64,000 nt of DNA, taken from the NCBI GenBank assembly GCA_022495995.1, contig JAFEMH010002087.1, positions 62,001 through 126,000 of the forward strand. The letters run 5' to 3'. Below the pieces are notes generated by a model, which saw only the letters and a program-made list of their open reading frames with translations, did no database searches and had not been told where the DNA came from. The position numbers and the translations under genes were made by a program. This document shows, one piece after another, positions 1-64,000 of the stretch (the first letter of the stretch is position 1; each line of letters starts with the position of its first letter). The DNA comes from Adenophora triphylla var. japonica. Taxonomy: Eukaryota > Streptophyta > Magnoliopsida > Asterales > Campanulaceae.

Positions 1-1440
1 TATATGACTTTGTTTCGAAATAGGAAACCAATTGTTTCCTAAACTCTCACTCTTTCAAGTTCTGAAAGGGCTCAGGTTCTTCAAAAAGAAGATCTTGAGG
101 AGAAGGTATCTTATAATAATATTTTTCAAGAGATTTTTAAGCATAAATTGGGTTTAATTCAATTTTATTAGTGTTTAGATTGGCAAACATATCTGTTAAT
201 TGATTAATATCGCCTTTTTTTTTTTTAGGATTCTGAGTAGGTCTCAGACGGCTCATATTGACTCGATGTCCCTTCTTGGGACAGCACACTGAGATGGAGA
301 TCTTTTAGTTTCTGTTCTAAAATTTGAACAAAATCATTATTAGTCTCCATTTTAAATCCTTTAATAGAGACTGGAGATTGAATCATGGGAGCATCTGTTT
401 GGGCAGATAGAGATGACTCTATTTTATTTGATTTATTTAATTTGTTTAATTGATCAACTATTAATTGTTGTTGAGCAATTTGTGTCTCAATAGTTTTTTT
501 AGAGATCTTAAATCCTATTCAAGAGATATAAATTGATCTCCTAAACATATTTAAAAAGTGTTGGTATAATTTTGAGATTTAATTATAGCATTTAATTATT
601 TAATTGTTATTTGAGCAGTTTCAATTTTCTGCAGATTTAAATAGGCAGTAGCTTCTGTACTTGCAATTTAACAAATTGTTTGTTCACGAAGAAAAGGTGA
701 ATTAATTATTTCTCATGTTGTTGTCTTCCAGGATCTTTGCAAGACTAATATTTCATTATTAATATTATTAATATAATGTTTTATAAACCAATTAACAAAA
801 TAAATGAAATCTTCATTTTTCTTTAAATAATCATAGTATTTATCTTTGAAATCTTTTAATTCTTCAGCTGAGTATTTATTAAAATACCATTGACAAAATT
901 ATTTATGTTCTTCTTGTTGAAATTCCTTATTAAGGATTTCTCTCATTTGACTACCTGGAGAATAATCAATCATTTATATGAAAACTCATTTCTGACTGAG
1001 TAGGAGATTGTCTACTCTGATTTTCGAATTTATAAATTTCTTCTGAAATTTTATTCTGACTTATTCTTATTGTTTCTACAGATTCTAAATCTTCTCTTAT
1101 TTGAAAAGTTGAAACTCTGGCCGACTCATTAGAAATTTTATAAAATTCACTTGAGGTAGAATGCATAGCAGATATTTATTGTTCTAGGTAACCTTATAAT
1201 TTTTTGAAAATTAAATTTTATTTCTACATCTCCTTCAGATGTTTGAATTATTTGATCTATGTTTTTATTTAATAATTGTTCAGGGTCTATTTCCTGAGGA
1301 AGAGATCAAGTTGTTGGGAAGTTTATTTCATTTCACCTAATCAACCTATTAGTTGTTATATTTGAAGTTAATAAATTTGTTTGAACTATAATAGTAGTTC
1401 TTGAAAACGATATTTGTCTTACTTTTGAATTTAAAGTATG
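1..1440 (-). pseudogene. Decayed endogenous pararetrovirus-like (Caulimoviridae) fragment
   Basis: On the minus strand this AT-rich stretch reads as coding-like sequence rich in Lys, Asn and Ile, broken by several stops and frame changes. The clearest open part is about 780-960, which contains the stretch YYDYLKKNEDFIYFVNWF. A short open segment of 66 codons lies at 966-1166. The general character resembles the region linking movement and coat protein in endogenous caulimovirids such as florendoviruses, but I see no protease, reverse transcriptase or RNase H motif here. The fragment is cut by the window edge and is clearly non-functional. It could instead be an unrelated degraded retroelement; assignment is by general resemblance only. 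Confidence 0.4.
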
Positions 1441-1670
1441 TAGGACTTTATAATAAATTATATAGCATATTGCTATGGTCGTTCAAATGGGCTTTACTTT
1501 GACCTAGAAAGTTAGGCAAGACAATGAGAAAATCAGATGGAAGTCTGACCAAAAATGTGAGGAGTTTTATTGGGCCAAATATTGAGCCCAACCCAACTTT
1601 CCAGACAGGCCAGATATTACTACATACGTGTCCTTGATTTTCTTCGCAACACTCCGTCTGTGTACCTGAA
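1441..1670. other. Upstream region of the two-exon plastid protein gene
   Basis: No gene is visible here. The segment lies between the decayed viral-like fragment and the first ATG of the next gene, so it should contain that gene's 5' UTR and promoter. I see no convincing TATA box. Confidence 0.3.
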
Positions 1671-3357
1671 ATGAATAATCCCAATTTTGCAGGTATTCTG
1701 GATTGCCATCTATTCTCGGCGCCTCTGAATTTGCGTCCTGTCAGATATTTCCCGCGAAATTCATCTTGCTTGAGAGATTTTGGCACTCGATCTGGACACT
1801 TCAGCTTTGTTCTTCATTCCAAAAGATCAGAATTTCTAGGTACAAAACCTTTCAAGCTTTTGATTGGTACAATTTCATGAATTCGAAGAGAAAAACTGTA
1901 TTCTTGTTGAGTGCGAATTTTAGAGGTTGTTTCTATGCAACAATCATTATTTATTTGTGCCGCCACTTGAAGTATTTGGGAATTAAATTTATAATATGGT
2001 AGCTTGTTATTTGTTAAGATGAAACTGTGTTAGGGATTGTGAAATACTCCATATTAAGATTGTGCTTGAGGAAGTAGGTCCCAATTAATACCTTAAATTC
2101 AATAGATTTATTTTTCCTCATAGGTTTCTCCAAAGACAAGTATTTACATACTTGCGACTTTGATTTCTAAACTTTTGAAGCCTTGTAAAAGATCAAATTT
2201 GAACCTATGTCTCTATGTATAGTATGAATTTTTTTTTGTTTCTTTAAACGTGGATTCAGTTAACCGTTGTATTTTTAGATTTTCAGAGCTATGCAAAACC
2301 TTCCCGTCTTTTGCCAGCCTCTGAAATAAAAGTGTGGACAGATTCCTCACTGGAAAAGTATATCACTTCTTTTAAAGAGGGCGGGTCAGATTCCTTATAC
2401 AAAATCAAGCTACGAACAAGTAGTTTCTATGGATCAGGTCTAACTGACGTAAATGCTGGAATTCTGCTTTGCTTAGTTGACGAAAATGGGGAATCAATCT
2501 TACAAAGGATACCATCTATTTCAACTAAAGATAATCAGGGCTCTGAAGACACAACTATTTCTGATGTTCTCCATTTTCAACAAAACTCTGTTGATGAGTT
2601 TGTCTTTGTGGGACCTAAACTGGGAAAAATCCAAGCCGTTTGGGTCAGCCTTGAGTCCGGTCAGTGGAGACTAGGAGGAGTGAGCTTCAGTGTTACTTCT
2701 CAGTCACAGCAACAATTGGAAGAGATAAATGAAGGTCAATATGATATTTTTCAGTACGATTTCGTAAAAGATGATATACTGTTAGGCGAAAGAAGTGAAG
2801 TATCCATGGTGGAACTTAGACCTATCCGAGTAACAAAGCTTTGTGGGGACCCCTTTGACATCAACGAAAGCCTCTCTCAATCAACGTCATGGGGGAACAT
2901 CAATGTCTCAAATGAAGAAAGCATGAAAGAATATGCAGATTTGAAATTATCTTTACTACTTTATGATGCCCTGATTATAACTGCCGGTTCAGCAATTGCA
3001 TCCTTCTCAGCCGGTGAAAATGCTGCCTTTGCATTTTTAGCTGGTGGAATGGGTGGGTTTTTCTATCTTTTACTGCTTCAAAGATCAGTCGATGAGCTCC
3101 CTTCGCCTGCATCAGTTTCAGTGGCACGGACTGGAATTTTGGACAAAATCTTTGGACAATATAAGGGACAAGCAACAGGGTTAGTTTTGACAGTGGCATT
3201 TGCTGTTATTGTAGTTAAGTTTGGGCCTGAAGATAAAGGGTTATCGGTGGCACCAAAGGACCTATTGCTTGCAATGCTGGGGTTTCTTGCTTGTAAGGTT
3301 GCAGTTGTTTTGGCAGCTTTCAGACCATTCCCAGTAAATGCAAAGGTAAGCAAGTGA
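1671..3357 (+). CDS. Probable plastid membrane protein with PLAT/LH2-like domain (DUF7755-like)
   Basis: I read two exons, 1671-1839 and 2279-3357, joined across an AG/GT donor and a TTTTTAG acceptor with matching phase, giving 415 residues. The N-terminus has many Ser/Arg and few acidic residues, like a chloroplast transit peptide. Residues about 70-230 look like a beta-sandwich of the lipoxygenase-homology (PLAT/LH2) kind, with the stretch VWVSLESGQWRLGGVSF. The C-terminal third has four hydrophobic segments, near residues 280-300, 306-325, 357-372 and 384-404, so the protein is probably anchored in a plastid membrane. This layout fits the uncharacterised DUF7755 family of plants. Function is unknown. 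The weakest part of the model is exon 1: a second donor at 1867 has the same phase and would add nine residues. Confidence 0.7.
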
Positions 3358-3763
3358 GATTGATGGGGCCAAAGATAAATATAGATACTAATAATTGTAT
3401 ATAACAAATGTATAGTTACTATAAAAGGAATATAAGAAACAATAATTTGTACTGAACTTTATGTTTGTTATCTGCTATTTTGTTTTCTTCATCTGTCTTG
3501 TTAATAACATCACCTGGTTTAACTTGGGCATAAAATGGCGTGTCTGCGCATTACGTCTGACAACTATGTGAAGCATAATTGTGATTTCCGAGGCAAATTA
3601 TGACTTTAGTGCTGGACAACATCTAAGATTCAGCCGGAGTGAATATCTAATTACTTGCCGCCTTGTTTTCAGCTGTCAGTGGTTACCTTGATGCAAATTA
3701 TATTAGTTCCCTTCTATAACAAGGGAGTTTATTTGTAAAAAGCAAAAAAAAAAAAATGAAAAA
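3358..3763. other. 3' flank of the plastid protein gene
   Basis: This is AT-rich non-coding sequence holding the probable 3' UTR and polyadenylation region of the preceding gene, then a short spacer with an A-run at 3744-3756 before the tRNA gene. No ORF or repeat of note is visible. Confidence 0.4.
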
Positions 3764-3835
3764 TGCGTTTGCCGGGAGTCGAACCCGGGTCTATTGCTTG
3801 GAAGGCAATTATCCTAACCGTTGGACTACAAACGC
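3764..3835 (-). tRNA. trnG-UCC: tRNA-Gly (anticodon UCC)
   Basis: The reverse complement folds into a complete cloverleaf. The 7-bp acceptor stem pairs GCGTTTG with CAAACGC, the anticodon stem pairs ATTGC with GCAAT around the loop CTTCCAA, and the T arm contains GGTTCGACTCC. The anticodon is TCC, reading GGA glycine codons. The length of 72 nt, discriminator A and absence of an encoded CCA fit a nuclear plant tRNA-Gly. In the + direction the T-run (transcript strand) that would end RNA polymerase III transcription is the A-run just before 3757. It lies 38 bp from a Stowaway element. Confidence 0.95.
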
Positions 3836-3873
3836 TGTGTTGTTATAGTTCTGTAAAATATTTATAAATATTA

Positions 3874-4106
3874 CTCCCTCCGTCCCAATCTAAATGTCCA
3901 AATTGACCAAAAAAAAAAAGTTTGACTTAGACATAAATGCAAATCTAATCATCCTATTGAAATTTTAAAAATTGTTATTGATAAATAAATTAATTATTTA
4001 TCAATAACAATTTTTAAAATTTCAATAGGATGATTAGATTTGCATTTATGTCTAAGTCAAACTTTTTTTTTTGTTGACTTGGACATTTAGATTGGGACGG
4101 AGGTAG
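3874..4106. mobile_element. Stowaway-type MITE (Tc1/mariner-derived)
   Basis: The ends are CTCCCTCCGTCCCAAT and its near-perfect complement ATTGGGACGGAGGTAG, flanked on both sides by TA, the target duplication of Tc1/mariner elements. The 233 bp are almost entirely one long palindrome, with arms about 115 bp long meeting near 3990. The terminal sequence is characteristic of plant Stowaway elements. It encodes nothing. Confidence 0.95.
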
Positions 4107-5583
4107 TATAATAAAAGAATAGAGTGGATATTCTTGACATTTCTTGTTGTCATAATATATCTATGCCAAAATGTGAAAATAGACAATATTATTATTATTA
4201 TTATAGAGTCTAGCATAAAATAAAGAGATAAGTTAAAACATCGCAATATCGATCTTTCCTTGTCATTGAAATAATCATTAGGGTAAATATATTGCATTAT
4301 TTTAATTCGGTTTTCAAACATATACTAGAAGATTTAAAGTGACGTAAAAACTTTATAGTTAATAATTAAAATAATACAAGTAGTATTATACTGGTATTAG
4401 ATTAGAAATATTAAGGTTGTGGTTATTTAAAGTCCATTTGGCAGCACAAAACAAAAGAAAGAGACAAGAGTTTTAACTAAAATGATACAATGACAAATAA
4501 CAATGTTGGGGAAAATGGGATCAATTGAAATCAAGATTCTTAATTCGGTTTGCATAAAAGGACGAAAACCGCCCTTGTTTGTTTTGGCTAAATACAATTA
4601 TTCTCTTACAATCAATTTGTTACTCTATCTACATGTAATTATGAATTATTTAATAGGAAATAATATGTGTTGCATTACTTTCTTTCTTTCTTTCTTTCGT
4701 ATGTTTCAAAATAAGTGTCACATTATATTTTAAATAGAGAAAAATAATTTTAATATAATTTTATCATAAAAGAACATTTCTTATAAATATTGACGGGTTA
4801 ACTATAATACAATACTTAATAATGATAAGCTAGTTAGCTGCTGGCCGGTATAGATGAATAAAGGCGGACTGTGACCTTTTGGGGGGCGGGAGCGCTTGGT
4901 CGCTAGGCTTTCCTTTTCCTCAACCAATTCGGTGGAAGGCGGAGAATGCCTCCTTCCGGGGGCAAGGGTAAACAAAAATAAATATTTATTTTAAAATAAA
5001 GAGAGTAGTGTAATTTTAGCATTAATTTCTTTCTAAATTATTGTTTAGTTAGGTGAGTGAGGGGTAGTGTAGCCATGTTAAGAAAATAAAAAAAATTAAA
5101 AAAAATGTACTACAGTAATTTTACTAGGAGTGCACATTATTGTAAAGTTATTTTTGGACATAACCTATTGAAAAGAAGCCTACTAAAAATATTCCAAATT
5201 CTGTCCAGAGGTATCTATAGTATAAATGGTAGCTCCACTATCTACAGTACTATGAACAGTAGCATGTGTCGAATTTTCCATTTTGCCCTCATACATTTGT
5301 CTCTTTCCCATTTTGTCCTTAAAAAAAAAATTAAATAAAAAAAAAAAGGACACGGGCTTAAAAATAAAAAAAAAAAAAAAAAAAAAACGTGTCCTCGGAC
5401 ACGGGCTTATTCTAGTATATATATATGCAAATAAGAGAGAGATTCTTAACTTATCATTTATCTTAAACGTAGATAGATAGCTGTGACAAGTTCTTGAATC
5501 ATTTGATAATATCTTCCGCTTAAAACTTGTACTATAAAGAGTTTGAGCTAGTTTTGTTGCTTAAAAATTCTTCAAATCTCCAA
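4107..5583 (+). promoter_or_regulatory. Upstream region and probable promoter of PSY3
   Basis: This 1.5-kb stretch has no gene. It is very AT-rich except for a GC-rich island at about 4850-4965. Features seen are a short CTTT repeat (4680-4698), a 22-nt A-run near 5366-5387, and two copies of GGACACGGGCTTA at 5348-5360 and 5397-5409. A TATATATATAT tract at 5416-5426 sits about 160 bp upstream of the PSY3 start codon and is the best TATA candidate. A dyad with arms CGTGTCC and GGACACG (5388-5403) lies just upstream of it. Confidence 0.5.
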
Positions 5584-7197
5584 ATGTCATCCACGTTTTC
5601 AGTTGCAGCAGCTCGCCCCGGTTACATACGAGCTAGCCATGGCCAAAGCTCGAGTCGTAACAAGGTTGCAGTGACATCTGCAATAGCTGCACCAAAGAGA
5701 TCAAATGGACCGATTCGTGGATCTGAATTGTCTGTAAAAGGCATTTCGCTTAGTGATCTAAAGGTCCGAGAAGTGGTTCAAAGGCAGTCGAAAACACGAG
5801 GCTTGTTTATGGATCAACTTGCTTGTGGGAAGCCTCGTTTCGAACCTGAATTTCTTGATGAAGCTTATGAAAGGTGTAGGAATATTTGCGCCGAATATGC
5901 AAAGACATTCTACTTAGGTTTGATCAATATTCCTCACCCTTAATTCCCTTCTGATATCAGCCCTTTTTTAATGCAAATTTTCAATCTTTCTTTGTTATCT
6001 TTCTTGCTGCAGGAACTAGGCTGATGACAGAGGAAAGACAGAAAGCAATATGGGCTATCTATGGTAAGTTTATATGCTAGCAATATATTTATTTTTTATT
6101 TTTATGTTGATATGATTAATTAACTTAAAGAGCTGATCTTTGAACTGGGTTTGTGCAGTTTGGTGCAGGAGGACAGATGAGCTAGTCGATGGACCAAATG
6201 CAGTTCACATGAGCTCTGCAGTTCTCGACAGATGGGAAGAAAGACTTGAAGATATCTTCAATGGCCGCCCTTTTGACATGCTCGATGCTGCCCTTACTGA
6301 TACAGTTCATAACTTCCCACTGGATATTAAGGTAAATCCCTCAAGTTTTTCTACATATACAATTAACCATTGACTTGTGTGAGCTAACAAAGTTGTGTTT
6401 GCTGAATGCAGCCATTTAGAGACATGATAGAGGGTATGAGAATGGATACATGGAAAGGCCGTTATGATAATTTCCAAGAACTTTACCTATACTGCTACTA
6501 TGTGGCCGGAACAGTTGGCCTGATGAGCGTTCCGGTGATGGGTATTTCACCAGAGTCTCCGCTGTCTGCACAAAGTGTATATAACTCTGCCTTGTATTTA
6601 GGCATCGGGAATCAACTCACAAACATTCTTAGAGATGTCGGAGAGGAGTAAGTTCCATCTCTTTCGAGTGTCAAAAATGAAAAAACACACACAAACACAC
6701 ATTAGATTGCTAGCTTCATTTCAATCTAATATTGACATGGTTTTATGTTTTTAGTGCAATGAGAGGGAGAGTTTATTTACCCCAAGATGAGCTAGCGCAA
6801 TTCGGACTATGTGACGAGGACGTTTTCTCGAGAAAAGTTACTGACGGATGGAGGGCGTTTATGAAAGAGCAGATTAACCGAGCTAGATTTTACTTCAATG
6901 AGGCAGAGGAAGGAGCTTCTCAGCTTGACAAGGATAGTCGTTGGCCGGTAAGTACATCTGAATAATGTGTTGTTTCTTGTTACGAATGAAATCGGGATTT
7001 GTTTTTTTGATGGGATTTTTGCAACTGTGTAGGTTTGGTCATCGTTGCTGTTGTATAGAGAGATATTGGACGCCATTGAAGAGAATGATTATGATAACTT
7101 GACAAAGAGAGCTTATGTTGGGAGGACTAAGAAGCTTATGATGTTGCCTTTATCTTACACTCGGTCTCTAGCAGTGCCCACTTTAGCCTTTCATTAA
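5584..7197 (+). CDS. PSY3: Phytoene synthase, PSY3-type, chloroplast
   Basis: Phytoene synthase joins two geranylgeranyl diphosphates into 15-cis-phytoene, the first committed step of carotenoid synthesis in plastids. Six exons fit with consistent phases: 5584-5917, 6013-6063, 6159-6331, 6412-6647, 6755-6947 and 7033-7197, giving 383 residues. The Ser/Ala/Arg-rich N-terminus looks like a transit peptide. The two Mg-diphosphate-binding Asp-rich motifs are intact: DELVD at 135-139 and DVGED at 261-265. The family signatures [13 protein letters not shown] and [13 protein letters not shown] are present. The short, distinctive N-terminal region ending [11 protein letters not shown] resembles the dicot PSY3 clade, which in other species is linked to strigolactone and apocarotenoid supply in roots and mycorrhiza. 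Assignment to PSY3 rather than PSY1/2 is by sequence impression. It converges on the PP2A gene. Confidence 0.95.
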
Positions 7198-8084
7198 ACA
7201 TCACTCTAGTCCTTTCTTTCTTGTAAAGGATTGTTAAGACTCATAAATGTTATAGTCCATATTTTGATGTCTAAATTTCATATACTCAGTCCCTAAATTA
7301 ATGTCTAAATTTCATGAGGAACATTCTGAAAATGTTCACTCTTTATATAATTTAATGGCAAAGAGATATAAATATTTTTGTTATCAACTTTCTAAACATT
7401 TAGTTTTACGAATATAAAATAACTATTGAAAAAATTGGTAAAAAAACATTCGGGACAAAGTTTTTTTTAAAAAAAATGACATTCATTATTTAAGGAAAGT
7501 GTAATATTTTCTCGGTCTGATAATACAAGTCCGAGAATGTGTTTTTTTTGTACGTTGCTTGTACCATTTGGTGTTATGTTCGGAGAAGATCAGACTGCCT
7601 AAAATAATTCTGGGGAAGAGAAGAGGATAATGATTTACAACCATGTTATCTTAAACAACAGTCTGACTTGAACAACAATAAAGAGATTGAAATACTATCC
7701 ATATTCAATGTGGCTCAAGAGGGGAAAGAAAAAGAAAAAATGTAGTTTTTAACTGAAAAAACATAATGACACAATGCACCAATCAAATGACAATAAAAAT
7801 AGATGTTCCTCTACAAAAAACCCACCCACAAAAATTAATCTTTCTAAGAAAAGAGATCAAAAATTGAAAATAAGAAGTAAAAAGATTAGGAGGAGGATGA
7901 CGCGCTTCCAGACAATAGTGCCACGTGCAACAGCAGATGCCTACGTCAACAGCTTCACCGCCTATTTGCATCAACTCCATAAAGGACGCGCTCTTCCCAT
8001 TTCATGTTTCCTCTCCACATTGTGCATGCTTAAAGAAGCTTACTGGGCCCACACTCTAGCCGAGACACATTCTACAGCTACATT
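7198..8084. other. Intergenic region between convergent PSY3 and PP2A genes
   Basis: This AT-rich segment must hold both 3' UTRs. An open stretch at about 7774-8097 on the plus strand has atypical composition and no recognisable family, so I do not call it a gene. No repeat or RNA gene is evident. Confidence 0.5.
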
Positions 8085-14726
<6,642 letters not shown>

Positions 14727-15060
14727 TTTCAAGACCCTTTTATTCGAATTAACCTAGAAACAATGAGAAATCGGAAGATTTCTTGAATCGAGAAATTCGA
14801 TTTTTTAGGATAATTTTGCTTGAGAGGGTGGAGAGTGAGTGAAGAGGAGTGGGGAGGGGAGCGGTGGTGGAGAAACCAATAGGGGCGGGGGAAACCCTCT
14901 CCTTTTCTTCGATCACCACAAACAAACTTTTTTTTTTTTAGGATATTTTGAGAAATAAAATAAAATAAATGACTGTTTGTGTTTTGTGTGTGAAATGGAC
15001 GTCTCCCATGTGTTTCAAAATGGGGCAATTCGATTTTAAGGTTTTGCGTTAACCACCTGG
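14727..15060 (-). promoter_or_regulatory. 5' UTR and proximal promoter of PP2A
   Basis: Upstream of the start codon the transcript strand is rich in CT tracts (about 14815-14915), typical of plant 5' leaders of housekeeping genes. A 10-nt A-run (transcript strand) lies at about 14930-14939. I cannot place a TATA box with confidence. Confidence 0.4.
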
Positions 15061-16394
15061 CACAGGAAATCGAGCGGCCTTTTGATCATGATTCATCAAC
15101 AAGATTTTAATCAATCCTTTACAATGGTTCTATCCTATAATTATCGAATAAAAATCGACTTGTATTTCAATAACCGATCATAAGAAATAGTTTTTAATCG
15201 AACCATTTTCCTCTTTTAATGAAATCATAGTGAAAATGCTATAAAACGTAAATCAATATTCGTTTCTTCGTTTTGTACACACACTTTTTTTATTGCAAGT
15301 CAAAAATAATGATGTTACATCGCTAACTATATACTGTATGTAACTCAATTAGCTTTGCACTCGTCGATAGGCATTTGGATGGTGCAGAGACGTGTATGTA
15401 ACTCAATTAGCTTTGCACTCGTCGATAGGCATTTGGATGATGCAGAGACGCCTGAGGTTTGCCTTTGCAACACAAAATAAAAAATTTATAATTTTTTTAT
15501 ATTTAAAGGACCTATTGATCATAACTAGCATATTCCTCTTAAGTAGCAAACCCTACCATTCAGTGCTCGTTTACTAGTGAGAAAAAAAAAACTGACATAT
15601 TTACAATTTCTATCTCACTTTTCATACTCGCAATACCCACATCACTATTAACACTTTAAAAGAAAAAAGTTGAATCCTTAATTTTTCCAGACGAAGGCAA
15701 TGGTGCTCATTGACACGAGACAATTTCTCCATGAAAAATATTTGGTGTCGACTTTTACAAAAGTAGTTGATTCTGGGGTTATGCGTTGATCAGGCACAGG
15801 GAAACAAGCGGCCTTTGATCATATGATGTATTATGAACGATTTCTACGGTGGTTCAATCGCATCATTTCTTAAAACTCGTAAAAAGTATTAATAGTGATC
15901 ATTGCGCTTCTCAACTGGAATTCAGGTATCATATGCTTAAAATAGAAAATGTAGTACTTATATTAATTTTGTTTAACTTTCTACTTTTTATATTTGTTTA
16001 ACGAGCTACTACTGATACTTAACTTTCCTTTAAATATTTTATTCATCACATTTTAAAAAGAATTATTGACAAAATTAGATGATGCTGTCAAAAAGATCGA
16101 ATCAGTCCAAATTCAGCGGTCGGTTGTAATTCGGCGATTGAATAGCCTGAAAAAGAAACAAGAAACGTAAACTAAGCCGGGACTTCTCCGGCGAAGGCCC
16201 TCCGGCGTGAGAGTAAGTATTTGTTTAGAGAGAGAAATCAATTTGACAGAGTTTAGGGTCAAAGAGATAACATACCAAAATATGTGAATTATGACTTGTA
16301 TTTATAGGTATAATAATGTAGAATCCTTGTTGAATTGGGCTGCTAAGAGATGAGATATGAATCCTAAGAGGATTATATCTGTTTGGGGAGTCCT
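15061..16394. other. Intergenic region with degraded repeats
   Basis: No gene is visible. It holds a 58-bp tandem duplication (15337-15451) and two diverged copies of a motif containing GCGTT, GGCACAGG and GCGGCCTTTTGATCAT (about 15041-15091 and 15770-15832). The last 300 bp (16090-16394), with CTCCGGCGAAGGCCCTCCGG, look like a fragment of another retroelement, but I cannot define its ends. Confidence 0.5.
15337..15451. repeat. 58-bp direct tandem duplication
   Basis: The sequence beginning GTATGTAACTCAATTAGC at 15337 is repeated from 15395 with one visible mismatch (GGTGCAG versus GATGCAG). The near identity implies a recent slippage or repair event. Confidence 0.95.
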
Positions 16395-19012
16395 TGTTGT
16401 CACGACCCTAATCCTAGGCACTATTATGGTCACGTGTGGAGCACGTGGGAGTGGGGTGCATTGCATCTCATGTTAGGCATTATATGGTAATTGAAATAAT
16501 TATGGATTATTTTGATATTTTGATCATTTACGTGATTTAGATGTTAATAAATTAATTTTAATTATATAATGTCTAAATAGATAAATAGAAATTTTTGTAG
16601 TAAAATTAAAATATTGGAAATTTTAAATAAAAGTCTTATAAAAAGATTGAGGTGCTTATGTGTCAAAAGTGAAACTTAAGGATTTAATTGTAATAACTCA
16701 ATCTTGAATAAACTAAAGTGTAACATTGCTTTATATATATTCTAATTGCAGTTTCCAGAAAAAGAGAGTTTGAGAAAGGAAGAAATACTTTTTCAGTAAG
16801 TTCCTCAGTTTAAATATTATAATTTTACTTCATTCAAAAATTTACCATAAATTTAATATTAGTCCGTTTTTTAATCCGACTGCGTCAAAGTGATCGGGGA
16901 GCTGCGTAGATCGTTCCTAGTCGATTAGAGTTTTTCTTATTTTTGAATTATTTTGGTAAGTTATTATGATTTCTTTCAATAATTGCTCATTCCGTGTTAA
17001 ATGTTGTTATTATGTGATATAAATGGTTCTTGGAATTTTTGATCATTTTATTTGGCTTTTGAAATAAAAGGAAAATGAATTTTTGGTATAAGGTTTTGAT
17101 ATAAGGTTTTGGTTTAAAATGGCCATGCTAGATATACTGGGTTAGTGGTCTTCACGTAGTAACCGTGTAATAGGCCTTGGGTCATAACAATCTCAATTAT
17201 AACTTTGTAAGTGTATATGAGAAACAAATTTATCTCACACCCTCTGCCTTGTTTTCTCTTCTCCTCTTTGTTTCTTTCTTGTTGAAAAATAGAGCATGAG
17301 CACTATTTTATGAGGCATAACAAAGGAAATGAGTAAAAATGGAAAAATGGTTCAAGGCTTGCTGATGTTTGAATATTAGTAATGGAAATTGCTAAAGGGC
17401 ACGACTCGGGCTCGTGGGCACGAGTCGTCCCTTGTCCTTTTCACTCGTGTCACTAGTCGTGAGAAATAAGTCAGTCGTGCTGGAGAAGGGCACGAGTCGT
17501 GTCATGGGGCACGAGTCGTGCCCAGTGTTGTTTTCAGTGTATCAGTTTCAGACCAATTAAACCCTAATTTACCTAATATATTTTTAATCCCTCTTTGACT
17601 ATAATTCTAGTATAACATTAGGGCTTTTCAATGAAGCCTTAAATGGTCCAAATTGATATAGGGAAGTTCTTTAAAAATGGTCCTGAAAATGGTTGAAAGC
17701 CATTTCGAAAACTTAGCTAACATTGTTAAAACTTGGTAAATTATTCTTGGACCTTTATAGAAGGTGCCCAATATTGTGTAATGAATATTTAGGGCTTACT
17801 TGTGATTCATTGTGGCCATATTTGATTATATATTCATTATTGGTTGTGCAAATAGCGTCCAAAATATATGTTGCACTACTTTATTGGTTTGGGCATGAGT
17901 ATTAATACCATGTTGTTGGATTGTTATTATTCAATAGTGTATGAAAAATATGTTGCACTATTGTGATGATTTAACATAAGTAATAGTACCATGTTATGTG
18001 TTGATATCCCAAGTGGGAATTTATTTTCAAGTAACTATTATGTGCTTGAATGTGGTTATATCAGCTGAGGTTTAGGGGTATAATGGGATACAATCACTTT
18101 ATAGAAGACGTTCTATAAGGGTAATTGAGTTACATTATACATGTACTGTCCCCTTCTGCGGCTACATATTGGGATAATAGCTTCTGTATTGAGCCAAAAG
18201 CCTTACAATTAGCTGGATTATTGGGATCAGGTGAATATGCCTAAGCATTTCACGAGGGGAGTATTTGTTACTCTCACTTTTATCTTATTCGGAACAGGTG
18301 AATATGCCAAAGCAGTTCACGAGGGGAGTATTTATTACTCTCACTTTTGTAAGCCATTTGATTTTGGGTGGATATGCATATGCAGTCCACAAAAGGGGGT
18401 ATTTATTACTCTCATGTTGTACGACATATTGTTCAGACGGGAAAGGTAAAATAAGGTAACGTAACGTGTTTACCGCTTTACCAATGTGATTATGAGCAAC
18501 CTTTTTATGTGTTGCATATTATACGGCATATTGTTGCATCAATAATAACTTATTGAGATTTATTCTCACCCTTCTCCCTTTACTGTTTTAGATCCCGCTG
18601 AGACAGGTGGACCAGACCTGTGAGGCCGGAAAGGAGTTTGGACCGAGTTCTTTTGGGTTGTCAGGGTATGTATATGATTTGGGAGTTGGGAGTGGTTATG
18701 GTTATTATTATTATATTGGGGAAACAGTTATAAATCATTTTCAGTTGTGTTCTGTTGTAGCTAAATATGGAATTGGGTGTCTTTCTAAGTTGTCTTTTGT
18801 AAGCCTTTACAATTACAGTTTGTAATTAAACATGTTATATCTTTTTAAAGTTGGTTTATATATCACCTCCAAGTGGAGATGTTATATTGGGTTGTTAAAT
18901 GTTGTTTTACTTTTCAAGTTAAATAAAATAAAAAGTTTTTTTTGGGAGGTGATTTGGGACGCTCCAACTCGGGGCACGAGTTTATAGGTCCCGGGTCTGG
19001 GAGGGCCCCACA
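16395..19012 (+). repeat. 5' LTR of element A
   Basis: It begins TGTTGTCACGACCC (a start at 16398 is equally possible) and ends GGCCCCACA just before the primer-binding site. Inside are a cluster of GGGCACGA/TCGTGCCC dyads (17398-17523) and a degenerate tandem repeat of about 65 bp with GAGGGGAGTATTT (18229-18415). The open stretches at 18231-18825 are not genes. Confidence 0.8.
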
Positions 19013-19014
19013 GT

Positions 19015-19026
19015 TGGTATCAGAGC
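19015..19026 (+). other. Primer-binding site of element A (tRNA-iMet type)
   Basis: TGGTATCAGAGC immediately after the LTR is complementary to the 3' end of plant initiator tRNA-Met. A second copy lies at 21659-21670 because of the tandem duplication. Confidence 0.9.
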
Positions 19027-19113
19027 ATTGGTTTAGAAGTCAAGGGTAGATGTCTAGTCTAAGGGGGAGTGTGTGATAACTGACGACGAGTGTTTAATGC
19101 AGAAATTTGTTCA

Positions 19114-20130
19114 ATGGCGGGAAATGGTGATGACCAACAAAGGGATCAAGGAAATGGGGGTAATATGGGAACAGGAGAAGACCAAAATGCGGATATGATG
19201 AGTATGTTCAGGGTGTTTTTACAGAACATGGCAGCTCTGGGACAAGCTCAACATCAACCTGGAGGACGACAAGGTTATGGGTTAGAGAAGTTTGTACAGA
19301 TGAATTCACCAAGTTTTAATGGAAATCCGGATCCGTTCAAGGCAGAAAGATGGCTAGAAGCAATGAACAAAATCTTTGAGTCCATGGGAAGTCCCGATGA
19401 AGAAAAGGTTAGGTGTGCCGTTTTCAAGCTTGAAGGTCCAGCAGATCATTGGTGGCAAGTTTTGAAGGGAAGTTGGGAGCGGGATCATACGCCCCAAACT
19501 TGGGATAATTTCACTCAGAAGTTCGAGGATTATTTTATTTCAATGGTTACCCAGGATAAGAAGGAGGTGGAGTTCTTACATCTGGAGCATGGAACCATGA
19601 CGGTAGCTCAGTATTCGGCAAGGTTCACGGAATTGGCTCGGTATTGCACGCACTTGGTACCAAATGAAGTGAGGAGAGTTTATCGGTTTGAGGCCCGAGT
19701 TTAGGAAACAATTATCAATTTATGACTTTACCGATTATCAGGCAACCGTGGATAGAGCATATAGAATCGAGAATGCCACTGAGGAGTACCGAGGAAGATC
19801 AGAAAGGGGTGGTAGAAGCAAGTCAAAGTATCAAGGACAAGGCTCCAGACTGATCAGAGGGCAGCCAAGTTCTTCGGTTTCTGAAAGTGTTCGAGGGGTA
19901 CATGTTGCAGCTTCTACGGCTCAGCCAGTATCTGGCCAATATGGGATGGTTTGTAAATTTTGCAAGAAGATTGGACATACAGAAGATAGGTGTTGGAGCA
20001 AACAAGGGAATGTATGAATTGTGGAGAAATGGGGCACTTCAGAAAAGATTGTCCTAAATTTCGACGGGGACAGGCTTCAGGCAGTGGTCAGGAAGGAGGG
20101 TAACAAAGAGGTGGTACAAAGAGAGATAAG
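19114..20130 (+). pseudogene. gag: gag of element A, copy 1 (frameshifted)
   Basis: This is the structural gag protein of a Ty3/gypsy element, which would package the element RNA. It starts MAGNGDDQQRDQGNGG and contains the gag core with ADHWWQVLKGSWERD. The frame is lost near 19690, where 11 bp are missing between two GGTTTG repeats. The next frame runs on through a partial zinc knuckle (CKFCKKIGHTEDRC) and is lost again near 20009 by one missing A. It then fuses to LTR sequence at 20130. Confidence 0.9.
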
Positions 20131-21757
20131 TCAGTCGTGCTGGAGAAGGGCACGAGTCGTGCCCAATGCTGTTTTCAGTGTATCAGTTTCAGACTAATAA
20201 AACCCTAATCTACCTAATTTATTTTTCATCCCTCTTTGACTATAATTCTTGTATAACATTAGAGCTTTTCAATGAATCCTTAAATGGTCCAAATTTATAT
20301 AGGGAAGGTCTTTAAAAATGGTACTGAAAATGGTTGAAAGCCATTTCGAAAACTTAGCTAACATTGTTAAAACTTGGTAAATTATTCTTGGACCTTTATA
20401 GAAGGTACCCAATATTGTGTAATGAATATGTAGGGCTTACTTGTAATTCATTGTGGCCATATTTGATTACATATTCATGATTGGTTGTGCAAATAGCGTC
20501 CAAAATATATGTTGCACTACTTTATTGGTTTGAGCATGAGTATTAATACCATGTTGTTGGATTGTTATTATTCAATAGTGTATGAAAAATATGTTGCACT
20601 ATTGTGATGATTTAACTTAAGTAATAGTACCATGTTATGTGTTGATATCCCAAGTGGGAATTTATTTTCAAGTAACTATTATGTGCTTGAATGTGGTTAT
20701 ATCAGCTGAGGTTTAAGGGGTATAATGGGATACAATCACTTTATAGAAAACGTTCTATAAGGGTGATTGAGTTACATTATACCTGTACTGTCCCCTTTTG
20801 CGGCCACAGATTGGGATAATAGCTTCTGTATTGAGCCAAAAGCCTTACAGTTAGCTGGATTATTGGGATCAGGTGAATATGCCTAAGCATTTCATGAGGG
20901 GAGTATTTGTTACTCTCACTTTTATCTTATTCAGAACAGGTAAATATGCCTAAGCAGTTCACGAGGGGAGTATTTATTACTCTCACTTTTGTAAGCCATT
21001 TGATTTTGGGTGGATATGCATATGCAGTCCACGGAAGGGGGTATTTATTACTCTCATGTTGTACGACATATTGTTCAGACGGGAAAGGTAAAATAAGGTA
21101 ACGTAACGTGTTTACCGCTTTACCAATGTGATTATGAGAAACCTGTTTATGTGTTGCATATTATACGGCATATTGTTGCATCCATAATAACTTATTGAGA
21201 TTTATTCTCACCTCTTTTCCTTTTACTCTTTTAGATCCCGCTGAGACAGGTGGACCAGACCGGTGAGGCCGGAAAGGAGTTTGGACCGAGTTCTTTTGGG
21301 TTGTCTGGGTATGTATATGATTTGGGAGTTGGGAGTAGTTGTGGTTATTATTATTATATTGGGGAAACAGTTATAAATCATTTTCAGTTGTGTTCTGTTG
21401 TAGCTAAATATGGAATTGGGTGTCTTTCTAAGTTGGCTTTTGTAAGCCTTTACAATTACAGTTTGTAATTAAACAGGTTATATCTTTTTAAAGTTGGTTT
21501 ATATATCACCTCCAAGTGGAGATGTTATATTGGGTTGTTAAATGTTGTTTTACTTTTCAAGTTAAATAAAACAAAAAGTTTTTTTTTGGGAGGTGATTTG
21601 GGACGCTCCAGCTCGGGGCACGAGTTTATAGGTCCCGGGTCTGGGAGGGCCCCACAGTTGGTATCAGAGCATTGGTTTAGAAGTCAAGGGTAGATGTCTA
21701 GTCTAAGGGGGAGTGTGTGATAACTGACGACGAGTGTTTAATGCAGGAATTTGTTCA

Positions 21758-22813
21758 ATGGCGGGAAATGGTGATGACCAACAAAGGGATCAAGGAAATG
21801 GGGGTAATATGGGAACAGGAGAAGACCAGAATGCGGAGATGATGAGTATGTTCAGGGTGTTTTTACAGAACATGGCAGCTCTGGGACAAGCTCAACATCA
21901 ACCTGGAGGACGACAAGGTTATGGGTTAGAGAAGTTTGTACAGATGAATTCACCAAGTTTTAATGTAAATCTGGATCCATTCAAGGCAAAAAGATGGCTA
22001 GAAGCAATGAACAAAATCTTTGAGGCCATGAGAAGTCCCGATGAAGAAAAGGTTAGGTGTGCCGTTTTCAAGCTTGAAGGTCCAGCGGATCATTGGTGGC
22101 AAGTTTTGAAGGGAAGTTGGGAGCGGGATCATACGCCCCAAACTTGGGATAATTTCACTCGGAAGTTCGAGGATTATTTTATTTCAATGGTTACTCGGGA
22201 TAAGAAGGAGGTGGAGTTCTTACGTCTGGAGCATGGAACCATGACGGTAGCTCAGTATTCAGCAAGGTTCACGAAATTGGCTCGATATTGCACGCACTTG
22301 GTACCACAGGAAGTGAGGAGAGTTTATCGGTTTGTAAAAGGTTTGAGGCCCGAGTTTAGGAAACAATTATCAACTTATGACTTTACCGATTATCAGGCAA
22401 CCGTGGATAGGGCGTATAGAATCGAGAATGCCACTGAGGAGTACCGAGGAAGACCGGAAAGGGGTGGTGGAAGCAAGTCAAAGTATCAAGGACAAGGCTC
22501 CAGATTGATCAGAGGGCAGCCAAGTTCTTCAGTTTCCGGAAGTGTTCGAGGGGTACATGTTGCAGCTTCTACGGCTCAGCCAGTATCTGGCTAATATGGG
22601 ATGGTTTGTAAATTTTGCAAGAAGATTGGACATACAGAAGATAGGTATTGGAGCAAACAAGGGAAATGTATGAATTGTGGAGAAATGGGGCACTTCAGAA
22701 AAGATTGTCCTAAATTTCGACGGGGACAGGCTTCAGGCAGTGGTCAGCAAGGAGGGCAACAAAGAGGTGGTACAAAGAGAGATAAGGAAGGGAAAGCAAA
22801 AGAGAAAGTCTAA
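21758..22813 (+). pseudogene. gag: gag of element A, copy 2 (one nonsense codon)
   Basis: The same gag is read here in one frame for 351 codons, except for a TAA at 22592-22594 where copy 1 has CAA. The C-terminus is fuller than in copy 1: CKFCKKIGHTEDRY is followed by a complete CCHC knuckle, CMNCGEMGHFRKDC, and a basic tail. The first knuckle has lost its last Cys (TGT to TAT) relative to copy 1. It leads directly into protease remains. Confidence 0.9.
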
Positions 22814-23784
22814 GGTCGAGTCTTTGCTTGTGGTCATGGAGAGATAGATCCCTCCGCAGTTATTAGATATATATTACCTGTCTCAGGAGTTAAGGCTCAT
22901 ATTTTTATAGATCCCAGTTCATCCCATTCTTATGTGGCATTGCATTTTTGCTTTTACTTGCATAAATTGCCTAAGAGTTTTTTTTTATGTGTTGGAGATT
23001 TCTACTCTTATGGGAGAGTACCTCGAATCTTCTCTGTTTTACCACAGTTGTGAGTGGTTATATGTAGGCACGTATTGCCTGTTGAATTGGTAGAGTTACC
23101 AATTCGTGATTTTGATGTTATACTTGGCCTGGACTGGTTAAGTAGTTGGCATGCATGAGTAGACTGTCGTAAGAAGCGAGTCTTCTTTTCTAGGCATGAT
23201 TTGCCTAGGTTTGTGTTTGATGTGGATAAGTCATTATTTGGTATTCATGTGATATAGGCATTAAAGGCCCGAAAGTATTGTCTAAAAGGGTGTGAAAATT
23301 ATTTGGTTTATGTGTTAGACTTGAGTAATAAGTCACCCGAAGTATCTTATGTGTCGGGTGAGAGTGAGTTGTAAATGTGTTTCAACGGAGTATGTCATGC
23401 CTCCAGATAGGGAAATGGAATTCTGTATTGATTTAATGCCAGGTTCAATGCCGATATCAAAAGCACCTTATAGAATGGCACTGGCTGTGTATATGGATAT
23501 GATGAGTAGAGATTTTAAAACTTACCTTGATAACCTTGTGGTAATATTTATGGATGATATCCTTGTTTATTCAAAGTCCCGAGAAGATCATGAAAAATTA
23601 TTTGCGAATGGTGTTATTTGTTCTTTGTGAGAAGCAATTGTTTGCAAAGTTCGGCAAGTGTGAGTTTTGGCTCGAGAGGATTTCATTTTGGGTCATGAAG
23701 TTTCAAGCTCGGGTTTTATCGTTGATCCTTCGAATATTGAGGCCGTGGTTAAATGGAATCAACCTTCGACAGTTGAAATTACCC
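22814..23784 (+). pseudogene. pol: Decayed protease and reverse transcriptase of element A
   Basis: The frames here are broken. A protease remnant includes the active-site region as IDPSSSHSYVA and then FDVILGLDWLSSWHA. A deletion joins the linker [22 protein letters not shown] to the RT core, which keeps [17 protein letters not shown], the catalytic YxDD-type motif. The sequence continues with CEFWLERISF and VKWNQPSTV and then stops matching at about 23781. The RT region between the entry motif and the DD motif is mostly deleted. Confidence 0.9.
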
Positions 23785-25630
23785 GGATCGCGCGCGGGCT
23801 GCGCGGCGAGCGGTTGTCTTTCGCGGATGTTTGGGACCTCGCTTTCGGGAAGGAGAGGAGTCGCCACGCGGTTTTGTATTTTGAGTCCAAACATTGAAAA
23901 ATGGCTTATGAAAAAATGTGTCGTTTTTATTGGTAGCAAAAATTTGGAAAAGGCTTTGAAAAGGGTGTCGTTTTTATTGGTAGCAAAAACTTGGAAAAGG
24001 CTTTGAAAAGGGTGTCATTTTTATTGGTAGCAAAAACATGACAAAAGGCTTTTTAGTACCAGAGATTGTTAGGTTTGGAGGTCACGTTACGTTTCGGGAA
24101 GAGTATTTTGAGATCACCCGAAATGCCTCGTATGACGAGTCTTTCTACCTTTCTCGAAATTGTGTGTGTCTGTGTGTGTGTTTGAATTTCGAAAATGGGG
24201 GCTTGAATGACAAGCTTAATCTTGGTTTGAATGTCAAACATTGGTTTTATGATTCTTTTGGAAAAAGCGAGCGTTTGAATGACAAACATCGGTTTTGGAG
24301 TTTTTTAGGAAAATAGGTGCGAGTGACGAGTTTTGAATCTTTAACTTAAGTGTCAAATGTTGACTTTTAAGAAAAGAGCGTTTGAATGTCAAACGTCGAG
24401 TTTTGAGTTTAAAGATGATCGTTTGGATGCCAAACGTCACTTTGCGCGTTTTGAAAGAGAGTTCGAATGACGAACTCCGGTTTTGAACCGGGCATTACAT
24501 TGTTAGCGATTTTACGGGAAAAAAGCATTAAATGAGATGCGATCAACGAATCATTTTGTGACTCGGAATTTTGATATGTAAATACTATCACGAGCCAAAT
24601 GGCTCGGACTTGTAAATGACAGTATTTAAAATGCGGTATCAACGGAATCAAACGATCCGGATTTTAAAAGTGCGATCAACGAACCAAACAGCTCGGACTT
24701 GTAAAGTTGCGTAATGTAAATGACATTCAACGTATCAAATGATCCGGATTTTAAATGACTATCACGAACCGAAAGGTTCGGACTATAAAGTTGCGTAATG
24801 TAAATGACATTCAACGGATCAAACGATCCGGACCGTTAAATGACATAAAAAGTAAAGAAACGGGGCCGGAACACCGTTTTAACCCGAGATTACTTCTCTT
24901 ACGGGAGAGAAGAGGATCTTGGACTAAAACGTATCGGACCCCATTGACGGTGACATCTACATTTCAATGACTTTTGACTAAAATGGTTGTAGCGACTGGC
25001 GCGTAAACCTAGATGGAACGAGTGTTTAGGGAGAGAGAGTGTTACTTATGGCTAGGGGTTGACTCTTTTGGCTCGGTTGACGTATACGGGATACGGTTTA
25101 GTGTTTGGAAAGGTGTTTCGAGGTTGTTTGGTTTGTGTTTGATTGAAATACGAGATTTTCATGCAAATCGAGACAAAACGGGGCTCGAGAGAGGGTAAAA
25201 TGTGTTTATGTCGTGGGCTATGGTGAAAATGGATAATGTTTTTATCTCCTTTGAAATGTTTGACAACCCTCTGTATTTATAGGGTGAAATTGTAAAAGAG
25301 TCCGGAAGGACTTATCCTGAATTTGGGGGGGGGAGGTTTGTGGTATTTTAGAAATTGGGAGGACTTGCTGGCAATTCTGTTTTGCCTGAAAAACAGTCCG
25401 GACAGACTGTGACACAATCTCAGGGGCATTTTGGTCTTTTCACTCTGAAATCTGATTGACGTTGACCAGAGGGCCGTGGCATGTGTGCCACGTGCCCCTG
25501 TGACGCACCAGGGCTAGGGTTTTCGTCCCGTTATTCCCGGTTTTGTCCTTTTTTTAAATAACTATCCGGAAAATGTTCGAAATGCCCTCGGAAAGTGCAT
25601 TTTTCAGGAAAAGCTGTACTTTTACGTGTG
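23785..25630 (-). mobile_element. Element B: 3' LTR, inner part (Tat-type, minus strand)
   Basis: This is most of an LTR read leftward. It continues at 40997-41166 once element D is removed. Near its end it carries GCGTGGCGACTCC, the same pre-terminal motif as the LTRs of D and C. A TATA box (TATAAATAC on the minus strand, 25273-25281) has a dyad, CGTGGCA and TGCCACG, upstream of it at 25475-25492. Degenerate repeats occur at 23917-24030 (46-bp unit, three copies) and 24180-24840. The left end against element A is GC-rich and not cleanly defined. Confidence 0.75.
25475..25492 (-). promoter_or_regulatory. Palindrome upstream of TATA in LTR of B
   Basis: Arms CGTGGCA and TGCCACG flank a 4-nt centre, about 195 bp upstream (minus sense) of the TATA box at 25273-25281. 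It may be a binding site for a dimeric regulator; this is inference from symmetry and position. Confidence 0.5.
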
Positions 25631-27791
25631 TGTAAGTACCCAAATCTGGCTCATGCCTTCCGGTTAAGTTTCCCGGCAATTCCCCAGACTTTCCTAAAGT
25701 TCAGGAGCAATTCGGGAACTTTTCCGAACCTTCCGAGAGGCGAAGGAATTACTAGAAATTAAAATTCCACGTTTTCCTTCGGTAGAAAAGCCCTTCTAGA
25801 AGCTGCCACCTTGCAGTCTTCTAGAAGGTAAATGGATAGGGCTTCTTATGTCGTGCGACATATCCTGCCATGACGAATTCTAGAAGCTTCCACCTTGCAT
25901 GTTTCTAGAAGGAAAGCGGTTATGGCTTGTTATGTCGTGCGACATACTAAGCCACTGCCATGCAGCCTATAAATAGAGGCCTGCACCTCTCATTTTAGGG
26001 GAGCCTTTTTCACTCCTTAGTGTGACTCTATCAAGAATATGCCCAGGAGCCTAGTCTCTCTCCTCACATACCCTCCAAAACACATACTAATCCTCTCAAA
26101 TCACTCACCATTCAATCAATCAAACACCACTTCATATACGCACTAAGAACCAACGGTTCTCACTGAACCAAGGCTTGATCTCAGCCCCGGAGGCTGATGT
26201 TTGAAGGCTCCTATATCTAACTTGATATAGGAAGTCGGGGATCTTCAAGGGTAACGATTCTCTATCCTTTTCTCTCCCCCTATATTCCTTATACATGAGA
26301 TCTATGTATTAAATGTGTTGACTTTGATGCATCCAGCGTAAGATCGCATGTTTTAGTCTCATATTGCTTAGATCCACATCTGTTTTTACATCATTTCATG
26401 TAATAGCGTCGGCTTGACATTGTTTTGTATGAACACTCGAGATGAGTGTGGATCCCTCATATCCACACCCTCTTGAAGTGTTCACTATTGACATACTTAC
26501 TCTTTGAGACCCATTTGTGAAGTAACTTGGCTATATTAATGCCTTGCTGCCTCTGTAAATCTCAGTTGCTAAAGTCTCTGCAAGTGGCTAAGTATGTCAC
26601 GCGACATACCTTGCCAGGCAACCTATGTCACGCGACAACTTTGGCCAGTTTGTAGAGCCTTCATCTTTTCAGTTTGTAATCTGATTTCAACCTTTACCAT
26701 GCTGTAATCTAATGTAAATCTGCAATTTAAATAGTATCTTTGTACATATAAATGTCATCTTTTCATTAAAATGTCATCTTCATACATCAAAGTGGCATCC
26801 TTTGCATTAAAGTAGCATCCTTTGCTATTAAAATGATATTTTTTATGCATAAAGTAGCATCCTTTGCACTTAAAATGTCATTTTCACACACAAAGTTGCA
26901 TCCTTTGCATTCAAGGCTTTATCTTTACATCGAAGTAGTATCCTTTGCTTTCAAATGACATCTTTATGCATCCTTTGCACATAAAATGCTATTTTTCTAC
27001 ATAAAGTTGCATCCTTTGTATAAAAAACCATTCTTACATCAAAGAAGCATCCTTTGCACTTAAAATGTCATCTTTTCATTAAAAATGTCATTTTTATCTT
27101 AAATATGCATTCCCTAGTCCCCTTTGGTATTTGATGCATCCTTTGGAGCGGACCGGTGTAAAGATCCTATCTTTACATTGTTTCTTCCATTAAAGGTTCC
27201 ACAATTTCTTTAGAAAGGGATAAACCTTGAACCCTATATCTCCGATCATCACTTGAGACGAGCATAATAGTCCCTATATAAGCTCAATCGTCTCAAGATG
27301 TAGGATTGATGGGCTAAGGATACTCCTTTCTAAAGAACCTCATTTTGGACTATAAGAGGGAGTCCTTCTCTCGGTCACACATGACCCAAGGTCAAATAGT
27401 GATGATCACAAGTCCAAGATGAGGACGGGATCAAAGTCCCGAACACATAAAAATCCAAGGAATCCTGAGCGATAACCAACTAAATGGTTTATACGTCCGG
27501 AAGACAACTTGGAACATCCCCCCTCTTTTCAACACATGCACACAAGAAAGCACGCAAGGAAGCACGAAAAATGGAATCTTGGGAGACTTGCTTCGGCAAG
27601 GCACCTTGGGTGAACGACGATCCGTTCTTTCCAAGGGGTAACTTAACCTCCGAACCCTAATTCCTTTTTTTCAAAGTTTTGAGGAAATCAAAATGGCGTG
27701 GCGACTCCGTTTTTCAAATTAAACCGGATGTCTTCAAACTCAAGTGAATCCAAATTAAAACATAAAAAAGAATTTGGGCACCACATTCACA
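25631..27791 (+). repeat. 5' LTR of element D
   Basis: It starts TGTAAGTACCC and ends CACCACATTCACA. A TATA box (TATAAATAG, 25968-25976) follows two copies of the palindrome TATGTCGTGCGACATA (25847-25862, 25931-25946). Downstream are variant palindromes (26593-26608 and about 26624) and a run of about fourteen degenerate units containing GCATCCTTTGCA (about 26780-27070). The end carries GGCGTGGCGACTCC. Confidence 0.95.
25968..25976 (+). promoter_or_regulatory. LTR promoter TATA box of element D
   Basis: TATAAATAG is a strong plant TATA box. Its counterpart in the 3' LTR is at 39146-39154. Transcription would start some 30 bp downstream, in the CACTCC-rich region. Confidence 0.8.
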
Positions 27792-27794
27792 GTT

Positions 27795-27812
27795 TGGCGA
27801 CTCCGCTGGGGA
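27795..27812 (+). other. Primer-binding site of element D (tRNA-Arg type)
   Basis: TGGCGACTCCGCTGGGGA follows the LTR by three bases. It is complementary to the 3' end expected of a plant tRNA-Arg, the primer known for Ogre/Tat elements. Confidence 0.75.
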
Positions 27813-29450
27813 GAGAAACCAAAGGAGAAAGCTTTCATTTTCAAAATAAAACGATACCCGGTATATAGGTGAAAACCACTAACCTTCCTGTATCGCTTCC
27901 TAACCCGAGGCTTGGGATAAACGATGGTCTAACAATCCCACGTACCGGTATCCTTTTTTTTTCGAGAAAAAAAAGAAGGAAAGCTTTTTTCCTTTGAGTG
28001 GGTTAGCCTCCCATCACGGATTCCATTTGTCGTGCTTGCTTTTTTCTTTCTTTGCATTGCATTGCATATTGCATCTTGGGAATTGTGCATGCTCTGTAAA
28101 CTGAACAGGAAGCCTTCTGAAGCTGAAAGGTGCCTAAAATATTCGGGGAGCAACCTGAAACTGAAAAAGATTGGAACCTGGAAAATTGATCCATGCAGCC
28201 GCACGGCTTAATCCGCCTCGGATTCCAACCGGGCGGCCTCATTGGCAATTCCACCAGGACAGATTTGAGGTTAATCTGGCAGCTTAGGCAGTTTGGGGCT
28301 ATTCAATTCCAAAGCTGACCAGGCTCCAGAAAATTTACGTGCCTTATCTGTTGCATTTTCCCCCGTCCCGAAAAATCATTCCTTTTAAAACACATTTCCG
28401 AAAATCTCTGTTTTAACTCAAAAAGGAACATTTTTTAGGAGACCGCACACTACGCGCACCTTATATATCCTGTACACTTTGCACGCACGTCCATTTAACC
28501 CGGGGTGGTTGTTCAGTTGCAGTCACGGACAGCCTTACGATGCTCCCGGGCGCGCACGGAATCACCCCAAACTCCCCATGGCAGCCAGTGTCGACCAATG
28601 CACAGTCCGTGTCACACGTTTCAAAAAACCGTGACTTTTGGTTGGTTTTTGGTTTAGTCCGTGTCATATAGCCCTGTTGCATATCCCCGTAAAGGTCAAG
28701 CCTTAGTCCATAACGGAAGTCAAGGTCCTTCGCGCAAGCGAAACTCTGCCGAAATTCCGACAAGGAAAAATTGGTAGAATCTTGACTCCGACATTGACTT
28801 TGACCTTGACCCGCACGGGATGCGTAAGAGTCGAGACCAAGTCCGTGCCAAAAATCCAAAGATCTTTCGCGCGAGCGGAGCTCTGCCAAAATTCCGACAA
28901 GGAAAAATTGGCAAGATCTTGACCCGGCATTGACTTCGACTTTGACTCACGCACAGCGTATGCAGCGAAGTTCAATGTGACACTGTGTCATCCGGCTTTT
29001 ACCGCCTGACCCATGCCTATTATCTTCTCGGACATTGCCGAAAAGTCAAAACGTCATTCGCGCAAGCGAAACTCTGTCGAAATTTCGTTAAAGCTGAAAG
29101 ACGAGACTTTCCCGGTATTGCCTTGACTATAATCCGCATCGCTCTTGCGTTAAAAGTTCTTATGACCCGCTAGACCCGTTAGGAGCATTCTTTTCTCTCG
29201 GTCGGTGGGATCCGCGTGCCTTATAGGACCCTCGCCCGGGGCTGTCCACCCTGGGAGGTCGAAATACAGGTGGAAACGAGGGGCTTATATACGTAGTGAC
29301 GGAACCCACTGATCCAGGATCTAGAGTAGTTGCGAAAAAGAAGGGCAAACCCCCTTTTCCAACCAAATAGAATTAATAAAAGACACTGTTTTAAGTAAAC
29401 TTGAACAATTAACGGAATCATAATTGCATGGTCCTATCTCTCAAATCCCT
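27813..29450 (+). other. Untranslated leader of element D, first part
   Basis: No gene is visible. Three diverged copies of a segment containing CGCGCAAGCGAAACTCTG and AATTCCGACAAGG-like sequence occur near 28730, 28868 and 29052, producing chance open frames on the minus strand. Confidence 0.6.
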
Positions 29451-29882
29451 AATCGAGACCTCCTCGGTCCGATCTCCGATTTTCCATCTCGACCTTTCGA
29501 GGTCAAATCTCTAATCGCGACCTCCTCGGTCCGATCTCCGATTTTCTATCTCGACCTTTCGCGGTCAAATCTCTAATCGCGACCTCCTCGGTCCGATCTC
29601 CGATTTTCTATCTCGACCTTTCGCGGTCAAATTTTCAATCGCGACCTCCTCGGTCCGATCTCCGATTTTCTATCTCGACCTTTCATGGTCAAATTCCCAA
29701 TCGCGACCTCCTCGGTCCGATCTCCGATTTTCTATCTCGACCTTTCATGGTCAAATCCCTAATCGAGACCTCCTCGGTCCGATCTCCGATTTTCCTATCT
29801 CGACCTTTCATGGTCAAATCCCTAATCGCAACCTCCTCGGTCCGATCTCCAATTTTCAATCTTGACCTTTCAAGGTCTCATC
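29451..29882 (+). repeat. Leader tandem array of element D (62-bp unit, about 7 copies)
   Basis: Units start with GACCTCCTCGGTC at 29457, 29519, 29581, 29643, 29705, 29767 and about 29830. Each holds two dyads, GACC-TCCTC-GGTC and GACCTTTCnnGGTC. The second varies in its inner bases (GA, GC, AT, AA) while the GACC/GGTC arms persist. The array lies between the primer site and gag. Confidence 0.95.
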
Positions 29883-30161
29883 TTTTTCGATCAATTATGA
29901 TTAGGAGAAAATGTGTTTTGAGTAAAACATAAGCGATAAGTGCATGTTACTTGAGCCTTCAGCCTAAACACTTACCTCCAAGCCTAAACACTTACCTCCG
30001 AGTCTAAACCTTACCTACCCCCGAGTCTAAACCTTGTCTATCCCTTTCCCGCAGCGAGAAAGAAGTGGGTGAGAATATCGGGTCAGCGGCTTGTCAGTGC
30101 AGAAATTTCAGGATCAGATAGTTCGTCAGAATCATCCGTTTCATCAGCCCAGAAATTCAGA

Positions 30162-31609
30162 ATGGCAGATTTGACAGAAATCAGTGAGGGTACAGGAAAT
30201 CCAATGATTAGGAAGGAAGAGTTAGTCCTGGCTTTGGAAAATGCCCATAAGATCCATGAGGAACAACAAGCCATGCTTATCGATGCACTCCGTCGTCATG
30301 GAGTTCACGTAACGGTCGAAACCAACGGTTCTCTGGTCATGGTAGAAAATGAGACTCCAGAAGTAGCCATCTCAGCTCCCCCAGCCTATAACCAATGCCT
30401 TCCCCCATCCGCATACGATCCCTTGCTAAGGACCACTGCTCCTCAGTCTTTTCCAACATCCCAGGCCATCAGGGCTCCATCGTCCTCAGCTCCCCAGAAC
30501 GGATTGGGCTTCACCCCACCTGTCCCTCAGTTTCAGCAATACCTGCCAGTTTATGCTCCAGCTTCACATAATCAGTTTGAGCTATGTGGCTATGTTCTGA
30601 AGCCCCTATACCCACCTGAATGCAATCATGGGTTGCCAAAAGAAAATCTGGATGATTTAAGTTTTCAGTCACTCTAGGACTTAATTGAATTCGGTAGTCA
30701 GTTTCACCAGTTTGCTACTGTGGTTCCCTCTGCTGATAAAAGTCCTGTTGCAAGTTCCAGTAACTCAAGAGTCCCCGTTGACCCCCATGTGGCAATATTG
30801 ATGGAGCAAGTGAAACAAATGCATGAGAAGCTTGACCTCATGATGAGTATCAATACTCCCTTGACTCAAGACGTCGAACCAGGCAAGGAAATGATTCCAC
30901 CAAGCATAACCCAATGCCACCAGCACCAAGCAGCAACCGTACCCAGCTCAGCACCAGTTCCTCACAAAGGAAAGAGTGTCTAGCCTCCTTCAGCCAAATC
31001 CAACAATGGAACCAATTGGACAATGAAAATCCAAGTCTTGAGAACAACAATGTCTCCCAAAAACTCCGCTCCCTTCATTTTGACAATGTGGAGATGCCTT
31101 TAAGCAAGATGCTGGAAGAGCTAATGAAAGAAAAGCTGATAAAGCCACTGGAGAATTGGAAGCCCAAGAATCCCAATGTTCGGTTGGATGAGTCTAAGCA
31201 TTGTCTTTTCCATCAATACCACAGGCACGACAACGATGATTGCAGCCATTTGAGGTATTGGATCCAGAAATTGATAGAAGATGGGAAGCTCGAGAACCTC
31301 CATGGGCCAAAAACAGAAAGCTATGGTAAGAGGTCGATTCAGGAAGTGCAAGGTCAGAAACGTCAGCTTGATGATTTTGGGATGCCCATGAGCAAAGTTT
31401 TTGACGATTTGGTGAGACAAGGCCTTCTCACACCTCTCGAAAATTATAAGCCGAGAAACCCACGTAACGTTGACAGGACCAAGTTCTGCGAATACCACAA
31501 TTATTATGGTCACATGACAGACAAGTGTTTGAATCTGAGGAAAGAAATTCAAGAGTTGATCTACGAAGGAAAGCTCAAGTTCCCTGGCAGTCCAACCAGC
31601 GAAGAGTAG
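30162..31609 (+). pseudogene. gag: gag-like gene of element D, broken
   Basis: From ATG 30162 (MADLTEISEG) the frame runs to a TAG at 30675, continues in frame to 30983, and then must shift to the frame ending at 31609. The first part is Pro/Ser-rich. The last part carries two related modules of the Tat/Ogre gag C-terminus, near 31090-31300 (HYHRHDNDDCSHLR is the degenerate finger after CLFHQ) and 31370-31590 (CEYHNYYGHMTDKC followed by a basic helix). These resemble a C-x2-H zinc knuckle. The usual gag core is not recognisable, and no protease follows. Confidence 0.75.
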
Positions 31610-34600
31610 CTAGACTAGGGTCTACCTATCCTTAAGTAAGACTAAGAAAAAAATAGTCTCTCAGTCAACCTTCGTAGGTTCTAGTACTTTTCTCTTTCAA
31701 TCAAGTCCTCCACGGACATTGTAATTAATCTTCAATTTTCTATAAAAGAGTCTTCTTCTTTTCTTGCTAGACTTAAGACATTATTTGCGCACCTACATTA
31801 CATTTAATGAAATGGTTTTATTTTATATGATCACTTGCATTGCTCAACAAATAATCTCTCGAAATAATTAACATTCTGATTAATCAGTGTGAGAAAGTCA
31901 ACTAATGTCTTCCCCATACACTTTCCTTACCCTACAAAAGGCCCCATCAAGCCATACACTCTCCTTACCTCACAAAAGGCCTTCATCAAGCCATACACTT
32001 TCCCAATCATGCCCCCACCTCCATCTTGACCAAGTCAACAACGGCGGCATCGTCAAGAGACAACAAAAGGCCACTCAGCTTCGAAAGATTGACCCCATGT
32101 CGACAACAACCTAGGAGCTTGCCTTAGACCTCAAGGGTATCAAGAAAGTTCAAGCAGGGGCTCGCCTTGGCCCTCAGGTGCTTCAAAAAAAAAGAAAAAA
32201 ATCTTAGTGCAAAAAGAGTAATGCCCAGCTAGGCTGAAAATCCCAAAAAAGGGCGGTCTAGGCAAAAGACAGGGTTGCACATAAAAAAAAAAAAAGAGAA
32301 AAAATGTAGTGCAAAAAGAGTAATACCCAGCTAGGCTAAAAACCTTGTAAAGGGACAGCCTAGGCAGAAAACAGGGTTGCACATAAAAAAAAATAATAAA
32401 AAAATGAGGCCAAGGACCCAGCGTCACCAATTAAAAGCTTGACGGATAGGCAAAATCAAAGCTCGAAGAATGGATGTTGTCGATAACAATGGGGCGGTCG
32501 GAGCAAAGGCAGAAGCATTTCATAAGTCTTTAGGCACATGCAAATCCTTTCTCCCCCAATGAAAGACGAAAATCAGAAGCAACCGTCCAAAAATGACTTG
32601 GTCAAGGAATCATCCCGAGGCTCATGCCTCATCATCCAACCTCCTCATCCGAGCCTCTCCACCAAAGGAACCACAAATGTTCAAAACCCATTTCCTGAAA
32701 CCGAACACAATCCGGCCGAAGCCGAATTACGGCGACCTGAGCTCCTCACAATGAGGGGAACGTAGGCAACCAAAAATGGTCTGGTCATAATCATATTCGA
32801 ATTCTAGAAAAATTCGATCCCATAGAATCGAATGACCTTTCCCATAAGCACAGTCAAATCCCAGAAAACCCGGTCTCATCAATGACCTCCCTATACACAA
32901 ATCTTTCTTTCACACCAGCCAACCTTGATCCGCGGCATTGGTCGACTTTCTCCTCATGACTAATAAAAATGTTTGTTCATATCGAGATTTGTGGTTGAAT
33001 AACCCGAACATTAATAAAGGGTTTTAAGCAATCTTGTGATCATTGTAAATAAAACAAGTTTTCAGATGTCTTGACAAGTCTTCCTTTTCTACATCTTAGG
33101 AAAGATAGTGTTAAACACTAATTTTCTGTCAGCAGGAGCTTCCATACACTTTTACAAACCTTTCTACGCTTATACTCTCTCAAAAGAGTCAAACCCAAAG
33201 CGAGTTCTTGTGCCTACGTCAAATAAAGCCATCGAAATAACACAAAATCGGGATCTATTCCCACCTTTCGAAAAATATGCCCCTGCATGTATAAATTTCT
33301 AAGAATCTTTTCTTTCACAGGTTGACTGATTGACTAAAGAAAATAAAAAAAAAAAAGAAGAAAAAAGGTAGGTTTCCCTCTTCTGCTACAATTCGCATTA
33401 GGGCTGCCTTGACACTCTTCAAGATTGAAACTTTGCCAAGCCATTTCCTTAGACTGGGGCTTCTTCAGCCATTTTTTGGGTCCGCATCGGGTTCCTCACC
33501 ATGTCACGAGATGGATTCAGTTTAACCTCAGGATCACTTCCGCAGTACCAATCATATTGGGATTTTTGTTAGGTCATTAGATTGGGGCTTCACCAAGTCA
33601 CTTCTTTGTAACTTAAAACTTTGCCTACTCAGTTCGTCCAACCGAGGCTTTGCAACCGGGGCTTTGCCAAATGAAAGGATCTTTCCTTGCTTTAGTAAGA
33701 CATGGGGCTTTGCAGAAATTTTTCCTCAGACCGGGCTCCGATAAGTCGCGTCCACCCCTAGAAGAGAGGTTTGGTCACTTCGACATCTGCTTTAGTCTTT
33801 GGTTATAAAAGCCTGTCAGCATCAGCTTCAAATGCCAGAGTTTGGGAAAGGAACATGGTCTCAGCCCAAGAGGGAATTCTAGTCCACGTTGACAACATCT
33901 CAGCAACAATAACAGTTCAGTCCGCACCCAAGGGATATGACCCCACCTGCTTGAAACCCGTCTCAAACAATTTCCAAACACATTTCATATGTACATCCCG
34001 ACCCAGTCCCTACCATGTTTCCAAGAAAAAAAATCACCCCTAGGCTCAAGTAACGTGCCAATTGCTAATGATAACATTTTCTCCCAAAAGCGCCTCCGTT
34101 ACTTCCGTTATAACGAGATAACGCCAGGCGACAGTTTCCTAATTGTCAAAAATCCAACTTTAGCTACCTCTATCACAGATTGAGAAGTACGCTCAAGTTC
34201 TCCAAAACTTAAGCTACCTCTATCACAGATTGAGAAGTACGCTCAAGTATCTCTTTGCCATGCCCCGGTAGGATCAGGCATGTGACCTCTTTGGTCACCC
34301 AATTCCAACCCGTGTCGGCAATTCCAGTCCAATTCTAAAGGTTATGAAAAGTACAGTTCAGGCTATATATGTCACGCGACAAACCTGGCCACATGGCATA
34401 CTAAGTCGTGCGACATCCTAAGCCAACACCAGACATCAGCAACTTGCAGTATGCTGCATTCCCCAGGGCACTCCCCGACTTGTCAAAAGCTGCAATACCA
34501 CCCATCCACTTCTCAAATGCATGAGGGAGGGTTCATTTACCCCATGTACACCCATACATTCATACTCACCCGGTACATATACCAACCATGAACCTATCCC

Positions 34601-34798
34601 TACAAGCCATCTACCATACCATCATCCTTTCATAAACTCATGCAACAAAAGGAGCTAACAATGTACATACAAAATAAAAGAGACCAAGTCTGATCTTGTA
34701 CAAAAGATGTGCATAGCAAAATAGCATGATTTAGGGTATATGTTTTCCCCAAAAGGGTGCAATAACCCAAAAAGTCATAATAATCTAGGGGGAAGGGG
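31610..34798 (+). other. Long non-coding spacer of element D
   Basis: This 3.2-kb stretch follows gag and has no recognisable protein. It contains local duplications: CATACACTTTCC-type units at 31915-32010, two units of about 120 bp with GCCCAGCTAGGCT (32205-32400), repeated GGGGCTTTGCC-like words (33450-33720) and a 63-bp direct repeat at about 34155-34250. Variants of the LTR palindrome occur at 34367-34382 and about 34402. Polymerase genes expected at this place are absent. Confidence 0.7.
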
Positions 34799-37255
34799 CT
34801 ACTCTGAATCATCTCCATCATCCTTTGAACCATCTTCATTATCCTCCAAACCATCTTCATCATCTCCCGAATCATCATCTTCATCCTCGCCGTCGTCCTC
34901 AGCCTCCTCAAGCTCGTCATCAGGGTCATCAGAGGGTGCCTCGTAGGCTACGGTCCCCATACTATAATAGTCATCAAGCTCAGTGATAACAACAGAATCA
35001 AGCTCGTAGTCCGTGGCAGTCTCAGCCTCACTGTCATCATCATCATCATCGTCACTCTCAACGGGTCCGTGAAGAGGCACATTTGGATTCGTTGTCCGAA
35101 GCTTCGGTCCGCTAGTGCCCCCGCTGGTGCCTACGCCATCAAAGCGGCCCTTCTTCTTTCTCGGTTGGCCAGGTGGGGAGATATGGATCGAATCCTGTGA
35201 CCGACATTGGTTCTTCCAAAAACTCATGCCTTTCTGGAGTTTGCTAATCATGCCCACAGCGCCAGTAAAAGCCCTAGTCAAATGCCTGTAAGCCTGGGCT
35301 GACACCTGTTACAAGCAGACATAATAAATGTTAAAATGCAGTTATTGATAACAGAAAGGGATGCAAGCAATCCAAAAGACGCAAGGGGCAGTACTTACGG
35401 ATTTAGAACCTCGCGGGAGCAGCAGACGAGGATGAGTCTGTGACATGTCAATATGAGCTCGCCGCATACGGCCGCCACCCTTGTAATCAATGAAAGTCGG
35501 GGGCAAAGGAGGTCTAGCCACATGACCAGTCGAGGGTCCCGCGCTCTGAGCATCATAGCCAACTCTGACCCGTGGGACTGAAGATTCCTAGCCACATACA
35601 AGGTGTAATCTCCATCCCGTGTAAAGAGATGTGCCGCCACGCCTACAATAAAAGCATCTACATTCGCCAGCTAGCGAGGCAGCCGCATCCTAGCCGGAGG
35701 ATCATCAGGGATTCGAGCATGCATATTGGGCCCATGCTGTCTGTACACCCTCTCTGCTAAGTATAGGGCATCTCCGGACAAACCCACCAGCAGCTTGCGA
35801 CATTCTGTCAAGTGCGCAACATGATCCAAATCCAGATCGTCATAACGGCCAGTCCAAGGGAACAAACTCATCCTCTGGGGAGTCCCTCTCAAGCATGTCA
35901 GCGTATCATGATACGAGGCCGTAATCCTGCACCTCACACCCTCCGTCCTGGTCTGTCTCCTGGCATTCTTTGCCCACCGTCTGAGAGCAGGAAAAGTGGT
36001 GGCAGGAAACTCATCCCAAATCTGCCATGCATAACAGCCAAAAACCTCATAGGCCCAAGCCTGAAAAGAAGAAGAAGAAGAAGTCAAAACATGGAAAATA
36101 ATGATAGAGTGAAATGTGCAGAAGAAAAGAATTCAAGATGAGAGAATACCTCGAAGGCCAGGTGACAACAGGTGAAATACTTTGCCTTCCCTCTGCTGAT
36201 GTCATCTAGAGCCAAGTACATCTCGGCTAAACCTGCCTCACCCCAGGACAGATTCCCCACGGCATCCCAAGCTCTCAGAAGCTCCAGCAGTGAAATCAGG
36301 GCAGTAGATGCGCTGTTGATAAACAGCATGTCAGAAAAACCCACCCATACAAAGGCTCTCGCCAATCTCTCAGCTCTCAGCCGGCTCTCAGCAGAATCAT
36401 CAACAACAGGGTAGTCCCTACTCTGCTCTCCAATCCAACCACGTAGCTCGCCCAGCTCGTATCCATTCCCCTTCTTGACCTGGGGAACGAAACCAAGTAA
36501 GCTCATAAGGTCGGCATCCGCAATAGGCTGGTGCTCAGCTACCTGTGCAGGCTCGTCCATATAGAGTGGCTCAGCCGTAAAGGGCAATCCCGTGATGACC
36601 GCAAAATCCAACGGTGTGACTGTCGTCTCACCCTAGGAGAAATGGAATGAGTGAGTAGTCTCCAACCAAAACTCCCTAAACGCCTTCACCAAATCCACAC
36701 TCCTCTGGGTGTCTCCGATGGCCTTCGCCATCTCAAAAAATTGCCCCAGCCCAACGGCGTAGACCATGCCCTTAGGCAAATGTATCTGCTCCTGGCTGCC
36801 CGACAAGATCTGCCATAGCCTACCAATCACCTCCGGAGAACCTCGGGTGCGCAATCCCTGCAGGTAAACATAGCACATGTATAAATATCTCATGCTGTTT
36901 CTTGAAATCATCTCAAGTGAAAATAGGTCAAAACCTATCAATGTAGAACATGCATTTAGCATCACATTTCCTAGTTCAATCCATGTTCACATGCAAATTC
37001 ATGTTAACTCATTGCAGTCTGGAAAATCAAGTTCCAATCAATTTCACCCAAATCAATTTTTTTTAAAACCTAGCAAAGGTTACGTACCACAGTTTTCTTC
37101 CCGACATCCGAGGTGTGTTCATCAAGCTGTGGATATAAATCCCCTCTTTGAGCTTGCAGAATGAATGGTCTTTGGTTCCTCTGAACCCCCTTCCGTCGAG
37201 TAGCCAACTCGGCGTGTTGAGGAGCCCTCTTGGTAGGACGTGTTCTAGGAGGCAT
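34799..37255 (-). pseudogene. Antisense plant mobile domain (PMD) gene carried by element D
   Basis: Four exons fit on the minus strand with continuous phase: 37255-37088, 36857-36150, 36060-35410 and 35305-34799, 677 sense codons in all including two TAG interruptions (near 36633 and at 35673-35671). The first follows HSFHFS and replaces the Trp usual in this motif. The protein starts with a basic segment (MPPRTRPTKRAPQ). It then shows the PMD fold signature (LDFAVITGLPF, LARAFVWVGFSDMLF, CHLAFE then AWAYEVFGCYAWQIWDEFP) and ends in a long Asp/Glu-rich tail. PMD proteins (MAIN/MAIL1 family) act in silencing and genome stability in plants, and PMD ORFs are known in gypsy and Mutator elements. 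Its role here is unknown. The donor of exon 3 (GAG/GTTCTAAAT) is the least certain join. Confidence 0.8.
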
Positions 37256-37427
37256 TTCTCCAGCTGAATCGGACTCGAAATGTTTGGTTTCTCTCGATTC
37301 CTCTCAATTTCTCTCCGATGACTACTCTCTCCCGCTTCTCGTTTTCGTCTCCCTCTCAATTTCAATTTTGATTAAGTTCAAATGACGACTGTGCAAATTT
37401 TTAAAAGAATCTGTCCACGTGGCTTCT

Positions 37428-37443
37428 TATGCCGTACGACATA
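37428..37443 (-). promoter_or_regulatory. LTR-type palindrome upstream of the antisense PMD gene
   Basis: TATGCCGTACGACATA is a variant of the LTR palindrome of the same element and lies about 170 bp upstream of the PMD start codon in minus sense. It may mark an internal promoter. Confidence 0.5.
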
Positions 37444-37733
37444 CTTAGCCCATGTGGCTGGTTTTTACAATTTTGCCCCTGAAGGCTCAATTTTACAATT
37501 TCGTCCCCCATAGGCCTGTTTTACCCCTTTGTGCCCCTGGCATTTCCAATCATATCAATCCAGTTTTCCCTCCAGTGCCCCCCGTGGCCTATTTTACAAA
37601 TTTACCCCTGTAGCTCATTTTATTTGCCCCTGGCATTTTCAATTCTACTCTCAAATAATTAAATTATCAGGTACGTCCCGTTTCTTTACAAAAATTATCA
37701 GGTCCTTCCCACTTCTTTACAAAATTCATTCTT

Positions 37734-38529
37734 TCTCGCGATCTCCGTTATTCCCGAACGAAGGAATGACATTTCGCTATCTCGCGATCTCCGTTATTCC
37801 AGGATGAAGGAATAACATTTCGACCTCTCTTTCGATCTCCGTTATTCCAGGATGAAGGAATAACATTTCGACCTCTCTCGCGATCTCCGTTATTCCCGAA
37901 TGAAGGAATAACATTTCGCTTTCTCTCGCGATCTCCGTTATTCCAGAATGAAGGAATAACATTTCGCTCTCTTTCGATCTCCGTTATTCCAGGATGAAGG
38001 AATAACATTTCGACCTCTCTTTCGATCTCCGTTATTCCAGGATGAAGGAATAACATTTCGACCTCTCTCGCGATCTCCGTTATTCCCGAATGAAGGAATA
38101 ACATTTCGCTTTCTCTCGCGATCTCCGTTATTCCAGAATGAAGGAATAACATTTCGCTCTCTTTCGATCTCCGTTATTCCAGGATGAAGGAATAACATTT
38201 CGACCTCTCTCGCGATCTCCATTATTCCCGAACGAAGGAATAACATTTCGCTATCTCGCGATCTCCGTTATTCCAGAATGAAGGAATAACATTTCGCTCT
38301 CTTTCGATCTCCGTTATTCCAGGATGAAGGAATAACATTTCGACCTCTCTCGCGATCTCCGTTATTCCCGAACGAAGGAATAACATTTCGCTATCTCGCG
38401 ATCTCCGTTATTCCAGAATGAAGGAATAACATTTCGCTCTCTCGCGATCTCCGTTATTCCAGGATGAAGGAATAACATTTCGACCTCTCTCGCGATCTCC
38501 GTTATTCCCGAATGAAGGAATAACATTTC
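37734..38529. repeat. 3' tandem array of element D (about 46-bp unit, 17 copies)
   Basis: Each unit contains GTTATTCC and GGAATAAC, an 8-bp perfect inverted pair around an 8-nt loop. Loops vary (CGAATGAA, CGAACGAA, AGAATGAA, AGGATGAA) while the arms are kept in nearly all units. The array lies between the 5' end of the antisense gene and the pre-LTR region. Open frames on the minus strand here are products of the repeat. Confidence 0.95.
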
Positions 38530-38539
38530 GACTCAGTCA

Positions 38540-38808
38540 AATATTCGAACTACGACCTGGCTTGATTCCTCCGGGATACGTAGGTAGCCTACATTAGGTT
38601 CAGCCAATTCGTCACATGTGACACCCCTTTCCCCAGTGGATTCCGAACTATGATCTGGCTTGATTCCTCCGGGATACGTAGGTAGCCTTCCAAAGGTCCA
38701 GCCACTCGACCACCTTGATCACCCAATCCGTCTCGACAGTTCGCCAGATTGGATCCTTGTTTATCGATAACCCCACTCGCCCTACAAGTGATGTTGCCGA
38801 GGGGCTTC
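38540..38808 (+). other. Pre-LTR region and polypurine tract of element D
   Basis: A conserved motif, GAACTACGACCTGGCTTGAT followed by CCTCCGGGATACGTAGG, occurs twice (about 38548 and 38646). The interior ends GAGGGGCTTC just before the 3' LTR, serving as the polypurine primer. The minus-strand element B has the same motif and tract. Confidence 0.8.
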
Positions 38809-40991
38809 TGTAAGTACCCAAATCTGGCTCATGCCTTCCGGTTAAGTTTCCCGGCAATTCCCCGGACTTTCCTAAAGTTCAGGAGCAATTCAGGAACTTT
38901 TCCGAAGCTTCCAAGGGGCGAAGGAATTACTAGGAATTAAAATTCCACGTTTTCCTTCGGTAGAAAAGCCCTTCTAGAAGCTGCCACCTTGCAGTCTTCT
39001 AGAAGGTAAATGGATAGGGCTTCTTATGTCGTGCGACATATCCTGCCATGACGAATTCTAGAAGCTGCCACCTTGCATGTTTCTAGAAGGAAAGAGGTTA
39101 TGGCTTGTTATGTCGTGCGACATACTAAGCCACTGCCATGCAGCCTATAAATAGAGGTCTGCACCTCTCATTTTAGGGGAGCCTTTTTCACTCCTTAGTG
39201 TGACTCTATCAAGAATATGCCCAGGAGCCTAGTCTCTCTCCTCATATACCCTCCAAAACACATACTAATCCTCTCAAATCACTCACCATTCAATCAATCC
39301 AACACCACTTCATATACGCACCAAGAACCAACGGTTCTCACTGAACCAAGGCTTGATCTCAGCCTCGGAGGCTGATGTTTGAAGGCTCCTATATCTAACT
39401 TGATATAGGAAGTCAGGGATCTTCAAGGGTAACGATTCTCTATCCTTTTCTCTCCCCCTATCTTCCTTATACATGAGATCTATGTATTAAATGTGTTGAC
39501 TTTGATGCATCCAGAGTAAGATTGCATGTTTTAGTCTCATATTGCTTAGATCCACATCTGTTTTTACATCATTTCATGTAATAGCGTCGGCTTGACATTG
39601 TTTTGTATGAACACTCGAGATGAGTGTGGATCCCTCATATCCACACCCTCTTGAAGTGTTCACTATTGACATACTTACTCTCTGAGACCCATTTGTGAAG
39701 TAACTTGGCTATATTAATGCCTTGCTGCCTCTGTAAATCTCAGTTGTTAAAGTCTCTGCAAGTGGCTAAGTATGTCACGCGACATACCTTGCCAGGCAAC
39801 CTATGTCACGCGACAACTTTGGCCAGTTTGCAGAGCCTTCATCTTTTCAGTTTGTAATCTGATTTCAACCTTTACCATGCTGTAATCTAATGTAAATCTG
39901 CAATTTAAATAGTATCTTTGTACATAAAAATGTCATCTTTTCATTAAAATGTCATCTTCATACATCAAAGTGGCATCCTTTGCATTAAAGTAGCATCCTT
40001 TGCTATTAAAATGATATTTTTATGCATAAAGTAGCATCCTTTGCACTTAAAATGCCATTTTCACACACAAAGTTGCATCCTTTGCATTCAAGGCTTTATC
40101 TTTACATCGAAGTAGCATCCTTTGCTTTCAAAATGACATATTTATGCATCCTTTGCACATAAAATGCTATTTTTCCACATAAAGTTGCATCCTTTGTATA
40201 AAAAACCATTCTTTACATCAAAGAAGCATCCTTTGCAACCAAGTAGCATCCTTTGCACTTAAAATGTCATCTTTTCATTAAAAATGTCATTTTTATCTTA
40301 AATATGCATTCCCTAGTCCCCTTTGGTATTTGATGCATCCTTTGGAGCGTACCGGTGTAAAGATCCTATCTTTACATTGTTTCTTCCATTAAAGGTGCCA
40401 CAATCTCTTTAGAAAGGGATAAACCTTGAACCCTATATCTCCGATCATCACTTGAGACGAGCATAATAGTCCCTATATAAGCTCAATCGTCTCAAGATGT
40501 AGGATTGATGGGCTAAGGATACTCCTTTCTAAAGAACCTCATTTTGGACTATAAGAGGGAGTCCTTCTCTCGGTCACACATGACCCAAGGTCAAATAGTG
40601 ATGATCACAAGTCCAAGATGAGGACGGGATCAAAGTCCCGAACACATAAAAATCCAAGAAATCCCGAGTGATAACCAACTAAATGGTTTATACGTCTGGA
40701 AGACAACTTAGAACATCCCCCCCTCTTTTCAACACATGCACACAAGAAAGCACGCAAGGAAGCACGAAAAATGGAATCTTGGGAGACTTGCTTCGGCAAG
40801 GCACCTTGGGTGAAGGACGATCAGTTCTTCCCAAGGGGTAACTTAACCTCCGAACCCTAATTTCTTTTTTTCAAAGTTTTTAGGAAATCAAAATGGCGTG
40901 GCGACTCCGTTTTTCAAATTAAACCGGATGTCTTCAAACTCAAGTGAATCCAAATTAAAACACAAAAAAGAATTTGGGCACCACATTCACA
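38809..40991 (+). repeat. 3' LTR of element D
   Basis: It matches the 5' LTR throughout with scattered substitutions and a few indels. Palindromes lie at 39025-39040 and 39109-39124 and the TATA box at 39146-39154. It ends CACATTCACA at 40991, followed by the GTGTG duplication. Confidence 0.95.
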
Positions 40992-40996
40992 GTGTG

Positions 40997-41166
40997 ATAA
41001 CGTGTGTTGAGTACGTTTTGACATTGGGATGCACGGGGCAGTCCCGGGACGTCTTGTTGACTTGAGAACGGGGAGTTTAACGGGTTCCGGTTAACCTGGA
41101 GCGGGCCAGTTAACGGATTCCGGTTAACTTTTAACGGATTTTGATGATCCGGATTTGGGTACTTAC
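40997..41166 (-). mobile_element. Element B: 3' LTR, outer start
   Basis: Read leftward, this begins TGTAAGTACCCAAATCC at 41166 and was continuous with 25630 before element D inserted. The start matches the LTR start of element D, so B and D belong to related families. Confidence 0.85.
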
Positions 41167-43678
41167 AGTTAGCCCCTCAGCGACGTCACTTTCGAAGGAA
41201 GTGGGGTCGTTGAAAAAGATAAGGATCCAAATTGGGGGATGCCTTATTTGAAGAGACCTGAGAGGTCAGCTGGCTGGACCCTTAGCGGAAGGATTCCTAC
41301 GTATCCCGAGCGGGAATTAAGCCGATCGTAGTTCGTAGGTGCAAGGGTCGCGCGTGCGGACCTTGACCTAAGCGAGACTGTTGTGAGGCGTCTGAACCTA
41401 AGTGAGACCATTGTGAGGCGTCTGAACCTGAATGGAGACTATTGTGAGGCGTCTGAACCTGAGTGAGACCATTGTGAGGCATCTGAACCTGAATGGAGAC
41501 TATTGTGAGGCGTCTGAACCTAAGATTACTGAAACTTTCGAGGGCGTGTGGCGCCTCAGACCGAGATTACTGAAACATTTGAGGGCGTGTGGCGCCTCAG
41601 ACCGAGATTACTGAAACATTTGAGGGCGTGTGGCACCTCAGACCGAGGTTACTGAAACATTTGAGGGCGTGTGGCGCCTCAGACCAAGATTACTGAAACA
41701 TTTGAGGGCGTGTGGTGCCTCTGACCGAGATTACGAGGACGTGCTTGTCCTGAGATGAAGGCGTTCGTGCCTTGAGATTGATTTTTGTGAGGCGTTCGTG
41801 CCTTGGGTGTTGGACTTATGATGACAGCCAGGTTTTATCTGCTGTGGATATGGTAGAAATGACGGAAATGGTTGAGTCAAATGAATGTTATAACAACACG
41901 AAAGGATTGACGTTCTAACGACGGGGTTAGGAACGGGATGTGATCACGGGAGAGACTGACACATTGCTGGGGAAAAGTGCCCAGAGTTCTAACAGAATCA
42001 GTTAGGAATCGGGGGGATTGATTGACATTTCTTCTTAGAAGGATGGTCTTAGGATCCTGCTGGGGAGGAATGTTCGGGCTTACGATGATGGCCGAAGAGG
42101 GATTGTTGTGCGGGCTTACCTTGATGGCTGCTGAATTGGGATGGTCGAGCTTACGATGATTGCCGGGGAAGTGAATGTTCACTTGCTGGAGTGAAAAGGT
42201 ATTCGGAATTACGAGGATGACCGAAGAGGGATTGTTGTGCGGGCTTACCTTGATGGCCGCTAAAGTGGGATGGTCGGGCTTACGATTGGCGGCCAGAGAG
42301 ATGAATGTTGGTGAAAACCAATGGGAATTTTGACGTCGGGAGATGGAATTGTGAATTAACGTCCGAAGACGGTTTGAGATTTAACGTCTGGAGACGAAAC
42401 GTTAGTGAGAACTAACGAGAAATTTAACGCCAGGAGACGGAATTGTGTTTTAACGTCCGAAGACGGTTTGAGATTTAACGTCTGGAGACGAAACGTTAGT
42501 GAGAACTAACGGGAATTTTAACGTCTGGAGACGGAATTGTGATTTAACATCCGAAGACGGTTTGAGATTTAACGTCTGGAGATGAAACGTTAGTGAAAAC
42601 TAATGGAAAATTTAACGTCTGGAGACGGAATATTAGTGAGAACTAACGGGAAATTTAACGTCTGGAGACGGAATTTTGATTTAACGTCCGAAGACGGCTT
42701 GAGATTTAACGTCTGGAGACGAAACGTAAGTGAAAACTAACGGGAAATTCAACGTCTGGAGACGGAGTTGTGATTTAACGTTCGAAGACGGTTTGAGATT
42801 TAACGTCTGGAGACGAAACGTTAGTGAAAACCAACGGGAAATTTAACGTCTGTAGATGGAGTTGTGATTTAACGTCCGAAGACGGTTTGAGATTTAACGT
42901 CTGGAGACGAAACATTAGTGAAAACCAACGGGAAATTTAACGTTCGGAGACGGAATGTTAGTGAGGACTAACGGGAAATTTAACGTCTGGAGACGGAATT
43001 GTGATTTAACGTCCGAAGACGGTTTGAGATTTAACGTCTGGAGACGAAACGTTAGTGAGAACTAACGGGAAATTTAACGTCTGGAGACGGAATTGTGATT
43101 TAACGTCTGAAGACGGTTTGAGATTTAACGTCTGGAGACGAAATGTTAGTGAGAACTAATGGGAAATTTAACGTCTGGAGACGGAATTGTGTTTTAACGT
43201 CCGAAGAAGGTTTGAGTTTTAACGTCTGGAGACGAAACGTTAGTGAGAATTAACGGGAAATTTAACATCTGGAGACGGAATTTTGTTTTAACGTCCGAAG
43301 ACGGTTTGAGATTTAACGTCTGGAGACGAAACGTTAGTGAGAACTAACGAGAAATTTAACGTCTGGAGACGGAATTGTGTTTTAACGTTCGAAGACGGTT
43401 TGAGTTTTAACGTCTGGAGACGAAACGTTAGTGAAAACTAACTGAAAATTTAACGTCTGGAGACAGAATTGTGATTTAACGTCCGAAGACGGCTTGAGAT
43501 TTAACGTTTGGAGACGAAACGTTAGTGAAAACTAACTGAAAATTTAACGTCTGGAGACGGAGTGTTAGAAATGTCTAATTAGGATTTAACCTCGGGGAGG
43601 GGGTGTTAGAAAGGTCTAACTTGGAGAAATTTCACACTTTTGTAGGCCAAAAGGGGTAAAATTGAAATTGTGAGAAGC
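41167..43678 (-). mobile_element. Element B: interior with tandem arrays (minus strand)
   Basis: Read leftward, the polypurine tract GAGGGGCTAAC adjoins the LTR, preceded by the motif GGGATACGTAGG and GAACTACGATCGGCTT shared with element D. Further in are three arrays: about 37-bp units with GAGGCGTCTGAACCT (41385-41530), 42-bp units with GGGCGTGTGGCGCCTCAGAC (41525-41740) and the dyad array at 42330-43570. No protein-coding gene is visible. The rest of the element, if present, lies beyond the insertion of C. Confidence 0.75.
42330..43570. repeat. Dyad-rich tandem array of element B (about 90-bp unit, about 12 copies)
   Basis: Every unit combines three dyads: CGTCT-GG-AGACG, CGTC-CGAA-GACG and CGTTAGT-GAGA-ACTAACG, the last with GAGA or GAAA in the centre. 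Some units are incomplete. The arms are mostly conserved across the array. Confidence 0.95.
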
Positions 43679-44936
43679 TGTTAGTACCCGACCTGAAAAT
43701 ACCCCTGATAGGCATTAAGGAACCTCTGAGGACCTCTCAGTCATTTATGAGTTTTAATAGGCTCAAGTAATATTTCCCCGAAAGCCCTTATTTGTAGTTT
43801 TAGAATCCCGATAGACCAAATATCAGCTAAAACTTCCGAAGGCCATAACTTTCTCATAAGAACTCCGTTTTGGGCCCACCGCATATCAAATCGAACGGGA
43901 GAATGTGACTGACAAGAAGAAAGGGTCGATCGACCCTTTCCATAAACGCCGCCTTTTAAAAAATGGTCGAATGACCCTTTCCAGCCGCCTTTTAAAGAAG
44001 GGTCGAACGACCCTTTCTCCTTTCCCACATCACTTTCGCAGCTTTTCCTCCCCAATTCCTTTCACTATATAAACCCCACTCTGCCTCACACTTTGAAGGG
44101 AGAATCATTCTACGGAAAACTCAAGACAAAACTTGAGACTTCCTCCATAGAAAACTTGAGACTAAACTCGAGTTTTCTAAGTCTAAATATTTTCTCAAGA
44201 ACGTTCTTCGAATCTTCATAGATTCAATCCAAAAGCCTTGCCATCATTAGGTAAGTCTTCTGTTTATTTTTCTGTCTTTATTATTATTGTCTTTATTATT
44301 ATTATGCTAGATTTATTATTTGCATTCTTAGTATATTTTAATTACTTTATTTCTTGCGTATGTCATATATGCTAGATTTAGGGTTGTTTTAATATATTTA
44401 TGCATAGCCGAGAATGGTCTAGGGTTTGCACTCAAGCCCTTACTAGACCTAGGAACTACTTTCTCTCCCTTTCCTTTAGTAATAATTATTCCCATGATCA
44501 ACAATTCTCCAATAATGGACGTTGATTAGTACGCCTTTCAAGGATCTAATCAAAGGGTCCTAGGATGTGATCATCAAAACCATTTTCTTTCTCTCCCCTC
44601 CTCCTTATGCATGATCCCGCTTCTCCTATCTATTCCTGTAAACACCACACACAACCAACACCCCATATGCTAGAAAGACCGATCCGTCGGGCAATAGGAG
44701 TGATAGCGTTTCTTCTTCTGTTGTAACTTGACCCCCGAACCCAATTACATATTTATCCTTTTTTCAATGCTTTGGGCTATATCAAAGCGGCGTGGCGACT
44801 CTCATAAAATTAAACTAATATTTTTAATATGGTTTAAATCGAGTGTCACTTAATGAATATCCCATTTCGGTCCGACTTCCATGATTATTTATTTTAAACC
44901 TCCGAATGCGCGTTGCATCGGGACGGGGTATTCACA
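43679..44936 (+). repeat. 5' LTR of element C
   Basis: It begins TGTTAGTACCC and ends GGGGTATTCACA before the primer site. It holds three GGGTCGA-type palindromes (43919-44017), a TATA box (TATATAAA, 44066-44073) and the pre-terminal motif GGCGTGGCGACTC. The 5-bp left flank is GAAGC; its partner is outside the window. Confidence 0.85.
43919..43940 (+). promoter_or_regulatory. Perfect 22-bp palindrome upstream of TATA in LTR of C
   Basis: GAAAGGGTCGA is followed immediately by its exact reverse complement. Two imperfect copies follow (about 43963-43983 and 43997-44017). The TATA box is at 44066. Confidence 0.8.
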
Positions 44937-44937
44937 G

Positions 44938-44955
44938 TGGCGACTCTACTGGGGA
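44938..44955 (+). other. Primer-binding site of element C (tRNA-Arg type)
   Basis: TGGCGACTCTACTGGGGA, one base after the LTR, is nearly identical to the primer site of element D. Confidence 0.75.
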
Positions 44956-45657
44956 ATGTTTTGAACTTTTTCAAACTTAGTGGGTCAGACTTTCGTTTTC
45001 CTTTGTGGTGTTGTATTTTGCTTTCTTTTTATTTTCTTTATTCTTAACTGTTGCATTGCATGCATACATCTCCTAAAAAAAAAAAAAAAATCTTTCCCTT
45101 TTTTTTTAAAAAAAAAAAAATTAGATTTTTTACCTCACACTACCACTAGAGTCCATGTCACACTGCACAGACACCCTTAACCCATCGGAGAAGCCAAAGT
45201 GCGGGAAGTGTGGTGATCATGTCGCCCCCCTTCCGAGTCTCACTTGGCCATCCACTCATCAGTGCGCTTCGGCTGCACGGTGGAAGCCTGAAACCTAACC
45301 TTTGTGTCACCCACTTTGCTAGGAGTACACTCCCTGTGACAAGTTGGTTTGACTAGCTTTTTCCTATAGACAATTAATATAGTATTCATATTGTGTCAAC
45401 ACGAGTCAATGATGAGTCGAGATCTATTTCCTTTTAGAGGACGTGCCATGAAAGGTAAGTGATCGATCTTGTCCTATCATCGAATTGTCGGACCCACAAT
45501 GAATATTATAGTAAACGTCTATAGGCGAAGGTTAGTTGTTAGGATCCACCACTTTAGGAATGCTAGATAGTTGTGAAAAAGGGGTATCCCTTCCAACCAA
45601 ATGTAGGATCTATAAAAATAGAAGGCTTTTTTGTAAATAAAATGCTTAACTATCCTT

Positions 45658-46330
45658 CATTTCTAGGACCCTCCGAGGTCCACTCTTCATTTCTAGGACC
45701 CTCCGAGGTCCACTCTCCATTTCTAGGACCCTCCGAGGTCCACTCTCCATTTCTAGGACCCTCCGAGGTCCACTCTTCATTTCTAGGACCCTCCGAGGTC
45801 CACTCTCCATTTCTAGGACCCTCCGAGGTCCACTCTCCATTTTTAGGACCCTCCGAGGTCCACTCTCCATTTCTAGGACCCTCCGAGGTCCACTCTTCAT
45901 TTCTAGGACCCTCCGAGGTCCACTCTCCATTTCTAGGACCCTCCGCGGTCTACTCTCCATTTCTAGGACCCTCCGAGGTCCACTCTTCATTTCTAGGACC
46001 CTCCGAGGTCCACTCCTCATCTCTTGGACCCTTCAAGGTCCACACCCTCTACTACGGACCGCCCTAGGTCCAGTCTCTCTATCTTGGACCGTTCAAGGTC
46101 CACTCTTTGACCCTTCGTGGTGCTCTTCCTATACTATGTCCACTCCTCAATTTAGGACCCTCCGAGGTCCACTCTCTATATCTAGGACCATTAAAGGTCC
46201 GCCCTTCCACCTAAGACTCTCCGAGGTCCACCCCTCGTCTCTCGGACCATCCATGGCCCACTCCTCTACCTTTGACCATCCATGGTCTATATCCTACACT
46301 TAGGACCACCTGTCATCTCTCGGACCACTC
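45658..46330 (+). repeat. Leader hairpin array of element C (30-bp unit)
   Basis: Twelve near-identical 30-bp units (45658-46018), each with GGACC-CTCCGA-GGTCC, are followed by diverged units in which the arms stay GGACC and GGTCC but the loop changes: CTTCAA, GCCCTA, GTTCAA, ATTAAA, ACTCTT. The array lies between primer site and gag. Its length is a multiple of three, so long open frames on both strands are by-products. Confidence 0.95.
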
Positions 46331-46930
46331 TTGGTCCATTCTAAGACCCTCCGAGGTCCACTCTTCATCCCTTTGACCATTCATGACCACCCATGGTCTA
46401 CATCCTTCAAGTTAGGACCCTTCAAAGTTCTACCTCTTATCTCTTGAACCATCCACAGTCTGCTCCCTTAGTCTTAAAACCATCCATAGTTTAGATCCTT
46501 TATCTCTAGCACCCTTCGGCCAAAGACCCACCTAGATCAAACCTCTCTCGACCCACCTAGATCAAACCACCATCTAGGGCCTACCTAAGCCAATCAAGAC
46601 CAATTCTCATCCAAGTCCGATTAGCTCGTCTAGATCACCCTCACTTATATTTGACCAAGGATCGAGTCATCTTCCTCTTCCTCTTTTACATTCATCCTCT
46701 CTCTTTCTCTAAACTTAACCCTGGTTGTATCATCAATCGGGGCCCCCTCGAACTACGGTGACCTGAGACTCGTACCTTAAATGGTAAGGGTTACGTAGGC
46801 AACTTCAGCCCGGTCAAACTCTCAAATTGTGGAGATCAACTATTTTCTCAAAGATGCCTCAAGATTAATTATGAGTCTAATTCAACTCATTGATTCGACT
46901 CTGTCATATGTTCTTACAGGATTCTACATC

Positions 46931-47491
46931 ATGTCTATGGAGAAAAGCATTGAAGCCCTTAAAGAAGTCTCAGACATGAGGTTGGGAGTGATCAACCTCC
47001 TCAAAGACATGCATGAAATTGAGCAGCGCCATTTGTCTTACATTCAAGAATACTTGAGAAGAGCTCCTCCTCCTGTTCAATTCCAGAGTCCCTACCATCC
47101 ACATGCTTGTGGTCCCACTTATGGTTCAACACATCAAAATTTCTCATTCAGGATGCCTACTATGGCCACCAACCAACGAAGGGCACCAATACCCGAGTCA
47201 CCCCCAAATTCAATCCAAGGGAAGAAGATCGACAAGGAGAAGTTTGATGACTTAGGAATGCCCGTGGGTGAGTTCTTCGACATTTTGGTGGGAAAGAGTT
47301 TGATCAAGCCGCTCGAGAATTACAAGCCTGTTAATAAGAGAGCTAACTTGGATACATCCAAGTTTTGCAGATACCACAAGTACGTTGGGCATACCACTGA
47401 CAACCGTAGCTTGGTGAAACACTTGATTCAAAGTTTGATCAACCAAGGCCTCATTGATGAAGAAGCCCTCGTACTTCAAGGAAGGATTTAG
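46931..47491 (+). CDS. gag: gag-like ORF of element C (186 residues)
   Basis: From ATG 46931 (MSMEKSIEALKEVSD) the frame is open to 47491. The C-terminal half matches the module in element D: FDDLGMPVGEFFD, KSLIKPLENYKP and then the finger-like CRYHKYVGHTTD, where the final Cys is replaced (Asn-Arg). The first part has a helical stretch likely to be coiled coil. No protease follows before element E4 interrupts. An upstream GTG extension to 46829 is open but unsupported as a start. Confidence 0.65.
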   Translation: MSMEKSIEALKEVSDMRLGVINLLKDMHEIEQRHLSYIQEYLRRAPPPVQFQSPYHPHACGPTYGSTHQNFSFRMPTMATNQRRAPIPESPPNSIQGKKIDKEKFDDLGMPVGEFFDILVGKSLIKPLENYKPVNKRANLDTSKFCRYHKYVGHTTDNRSLVKHLIQSLINQGLIDEEALVLQGRI

Positions 47492-47906
47492 ATTCATTCA
47501 GTCTTGTAGGTTCTAGCGTGTCTTTCTTATGCCCACTTTGGGCATTGGTATGTAATGTCCAGTTTGGAATAGTTACTTCAATAATAAAAGAGTCTTTCTT
47601 TCCTTTCTCTCTAGACTTGAGACATAATCTCGCATTACTTTCAAGAAGATTGTCTTATTTATAATTATCACTTGATTGCTAATCTCACTGATAAATTCAC
47701 CGGCTAATAACAAAGTAAACAATTAATCTCAAAATAATAAATGCTTTGATTGGAGTGAACAACTCACCGTCCCTTCCTCATATACACCATCTCTATGCAC
47801 CTTTCTCTCATACACTCTCTCCATACTCCACCATATACTTTTTGTACACTATCTCCAGACCCTCTCCTTGTACGTGCCCTCTGTGCTTTCTCGAGCATAC
47901 ACTTCC

Positions 47907-49430
47907 TGATGGAGGAAAACTCCCTCTTGTAATAAAAACCGAGCAAGTGTACTCACTACCGGTGTAGCAGTATGCAAATGCAGGGGTCGAATCCACAGAG
48001 ACTCGTTGGTAAACAAGTAAAGTAAAAGCAATAAATTTAGTAACCAAAGTTTATAGATTTGATTTAAAACTAAGAGCATAAATTAAATAACAAAAACTAA
48101 CTAAACTATAAAACAGATTATGAGCAGAGATTCGTAGATTGGATTTCACTATACCATCATTCTATGCAGAATTTTACTTAAGAAACATTAACTCAACTTC
48201 TAGGGTTCATTCACTTTAGCTAGGATCGACACGGTTAGGTGGCCGGATTACAATCCTAAATACTCTCTTAATATTGCAGTTTCTATTACGGTTCCACAAT
48301 ACCCCAAGAATAAATTAAGCACACAAGAATTAAAGAACCTAATTTTAATCGATTTCTATTACGGCCCCGATTAAAGTTATTCAATCAATAATGGTCTATG
48401 TATCAAAATCCCAAACTAATGGCGAATTCGATACCCAATTATTCAAAGATGAGTTCGTATCTTAACATACGTCTCGAATCTAAGAACAAGAAATTAAAAT
48501 CTATTGATGAACTAGAAGGAATTAAATAGAAAGAATTAAAATACTATTGCATAGAAATTCGGTAAAGGTTCGACCAATCTACAAATCTAATAAATTAGCT
48601 ACTCATAATTTACAAATAATAAAAACCTGGAATGATGAAGTCTTCTTCTTCAAAGAATTGTTAAAGAACAAATAAAATAAAACTCTAATTCTATGATATG
48701 TGATATTATAATCCCAATTTACGTGGTACATTGTCTAGTTTATATAAGACTTAGGGCAAAATGCGGTGCAAATTGAGAAAAGACACAAATGCCCTTGAGA
48801 AATACGTCAATATCTTGCCTGAACGTCGGAAGAAGCGCGGCCGCGGTGACTTTTAGCGCGGACGCGGTAGTTGGCCGAGACACGTGCGTAATTTTTCCTT
48901 GGTGCGCGGCCGCCCTTGGCTGCGCGTCCGCCTTGAATTCCCATGCTCCGGCCCAATTGCCTTGGCCCCATTTGGCCCGGCCACAATGTTCCTTGGCCCA
49001 CAACCGTGGCCCTAAATGGCCTGCTTTCCAATTACTCCCTCGGCCAATCCTTTGCAGTGTGGCCTAATTTTAGTATTAGTTATTATTCGTTTCGTCCCCC
49101 TATCTTGCAGTCGCACTTTGACCACTTTAACGACTTTTTCTGCGCTTCGCTCTTTGGACTTTTATTTTTCATTTAATCCCATGAATTTTTCTAAATCAAT
49201 TTCGTCCAAAAATTCCATAATTCCAATTTGGTCCTTGAATTTTCCAATATTTCCCATTTAGTCCAAAAGCTTCCAAATGCCAGTTTAGTCCTGCATTTTC
49301 CGAATTTCACTTCGTCCACTGTACTCATTAAAACACTAACAAACCATATCAAATATACATAAAACTCGGGAATCGAACACAAAGAAAGCCTAAAAGTGCA
49401 TCATTTGGATGGGTAAATACACATCCATCA
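47907..49430 (-). repeat. 3' LTR of element E4
   Basis: Read leftward it runs from TGATGGATGTG (at 49430) to CCTCCATCA (at 47907). A TATA box, TATATAA, is at 48741-48747. Upstream of it in minus sense are the palindromes CGCGGCCGCG (48836-48845) and GCGGCCGC (48906-48913). Confidence 0.9.
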
Positions 49431-51082
49431 AACACCCACAAACTAACCTTTTGCTCGTCCCGAGTAAAACAAAACTAAAAGAAGTAAAATAAAACTACTC
49501 TAAATACTAATAATAAAATAAAAAAAAAACAAAATAATATTTTTGGGATGTTCTATCACAGATAAGTCATTGGCCATACAAGTCTCAGATTCTCACCAAC
49601 ACACATAATCAACAAATGCCACCACAGTAATGGGATTACAATCACATTGAAGCATAAAAATCACAATTTTCCACCGCGGCCTGAATGATGAATGAATTAT
49701 GGGAGGTCACTGCCAACAACCTAAGATTGTTTATGGATTCACTAAGTGATGCTCTAAACCAATATGTCATAGACAGTACAACCCAAAAAGGACACTCATA
49801 TGCATATTTACACGATTGTCAACCCGGTTACTCGATATTGAAAGAATAATATGGCTTAAAAGTTAAGTGCGAAAGATCGCAGGGCTAGGTTCATGGTTAG
49901 AAATGAAGGTAAAGACATACGAAAGCAAGAAAATGTAACTAGAAAGTCTTCTTTTATCACAATACACCCTCACATTGATGATAATTTCTCCACTCACCCT
50001 TATTACTTTCCAATGTGCCAACCCACAAACTAAAACTTTTTCATACATCAACATGGGGTTGAGCACATTCCACTACTTCCTTTGGTCACCTTGAAATACA
50101 ATTCCACTTTGACATTAGAGAGGGCTCGATTTTTCATTTTTCTTTTTTTTTTTTTTTTTTTTTTTTTTTGCACAATTACATCACAAAGAATGTGCATTCA
50201 ATATATATATATTTTTTTTATCAAGCCTCTCTTTTCATTACATAACATGACCCACTTCTTTATTTTCGTGACCACTTTCCATTCAACCCTTTAATTTTCA
50301 AAACATCCCCCAAAATATTCCCATTCTTTCCCTAGTTTCACTTTCTTGAAAAGGTGGGAAAATAGTGTATAAGTTAAAAGGGTGGGACAATGAGGGTACA
50401 AATGAAGGCGAATGGTGGTCTAAGATAACCTCCCACTTTGTGAGAGATTCCATTCTTTTTCAAGCTCAAAAGGGGTTCTAGCGGAATATTTTATATAAGT
50501 GACTAGAAAGTTTAAAGCTCACAAAAAGGGATTCAAAGAATAGCCATATATATCAAGTAACCTATTGACGTATTATTGACAATCATGCAAACATGTTCTA
50601 GGGACCCCGAGAATACACAAAGTGATCCCATAAAAGGCACCTAAATTGATGACAATGACCAAGAATATGATACGGAAGTGAGAGGTGGTGCAATCATAAT
50701 TTAAATGTTTCAATGCAATCCCAATCACCACACTAATAATAGCACATGTGATTTTCAAACTTTAAGCACACTCTAATCATCACAGACTTTGGCCAACATC
50801 CCAACTATGAAAAGAACAAATTTTTTTTAAATTTTTCTATTTTTTTGGAGGGTGACACTATATACACTCCCCTATAAACCCACAAACTCGGAGAGTTGCC
50901 CACCCCCAAACTCAAAACATGCTATGTCCTCATAGCAAAGAGAACAAAAGTGTGCCTTAAGTTCAACAGATGACATGACACGACTAAGCAGTAATTAAGA
51001 CAAAAAATAAAATATACCTCATTGGGTTGCCTCCCAAGCAGCGCATTTGGTTAAAGTCGTTAGCCCGACTATGGTCCCAAGC
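49431..51082 (-). other. Non-coding 3' part of element E4
   Basis: No coding frame is recognisable. A T-run of about 28 lies near 50142-50169. The purine-rich TTTGTGGGTGTT (minus strand) adjoins the 3' LTR as the polypurine tract. The polymerase genes normally found here are absent. Confidence 0.7.
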
Positions 51083-53320
51083 TTACTTGGCCTTAGCTTT
51101 GCGGCCTTTGGACCATCTCCTTTCCTCACAGGCACAAACGCCCTTCTCTCTCCAAATCAGCTCTCCATTGTCCATAAGTAGGGGTAAAGCCACATTTATT
51201 TTTGAAAATTTACGCTTGTGCTTGCCCCTCTTTCTTTTCCTTTTATTGGGGTTTCCACCCCCAAACTCAACCTTTTCTGCAACCTGCAGAACACCATTCT
51301 CACAACCAAGATCAAGAGAGTTATCATGCACAAAAATATTTAAAAATATAGAATCAGATAAATCACTATAACTCTCCTCACTAACTCTCGATTTTGAAGG
51401 CCCTTGTGGTAGATGTGATGGAATCGACTCTTTATGGGAGTCGTGTGGGGAGTGATACGACCCGTTACTCCTAGAGTATTGATCGGCCTTAGTGTTACTA
51501 GCCATGGGACAAACGTCCGCATTATCCCCACTTTTCTCACCTCCATTCACATCATATTTGAAAATTGGAACATCAGTTATGGCTCCTACAAAACTATCAT
51601 TAAGGGGAAGGTTCTTGTCATTATTAAACATACAAAACTTACATTCCTCCCCCATACCTCTCAATGACACCACCCCTTGACACACATCAATGGTGGCCTT
51701 AGTGTCAAACATAAATGGCCTCCCAAGTAGAATGGGAGTTTTCAGTTGTTCCTCACTTGATCCCTCCATACACATCACATAAAAGTCAATAGGGATAACG
51801 ATTTTATCAATTTTAACCAACACCCCTTCAATAACCCCTAAGGGTCTTTTGATTGAGAGATCCGCCAATTGCAAGTCTCTCATGGGTGGTTTCAACTCAC
51901 ATACCCCCAAACTTCTAAAAACATGAAAGGGCATCACATTGACACTTGCCCCAAGATCCAACAAACCTTTAAAATTTTGACCCCCTAAAGAAATTGGGAT
52001 AGTGAAACATCCGGGGTCTTTTTGAACATGTTTGATTTTTTTAAACTCCACACCACTCGGGGATGTGGTTTTTACAACATTAGGGAGAGGGGTTTCTAAA
52101 TTTAATGCAGAAAATACATGTTGAATCTCCCCACTCTCATCCTCATTAACCTCATCATTATTATTAAAACAATCAAAATTATCAAGAGAAGATAGAAATA
52201 CCTCCTCAATTTCCTCACTTTCGTCCCACACTGTTGTGATTGACTTTGCTTGCTCAGGTGGGTTCTTCTCTTTCATCAAATCTTGGGCAACCTTCACAAG
52301 TTGCTCTACTTGTGTGCCCATCTTTTCAAACGCAGCATCTGTATTTCTATTGCTTTGCTGCATCTCCATCCTTAGCTTGGTGCCCAGCTCCCAAGGCTCT
52401 TTATCATGTTGTCCAGGTGGTGGCACATGAAGAGGTTTCACTTGCTGATTATGATGGCCACCCCATGAATTGTAGTTACCATATGGGTTGCCTTGGGGTG
52501 GTGGCCTTGGTGCATATCCATTGAAAGCATGTGCCTGTTCATGATTATAAAAGAAATTTGCTGCACTTGGACACATATTAGTCACATGAGATGACAAACC
52601 ACAATTTGTACAATAATCAGTAATAACATTGGCACCAGCAGAAGTACCACAAGCAGTCAATTTATCCAATTTATTATTTAACAGCGCAATCTGCTTTGAA
52701 ATATTATCACTAGCATTCAATTCAAGCACTCCCCTAGTTCTACCCCTCGAACTCTTTTGTTGAGAATTAGCACTCAACATCTCATATAAAGCTTTAGTCT
52801 CATCCGGGGTCTTGGCTCCTATCGAGCCTCCAGCAGCATTGTCAACCATTGATTGACCATTGTCATTCAAGCCATCATAAAAGGCTTGGTTCAGTGAGGG
52901 TAGTGTGAAGTTGTGGTGGGGACACTGTATTAACATCGTATTAAATCTTTCCCACGCCTCATGAAAGGGCTCCCCCACATCTTGGGAAAATGTCATCAAT
53001 TTCTGTCTAAAACTAGCCAACAGATGATGTGGGTAATATCTTTTAAGGAACACATCTTGCAATTCTACCCAAGTACTAATGCTGCTCGGTGCAAGCATCA
53101 GCAACCATGTTTTAGCCACTCCCTTAAGAGTGTAAGGAAAACACTTTAGTCTAATTTGCTCCTCAGTCACTCCCTGTCTTAACAAAAATTGAGCAACAAC
53201 AATAATATATTCTTTAAGGAACGTGAGTGCATCCTCACCAGGCAATCCGTGAAAGCTTGGCAACATGGCAAAGTATTGTCCTTTGACCTCTAAATTTTTG
53301 GCTGCATCGGACAGCACTAT
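51083..53320 (-). CDS. gag-pro: gag-protease of element E4, main part
   Basis: This Athila-type polyprotein would encode capsid and aspartic protease. Together with the N-terminal part at 62437-62675 it would be 823 residues without another break. It shows the gag core (FAMLPSFHGLPGEDALTFL), a CCHC knuckle (CTNCGLSSHVTNMC) and a protease with active-site triad DLGAS (in LLDLGASVNVMPFHV) and the later PILLGRPFMFDTKATID. The frame is open for its whole length, unusual for a retroelement in this window. It cannot be made as one protein because E5 is inserted after codon 79. Confidence 0.88.
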   Translation of the reverse strand: MVLSDAAKNLEVKGQYFAMLPSFHGLPGEDALTFLKEYIIVVAQFLLRQGVTEEQIRLKCFPYTLKGVAKTWLLMLAPSSISTWVELQDVFLKRYYPHHLLASFRQKLMTFSQDVGEPFHEAWERFNTMLIQCPHHNFTLPSLNQAFYDGLNDNGQSMVDNAAGGSIGAKTPDETKALYEMLSANSQQKSSRGRTRGVLELNASDNISKQIALLNNKLDKLTACGTSAGANVITDYCTNCGLSSHVTNMCPSAANFFYNHEQAHAFNGYAPRPPPQGNPYGNYNSWGGHHNQQVKPLHVPPPGQHDKEPWELGTKLRMEMQQSNRNTDAAFEKMGTQVEQLVKVAQDLMKEKNPPEQAKSITTVWDESEEIEEVFLSSLDNFDCFNNNDEVNEDESGEIQHVFSALNLETPLPNVVKTTSPSGVEFKKIKHVQKDPGCFTIPISLGGQNFKGLLDLGASVNVMPFHVFRSLGVCELKPPMRDLQLADLSIKRPLGVIEGVLVKIDKIVIPIDFYVMCMEGSSEEQLKTPILLGRPFMFDTKATIDVCQGVVSLRGMGEECKFCMFNNDKNLPLNDSFVGAITDVPIFKYDVNGGEKSGDNADVCPMASNTKADQYSRSNGSYHSPHDSHKESIPSHLPQGPSKSRVSEESYSDLSDSIFLNIFVHDNSLDLGCENGVLQVAEKVEFGGGNPNKRKRKRGKHKRKFSKINVALPLLMDNGELIWREKGVCACEERRWSKGRKAKAK

Positions 53321-54887
53321 TGTTCGGTCGAAACCTAACGGTTTATTTTATATCCGCAAGCGCACGGGCTATTGTAATATAGCGGGTGCAAGTACGAGTC
53401 GATCCCACAGAGACAGGGTTTACTTTGGTATAATTTTGTCTTTAGAAAATATAAAAAGGATTGGGGGGTAGATAAAATTTGTTTTTAGAATAATAGAGAG
53501 CATAGACAGAAAATACTTTAATTGAATTCTTATAAAACGAAGCATTCTCGGGATTGGAAATCATACACATAATCTTATTCATCAAATTGTCATTGTCTTA
53601 GAAATAAAAGGTTTTCATAAAAAGCAAGGATGGTATGTTAAGCCTACACTATTTCGGGCTAGGACAATAGCGTTTGTATTCTTCACTAATTATGTTCTAA
53701 GCTGTTTGAGAAATCCGTTTATGTTTGATCCCGCCTGTCACAAACGGGCATTCCGGCTATCTCTAGGCTGACCATAATTAGTAAGAATCCATTAAGGACG
53801 GAAGTTCAACATACTTTCCATTAAAGGAACATCCCTAGGCCATTGAACTACTCTCGTGATCAATGAACCTAGTTTCTTTATATGGTTCCGTCAATTGAGA
53901 TTCTCCGCTAGGTACTTCTCTCAATTGATCGAATCATACAAATTGGATATCGCCAATAAGTAAGGCATTTAGAGAATAATATAAAGAAATTGTTTTAGAT
54001 GAAGAAAGAAGACAAGACTAATCATTTTTTAGATGATGAATAAGCATGTTTTTGAGTTTCCAACCCCAAGAATATGGGGGATTACTCACAAGCCATTTAT
54101 AAGGTAAAAACAATTAAAATAAGAGATTGAGTAAGAGAGACTTATGATGAACAATTGCTGGAAATAATGCTTCTTTTATTGATCTTCTTCCAAAGTAACT
54201 TCAAGAACAAAGTAATGACTTGATCTTCAAATCTTCTTAGAAATTGATATCACAAGTATTTTGTGTTTTCTATCTATCAACTATCGGTATTTCTCTCTAA
54301 TAATTCGTACTTAAGACTGATCTCTAGGGTCCTATTTATAAAAAGGAGGGAACTCTTCAATCGGGTGCAACCAAAAGGTGCCTTTACATCGGCCCGGTCA
54401 CGATTTGCACGGCCGTGTCAAGGAAGTTGCACGGCCGTGTGACCCTTGGCGCCAGATTTGAATTCAAGCCTTGACACCTCGCACGGCCGCTCCTACTTTA
54501 GCTGCACGGCCGCTCCGCCTGATGACACGGGCGCTCCATTTTCAAGACACGGCCACTCCATATTTTAGGGCCAAAAGTGGCCTGAAAAATGCCAAGTGCA
54601 CGGCCGCTCCATCTCGCCGCACGGCCGCTCCGACCGGTTTTCAACTTGGAGTGCTTATTTGCTTGGTGTCCCTTCATCTTTTTGGACCAAAATGTCCATG
54701 TATCCTTTGTATATATAAAATGACCCTAAAACCTGTCTAAAAAGGCAAGAAATATACCAAAAGCGTAAAATCTAGAAAATAAGGAAAAGAAACTAAAAAG
54801 TATAAGAAATGAAATGAGAAATGATGTTTTATGCTATAAAAAGTATATAAAAATGAGGATAAATGACTATATAATAGTCACTTATCA
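53321..54887 (-). repeat. 3' LTR of element E5
   Basis: Read leftward it runs from TGATAAGTGAC (54887) to CGACCGAACA (53321). The TATA box TATAAATAG (minus strand) is at 54332-54340. Palindromes CACGGCCGTG are at 54408-54417 and 54430-54439, with further half-copies GCACGGCCGCTCC up to about 54630. The polypurine tract AAGTGTGGGGGAGTT (minus strand) lies at 54888-54902. Confidence 0.93.
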
Positions 54888-54902
54888 AACTCCCCCACAC
54901 TT

Positions 54903-55999
54903 AAACCTTTGCTTGTCCCCAAGCAAACTTATAATGAAATATGGGGAGGGAGAAAAATATGATTTGATCCCTCAGAAATAAAGTAGCAAGCCCTTAAATG
55001 CCTTGTAGATAATGCCTTTTATCTATCTACTCATATTTTGAATACCCTTAAAAATTTATTTAGGAAGAAATATTTTAGGGACATTTAAAAGAGATAAGAT
55101 GCAAGACAATAACCTAGTATAGCATATATAGAATTTTGATCAAGTAAAGCATGCTAGAAGGAAGAATTTTCTTGGTAGAAAAAGCCATCACTTTTTAGAG
55201 TGATTTTTTTAGAAAAGATGAATTTTATTTCTTTAAGATGTACAAGAAAAGGTATAGACATTTATTCACAATTTAGAAGTTCCGAAGATTTGCATTACAT
55301 TCTTGAATCACAAGGGTGAAGAATGGGTGATGGTAGTGGAAAAATCTCGTCAAAGTCAAACAAATTTATCTCATTTTTGCACGTGTTATATTTTTGCAAA
55401 AGTCCTAAGTTATTCTTGATCCTTTCAAGTAGGAGACATTGTGGTCGCGAGCCCCATGTTCCTAATACTTAGATCAAGAATACTTTTGGATATTATTTCC
55501 GTTTTGGCAAGGAAGCATCGTCGCCGAACGCCGTGCCCCGAGTTACTTAGGAGATAATTTCTTTTTGCTTTTGGTGATCATTGTCACTCTTTTTTATTAA
55601 TAAGATAAAAGTGTTTTTTTCTTTGACTTGATTTGAAAATGGAAAGATGGAATTTATGAAAGGGTGTGATTCAAGGGATGCAAACAAAAAGGTGCTTCTA
55701 AAAAAGGGAATAAAATATCTAATAAAGATAAAAAATGTACAAACTTAAAGGAATATATTCAAAAATTTAAATATATAACCAAGCATAAAAGAATTCCTTT
55801 CTAATCAAATGCATTTTTCTTGATGAGATTCTATATTGTGCTATACTAACTTATGAGTCTTTCAATTATTTCCTAAAAAGATCCCTTATACTTTTCCTTT
55901 TTATAAATTTTTAAGTGTATAGAAAATACGAGAGGAAAGATAAAGGCATTTATACTAAGGCAATTGGCAAGCATAATGATAATGATTTTTGATCATCAT

Positions 56000-56042
<43 letters not shown>

Positions 56043-56281
56043 ACTATTATACAAGCATAAAAGAGAAAAAAAAAAAATGCAACTAAGTTAAAAAAAAGAA
56101 AAAATTATACTAGAAAGCGATTAAATCTATCCTAGAAAGCAAGTAAATTTTAAAAACTAGAAAGCGAAAAATAACTAGAAAAATAAAAGGATAGATTTAC
56201 CCCCCCACACTTGAAATGAACATTGTCCTCAATGTTTCAAGGAACAATGCCAAATCCCGGGAGGGTAGAGGAAAAAACTTA
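54903..56281 (-). other. Non-coding 3' part of element E5
   Basis: AT-rich sequence without a recognisable gene. It has a T-run of about 32 at 56007-56038 and many A-runs. A second purine-rich tract (minus strand), AAGTGTGGGGGGG, lies at about 56201-56213. Confidence 0.6.
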
Positions 56282-57535
56282 CTAAAATGGTGGTGGTGGT
56301 GGTGGAAAGTTGTCCCAATAGTTTGCCCCATAGTTGTAAATGTCGTCAATCCTTCCTTGAGCATATTGAATACGACCATCCATTTGGCCGAGTTGTTGAA
56401 GGATTTGAGCATTTTGCTCAAGCAATTGACCTTGTTGGGCAAACATTTGATCGAACCTTTGGTAAAAGTCGGGTGGCAATGGGGCTTGATTCTCTTCTTC
56501 TTCTTCTTCTTGATCTCCTCCTCCAATAGCATTTGGGAATATCCAAGTCTCGGGATCTCTTATCCGGATGGTGGGGAGATTATTACTTGGGAGTACAATG
56601 TAGGGCGTTTTATCCGCTCCTACTAACCAATTATACTCATTATTCCCCCTCACCGAAATGAGTTGCATAGTTCGAAGAGTTGGAATATCCAGTTTTGTTG
56701 ACCCTCTCACTTCAACCCACTCATTTGGAATTTCAAAATTGAAGTGTTTGGCAAAAAGAGTAACTATACCCCCCATATGAATTTCTCCATTAAAGGTGGG
56801 AGAAACAATGTCACCAATCAACTCAAAGAAGAAATTACAAAGGTTCATCCTTCTTCGCTCCCAAACAAAACACCATAAAACAAACAACTCCTTTCTATTC
56901 ACGGTTCCCTTATCTTCCCTAGCAAAGAGGGTACAAGCGAACATCCTATGAATGAGGCGGATGGATGGGTGAATGATAGAAGAAGCTTTGGCACTTCGGG
57001 AAGTATAGGATGGAAGGCCGGTAATTTGATTCCAAAAAATAGTCTCATTGTATTCAATGGGCATGTCGGGAAAAGACTCCGTTTGGAAAGATAACCCCAA
57101 GATTCTACTAATCTCAGCCCCGGTCAAATGAAGCTCTCTACCACCCAAGCGAAAATCCAAATGGAATTGATTAAAAACTCTCCCTGTCACTCTACAATTT
57201 TCCTCCACAATTTTCACCTTTAAAGTACTCAAAAATTCTAAGGTAAGGACCTCATAGGTTTTCTCATGTCTTTGAAGGAAGACATCGGACCTCATTCCCA
57301 TAAAAAGGGTAAGAGCGTCCCCATAAAGTCCTAATGCTCTCAAGGCAAGCCTATCAGGAAATTGGGTTGGCCTAATCCTTTTTGAACTCAAGGCAACAAA
57401 ACGTGCCGTCTCCCTGAGTTCTAAAATCAATCCCCAAAGTGTTGAGAGTAGGATTCAAGTTAGAGGAAGAACCTTGCTCTTTTCGAGACTTCTTTGTTAC
57501 TCTCTCTGCAGCCTTTCCTTTCCCTTTGGTAGCCA
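56282..57535 (-). pseudogene. ATHILA ORF-1-type protein of element E5
   Basis: The gene appears to start at ATG 57535 (MATKGKGKAAERVTKKSRKE). After about 38 residues one frame change near 57425 leads into the long open frame ending at 56282. The body has RFVALSSKRIRPTQF, LHLTGAEISRILGL and IHPSIRLIHRMFACTLF, as in the ATHILA ORF-1 family, an ORF downstream of pol in Athila elements, in the envelope position but of unproven function. The C-terminus has glutamine-rich and proline-rich segments (YWDNFPPPPPPF). No signal peptide or membrane anchor is evident. Confidence 0.8.
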
Positions 57536-58201
57536 TTTATCTCAAACCAGAAAATTTGAAAGACAAGAGAGGTGAAGGAGTTCTTACCCGAAGAAATCGC
57601 TGAATAAACCCAAAATCTTTGATGCCCAGCCACTGAAATGTCCAAGAGCTTCTTCCTTAACCTTAATCTTGAGCAATCCCTTCGAATTTTATGAAATGGG
57701 TGAAGGGTTTTGGTATTTTTCGGAATTGGGGTTTTAGGAGGGTTTTTGGACTGATTTTGATGGTGGAGAAATGGTTGAGTGATGGATTTGAGGATGATTG
57801 AGGGTTGTAATGTGGGTTAGAATGGTAGGAAGATGGGTATTTATGGTAGATGGGGCGGAGGTTTTGATGGAGAAGGATTGAAGAAGGAGTAAATGAGGGA
57901 GGAGGGGAAAGGTACGTCTTTTGACCGAAACGACGCAACTCCCTGCACGTCTTGCACGGCCGTGTTAAGGAACTTGCACGGCCGTGTCCCTTTACCGAGT
58001 CAACACATCCCAACTCGATATGAACTGCACGGCCGCTCCAAGAAGAGCTGCACGGCCGTGCGAATTGAACTTCACCACTTTTTAAATCTTTTTCCCTATA
58101 AAATAAAGTTAGCACAAACAAATATGATAAAACAAAATAAAATGAAAATAAAACAAAAATAATCCATCGGTTACCATCCCGATGATGCTTGTTTTAGGTC
58201 C
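57536..58201 (-). promoter_or_regulatory. Possible internal promoter upstream of the ORF-1 gene of E5
   Basis: This spacer contains a second copy of the LTR palindrome cluster: CACGGCCGTG at 57955-57964, 57977-57986 and 58051-58060. The first two have the same 22-bp spacing as in the LTR and nearly identical intervening bases. A TATA-like CATAAATA (minus strand) lies at about 57839-57847, between the palindromes and the start codon. Confidence 0.5.
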
Positions 58202-58471
58202 TTAGCTTGACCCCTTCCCGGTAGTAGGAGATGCATGATACTTGGTTGGCCTTTTGTCATTGACAACTTGCCATTGCAATCCTTCCGGGGTAATGAGTAT
58301 CTTCTGCGGTAGACATTTCTTCCATCCCGACTTCTTGGGTAGAACAAGTGACCTATAGTCTTTGCACTTTCGAAAACTCGAAGTGACCTCCGTCTTTGTT
58401 CTTTTTGACTTTTTCACTGCATTGTTAGTCTTAGGACACGCAGAAATATCTAATATATCATTACAAATCAA
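58202..58471 (-). pseudogene. Short ORF after protease in element E5, unrecognised
   Basis: The minus-strand frame encodes a Lys-rich segment (AVKKSKRTKTEVTSSFRKC, then CKDYRSLVLPKKSGW). It follows the protease and could be the remaining C-terminal end of the gag-pol polyprotein of this Athila subfamily. I do not recognise a domain. Confidence 0.4.
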
Positions 58472-58529
58472 AGGTTCATTATTTATAGGATCATTTTTAT
58501 TTCTTCCTTTGATTTTGTTTCCTCACCCT

Positions 58530-60729
58530 TTAGATCTTCTTCACTAGGAATCCAATTTTCTTCGCTAGGGTGTAGGTCTCTTCAATTGGGGTCCAATCTT
58601 CTTCACTAGGAGTATAGGCCTCTAAATAGGGATCTTCGAGAACCGGCCTATGCATACTAAATTCGACCCTTTCTTTCCCTATATTTAGGGAAAATGTGCC
58701 ATTTTTCACATCTATGATTGCCCCCGCAGTGGCAAGAAATGGCCTTCCTAAAATGACGGGAATATAATGGTCTTCCGCCATATCCAAAATAACAAAGTCG
58801 ACAGGGATGATTAAGTTCCCTACTCGACAAGGCAAATTTTCCATAATACCAACGGGGTATTGAACGGATCGGTCTGCCAATTGGAGAGTTATGGTTGTGG
58901 GTCTAAGTTCCCCTATACCAAGCTTCTCGCTAACCGATAATGGCATTATACTGACGCTTGCTCCTAAGTCAAGGACTGCGTTATCTATGTTTATTCTCGC
59001 CAACACAACAAGGAATGGTGAATGTACCTGGATCCTTTAATTTTGGAGGGTCTTTATTTTGCAAGACGGCGCTCACCTCCTCCGCTAACATAACATTCCT
59101 ATTTTCTTTTAGCCTTTCTTTTTCTTCTATTAATTTTTTTAAAGGTTTAACGGCTAAAGGCATATCTTCATCCTTCCTAAAATAAGGAATGTTAACATTA
59201 ATGGCATCCAAGTTATCAAGGAATTCATCATAATCCTTGCCTTCTTCTTTAGGGGATTCCGTCCCCAAACTAGTCTCAATCATTGGAGGGATTGGACTTT
59301 GATTATTTCTAGGGCATTCATTCTTCTTTTCTTGCTCATCCCTAGTTTCTACCATATTAACTTGCTCATTTGGCCTTTGAGGTTGACCGGGAAGACTCCC
59401 TTGTGGTCTATTCAATGGGGTAGCCTGTTGAGCTTGTTGGGTTTCTAGCATCTTATTATGCGCTGCCAAGTTATCAAACCTAGCATTTAACAATTTAAAA
59501 CATTCCCTAAATTCATTATTGATCTTTTCTTGGGAATTTTTATTTTCCACTACGAAATCCATTATAAGATCTAATTTAGATTTAGGGGGAAAGGTACTTG
59601 CATTGTTGTTGAAATTCTTAGGTGCAAACCCCGGTGGTTGTGTAGATGATTGCGGGTTAAGAACGTTGTTATTCTTATAGGAAAAATTGGGGTGATTCCT
59701 CCACTCGGGATTGTATGTATTAGAATACATCCCCCCTTTTTGCCCAAAAGAATTAACGAAGTTCACTTGATTGTTAGAAGTAACGTCAAGCAACTCGCAG
59801 TTATCCGTACTATGTGAGTTAGACCCACATAGTTCGCATAACACATTTACACTAGCAATGGGATTGACATTAAGATTTTCAAACTTTTTCAAAAGCATGT
59901 CAACTTTAGAGGAGAGAAGAGTAACTGCATCAACATTATATTTACCGGGCGTACCTTGTTGTTGCTCCCTCTCGTTTGACCATTGGTAATGGTTCAATGC
60001 AATGTTTTCAATGAGGTCATACGCCTCATCTACTCCTTTGTTCATCAAAGCTCCTCCTGCAGCGGCATCAATGGTCTCTCTTGTTTTAAAAAATGAGACC
60101 GTTGTAGAAGGTGTGAACAATCAACCACTTTTCAAGCCCGTGGTGGGGGCACATTCTCGAGAAGTTCCTTGTACCGTTCCCATGCATCATACAAAGTTTC
60201 ACTATCTCGTTTGACGAAGTTAGTGATCTTTGTTCGTATCTAGCGCCTTGCTTGGCGGGAAAAATCGGCCAAGGAAAGCTTCTTGAATCTGGTCCCATGT
60301 TGTCAATGAATTCTGAGGGACCGAATTCAACCATTGTTTCGCCTTATCCTTGAGAGAAAATGGAAAAAGGCGCATCCGAATCGCTTCTACCGTAACACCT
60401 TGAATACGTGTAGTATCACAATATTCAAGAAATGTTTGGATGTGTAGATGGGGGTCTTCGAAGGCAGTGCCGCTGTATTGGTTATTCATAACCATATGCA
60501 ATAGTTGCGGCTTTATTTCGAAGTTTGCCGCTCCGGCATTCGGCACAACTATAGGGGATCTAGTTCCCGGGGTACTTGGGTTAACAAAGTCCCGTAGGGT
60601 CCTAGCAGGTGTTTGCGGTTCTCCGTCCATGTGTTTTTGTAGGGCTTCTCTAAATCTTCTTAATCTTTCGTGAAAGCTTCTTTCGGGTTCCGGATCAAAG
60701 TTGTCAACAAATGTCCGAGACCGTTTCAT
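58530..60729 (-). pseudogene. gag-pro: gag-protease of element E5, frameshifted
   Basis: It starts at ATG 60729 (MKRSRTFVDNFDPEPERSF). The gag core includes PQLLHMVMNNQYSGTAFEDP and KDKAKQWLNSVPQNSLTTWD. Frame changes occur near 60245, 60100 and 58990. A CCHC knuckle, CELCGSNSHSTDNC, and a long Asn/Gln/Pro-rich linker lead to the protease, with DLGASVSIMPLSV and the later PVILGRPFLATAGAIID. It belongs to the same general Athila type as E4 but a clearly different subfamily. The breaks may be real mutations or assembly errors. Confidence 0.88.
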
Positions 60730-60851
60730 AAACTACAAGAAAAACACTTGAAGAGAAATTAAACGCAATGATTATAGGATAGGAAAGCAAAATAGTAAAA
60801 ACAAAAACTAAAAATTTGTAGTAAAGACAAAAATAAAAAGTAAACCGTTGT

Positions 60852-60865
60852 CCGCAACGGCGCCA
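60852..60865 (-). other. Primer-binding site of element E5 (tRNA-Asp type)
   Basis: Read leftward, TGGCGCCGTTGC matches the complement of the tRNA-Asp 3' end for 12 bases and then diverges (GG for CG). E4 has the longer match. It lies five bases inside the 5' LTR. Confidence 0.8.
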
Positions 60866-60870
60866 AAACT

Positions 60871-62436
60871 TGTTCGGTCGAAACCTAACGGTTTATTTTA
60901 TATCCGCAAGCGCACGGGCTATTGTAATATAGCGGGTGCAAGTACGAGTCGATCCCACAGAGACAGGGTTTACTTTGGTATAATTTTGTCTTTAGAAAAT
61001 ATAAAAAGGATTGGGGGGTAGATAAAATTTGTTTTTAGAATAATAGAGAGCATAGACGAGAAAATACTTTAATTGAATTCTTATAAAACGAAGCATTCTC
61101 GGGATTGGAAATCATACACATAATCTTATTCATCAAATTGTCATTGTCTTAGAAATAAAAGGTTTTCATAAAAAGCAAGGATGGTATGTTAAGCCTACAC
61201 TATTTCGGGCTAGGACAATAGCGTTTGTATTCTTCACTAATTATGTTCTAACCGTTTGAGAAATCCGTTTATGTTTGATCCCGCCACGTCACAAACGGGC
61301 ATTCCGGCTTATCTCTAGTGACCATAATTAGTAAGAATCCATTAAGGACGGAAGTTCAACATACTTTCCATTAAAGGAACATCCCTAGGCCATTGAACTA
61401 CTCTCGTGATCAATGAACCTAGTTTCTTTATATGGTTCCGTCAATTGAGATTCTCCGCTAGGTACTTCTCTCAATTATTGAATCATACAAATTGGATATC
61501 GCCAATAAGTAAGGCATTTAGAGAATAATATAAAGAAATTGTTTTAGATGAAGAAAGAAGACAAGACTAATCATTTTTTAGATGATGAATAAGCATGTTT
61601 TTGAGTTTCCAACCCCAAGAATATGGGGGATTACTCACAAGCCATTTATAAGGTAAAAACAATTAAAATAAGAGATTGAGTAAGAGAGACTTATGATGAA
61701 CAATTGCTGGAAATAATGCTTCTTTTATTGATCTTCTTCCAAAGTAACTTCAAGAACAAAGTAATGACTTGATCTTCAAATCTTCTTAGAAATTGATATC
61801 ACAAGTATTTTGTGTTTTCTATCTATCAACTATCAGTATTTCTCTCTAATAATTCGTACTTAAGACTGATCTCTAGGGTCCTATTTATAAAAAGGAGGGA
61901 ACTCTTCAATCGGGTGCAACCAAAAGGTGCCTTTACATCAGCAGTCACGATTTGCACGGCCGTGTCAAGGAAGTTGCACGGCCGTGTGACCCTTGGCGCC
62001 AGATTTGAATTCAAGCCTTGACACCTCGCACGGCCGCTCCTACTTTAGCTGCACGGCCGCTCCGCCTGATGACACGGGCGCTCCATTTTCAAGACACGGC
62101 CACTCCATATTTTAGGGCCAAAAGTGGCCTGAAAAATGCCAAGTGCACGGCCGCTCCATCTCTGCTGCACGGCCGCTCTGACTGGTTTTTCAACTTGGAG
62201 TGCTTATTTGCTTGGTGTCCCTTCATCTTTTTGGACCAAAATGTCCATGTATCCTTTGTATATATAAAATGACCCTAAAACCTGTCTAAAAAGGCAAGAA
62301 ATATACCAAAAGCGTAAAATCTAGAAAATAAGGAAAAGAAACTAAAAAGTATAAGAAATGAAATGAGAAATGATGTTTTATGCTATAAAAAGTATATAAA
62401 AATGAGGATAAATGACTATATAATAGTCACTTATCA
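60871..62436 (-). repeat. 5' LTR of element E5
   Basis: This is nearly identical to the LTR at 53321-54887. The TATA box is at 61881-61889 and palindromes at 61955-61964 and 61977-61986. Differences from its partner come in small clusters rather than as isolated substitutions. Confidence 0.93.
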
Positions 62437-62675
62437 ACTATGCAAGAGGTAGATGTGTCTACCCTAGGTCTCAGGAAATCATTCATAGTTTGTGCCGGTG
62501 GTACTGCCATCTCGGCTTTCTCTTCCTCTACCTCGGTGGTGGAGGGTTCTGATTCGGTGTCCGAATCTGAAAAGAGAGGATTAAAGAGGGGATCGCCCTC
62601 AAATTCTTCCTCAAGTCTATTTATGTTGTCGTCCAATGGCACCAATGTAGGCTTCAAAGAACGACGACCTTGCAT
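62437..62675 (-). CDS. gag-pro: gag of element E4, N-terminal part
   Basis: From ATG 62675 (MQGRRSLKPTLVPLDDNINR) the frame is acidic and Ser-rich and reads to the insertion point of E5. The ATAGT (minus strand) target duplication at 62437-62441 is shared with the downstream part at 53316-53320, so the two were one frame before E5 arrived. Confidence 0.85.
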
Positions 62676-62709
62676 TCACTACCTAACCTACTTGTTTACT
62701 TGCAACAAG

Positions 62710-62728
62710 TCCCCGGCAACGGCGCCAA
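62710..62728 (-). other. Primer-binding site of element E4 (tRNA-Asp)
   Basis: Read leftward, TGGCGCCGTTGCCGGGGA follows the 5' LTR by a few bases. It matches the complement of the plant tRNA-Asp 3' end over its full length, the primer typical of Athila elements. Confidence 0.9.
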
Positions 62729-62733
62729 AAACT

Positions 62734-64000
62734 TGATGGAGGAAAACTCCCTCTTGTAATAAAAACCGAGCAAGTGTACTCACTACCGGTGTAGCAGTAT
62801 GCAAATGCAGGGGTCGAATCCACAGAAACTCGTTGGTAAACAAGTAAAGTAAAAGCAATAAATTTAGTAACCAAAGTTTATAGATTTGATTTAAAACTAA
62901 GAGCATAAATTAAATAACAAAAACTAACTAAACTATAAAACAGATTATGAGCAGAGATTCGTAGATTGGATTTCACTATACCATCATTCTATGCAGAATT
63001 TTACTTAAGAAACATTAACTCAACTTCTAGGGTTCATTCACTTTAGCTAGGATCGACACGGTTAGGTGGCCGGATTACAATCCTAAATACTCTCTTAATA
63101 TTGCAGTTTCTATTACGGTTCCACAATACCCCAAGAATAAATTAAGCACACAAGAATTAAAGAACCTAATTTTAATCGATTTCTATTACGGCCCCGATTA
63201 AAGTTATTCAATCAATAATGGTCTATGTATCAAAATCCCAAACTAATGGCGAATTCGATACCCAATTATTCAAAGATGAGTTCGTATCTTAACATACGTC
63301 TCGAATCTAAGAACAAGAAATTAAAATCTATTGATGAACTAGAAGGAATTAAATAGAAAGAATTAAAATACTATTGCATAGAAATTCGGTAAAGGTTCGA
63401 CCAATCTACAAATCTAATAAATTAGCTACTCATAATTTACAAATAATAAAAACCTGGAATGATGAAGTCTTCTTCTTCAAAGAATTGTTAAAGAACAAAT
63501 AAAATAAAACTCTAATTCTATGATATGTGATATTATAATCCCAATTTACGTGGCTGTTGTCTAGTTTATATAAGACTTAGGGCAAAATCTGGTGCAAATC
63601 TGAGAAAAGACACAAATGCCCTTGAGAAATACGTCAATACTGTGCTGAACGTCGGAAGAAGCGCGGCCGCGGTGACTTTTAGCGCGGACGCGGTAGTTGG
63701 CCGAGACTTCTGTGCGTAATTTTTCCTTGGTGCGCGGCCGCCCTTGCTGAAGCGCGTCCGCCCTTGAATTCCCATGCTCCAGCCCAATTGCCTTGGCCCC
63801 ATTTGGCCGGCCACAATGTTCCTTGGCCCAGCAACCGTGGCCCTAAATGGCCTGCTTTCCAATTACTCCCTCGGCCAATCCTTTGCAGTGTGGCCTAATT
63901 TTAGTATTAGTTATTATTCGTTTCGTCCCCCTATCTTGCAGTCGCACTTTGACCACTTTAACGACTTTTTCTGCGCTTCGCTCTTTGGACTTTTATTTTT
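62734..64000 (-). repeat. 5' LTR of element E4, cut by window edge
   Basis: It matches 47907-49173 closely. The TATA box TATATAA is at 63567-63573 and the palindrome CGCGGCCGCG at 63662-63671. By comparison with its partner, about 250 bp of LTR lie beyond the window. Confidence 0.92.

Follow-up and report, generated by a model that had tools for sequence, protein, structure and literature searches.

A multi-exon plant mobile domain gene carried antisense by a multicopy LTR retrotransposon subfamily without detectable pol in Adenophora triphylla

How can a gene with introns persist in a retrotransposon, and what is it doing there? This question is raised by element D, a 15,361 bp element at positions 25631-40991 of the 64,000-nucleotide stretch of Adenophora triphylla var. 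japonica DNA that we analysed (the window), which carries a four-exon plant mobile domain (PMD) gene in antisense orientation. The explanation that we favor, at a probability of roughly 0.65, is that D represents a multicopy subfamily that has no detectable pol, contains a sense gag-like ORF and an antisense PMD gene maintained by selection, and is mobilised in trans. The answer bears on the reasons for which antisense genes are retained by LTR elements and on what PMD does. If pol-less elements keep PMD through selection of their own, then gag-pol is gone as a confounder and what is selected must be some benefit of PMD itself, a question that the hundreds of PMD copies in this one genome make testable.

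Both borders of D are well defined (Table 1). Its LTRs of 2,161 and 2,183 bp have the termini TGTAAG...TTCACA, a GTGTG target duplication flanks both sides, the primer-binding site (PBS) behind the 5' LTR is presumably of the tRNA-Arg type, and a purine-rich stretch that we take as the polypurine tract (PPT) precedes the 3' LTR. With two TG...CA LTRs, a target duplication, a PBS and a purine-rich stretch, D is an LTR retrotransposon, and the preliminary description of a 15.4-kb element with secure ends is borne out at 15,361 bp. The K2P distance between the 5' and 3' LTRs is 0.020 which, at the substitution rates of 1.3e-8 to 6.5e-9 per site per year used for dating, gives as a rough guide ~0.8-1.6 million years since insertion. 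Downstream of the PMD stop codon there is also a short repeat in two copies (34165-34250), and at the equivalent place the copies on contigs C2596 and C927 are longer by ~0.6-0.8 kb, with the extra sequence in C927 consisting partly of a 49-bp tandem array.

Table 1. Coordinates of element D and of the antisense PMD gene within it (window positions).
Feature	Positions	Strand	Details
Target-site duplication, 5' side	25626..25630	.	GTGTG
5' LTR	25631..27791	+	
Primer-binding site	27795..27812	+	TGGCGACTCCGCTGGGGA, behind 5' LTR
Gag-like ORF, sense	29988..31609	+	broken into 29988-30677 and 30836-31609
PMD gene	34799..37255	-	four exons, broken in window copy; ATG starts at 37255, stop codon 34801-34799
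Exon 4	34799..35305	-	507 nt; lysine-rich stretch, acidic tail, terminal stop
Intron 3	35306..35398	-	93 nt, GT-AG
Exon 3	35399..36060	-	662 nt; remainder of PMD domain; TAG 35673-35671 and frame-breaking deletion
Intron 2	36061..36149	-	89 nt, GT-AG, phase 0; column shared with PMD2-group intron
Exon 2	36150..36857	-	708 nt; start of PMD domain; premature TAG 36635-36633
Intron 1	36858..37087	-	230 nt, GT-AG
Exon 1	37088..37255	-	168 nt; begins with ATG
Tandem array	37725..38574	+	46/48-bp units, between PMD gene and 3' LTR
Purine-rich stretch, taken as polypurine tract	38796..38808	+	GCCGAGGGGCTTC, before 3' LTR
3' LTR	38809..40991	+	
Target-site duplication, 3' side	40992..40996	.	GTGTG

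The internal region of D exhibited no match to reverse transcriptase (RT), RNase H or integrase, either by tblastn with one RT-RH-INT protein or by Pfam searches of selected ORFs, in agreement with the earlier claim that D lacks all three. In that run, the tblastn query did produce weak matches to other loci, and it had no match in the parts of two sister elements contained in L043 and L045. With this one query and selected ORFs, the absence of pol was examined in three copies (the window, C2596 and C927), and D may contain a diverged pol remnant beyond the reach of the tblastn and Pfam searches. As far as is detectable, D is a non-autonomous LTR element that is without RT, RNase H and integrase. 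PMD is not all that it carries, as a broken sense ORF is also present inside. This ORF contains motifs of the CX2HX4HX4C form, which we take to mark it as gag-like, and it had no Pfam match above the cut-offs. The C2596 copy has no match of at least 150 bases to part of the gag-like stretch of the window (30403-31645). A region similar to this ORF is also present in the next element of the window (47210-47449, with 50% and 39% identity to its two motif repeats), with tandem arrays nearby at 42192-43705 (94-bp spacing) and 45535-46164 (30-bp spacing).

The remainder of the window contains additional features. Two adjacent direct repeats of ~2.64 kb at 17507-22786, each of which contains a Retrotrans_gag ORF, are 96.4% identical and separated by 17 bp, and represent a tandem duplication within a Gypsy-like element other than D. 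There is also a nested insertion within 47907-64000, where an element at 53320-62437 with 98.7% identical LTRs and a match to ATHILA ORF-1 is located within a repeat pair that is 98.3% identical. Finally, an ORF at 2248-3357 that matches DUF7755 at 205.8 bits and, weakly and under the cut-off, CGL160_C looks like a host gene.

In regard to the PMD gene, the preliminary description of four antisense exons with an acidic tail is correct as to the anatomy but not as to an open gene, as the window copy is a pseudogene with two in-frame TAG codons and a frame-breaking deletion. Its exon 3 is 662 nt long relative to 666 alignment columns that are filled in most copies. The profile search that had been proposed as a check gave a match in an open copy. 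Residues 107-411 of the 680 in the spliced protein from this uninterrupted sister copy match PF10536 at 79.7 bits, above the curated cut-off of 34.9 bits, but the pieces from the window copy score 32.0 and 12.3 bits, which is under that cut-off. A homologue search with the PMD protein returned none at E 0.001 among 7,999 scored candidates from a collection that seems to be without plant proteins, and the PMD family was matched in none of 14 control genomes. Six copies that are open have unspliced runs of 300-311 codons and encode spliced proteins of 676-681 residues. Surveys of uninterrupted ORFs would thus log this gene merely as a fragment; the stronger statement that such surveys would miss it was rejected, since the unspliced runs of open copies reach at least 300 codons.

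The gene is present in many copies, so that the preliminary description is not refuted by other copies lacking it. When the PMD gene region was used to search the DNA of its own genome (2.48 Gb), the best 40 of 2,686 candidate places were scored and the 39 of these located outside of the window are 90-96% identical to the query. We aligned the window copy with the next 29 by score (L009-L038), a set of 30 that constitutes best matches and not a random sample. Introns 1, 2 and 3 are present in all 30 aligned copies, with GT at 90 of 90 donor sites and AG at 85 of 90 acceptor sites. For intron 2, one of the three, we also searched the whole 2.48 Gb with a 31-base pattern allowing up to 3 mismatches. 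This revealed 479 places with the exon 2/intron 2 junction versus none with the corresponding pattern for a spliced exon 2/exon 3 junction, and reversed-pattern controls returned 0 for both searches. Thus no copy was found that had lost intron 2. Together with the antisense placement in 33 of 33 pairs described below, this provides good support for the earlier claim that the antisense orientation keeps the introns. Six of the 30 copies have neither an internal stop nor a frame-breaking gap, and four of these six also retain the ATG, the splice sites and the final stop; the other 24 have one or more internal stops. Two D-type PMD sites on the same strand and only 8.4 kb apart (G000:C919:254135 and 262548) were also noted, possibly as a duplicated or recombinant element.

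We then asked of each variant among the 30 copies whether it was a replacement or a silent change, relative to an expectation matched for base and for CpG/CHG context; the sequences are related, sampled as best matches and placed in a single alignment. Singletons are near neutral (341 of 490 are replacements, for a ratio of 0.90, z -1.1). The ratio falls to 0.63 for variants present in 2-4 copies (130 of 236) and to 0.44 for variants present in at least 5 copies (63 of 131), such that all shared variants together have a ratio of 0.55 (193 of 367, z -5.9). As controls, shared variants were read in the shifted frames (1.28 and 1.72), in the opposite-strand frames (1.36, 0.58 and 1.56) and in the introns in three frames (0.83, 1.65 and 0.75). 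Note that the ratio test alone cannot separate the PMD frame from the opposite-strand frame with a ratio of 0.58, where the third positions are those of the PMD frame; this opposite-strand frame has 25-34 stops per copy. Over the exon columns of the 30 copies, the number of stops per copy is 0-6 in the PMD frame, terminal stop included, as compared to 13-69 in the five other frames. Gaps with a length divisible by three account for 23 of 38 gap events in exons and for 14 of 39 in introns. The tail exon is less constrained, with a ratio of 0.49 for variants in at least 5 copies and a ratio of 0.79, which is not significant, for those in 2-4 copies.

Stop codons were subsequently mapped onto a maximum-likelihood tree, where 36 stop positions need 56 events and inheritance is possible at 2 positions; from the branch lengths, 8.5 of the 56 would be expected as internal stop events (P 0.006). 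Most of the stops occur at CAG, TGG and CGA codons, as expected from the deamination of methylated cytosines. The idea that inherited stops prove amplification of broken PMD genes was rejected, given that 15 of the 17 shared positions need as many changes as there are carriers, which is explained by recurrent C-to-T changes mostly at these codons. The low ratio among shared variants, the near-neutral singletons and the few inheritable stops indicate that progenitors kept a working PMD gene and that copies decayed after landing. Statistically, the PMD gene is thus shown to be intact in active lineages while decaying in individual copies after insertion. The constraint on the PMD frame that was to be looked for in other copies is therefore present, at 0.55 of expectation for shared variants and with 6 of 30 copies uninterrupted, and the neutral decay everywhere that would have spoken against the preliminary description did not occur.

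The layout of D recurs at sister loci. A search with the gag-like protein of C927 scored 119 of 58,486 candidate places, 48 of which have an open frame of at least 480 residues. Comparison of these 119 places with 110 listed PMD places gave 33 pairs within 12 kb, and in every one of these pairs the PMD gene is downstream of the gag-like ORF, in antisense, at a distance of 4.2-5.5 kb; none are on the same strand. The remaining 86 gag-like places have no PMD within 12 kb among those listed, which are about a quarter of the PMD places. This narrow spacing in 33 of 33 pairs indicates that the layout itself propagates. Likewise, 4 of 40 places that have the LTR end and leader also have a PMD site 8.4-9.7 kb downstream, all antisense, among the 100 of 479 PMD sites listed. 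Five loci were read together with their flanks (the window, C2596, C927, C375 and C1970). D-type LTRs flank both sides in C2596 (97.1% identical) and in C927 (stretches that are 98.3 and 96.9% identical), and the C2596 element is bordered by GTCAC and GTCCC which are identical at 4 of 5 bases. In C1970 there is a D-type LTR that ends ~340 bp short of the region downstream of PMD, indicating that this copy is rearranged. For C375, an intact element in which gag follows the array was considered and rejected, as the D part there is fragmentary and the flank resembles another inserted element; the gag in that flank is similar to the gag of the window at 51086-53347.

The ends of D are much more abundant than its PMD gene. 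Matches to the 5' LTR/PBS junction number 7,398 and those to the PPT/3' LTR junction 10,438, versus 479 for the PMD junction, a ratio that is rough because the rate of drift is not the same for the three junction patterns. Of the 35 PBS places listed, 8 have a PPT on the same strand within 30 kb, at distances of 6.5, 10.7, 13.2, 13.7, 14.3, 14.8, 14.9 and 15.6 kb, relative to 11.0 kb in D of the window; these pairings use the first places listed, so some may be wrong. We infer that the LTR, PBS and PPT ends of D belong to a larger family that includes pol-bearing elements.

From these results, D would belong to a multicopy subfamily of LTR retrotransposons without detectable pol that carries a four-exon PMD gene in antisense near the 3' end, most likely moved in trans by pol from the larger family that has the same LTR, PBS and PPT ends. 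Genomic RNA would be produced from the sense strand in which the PMD splice sites are not read, and this is the likely reason that the introns survive each round of retrotransposition. The PMD gene would be expressed from the opposite strand and spliced, coding for a protein of ~680 residues that, judging from its lysine-rich stretch and acidic tail, is probably nuclear. Lineages that found new copies would keep the PMD frame by purifying selection, with single copies decaying once inserted. As to function, MAIN and MAIL1 act in silencing (PMC5418596, PMC7156037) and PMDs encoded by transposable elements (TEs) have been proposed as counter-silencing proteins (PMC5418596, PMC8616336), which makes counter-silencing the most plausible role. 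Within the favored explanation, shielding of its own element from MAIN/MAIL1-type silencing is thus the likeliest function of the PMD protein, although we give it somewhat less than an even chance.

Additional information on the history of this gene comes from a second multicopy PMD group in the same genome, PMD2 (L048 and L050). PMD2 has a phase-0 intron of 75-76 nt at the alignment column of D intron 2, just before a W-A-W/Y stretch, although the two groups are only ~23% identical over ~197 residues; PMD2, read to the end of the domain, also has a further intron (the second, phase 2) that is absent from D. We read the shared position as a likely sign that a spliced gene has been passed down within mobile elements from a common ancestor, the alternative being independent gain at the same site. 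By comparison, eight uninterrupted and probably genic PMD loci (L001-L008), which as the highest-scoring uninterrupted matches are a biased sample, have no intron at this position, and the D protein has short or weak matches to six of them and none to the other two. The earlier characterization of the gene as host-like is therefore doubtful, as its intron is shared with PMD2 instead. The shared intron position bears on whether PMDs have a host-gene or a TE origin, since the derivation of TE PMDs from host genes or the reverse was left open by one study (PMC5418596). Uninterrupted PMD ORFs of 464-840 residues, probably host genes, were also seen in clusters (four on C2537, three on C739 and two on C3696).

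An RT-RH-INT sequence is located ~6-7 kb from PMD2 in L050 on the opposite strand. That PMD2 resides in an autonomous element, as a full-length parent, was considered and dropped as doubtful because, among the pol and PMD places listed, the pol neighbor at C1830 was not found near other PMD genes. Among 115 PMD and 73 scored pol places listed, a PMD and a pol place share a contig in two cases, at a distance of 7.3 kb on C1830 itself and of 35.7 kb on C2. Between the PMD2 gene and the RT-RH-INT ORF there is a solo LTR of the D type with ATATG at either end (L050:3111-4852), and a long tandem array of ~570-bp units is located beside the C1830 PMD2 gene (L049:1545-8229).

One alternative is that the PMD gene is passive baggage, that is, a host gene or fragment that was caught once and copied along unused. 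Gene capture by LTR elements is known (PMC7264820), and the broken window copy, the internal stops in 24 of 30 copies and the singleton ratio of 0.90 are all congruent with an unused gene. We consider this very unlikely, given a shared-variant ratio of 0.55, no more than 2 stop positions that fit inheritance, a single arrangement in many copies, only weak similarity to genic loci and an intron in common with PMD2. Another alternative is that the constraint arises in full-length elements with both pol and PMD, from which the pol-less D copies are deletion derivatives that inherit the gene. PMD is found in 57% of Ogre elements (PMC6317226), and five of the eight readable PBS-to-PPT distances are 13.7-15.6 kb, as compared to 11.0 kb for the window copy, which would fit with the existence of longer elements. 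The narrow 4.2-5.5 kb spacing in all 33 gag-like/PMD pairs, with the content of this spacer read in the window, C2596, C927 and partly C375, argues against such a parent, which leaves it rather doubtful.

The PMD protein could also serve the life cycle of the element through nuclear import, packaging or transcription, a role like those proposed for Grande gene23 and the Retand antisense proteins, and not function against silencing. This would fit with its lysine-rich stretch and acidic tail, and with antisense proteins of other elements being nuclear or having DNA-linked domains, for which regulatory roles have been proposed (PMC7264820, PMC11963269). We view this as a real possibility but not a probable one, as PMD is a domain of the silencing factors MAIN and MAIL1 (PMC5418596, PMC7156037) and a trans-acting factor would presumably be less needed by an element that is served by others. 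It is also conceivable that the antisense transcript acts in place of a protein, as dsRNA or small RNAs that regulate the element. An RNA role has been proposed for antisense ORFs (PMC7264820), and in tea there are 175 phased small-RNA loci at PMD genes (PMC10673657). Frame-specific constraint and the excess of exon gaps in multiples of three point to a protein, and we thus regard an RNA role as quite unlikely. Returning to the favored explanation of a pol-less subfamily with a selected PMD gene, a wider version that we offer tentatively, as unlikely in full, would be a split system in which a donor supplies pol and pol-less D supplies a selected PMD against host silencing. Multi-exon PMD genes would then have been inherited in retrotransposons, introns included, since before the split of D and PMD2, and TE PMDs would be old spliced genes and not recent captures.

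Comparison with known systems places D between several types of elements. PMD-A1 and A2 have been described as encoded exclusively by Gypsy elements (PMC5418596), and PMD is the commonest non-canonical Gypsy domain in another survey (PMC9289625). As in the PMD-A Gypsy clades (PMC5418596) and Ogre (PMC6317226), the PMD protein of D is encoded by an LTR element, and D has an extra PMD ORF as found in 57% of Ogre elements (Tat/Ogre lineage of Ty3/Gypsy). D has no detectable pol, an antisense gene and three introns, whereas the published descriptions compared do not mention the orientation or introns of their PMD genes. The genic PMD proteins MAIN/MAIL (PMD-C) have the PMD domain in common with D and are host genes; our comparison of D to probably genic PMDs is to the eight uninterrupted loci. 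Grande gene23, RIRE2 and Silene Retand (PMC7264820, PMC11963269) have, as does D, an antisense gene that lies past the coding part and ahead of the 3' LTR, and Retand also has tandem repeats near this gene. However, Retand proteins carry TRP28 where D carries PMD, with TRP28 (PF04195) having no match in the D PMD protein or in the window pieces scanned, and the antisense genes of all three have no introns in the descriptions compared versus three in D. Multi-exon antisense genes of plant LTR elements did not come up in the titles, abstract starts and passages considered, which is no proof of absence as the Steinbauerova et al. 2011 survey and the Grande gene23 paper are outside of this scope; one paper calls for the study of antisense and spliced transcripts (PMC7264820). 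D also resembles non-autonomous LTR elements that are mobilised in trans in having LTRs, a PBS, a PPT, a target duplication, many copies and no detectable pol, but is unlike them in that one non-structural gene is kept under purifying selection. Thus, while PMD in Gypsy elements (PMC6317226) and antisense genes (PMC7264820) are already known, what is new in D is a multi-exon antisense PMD gene that is under selection, that resides in copies without detectable pol, and that shares an intron position with PMD2.
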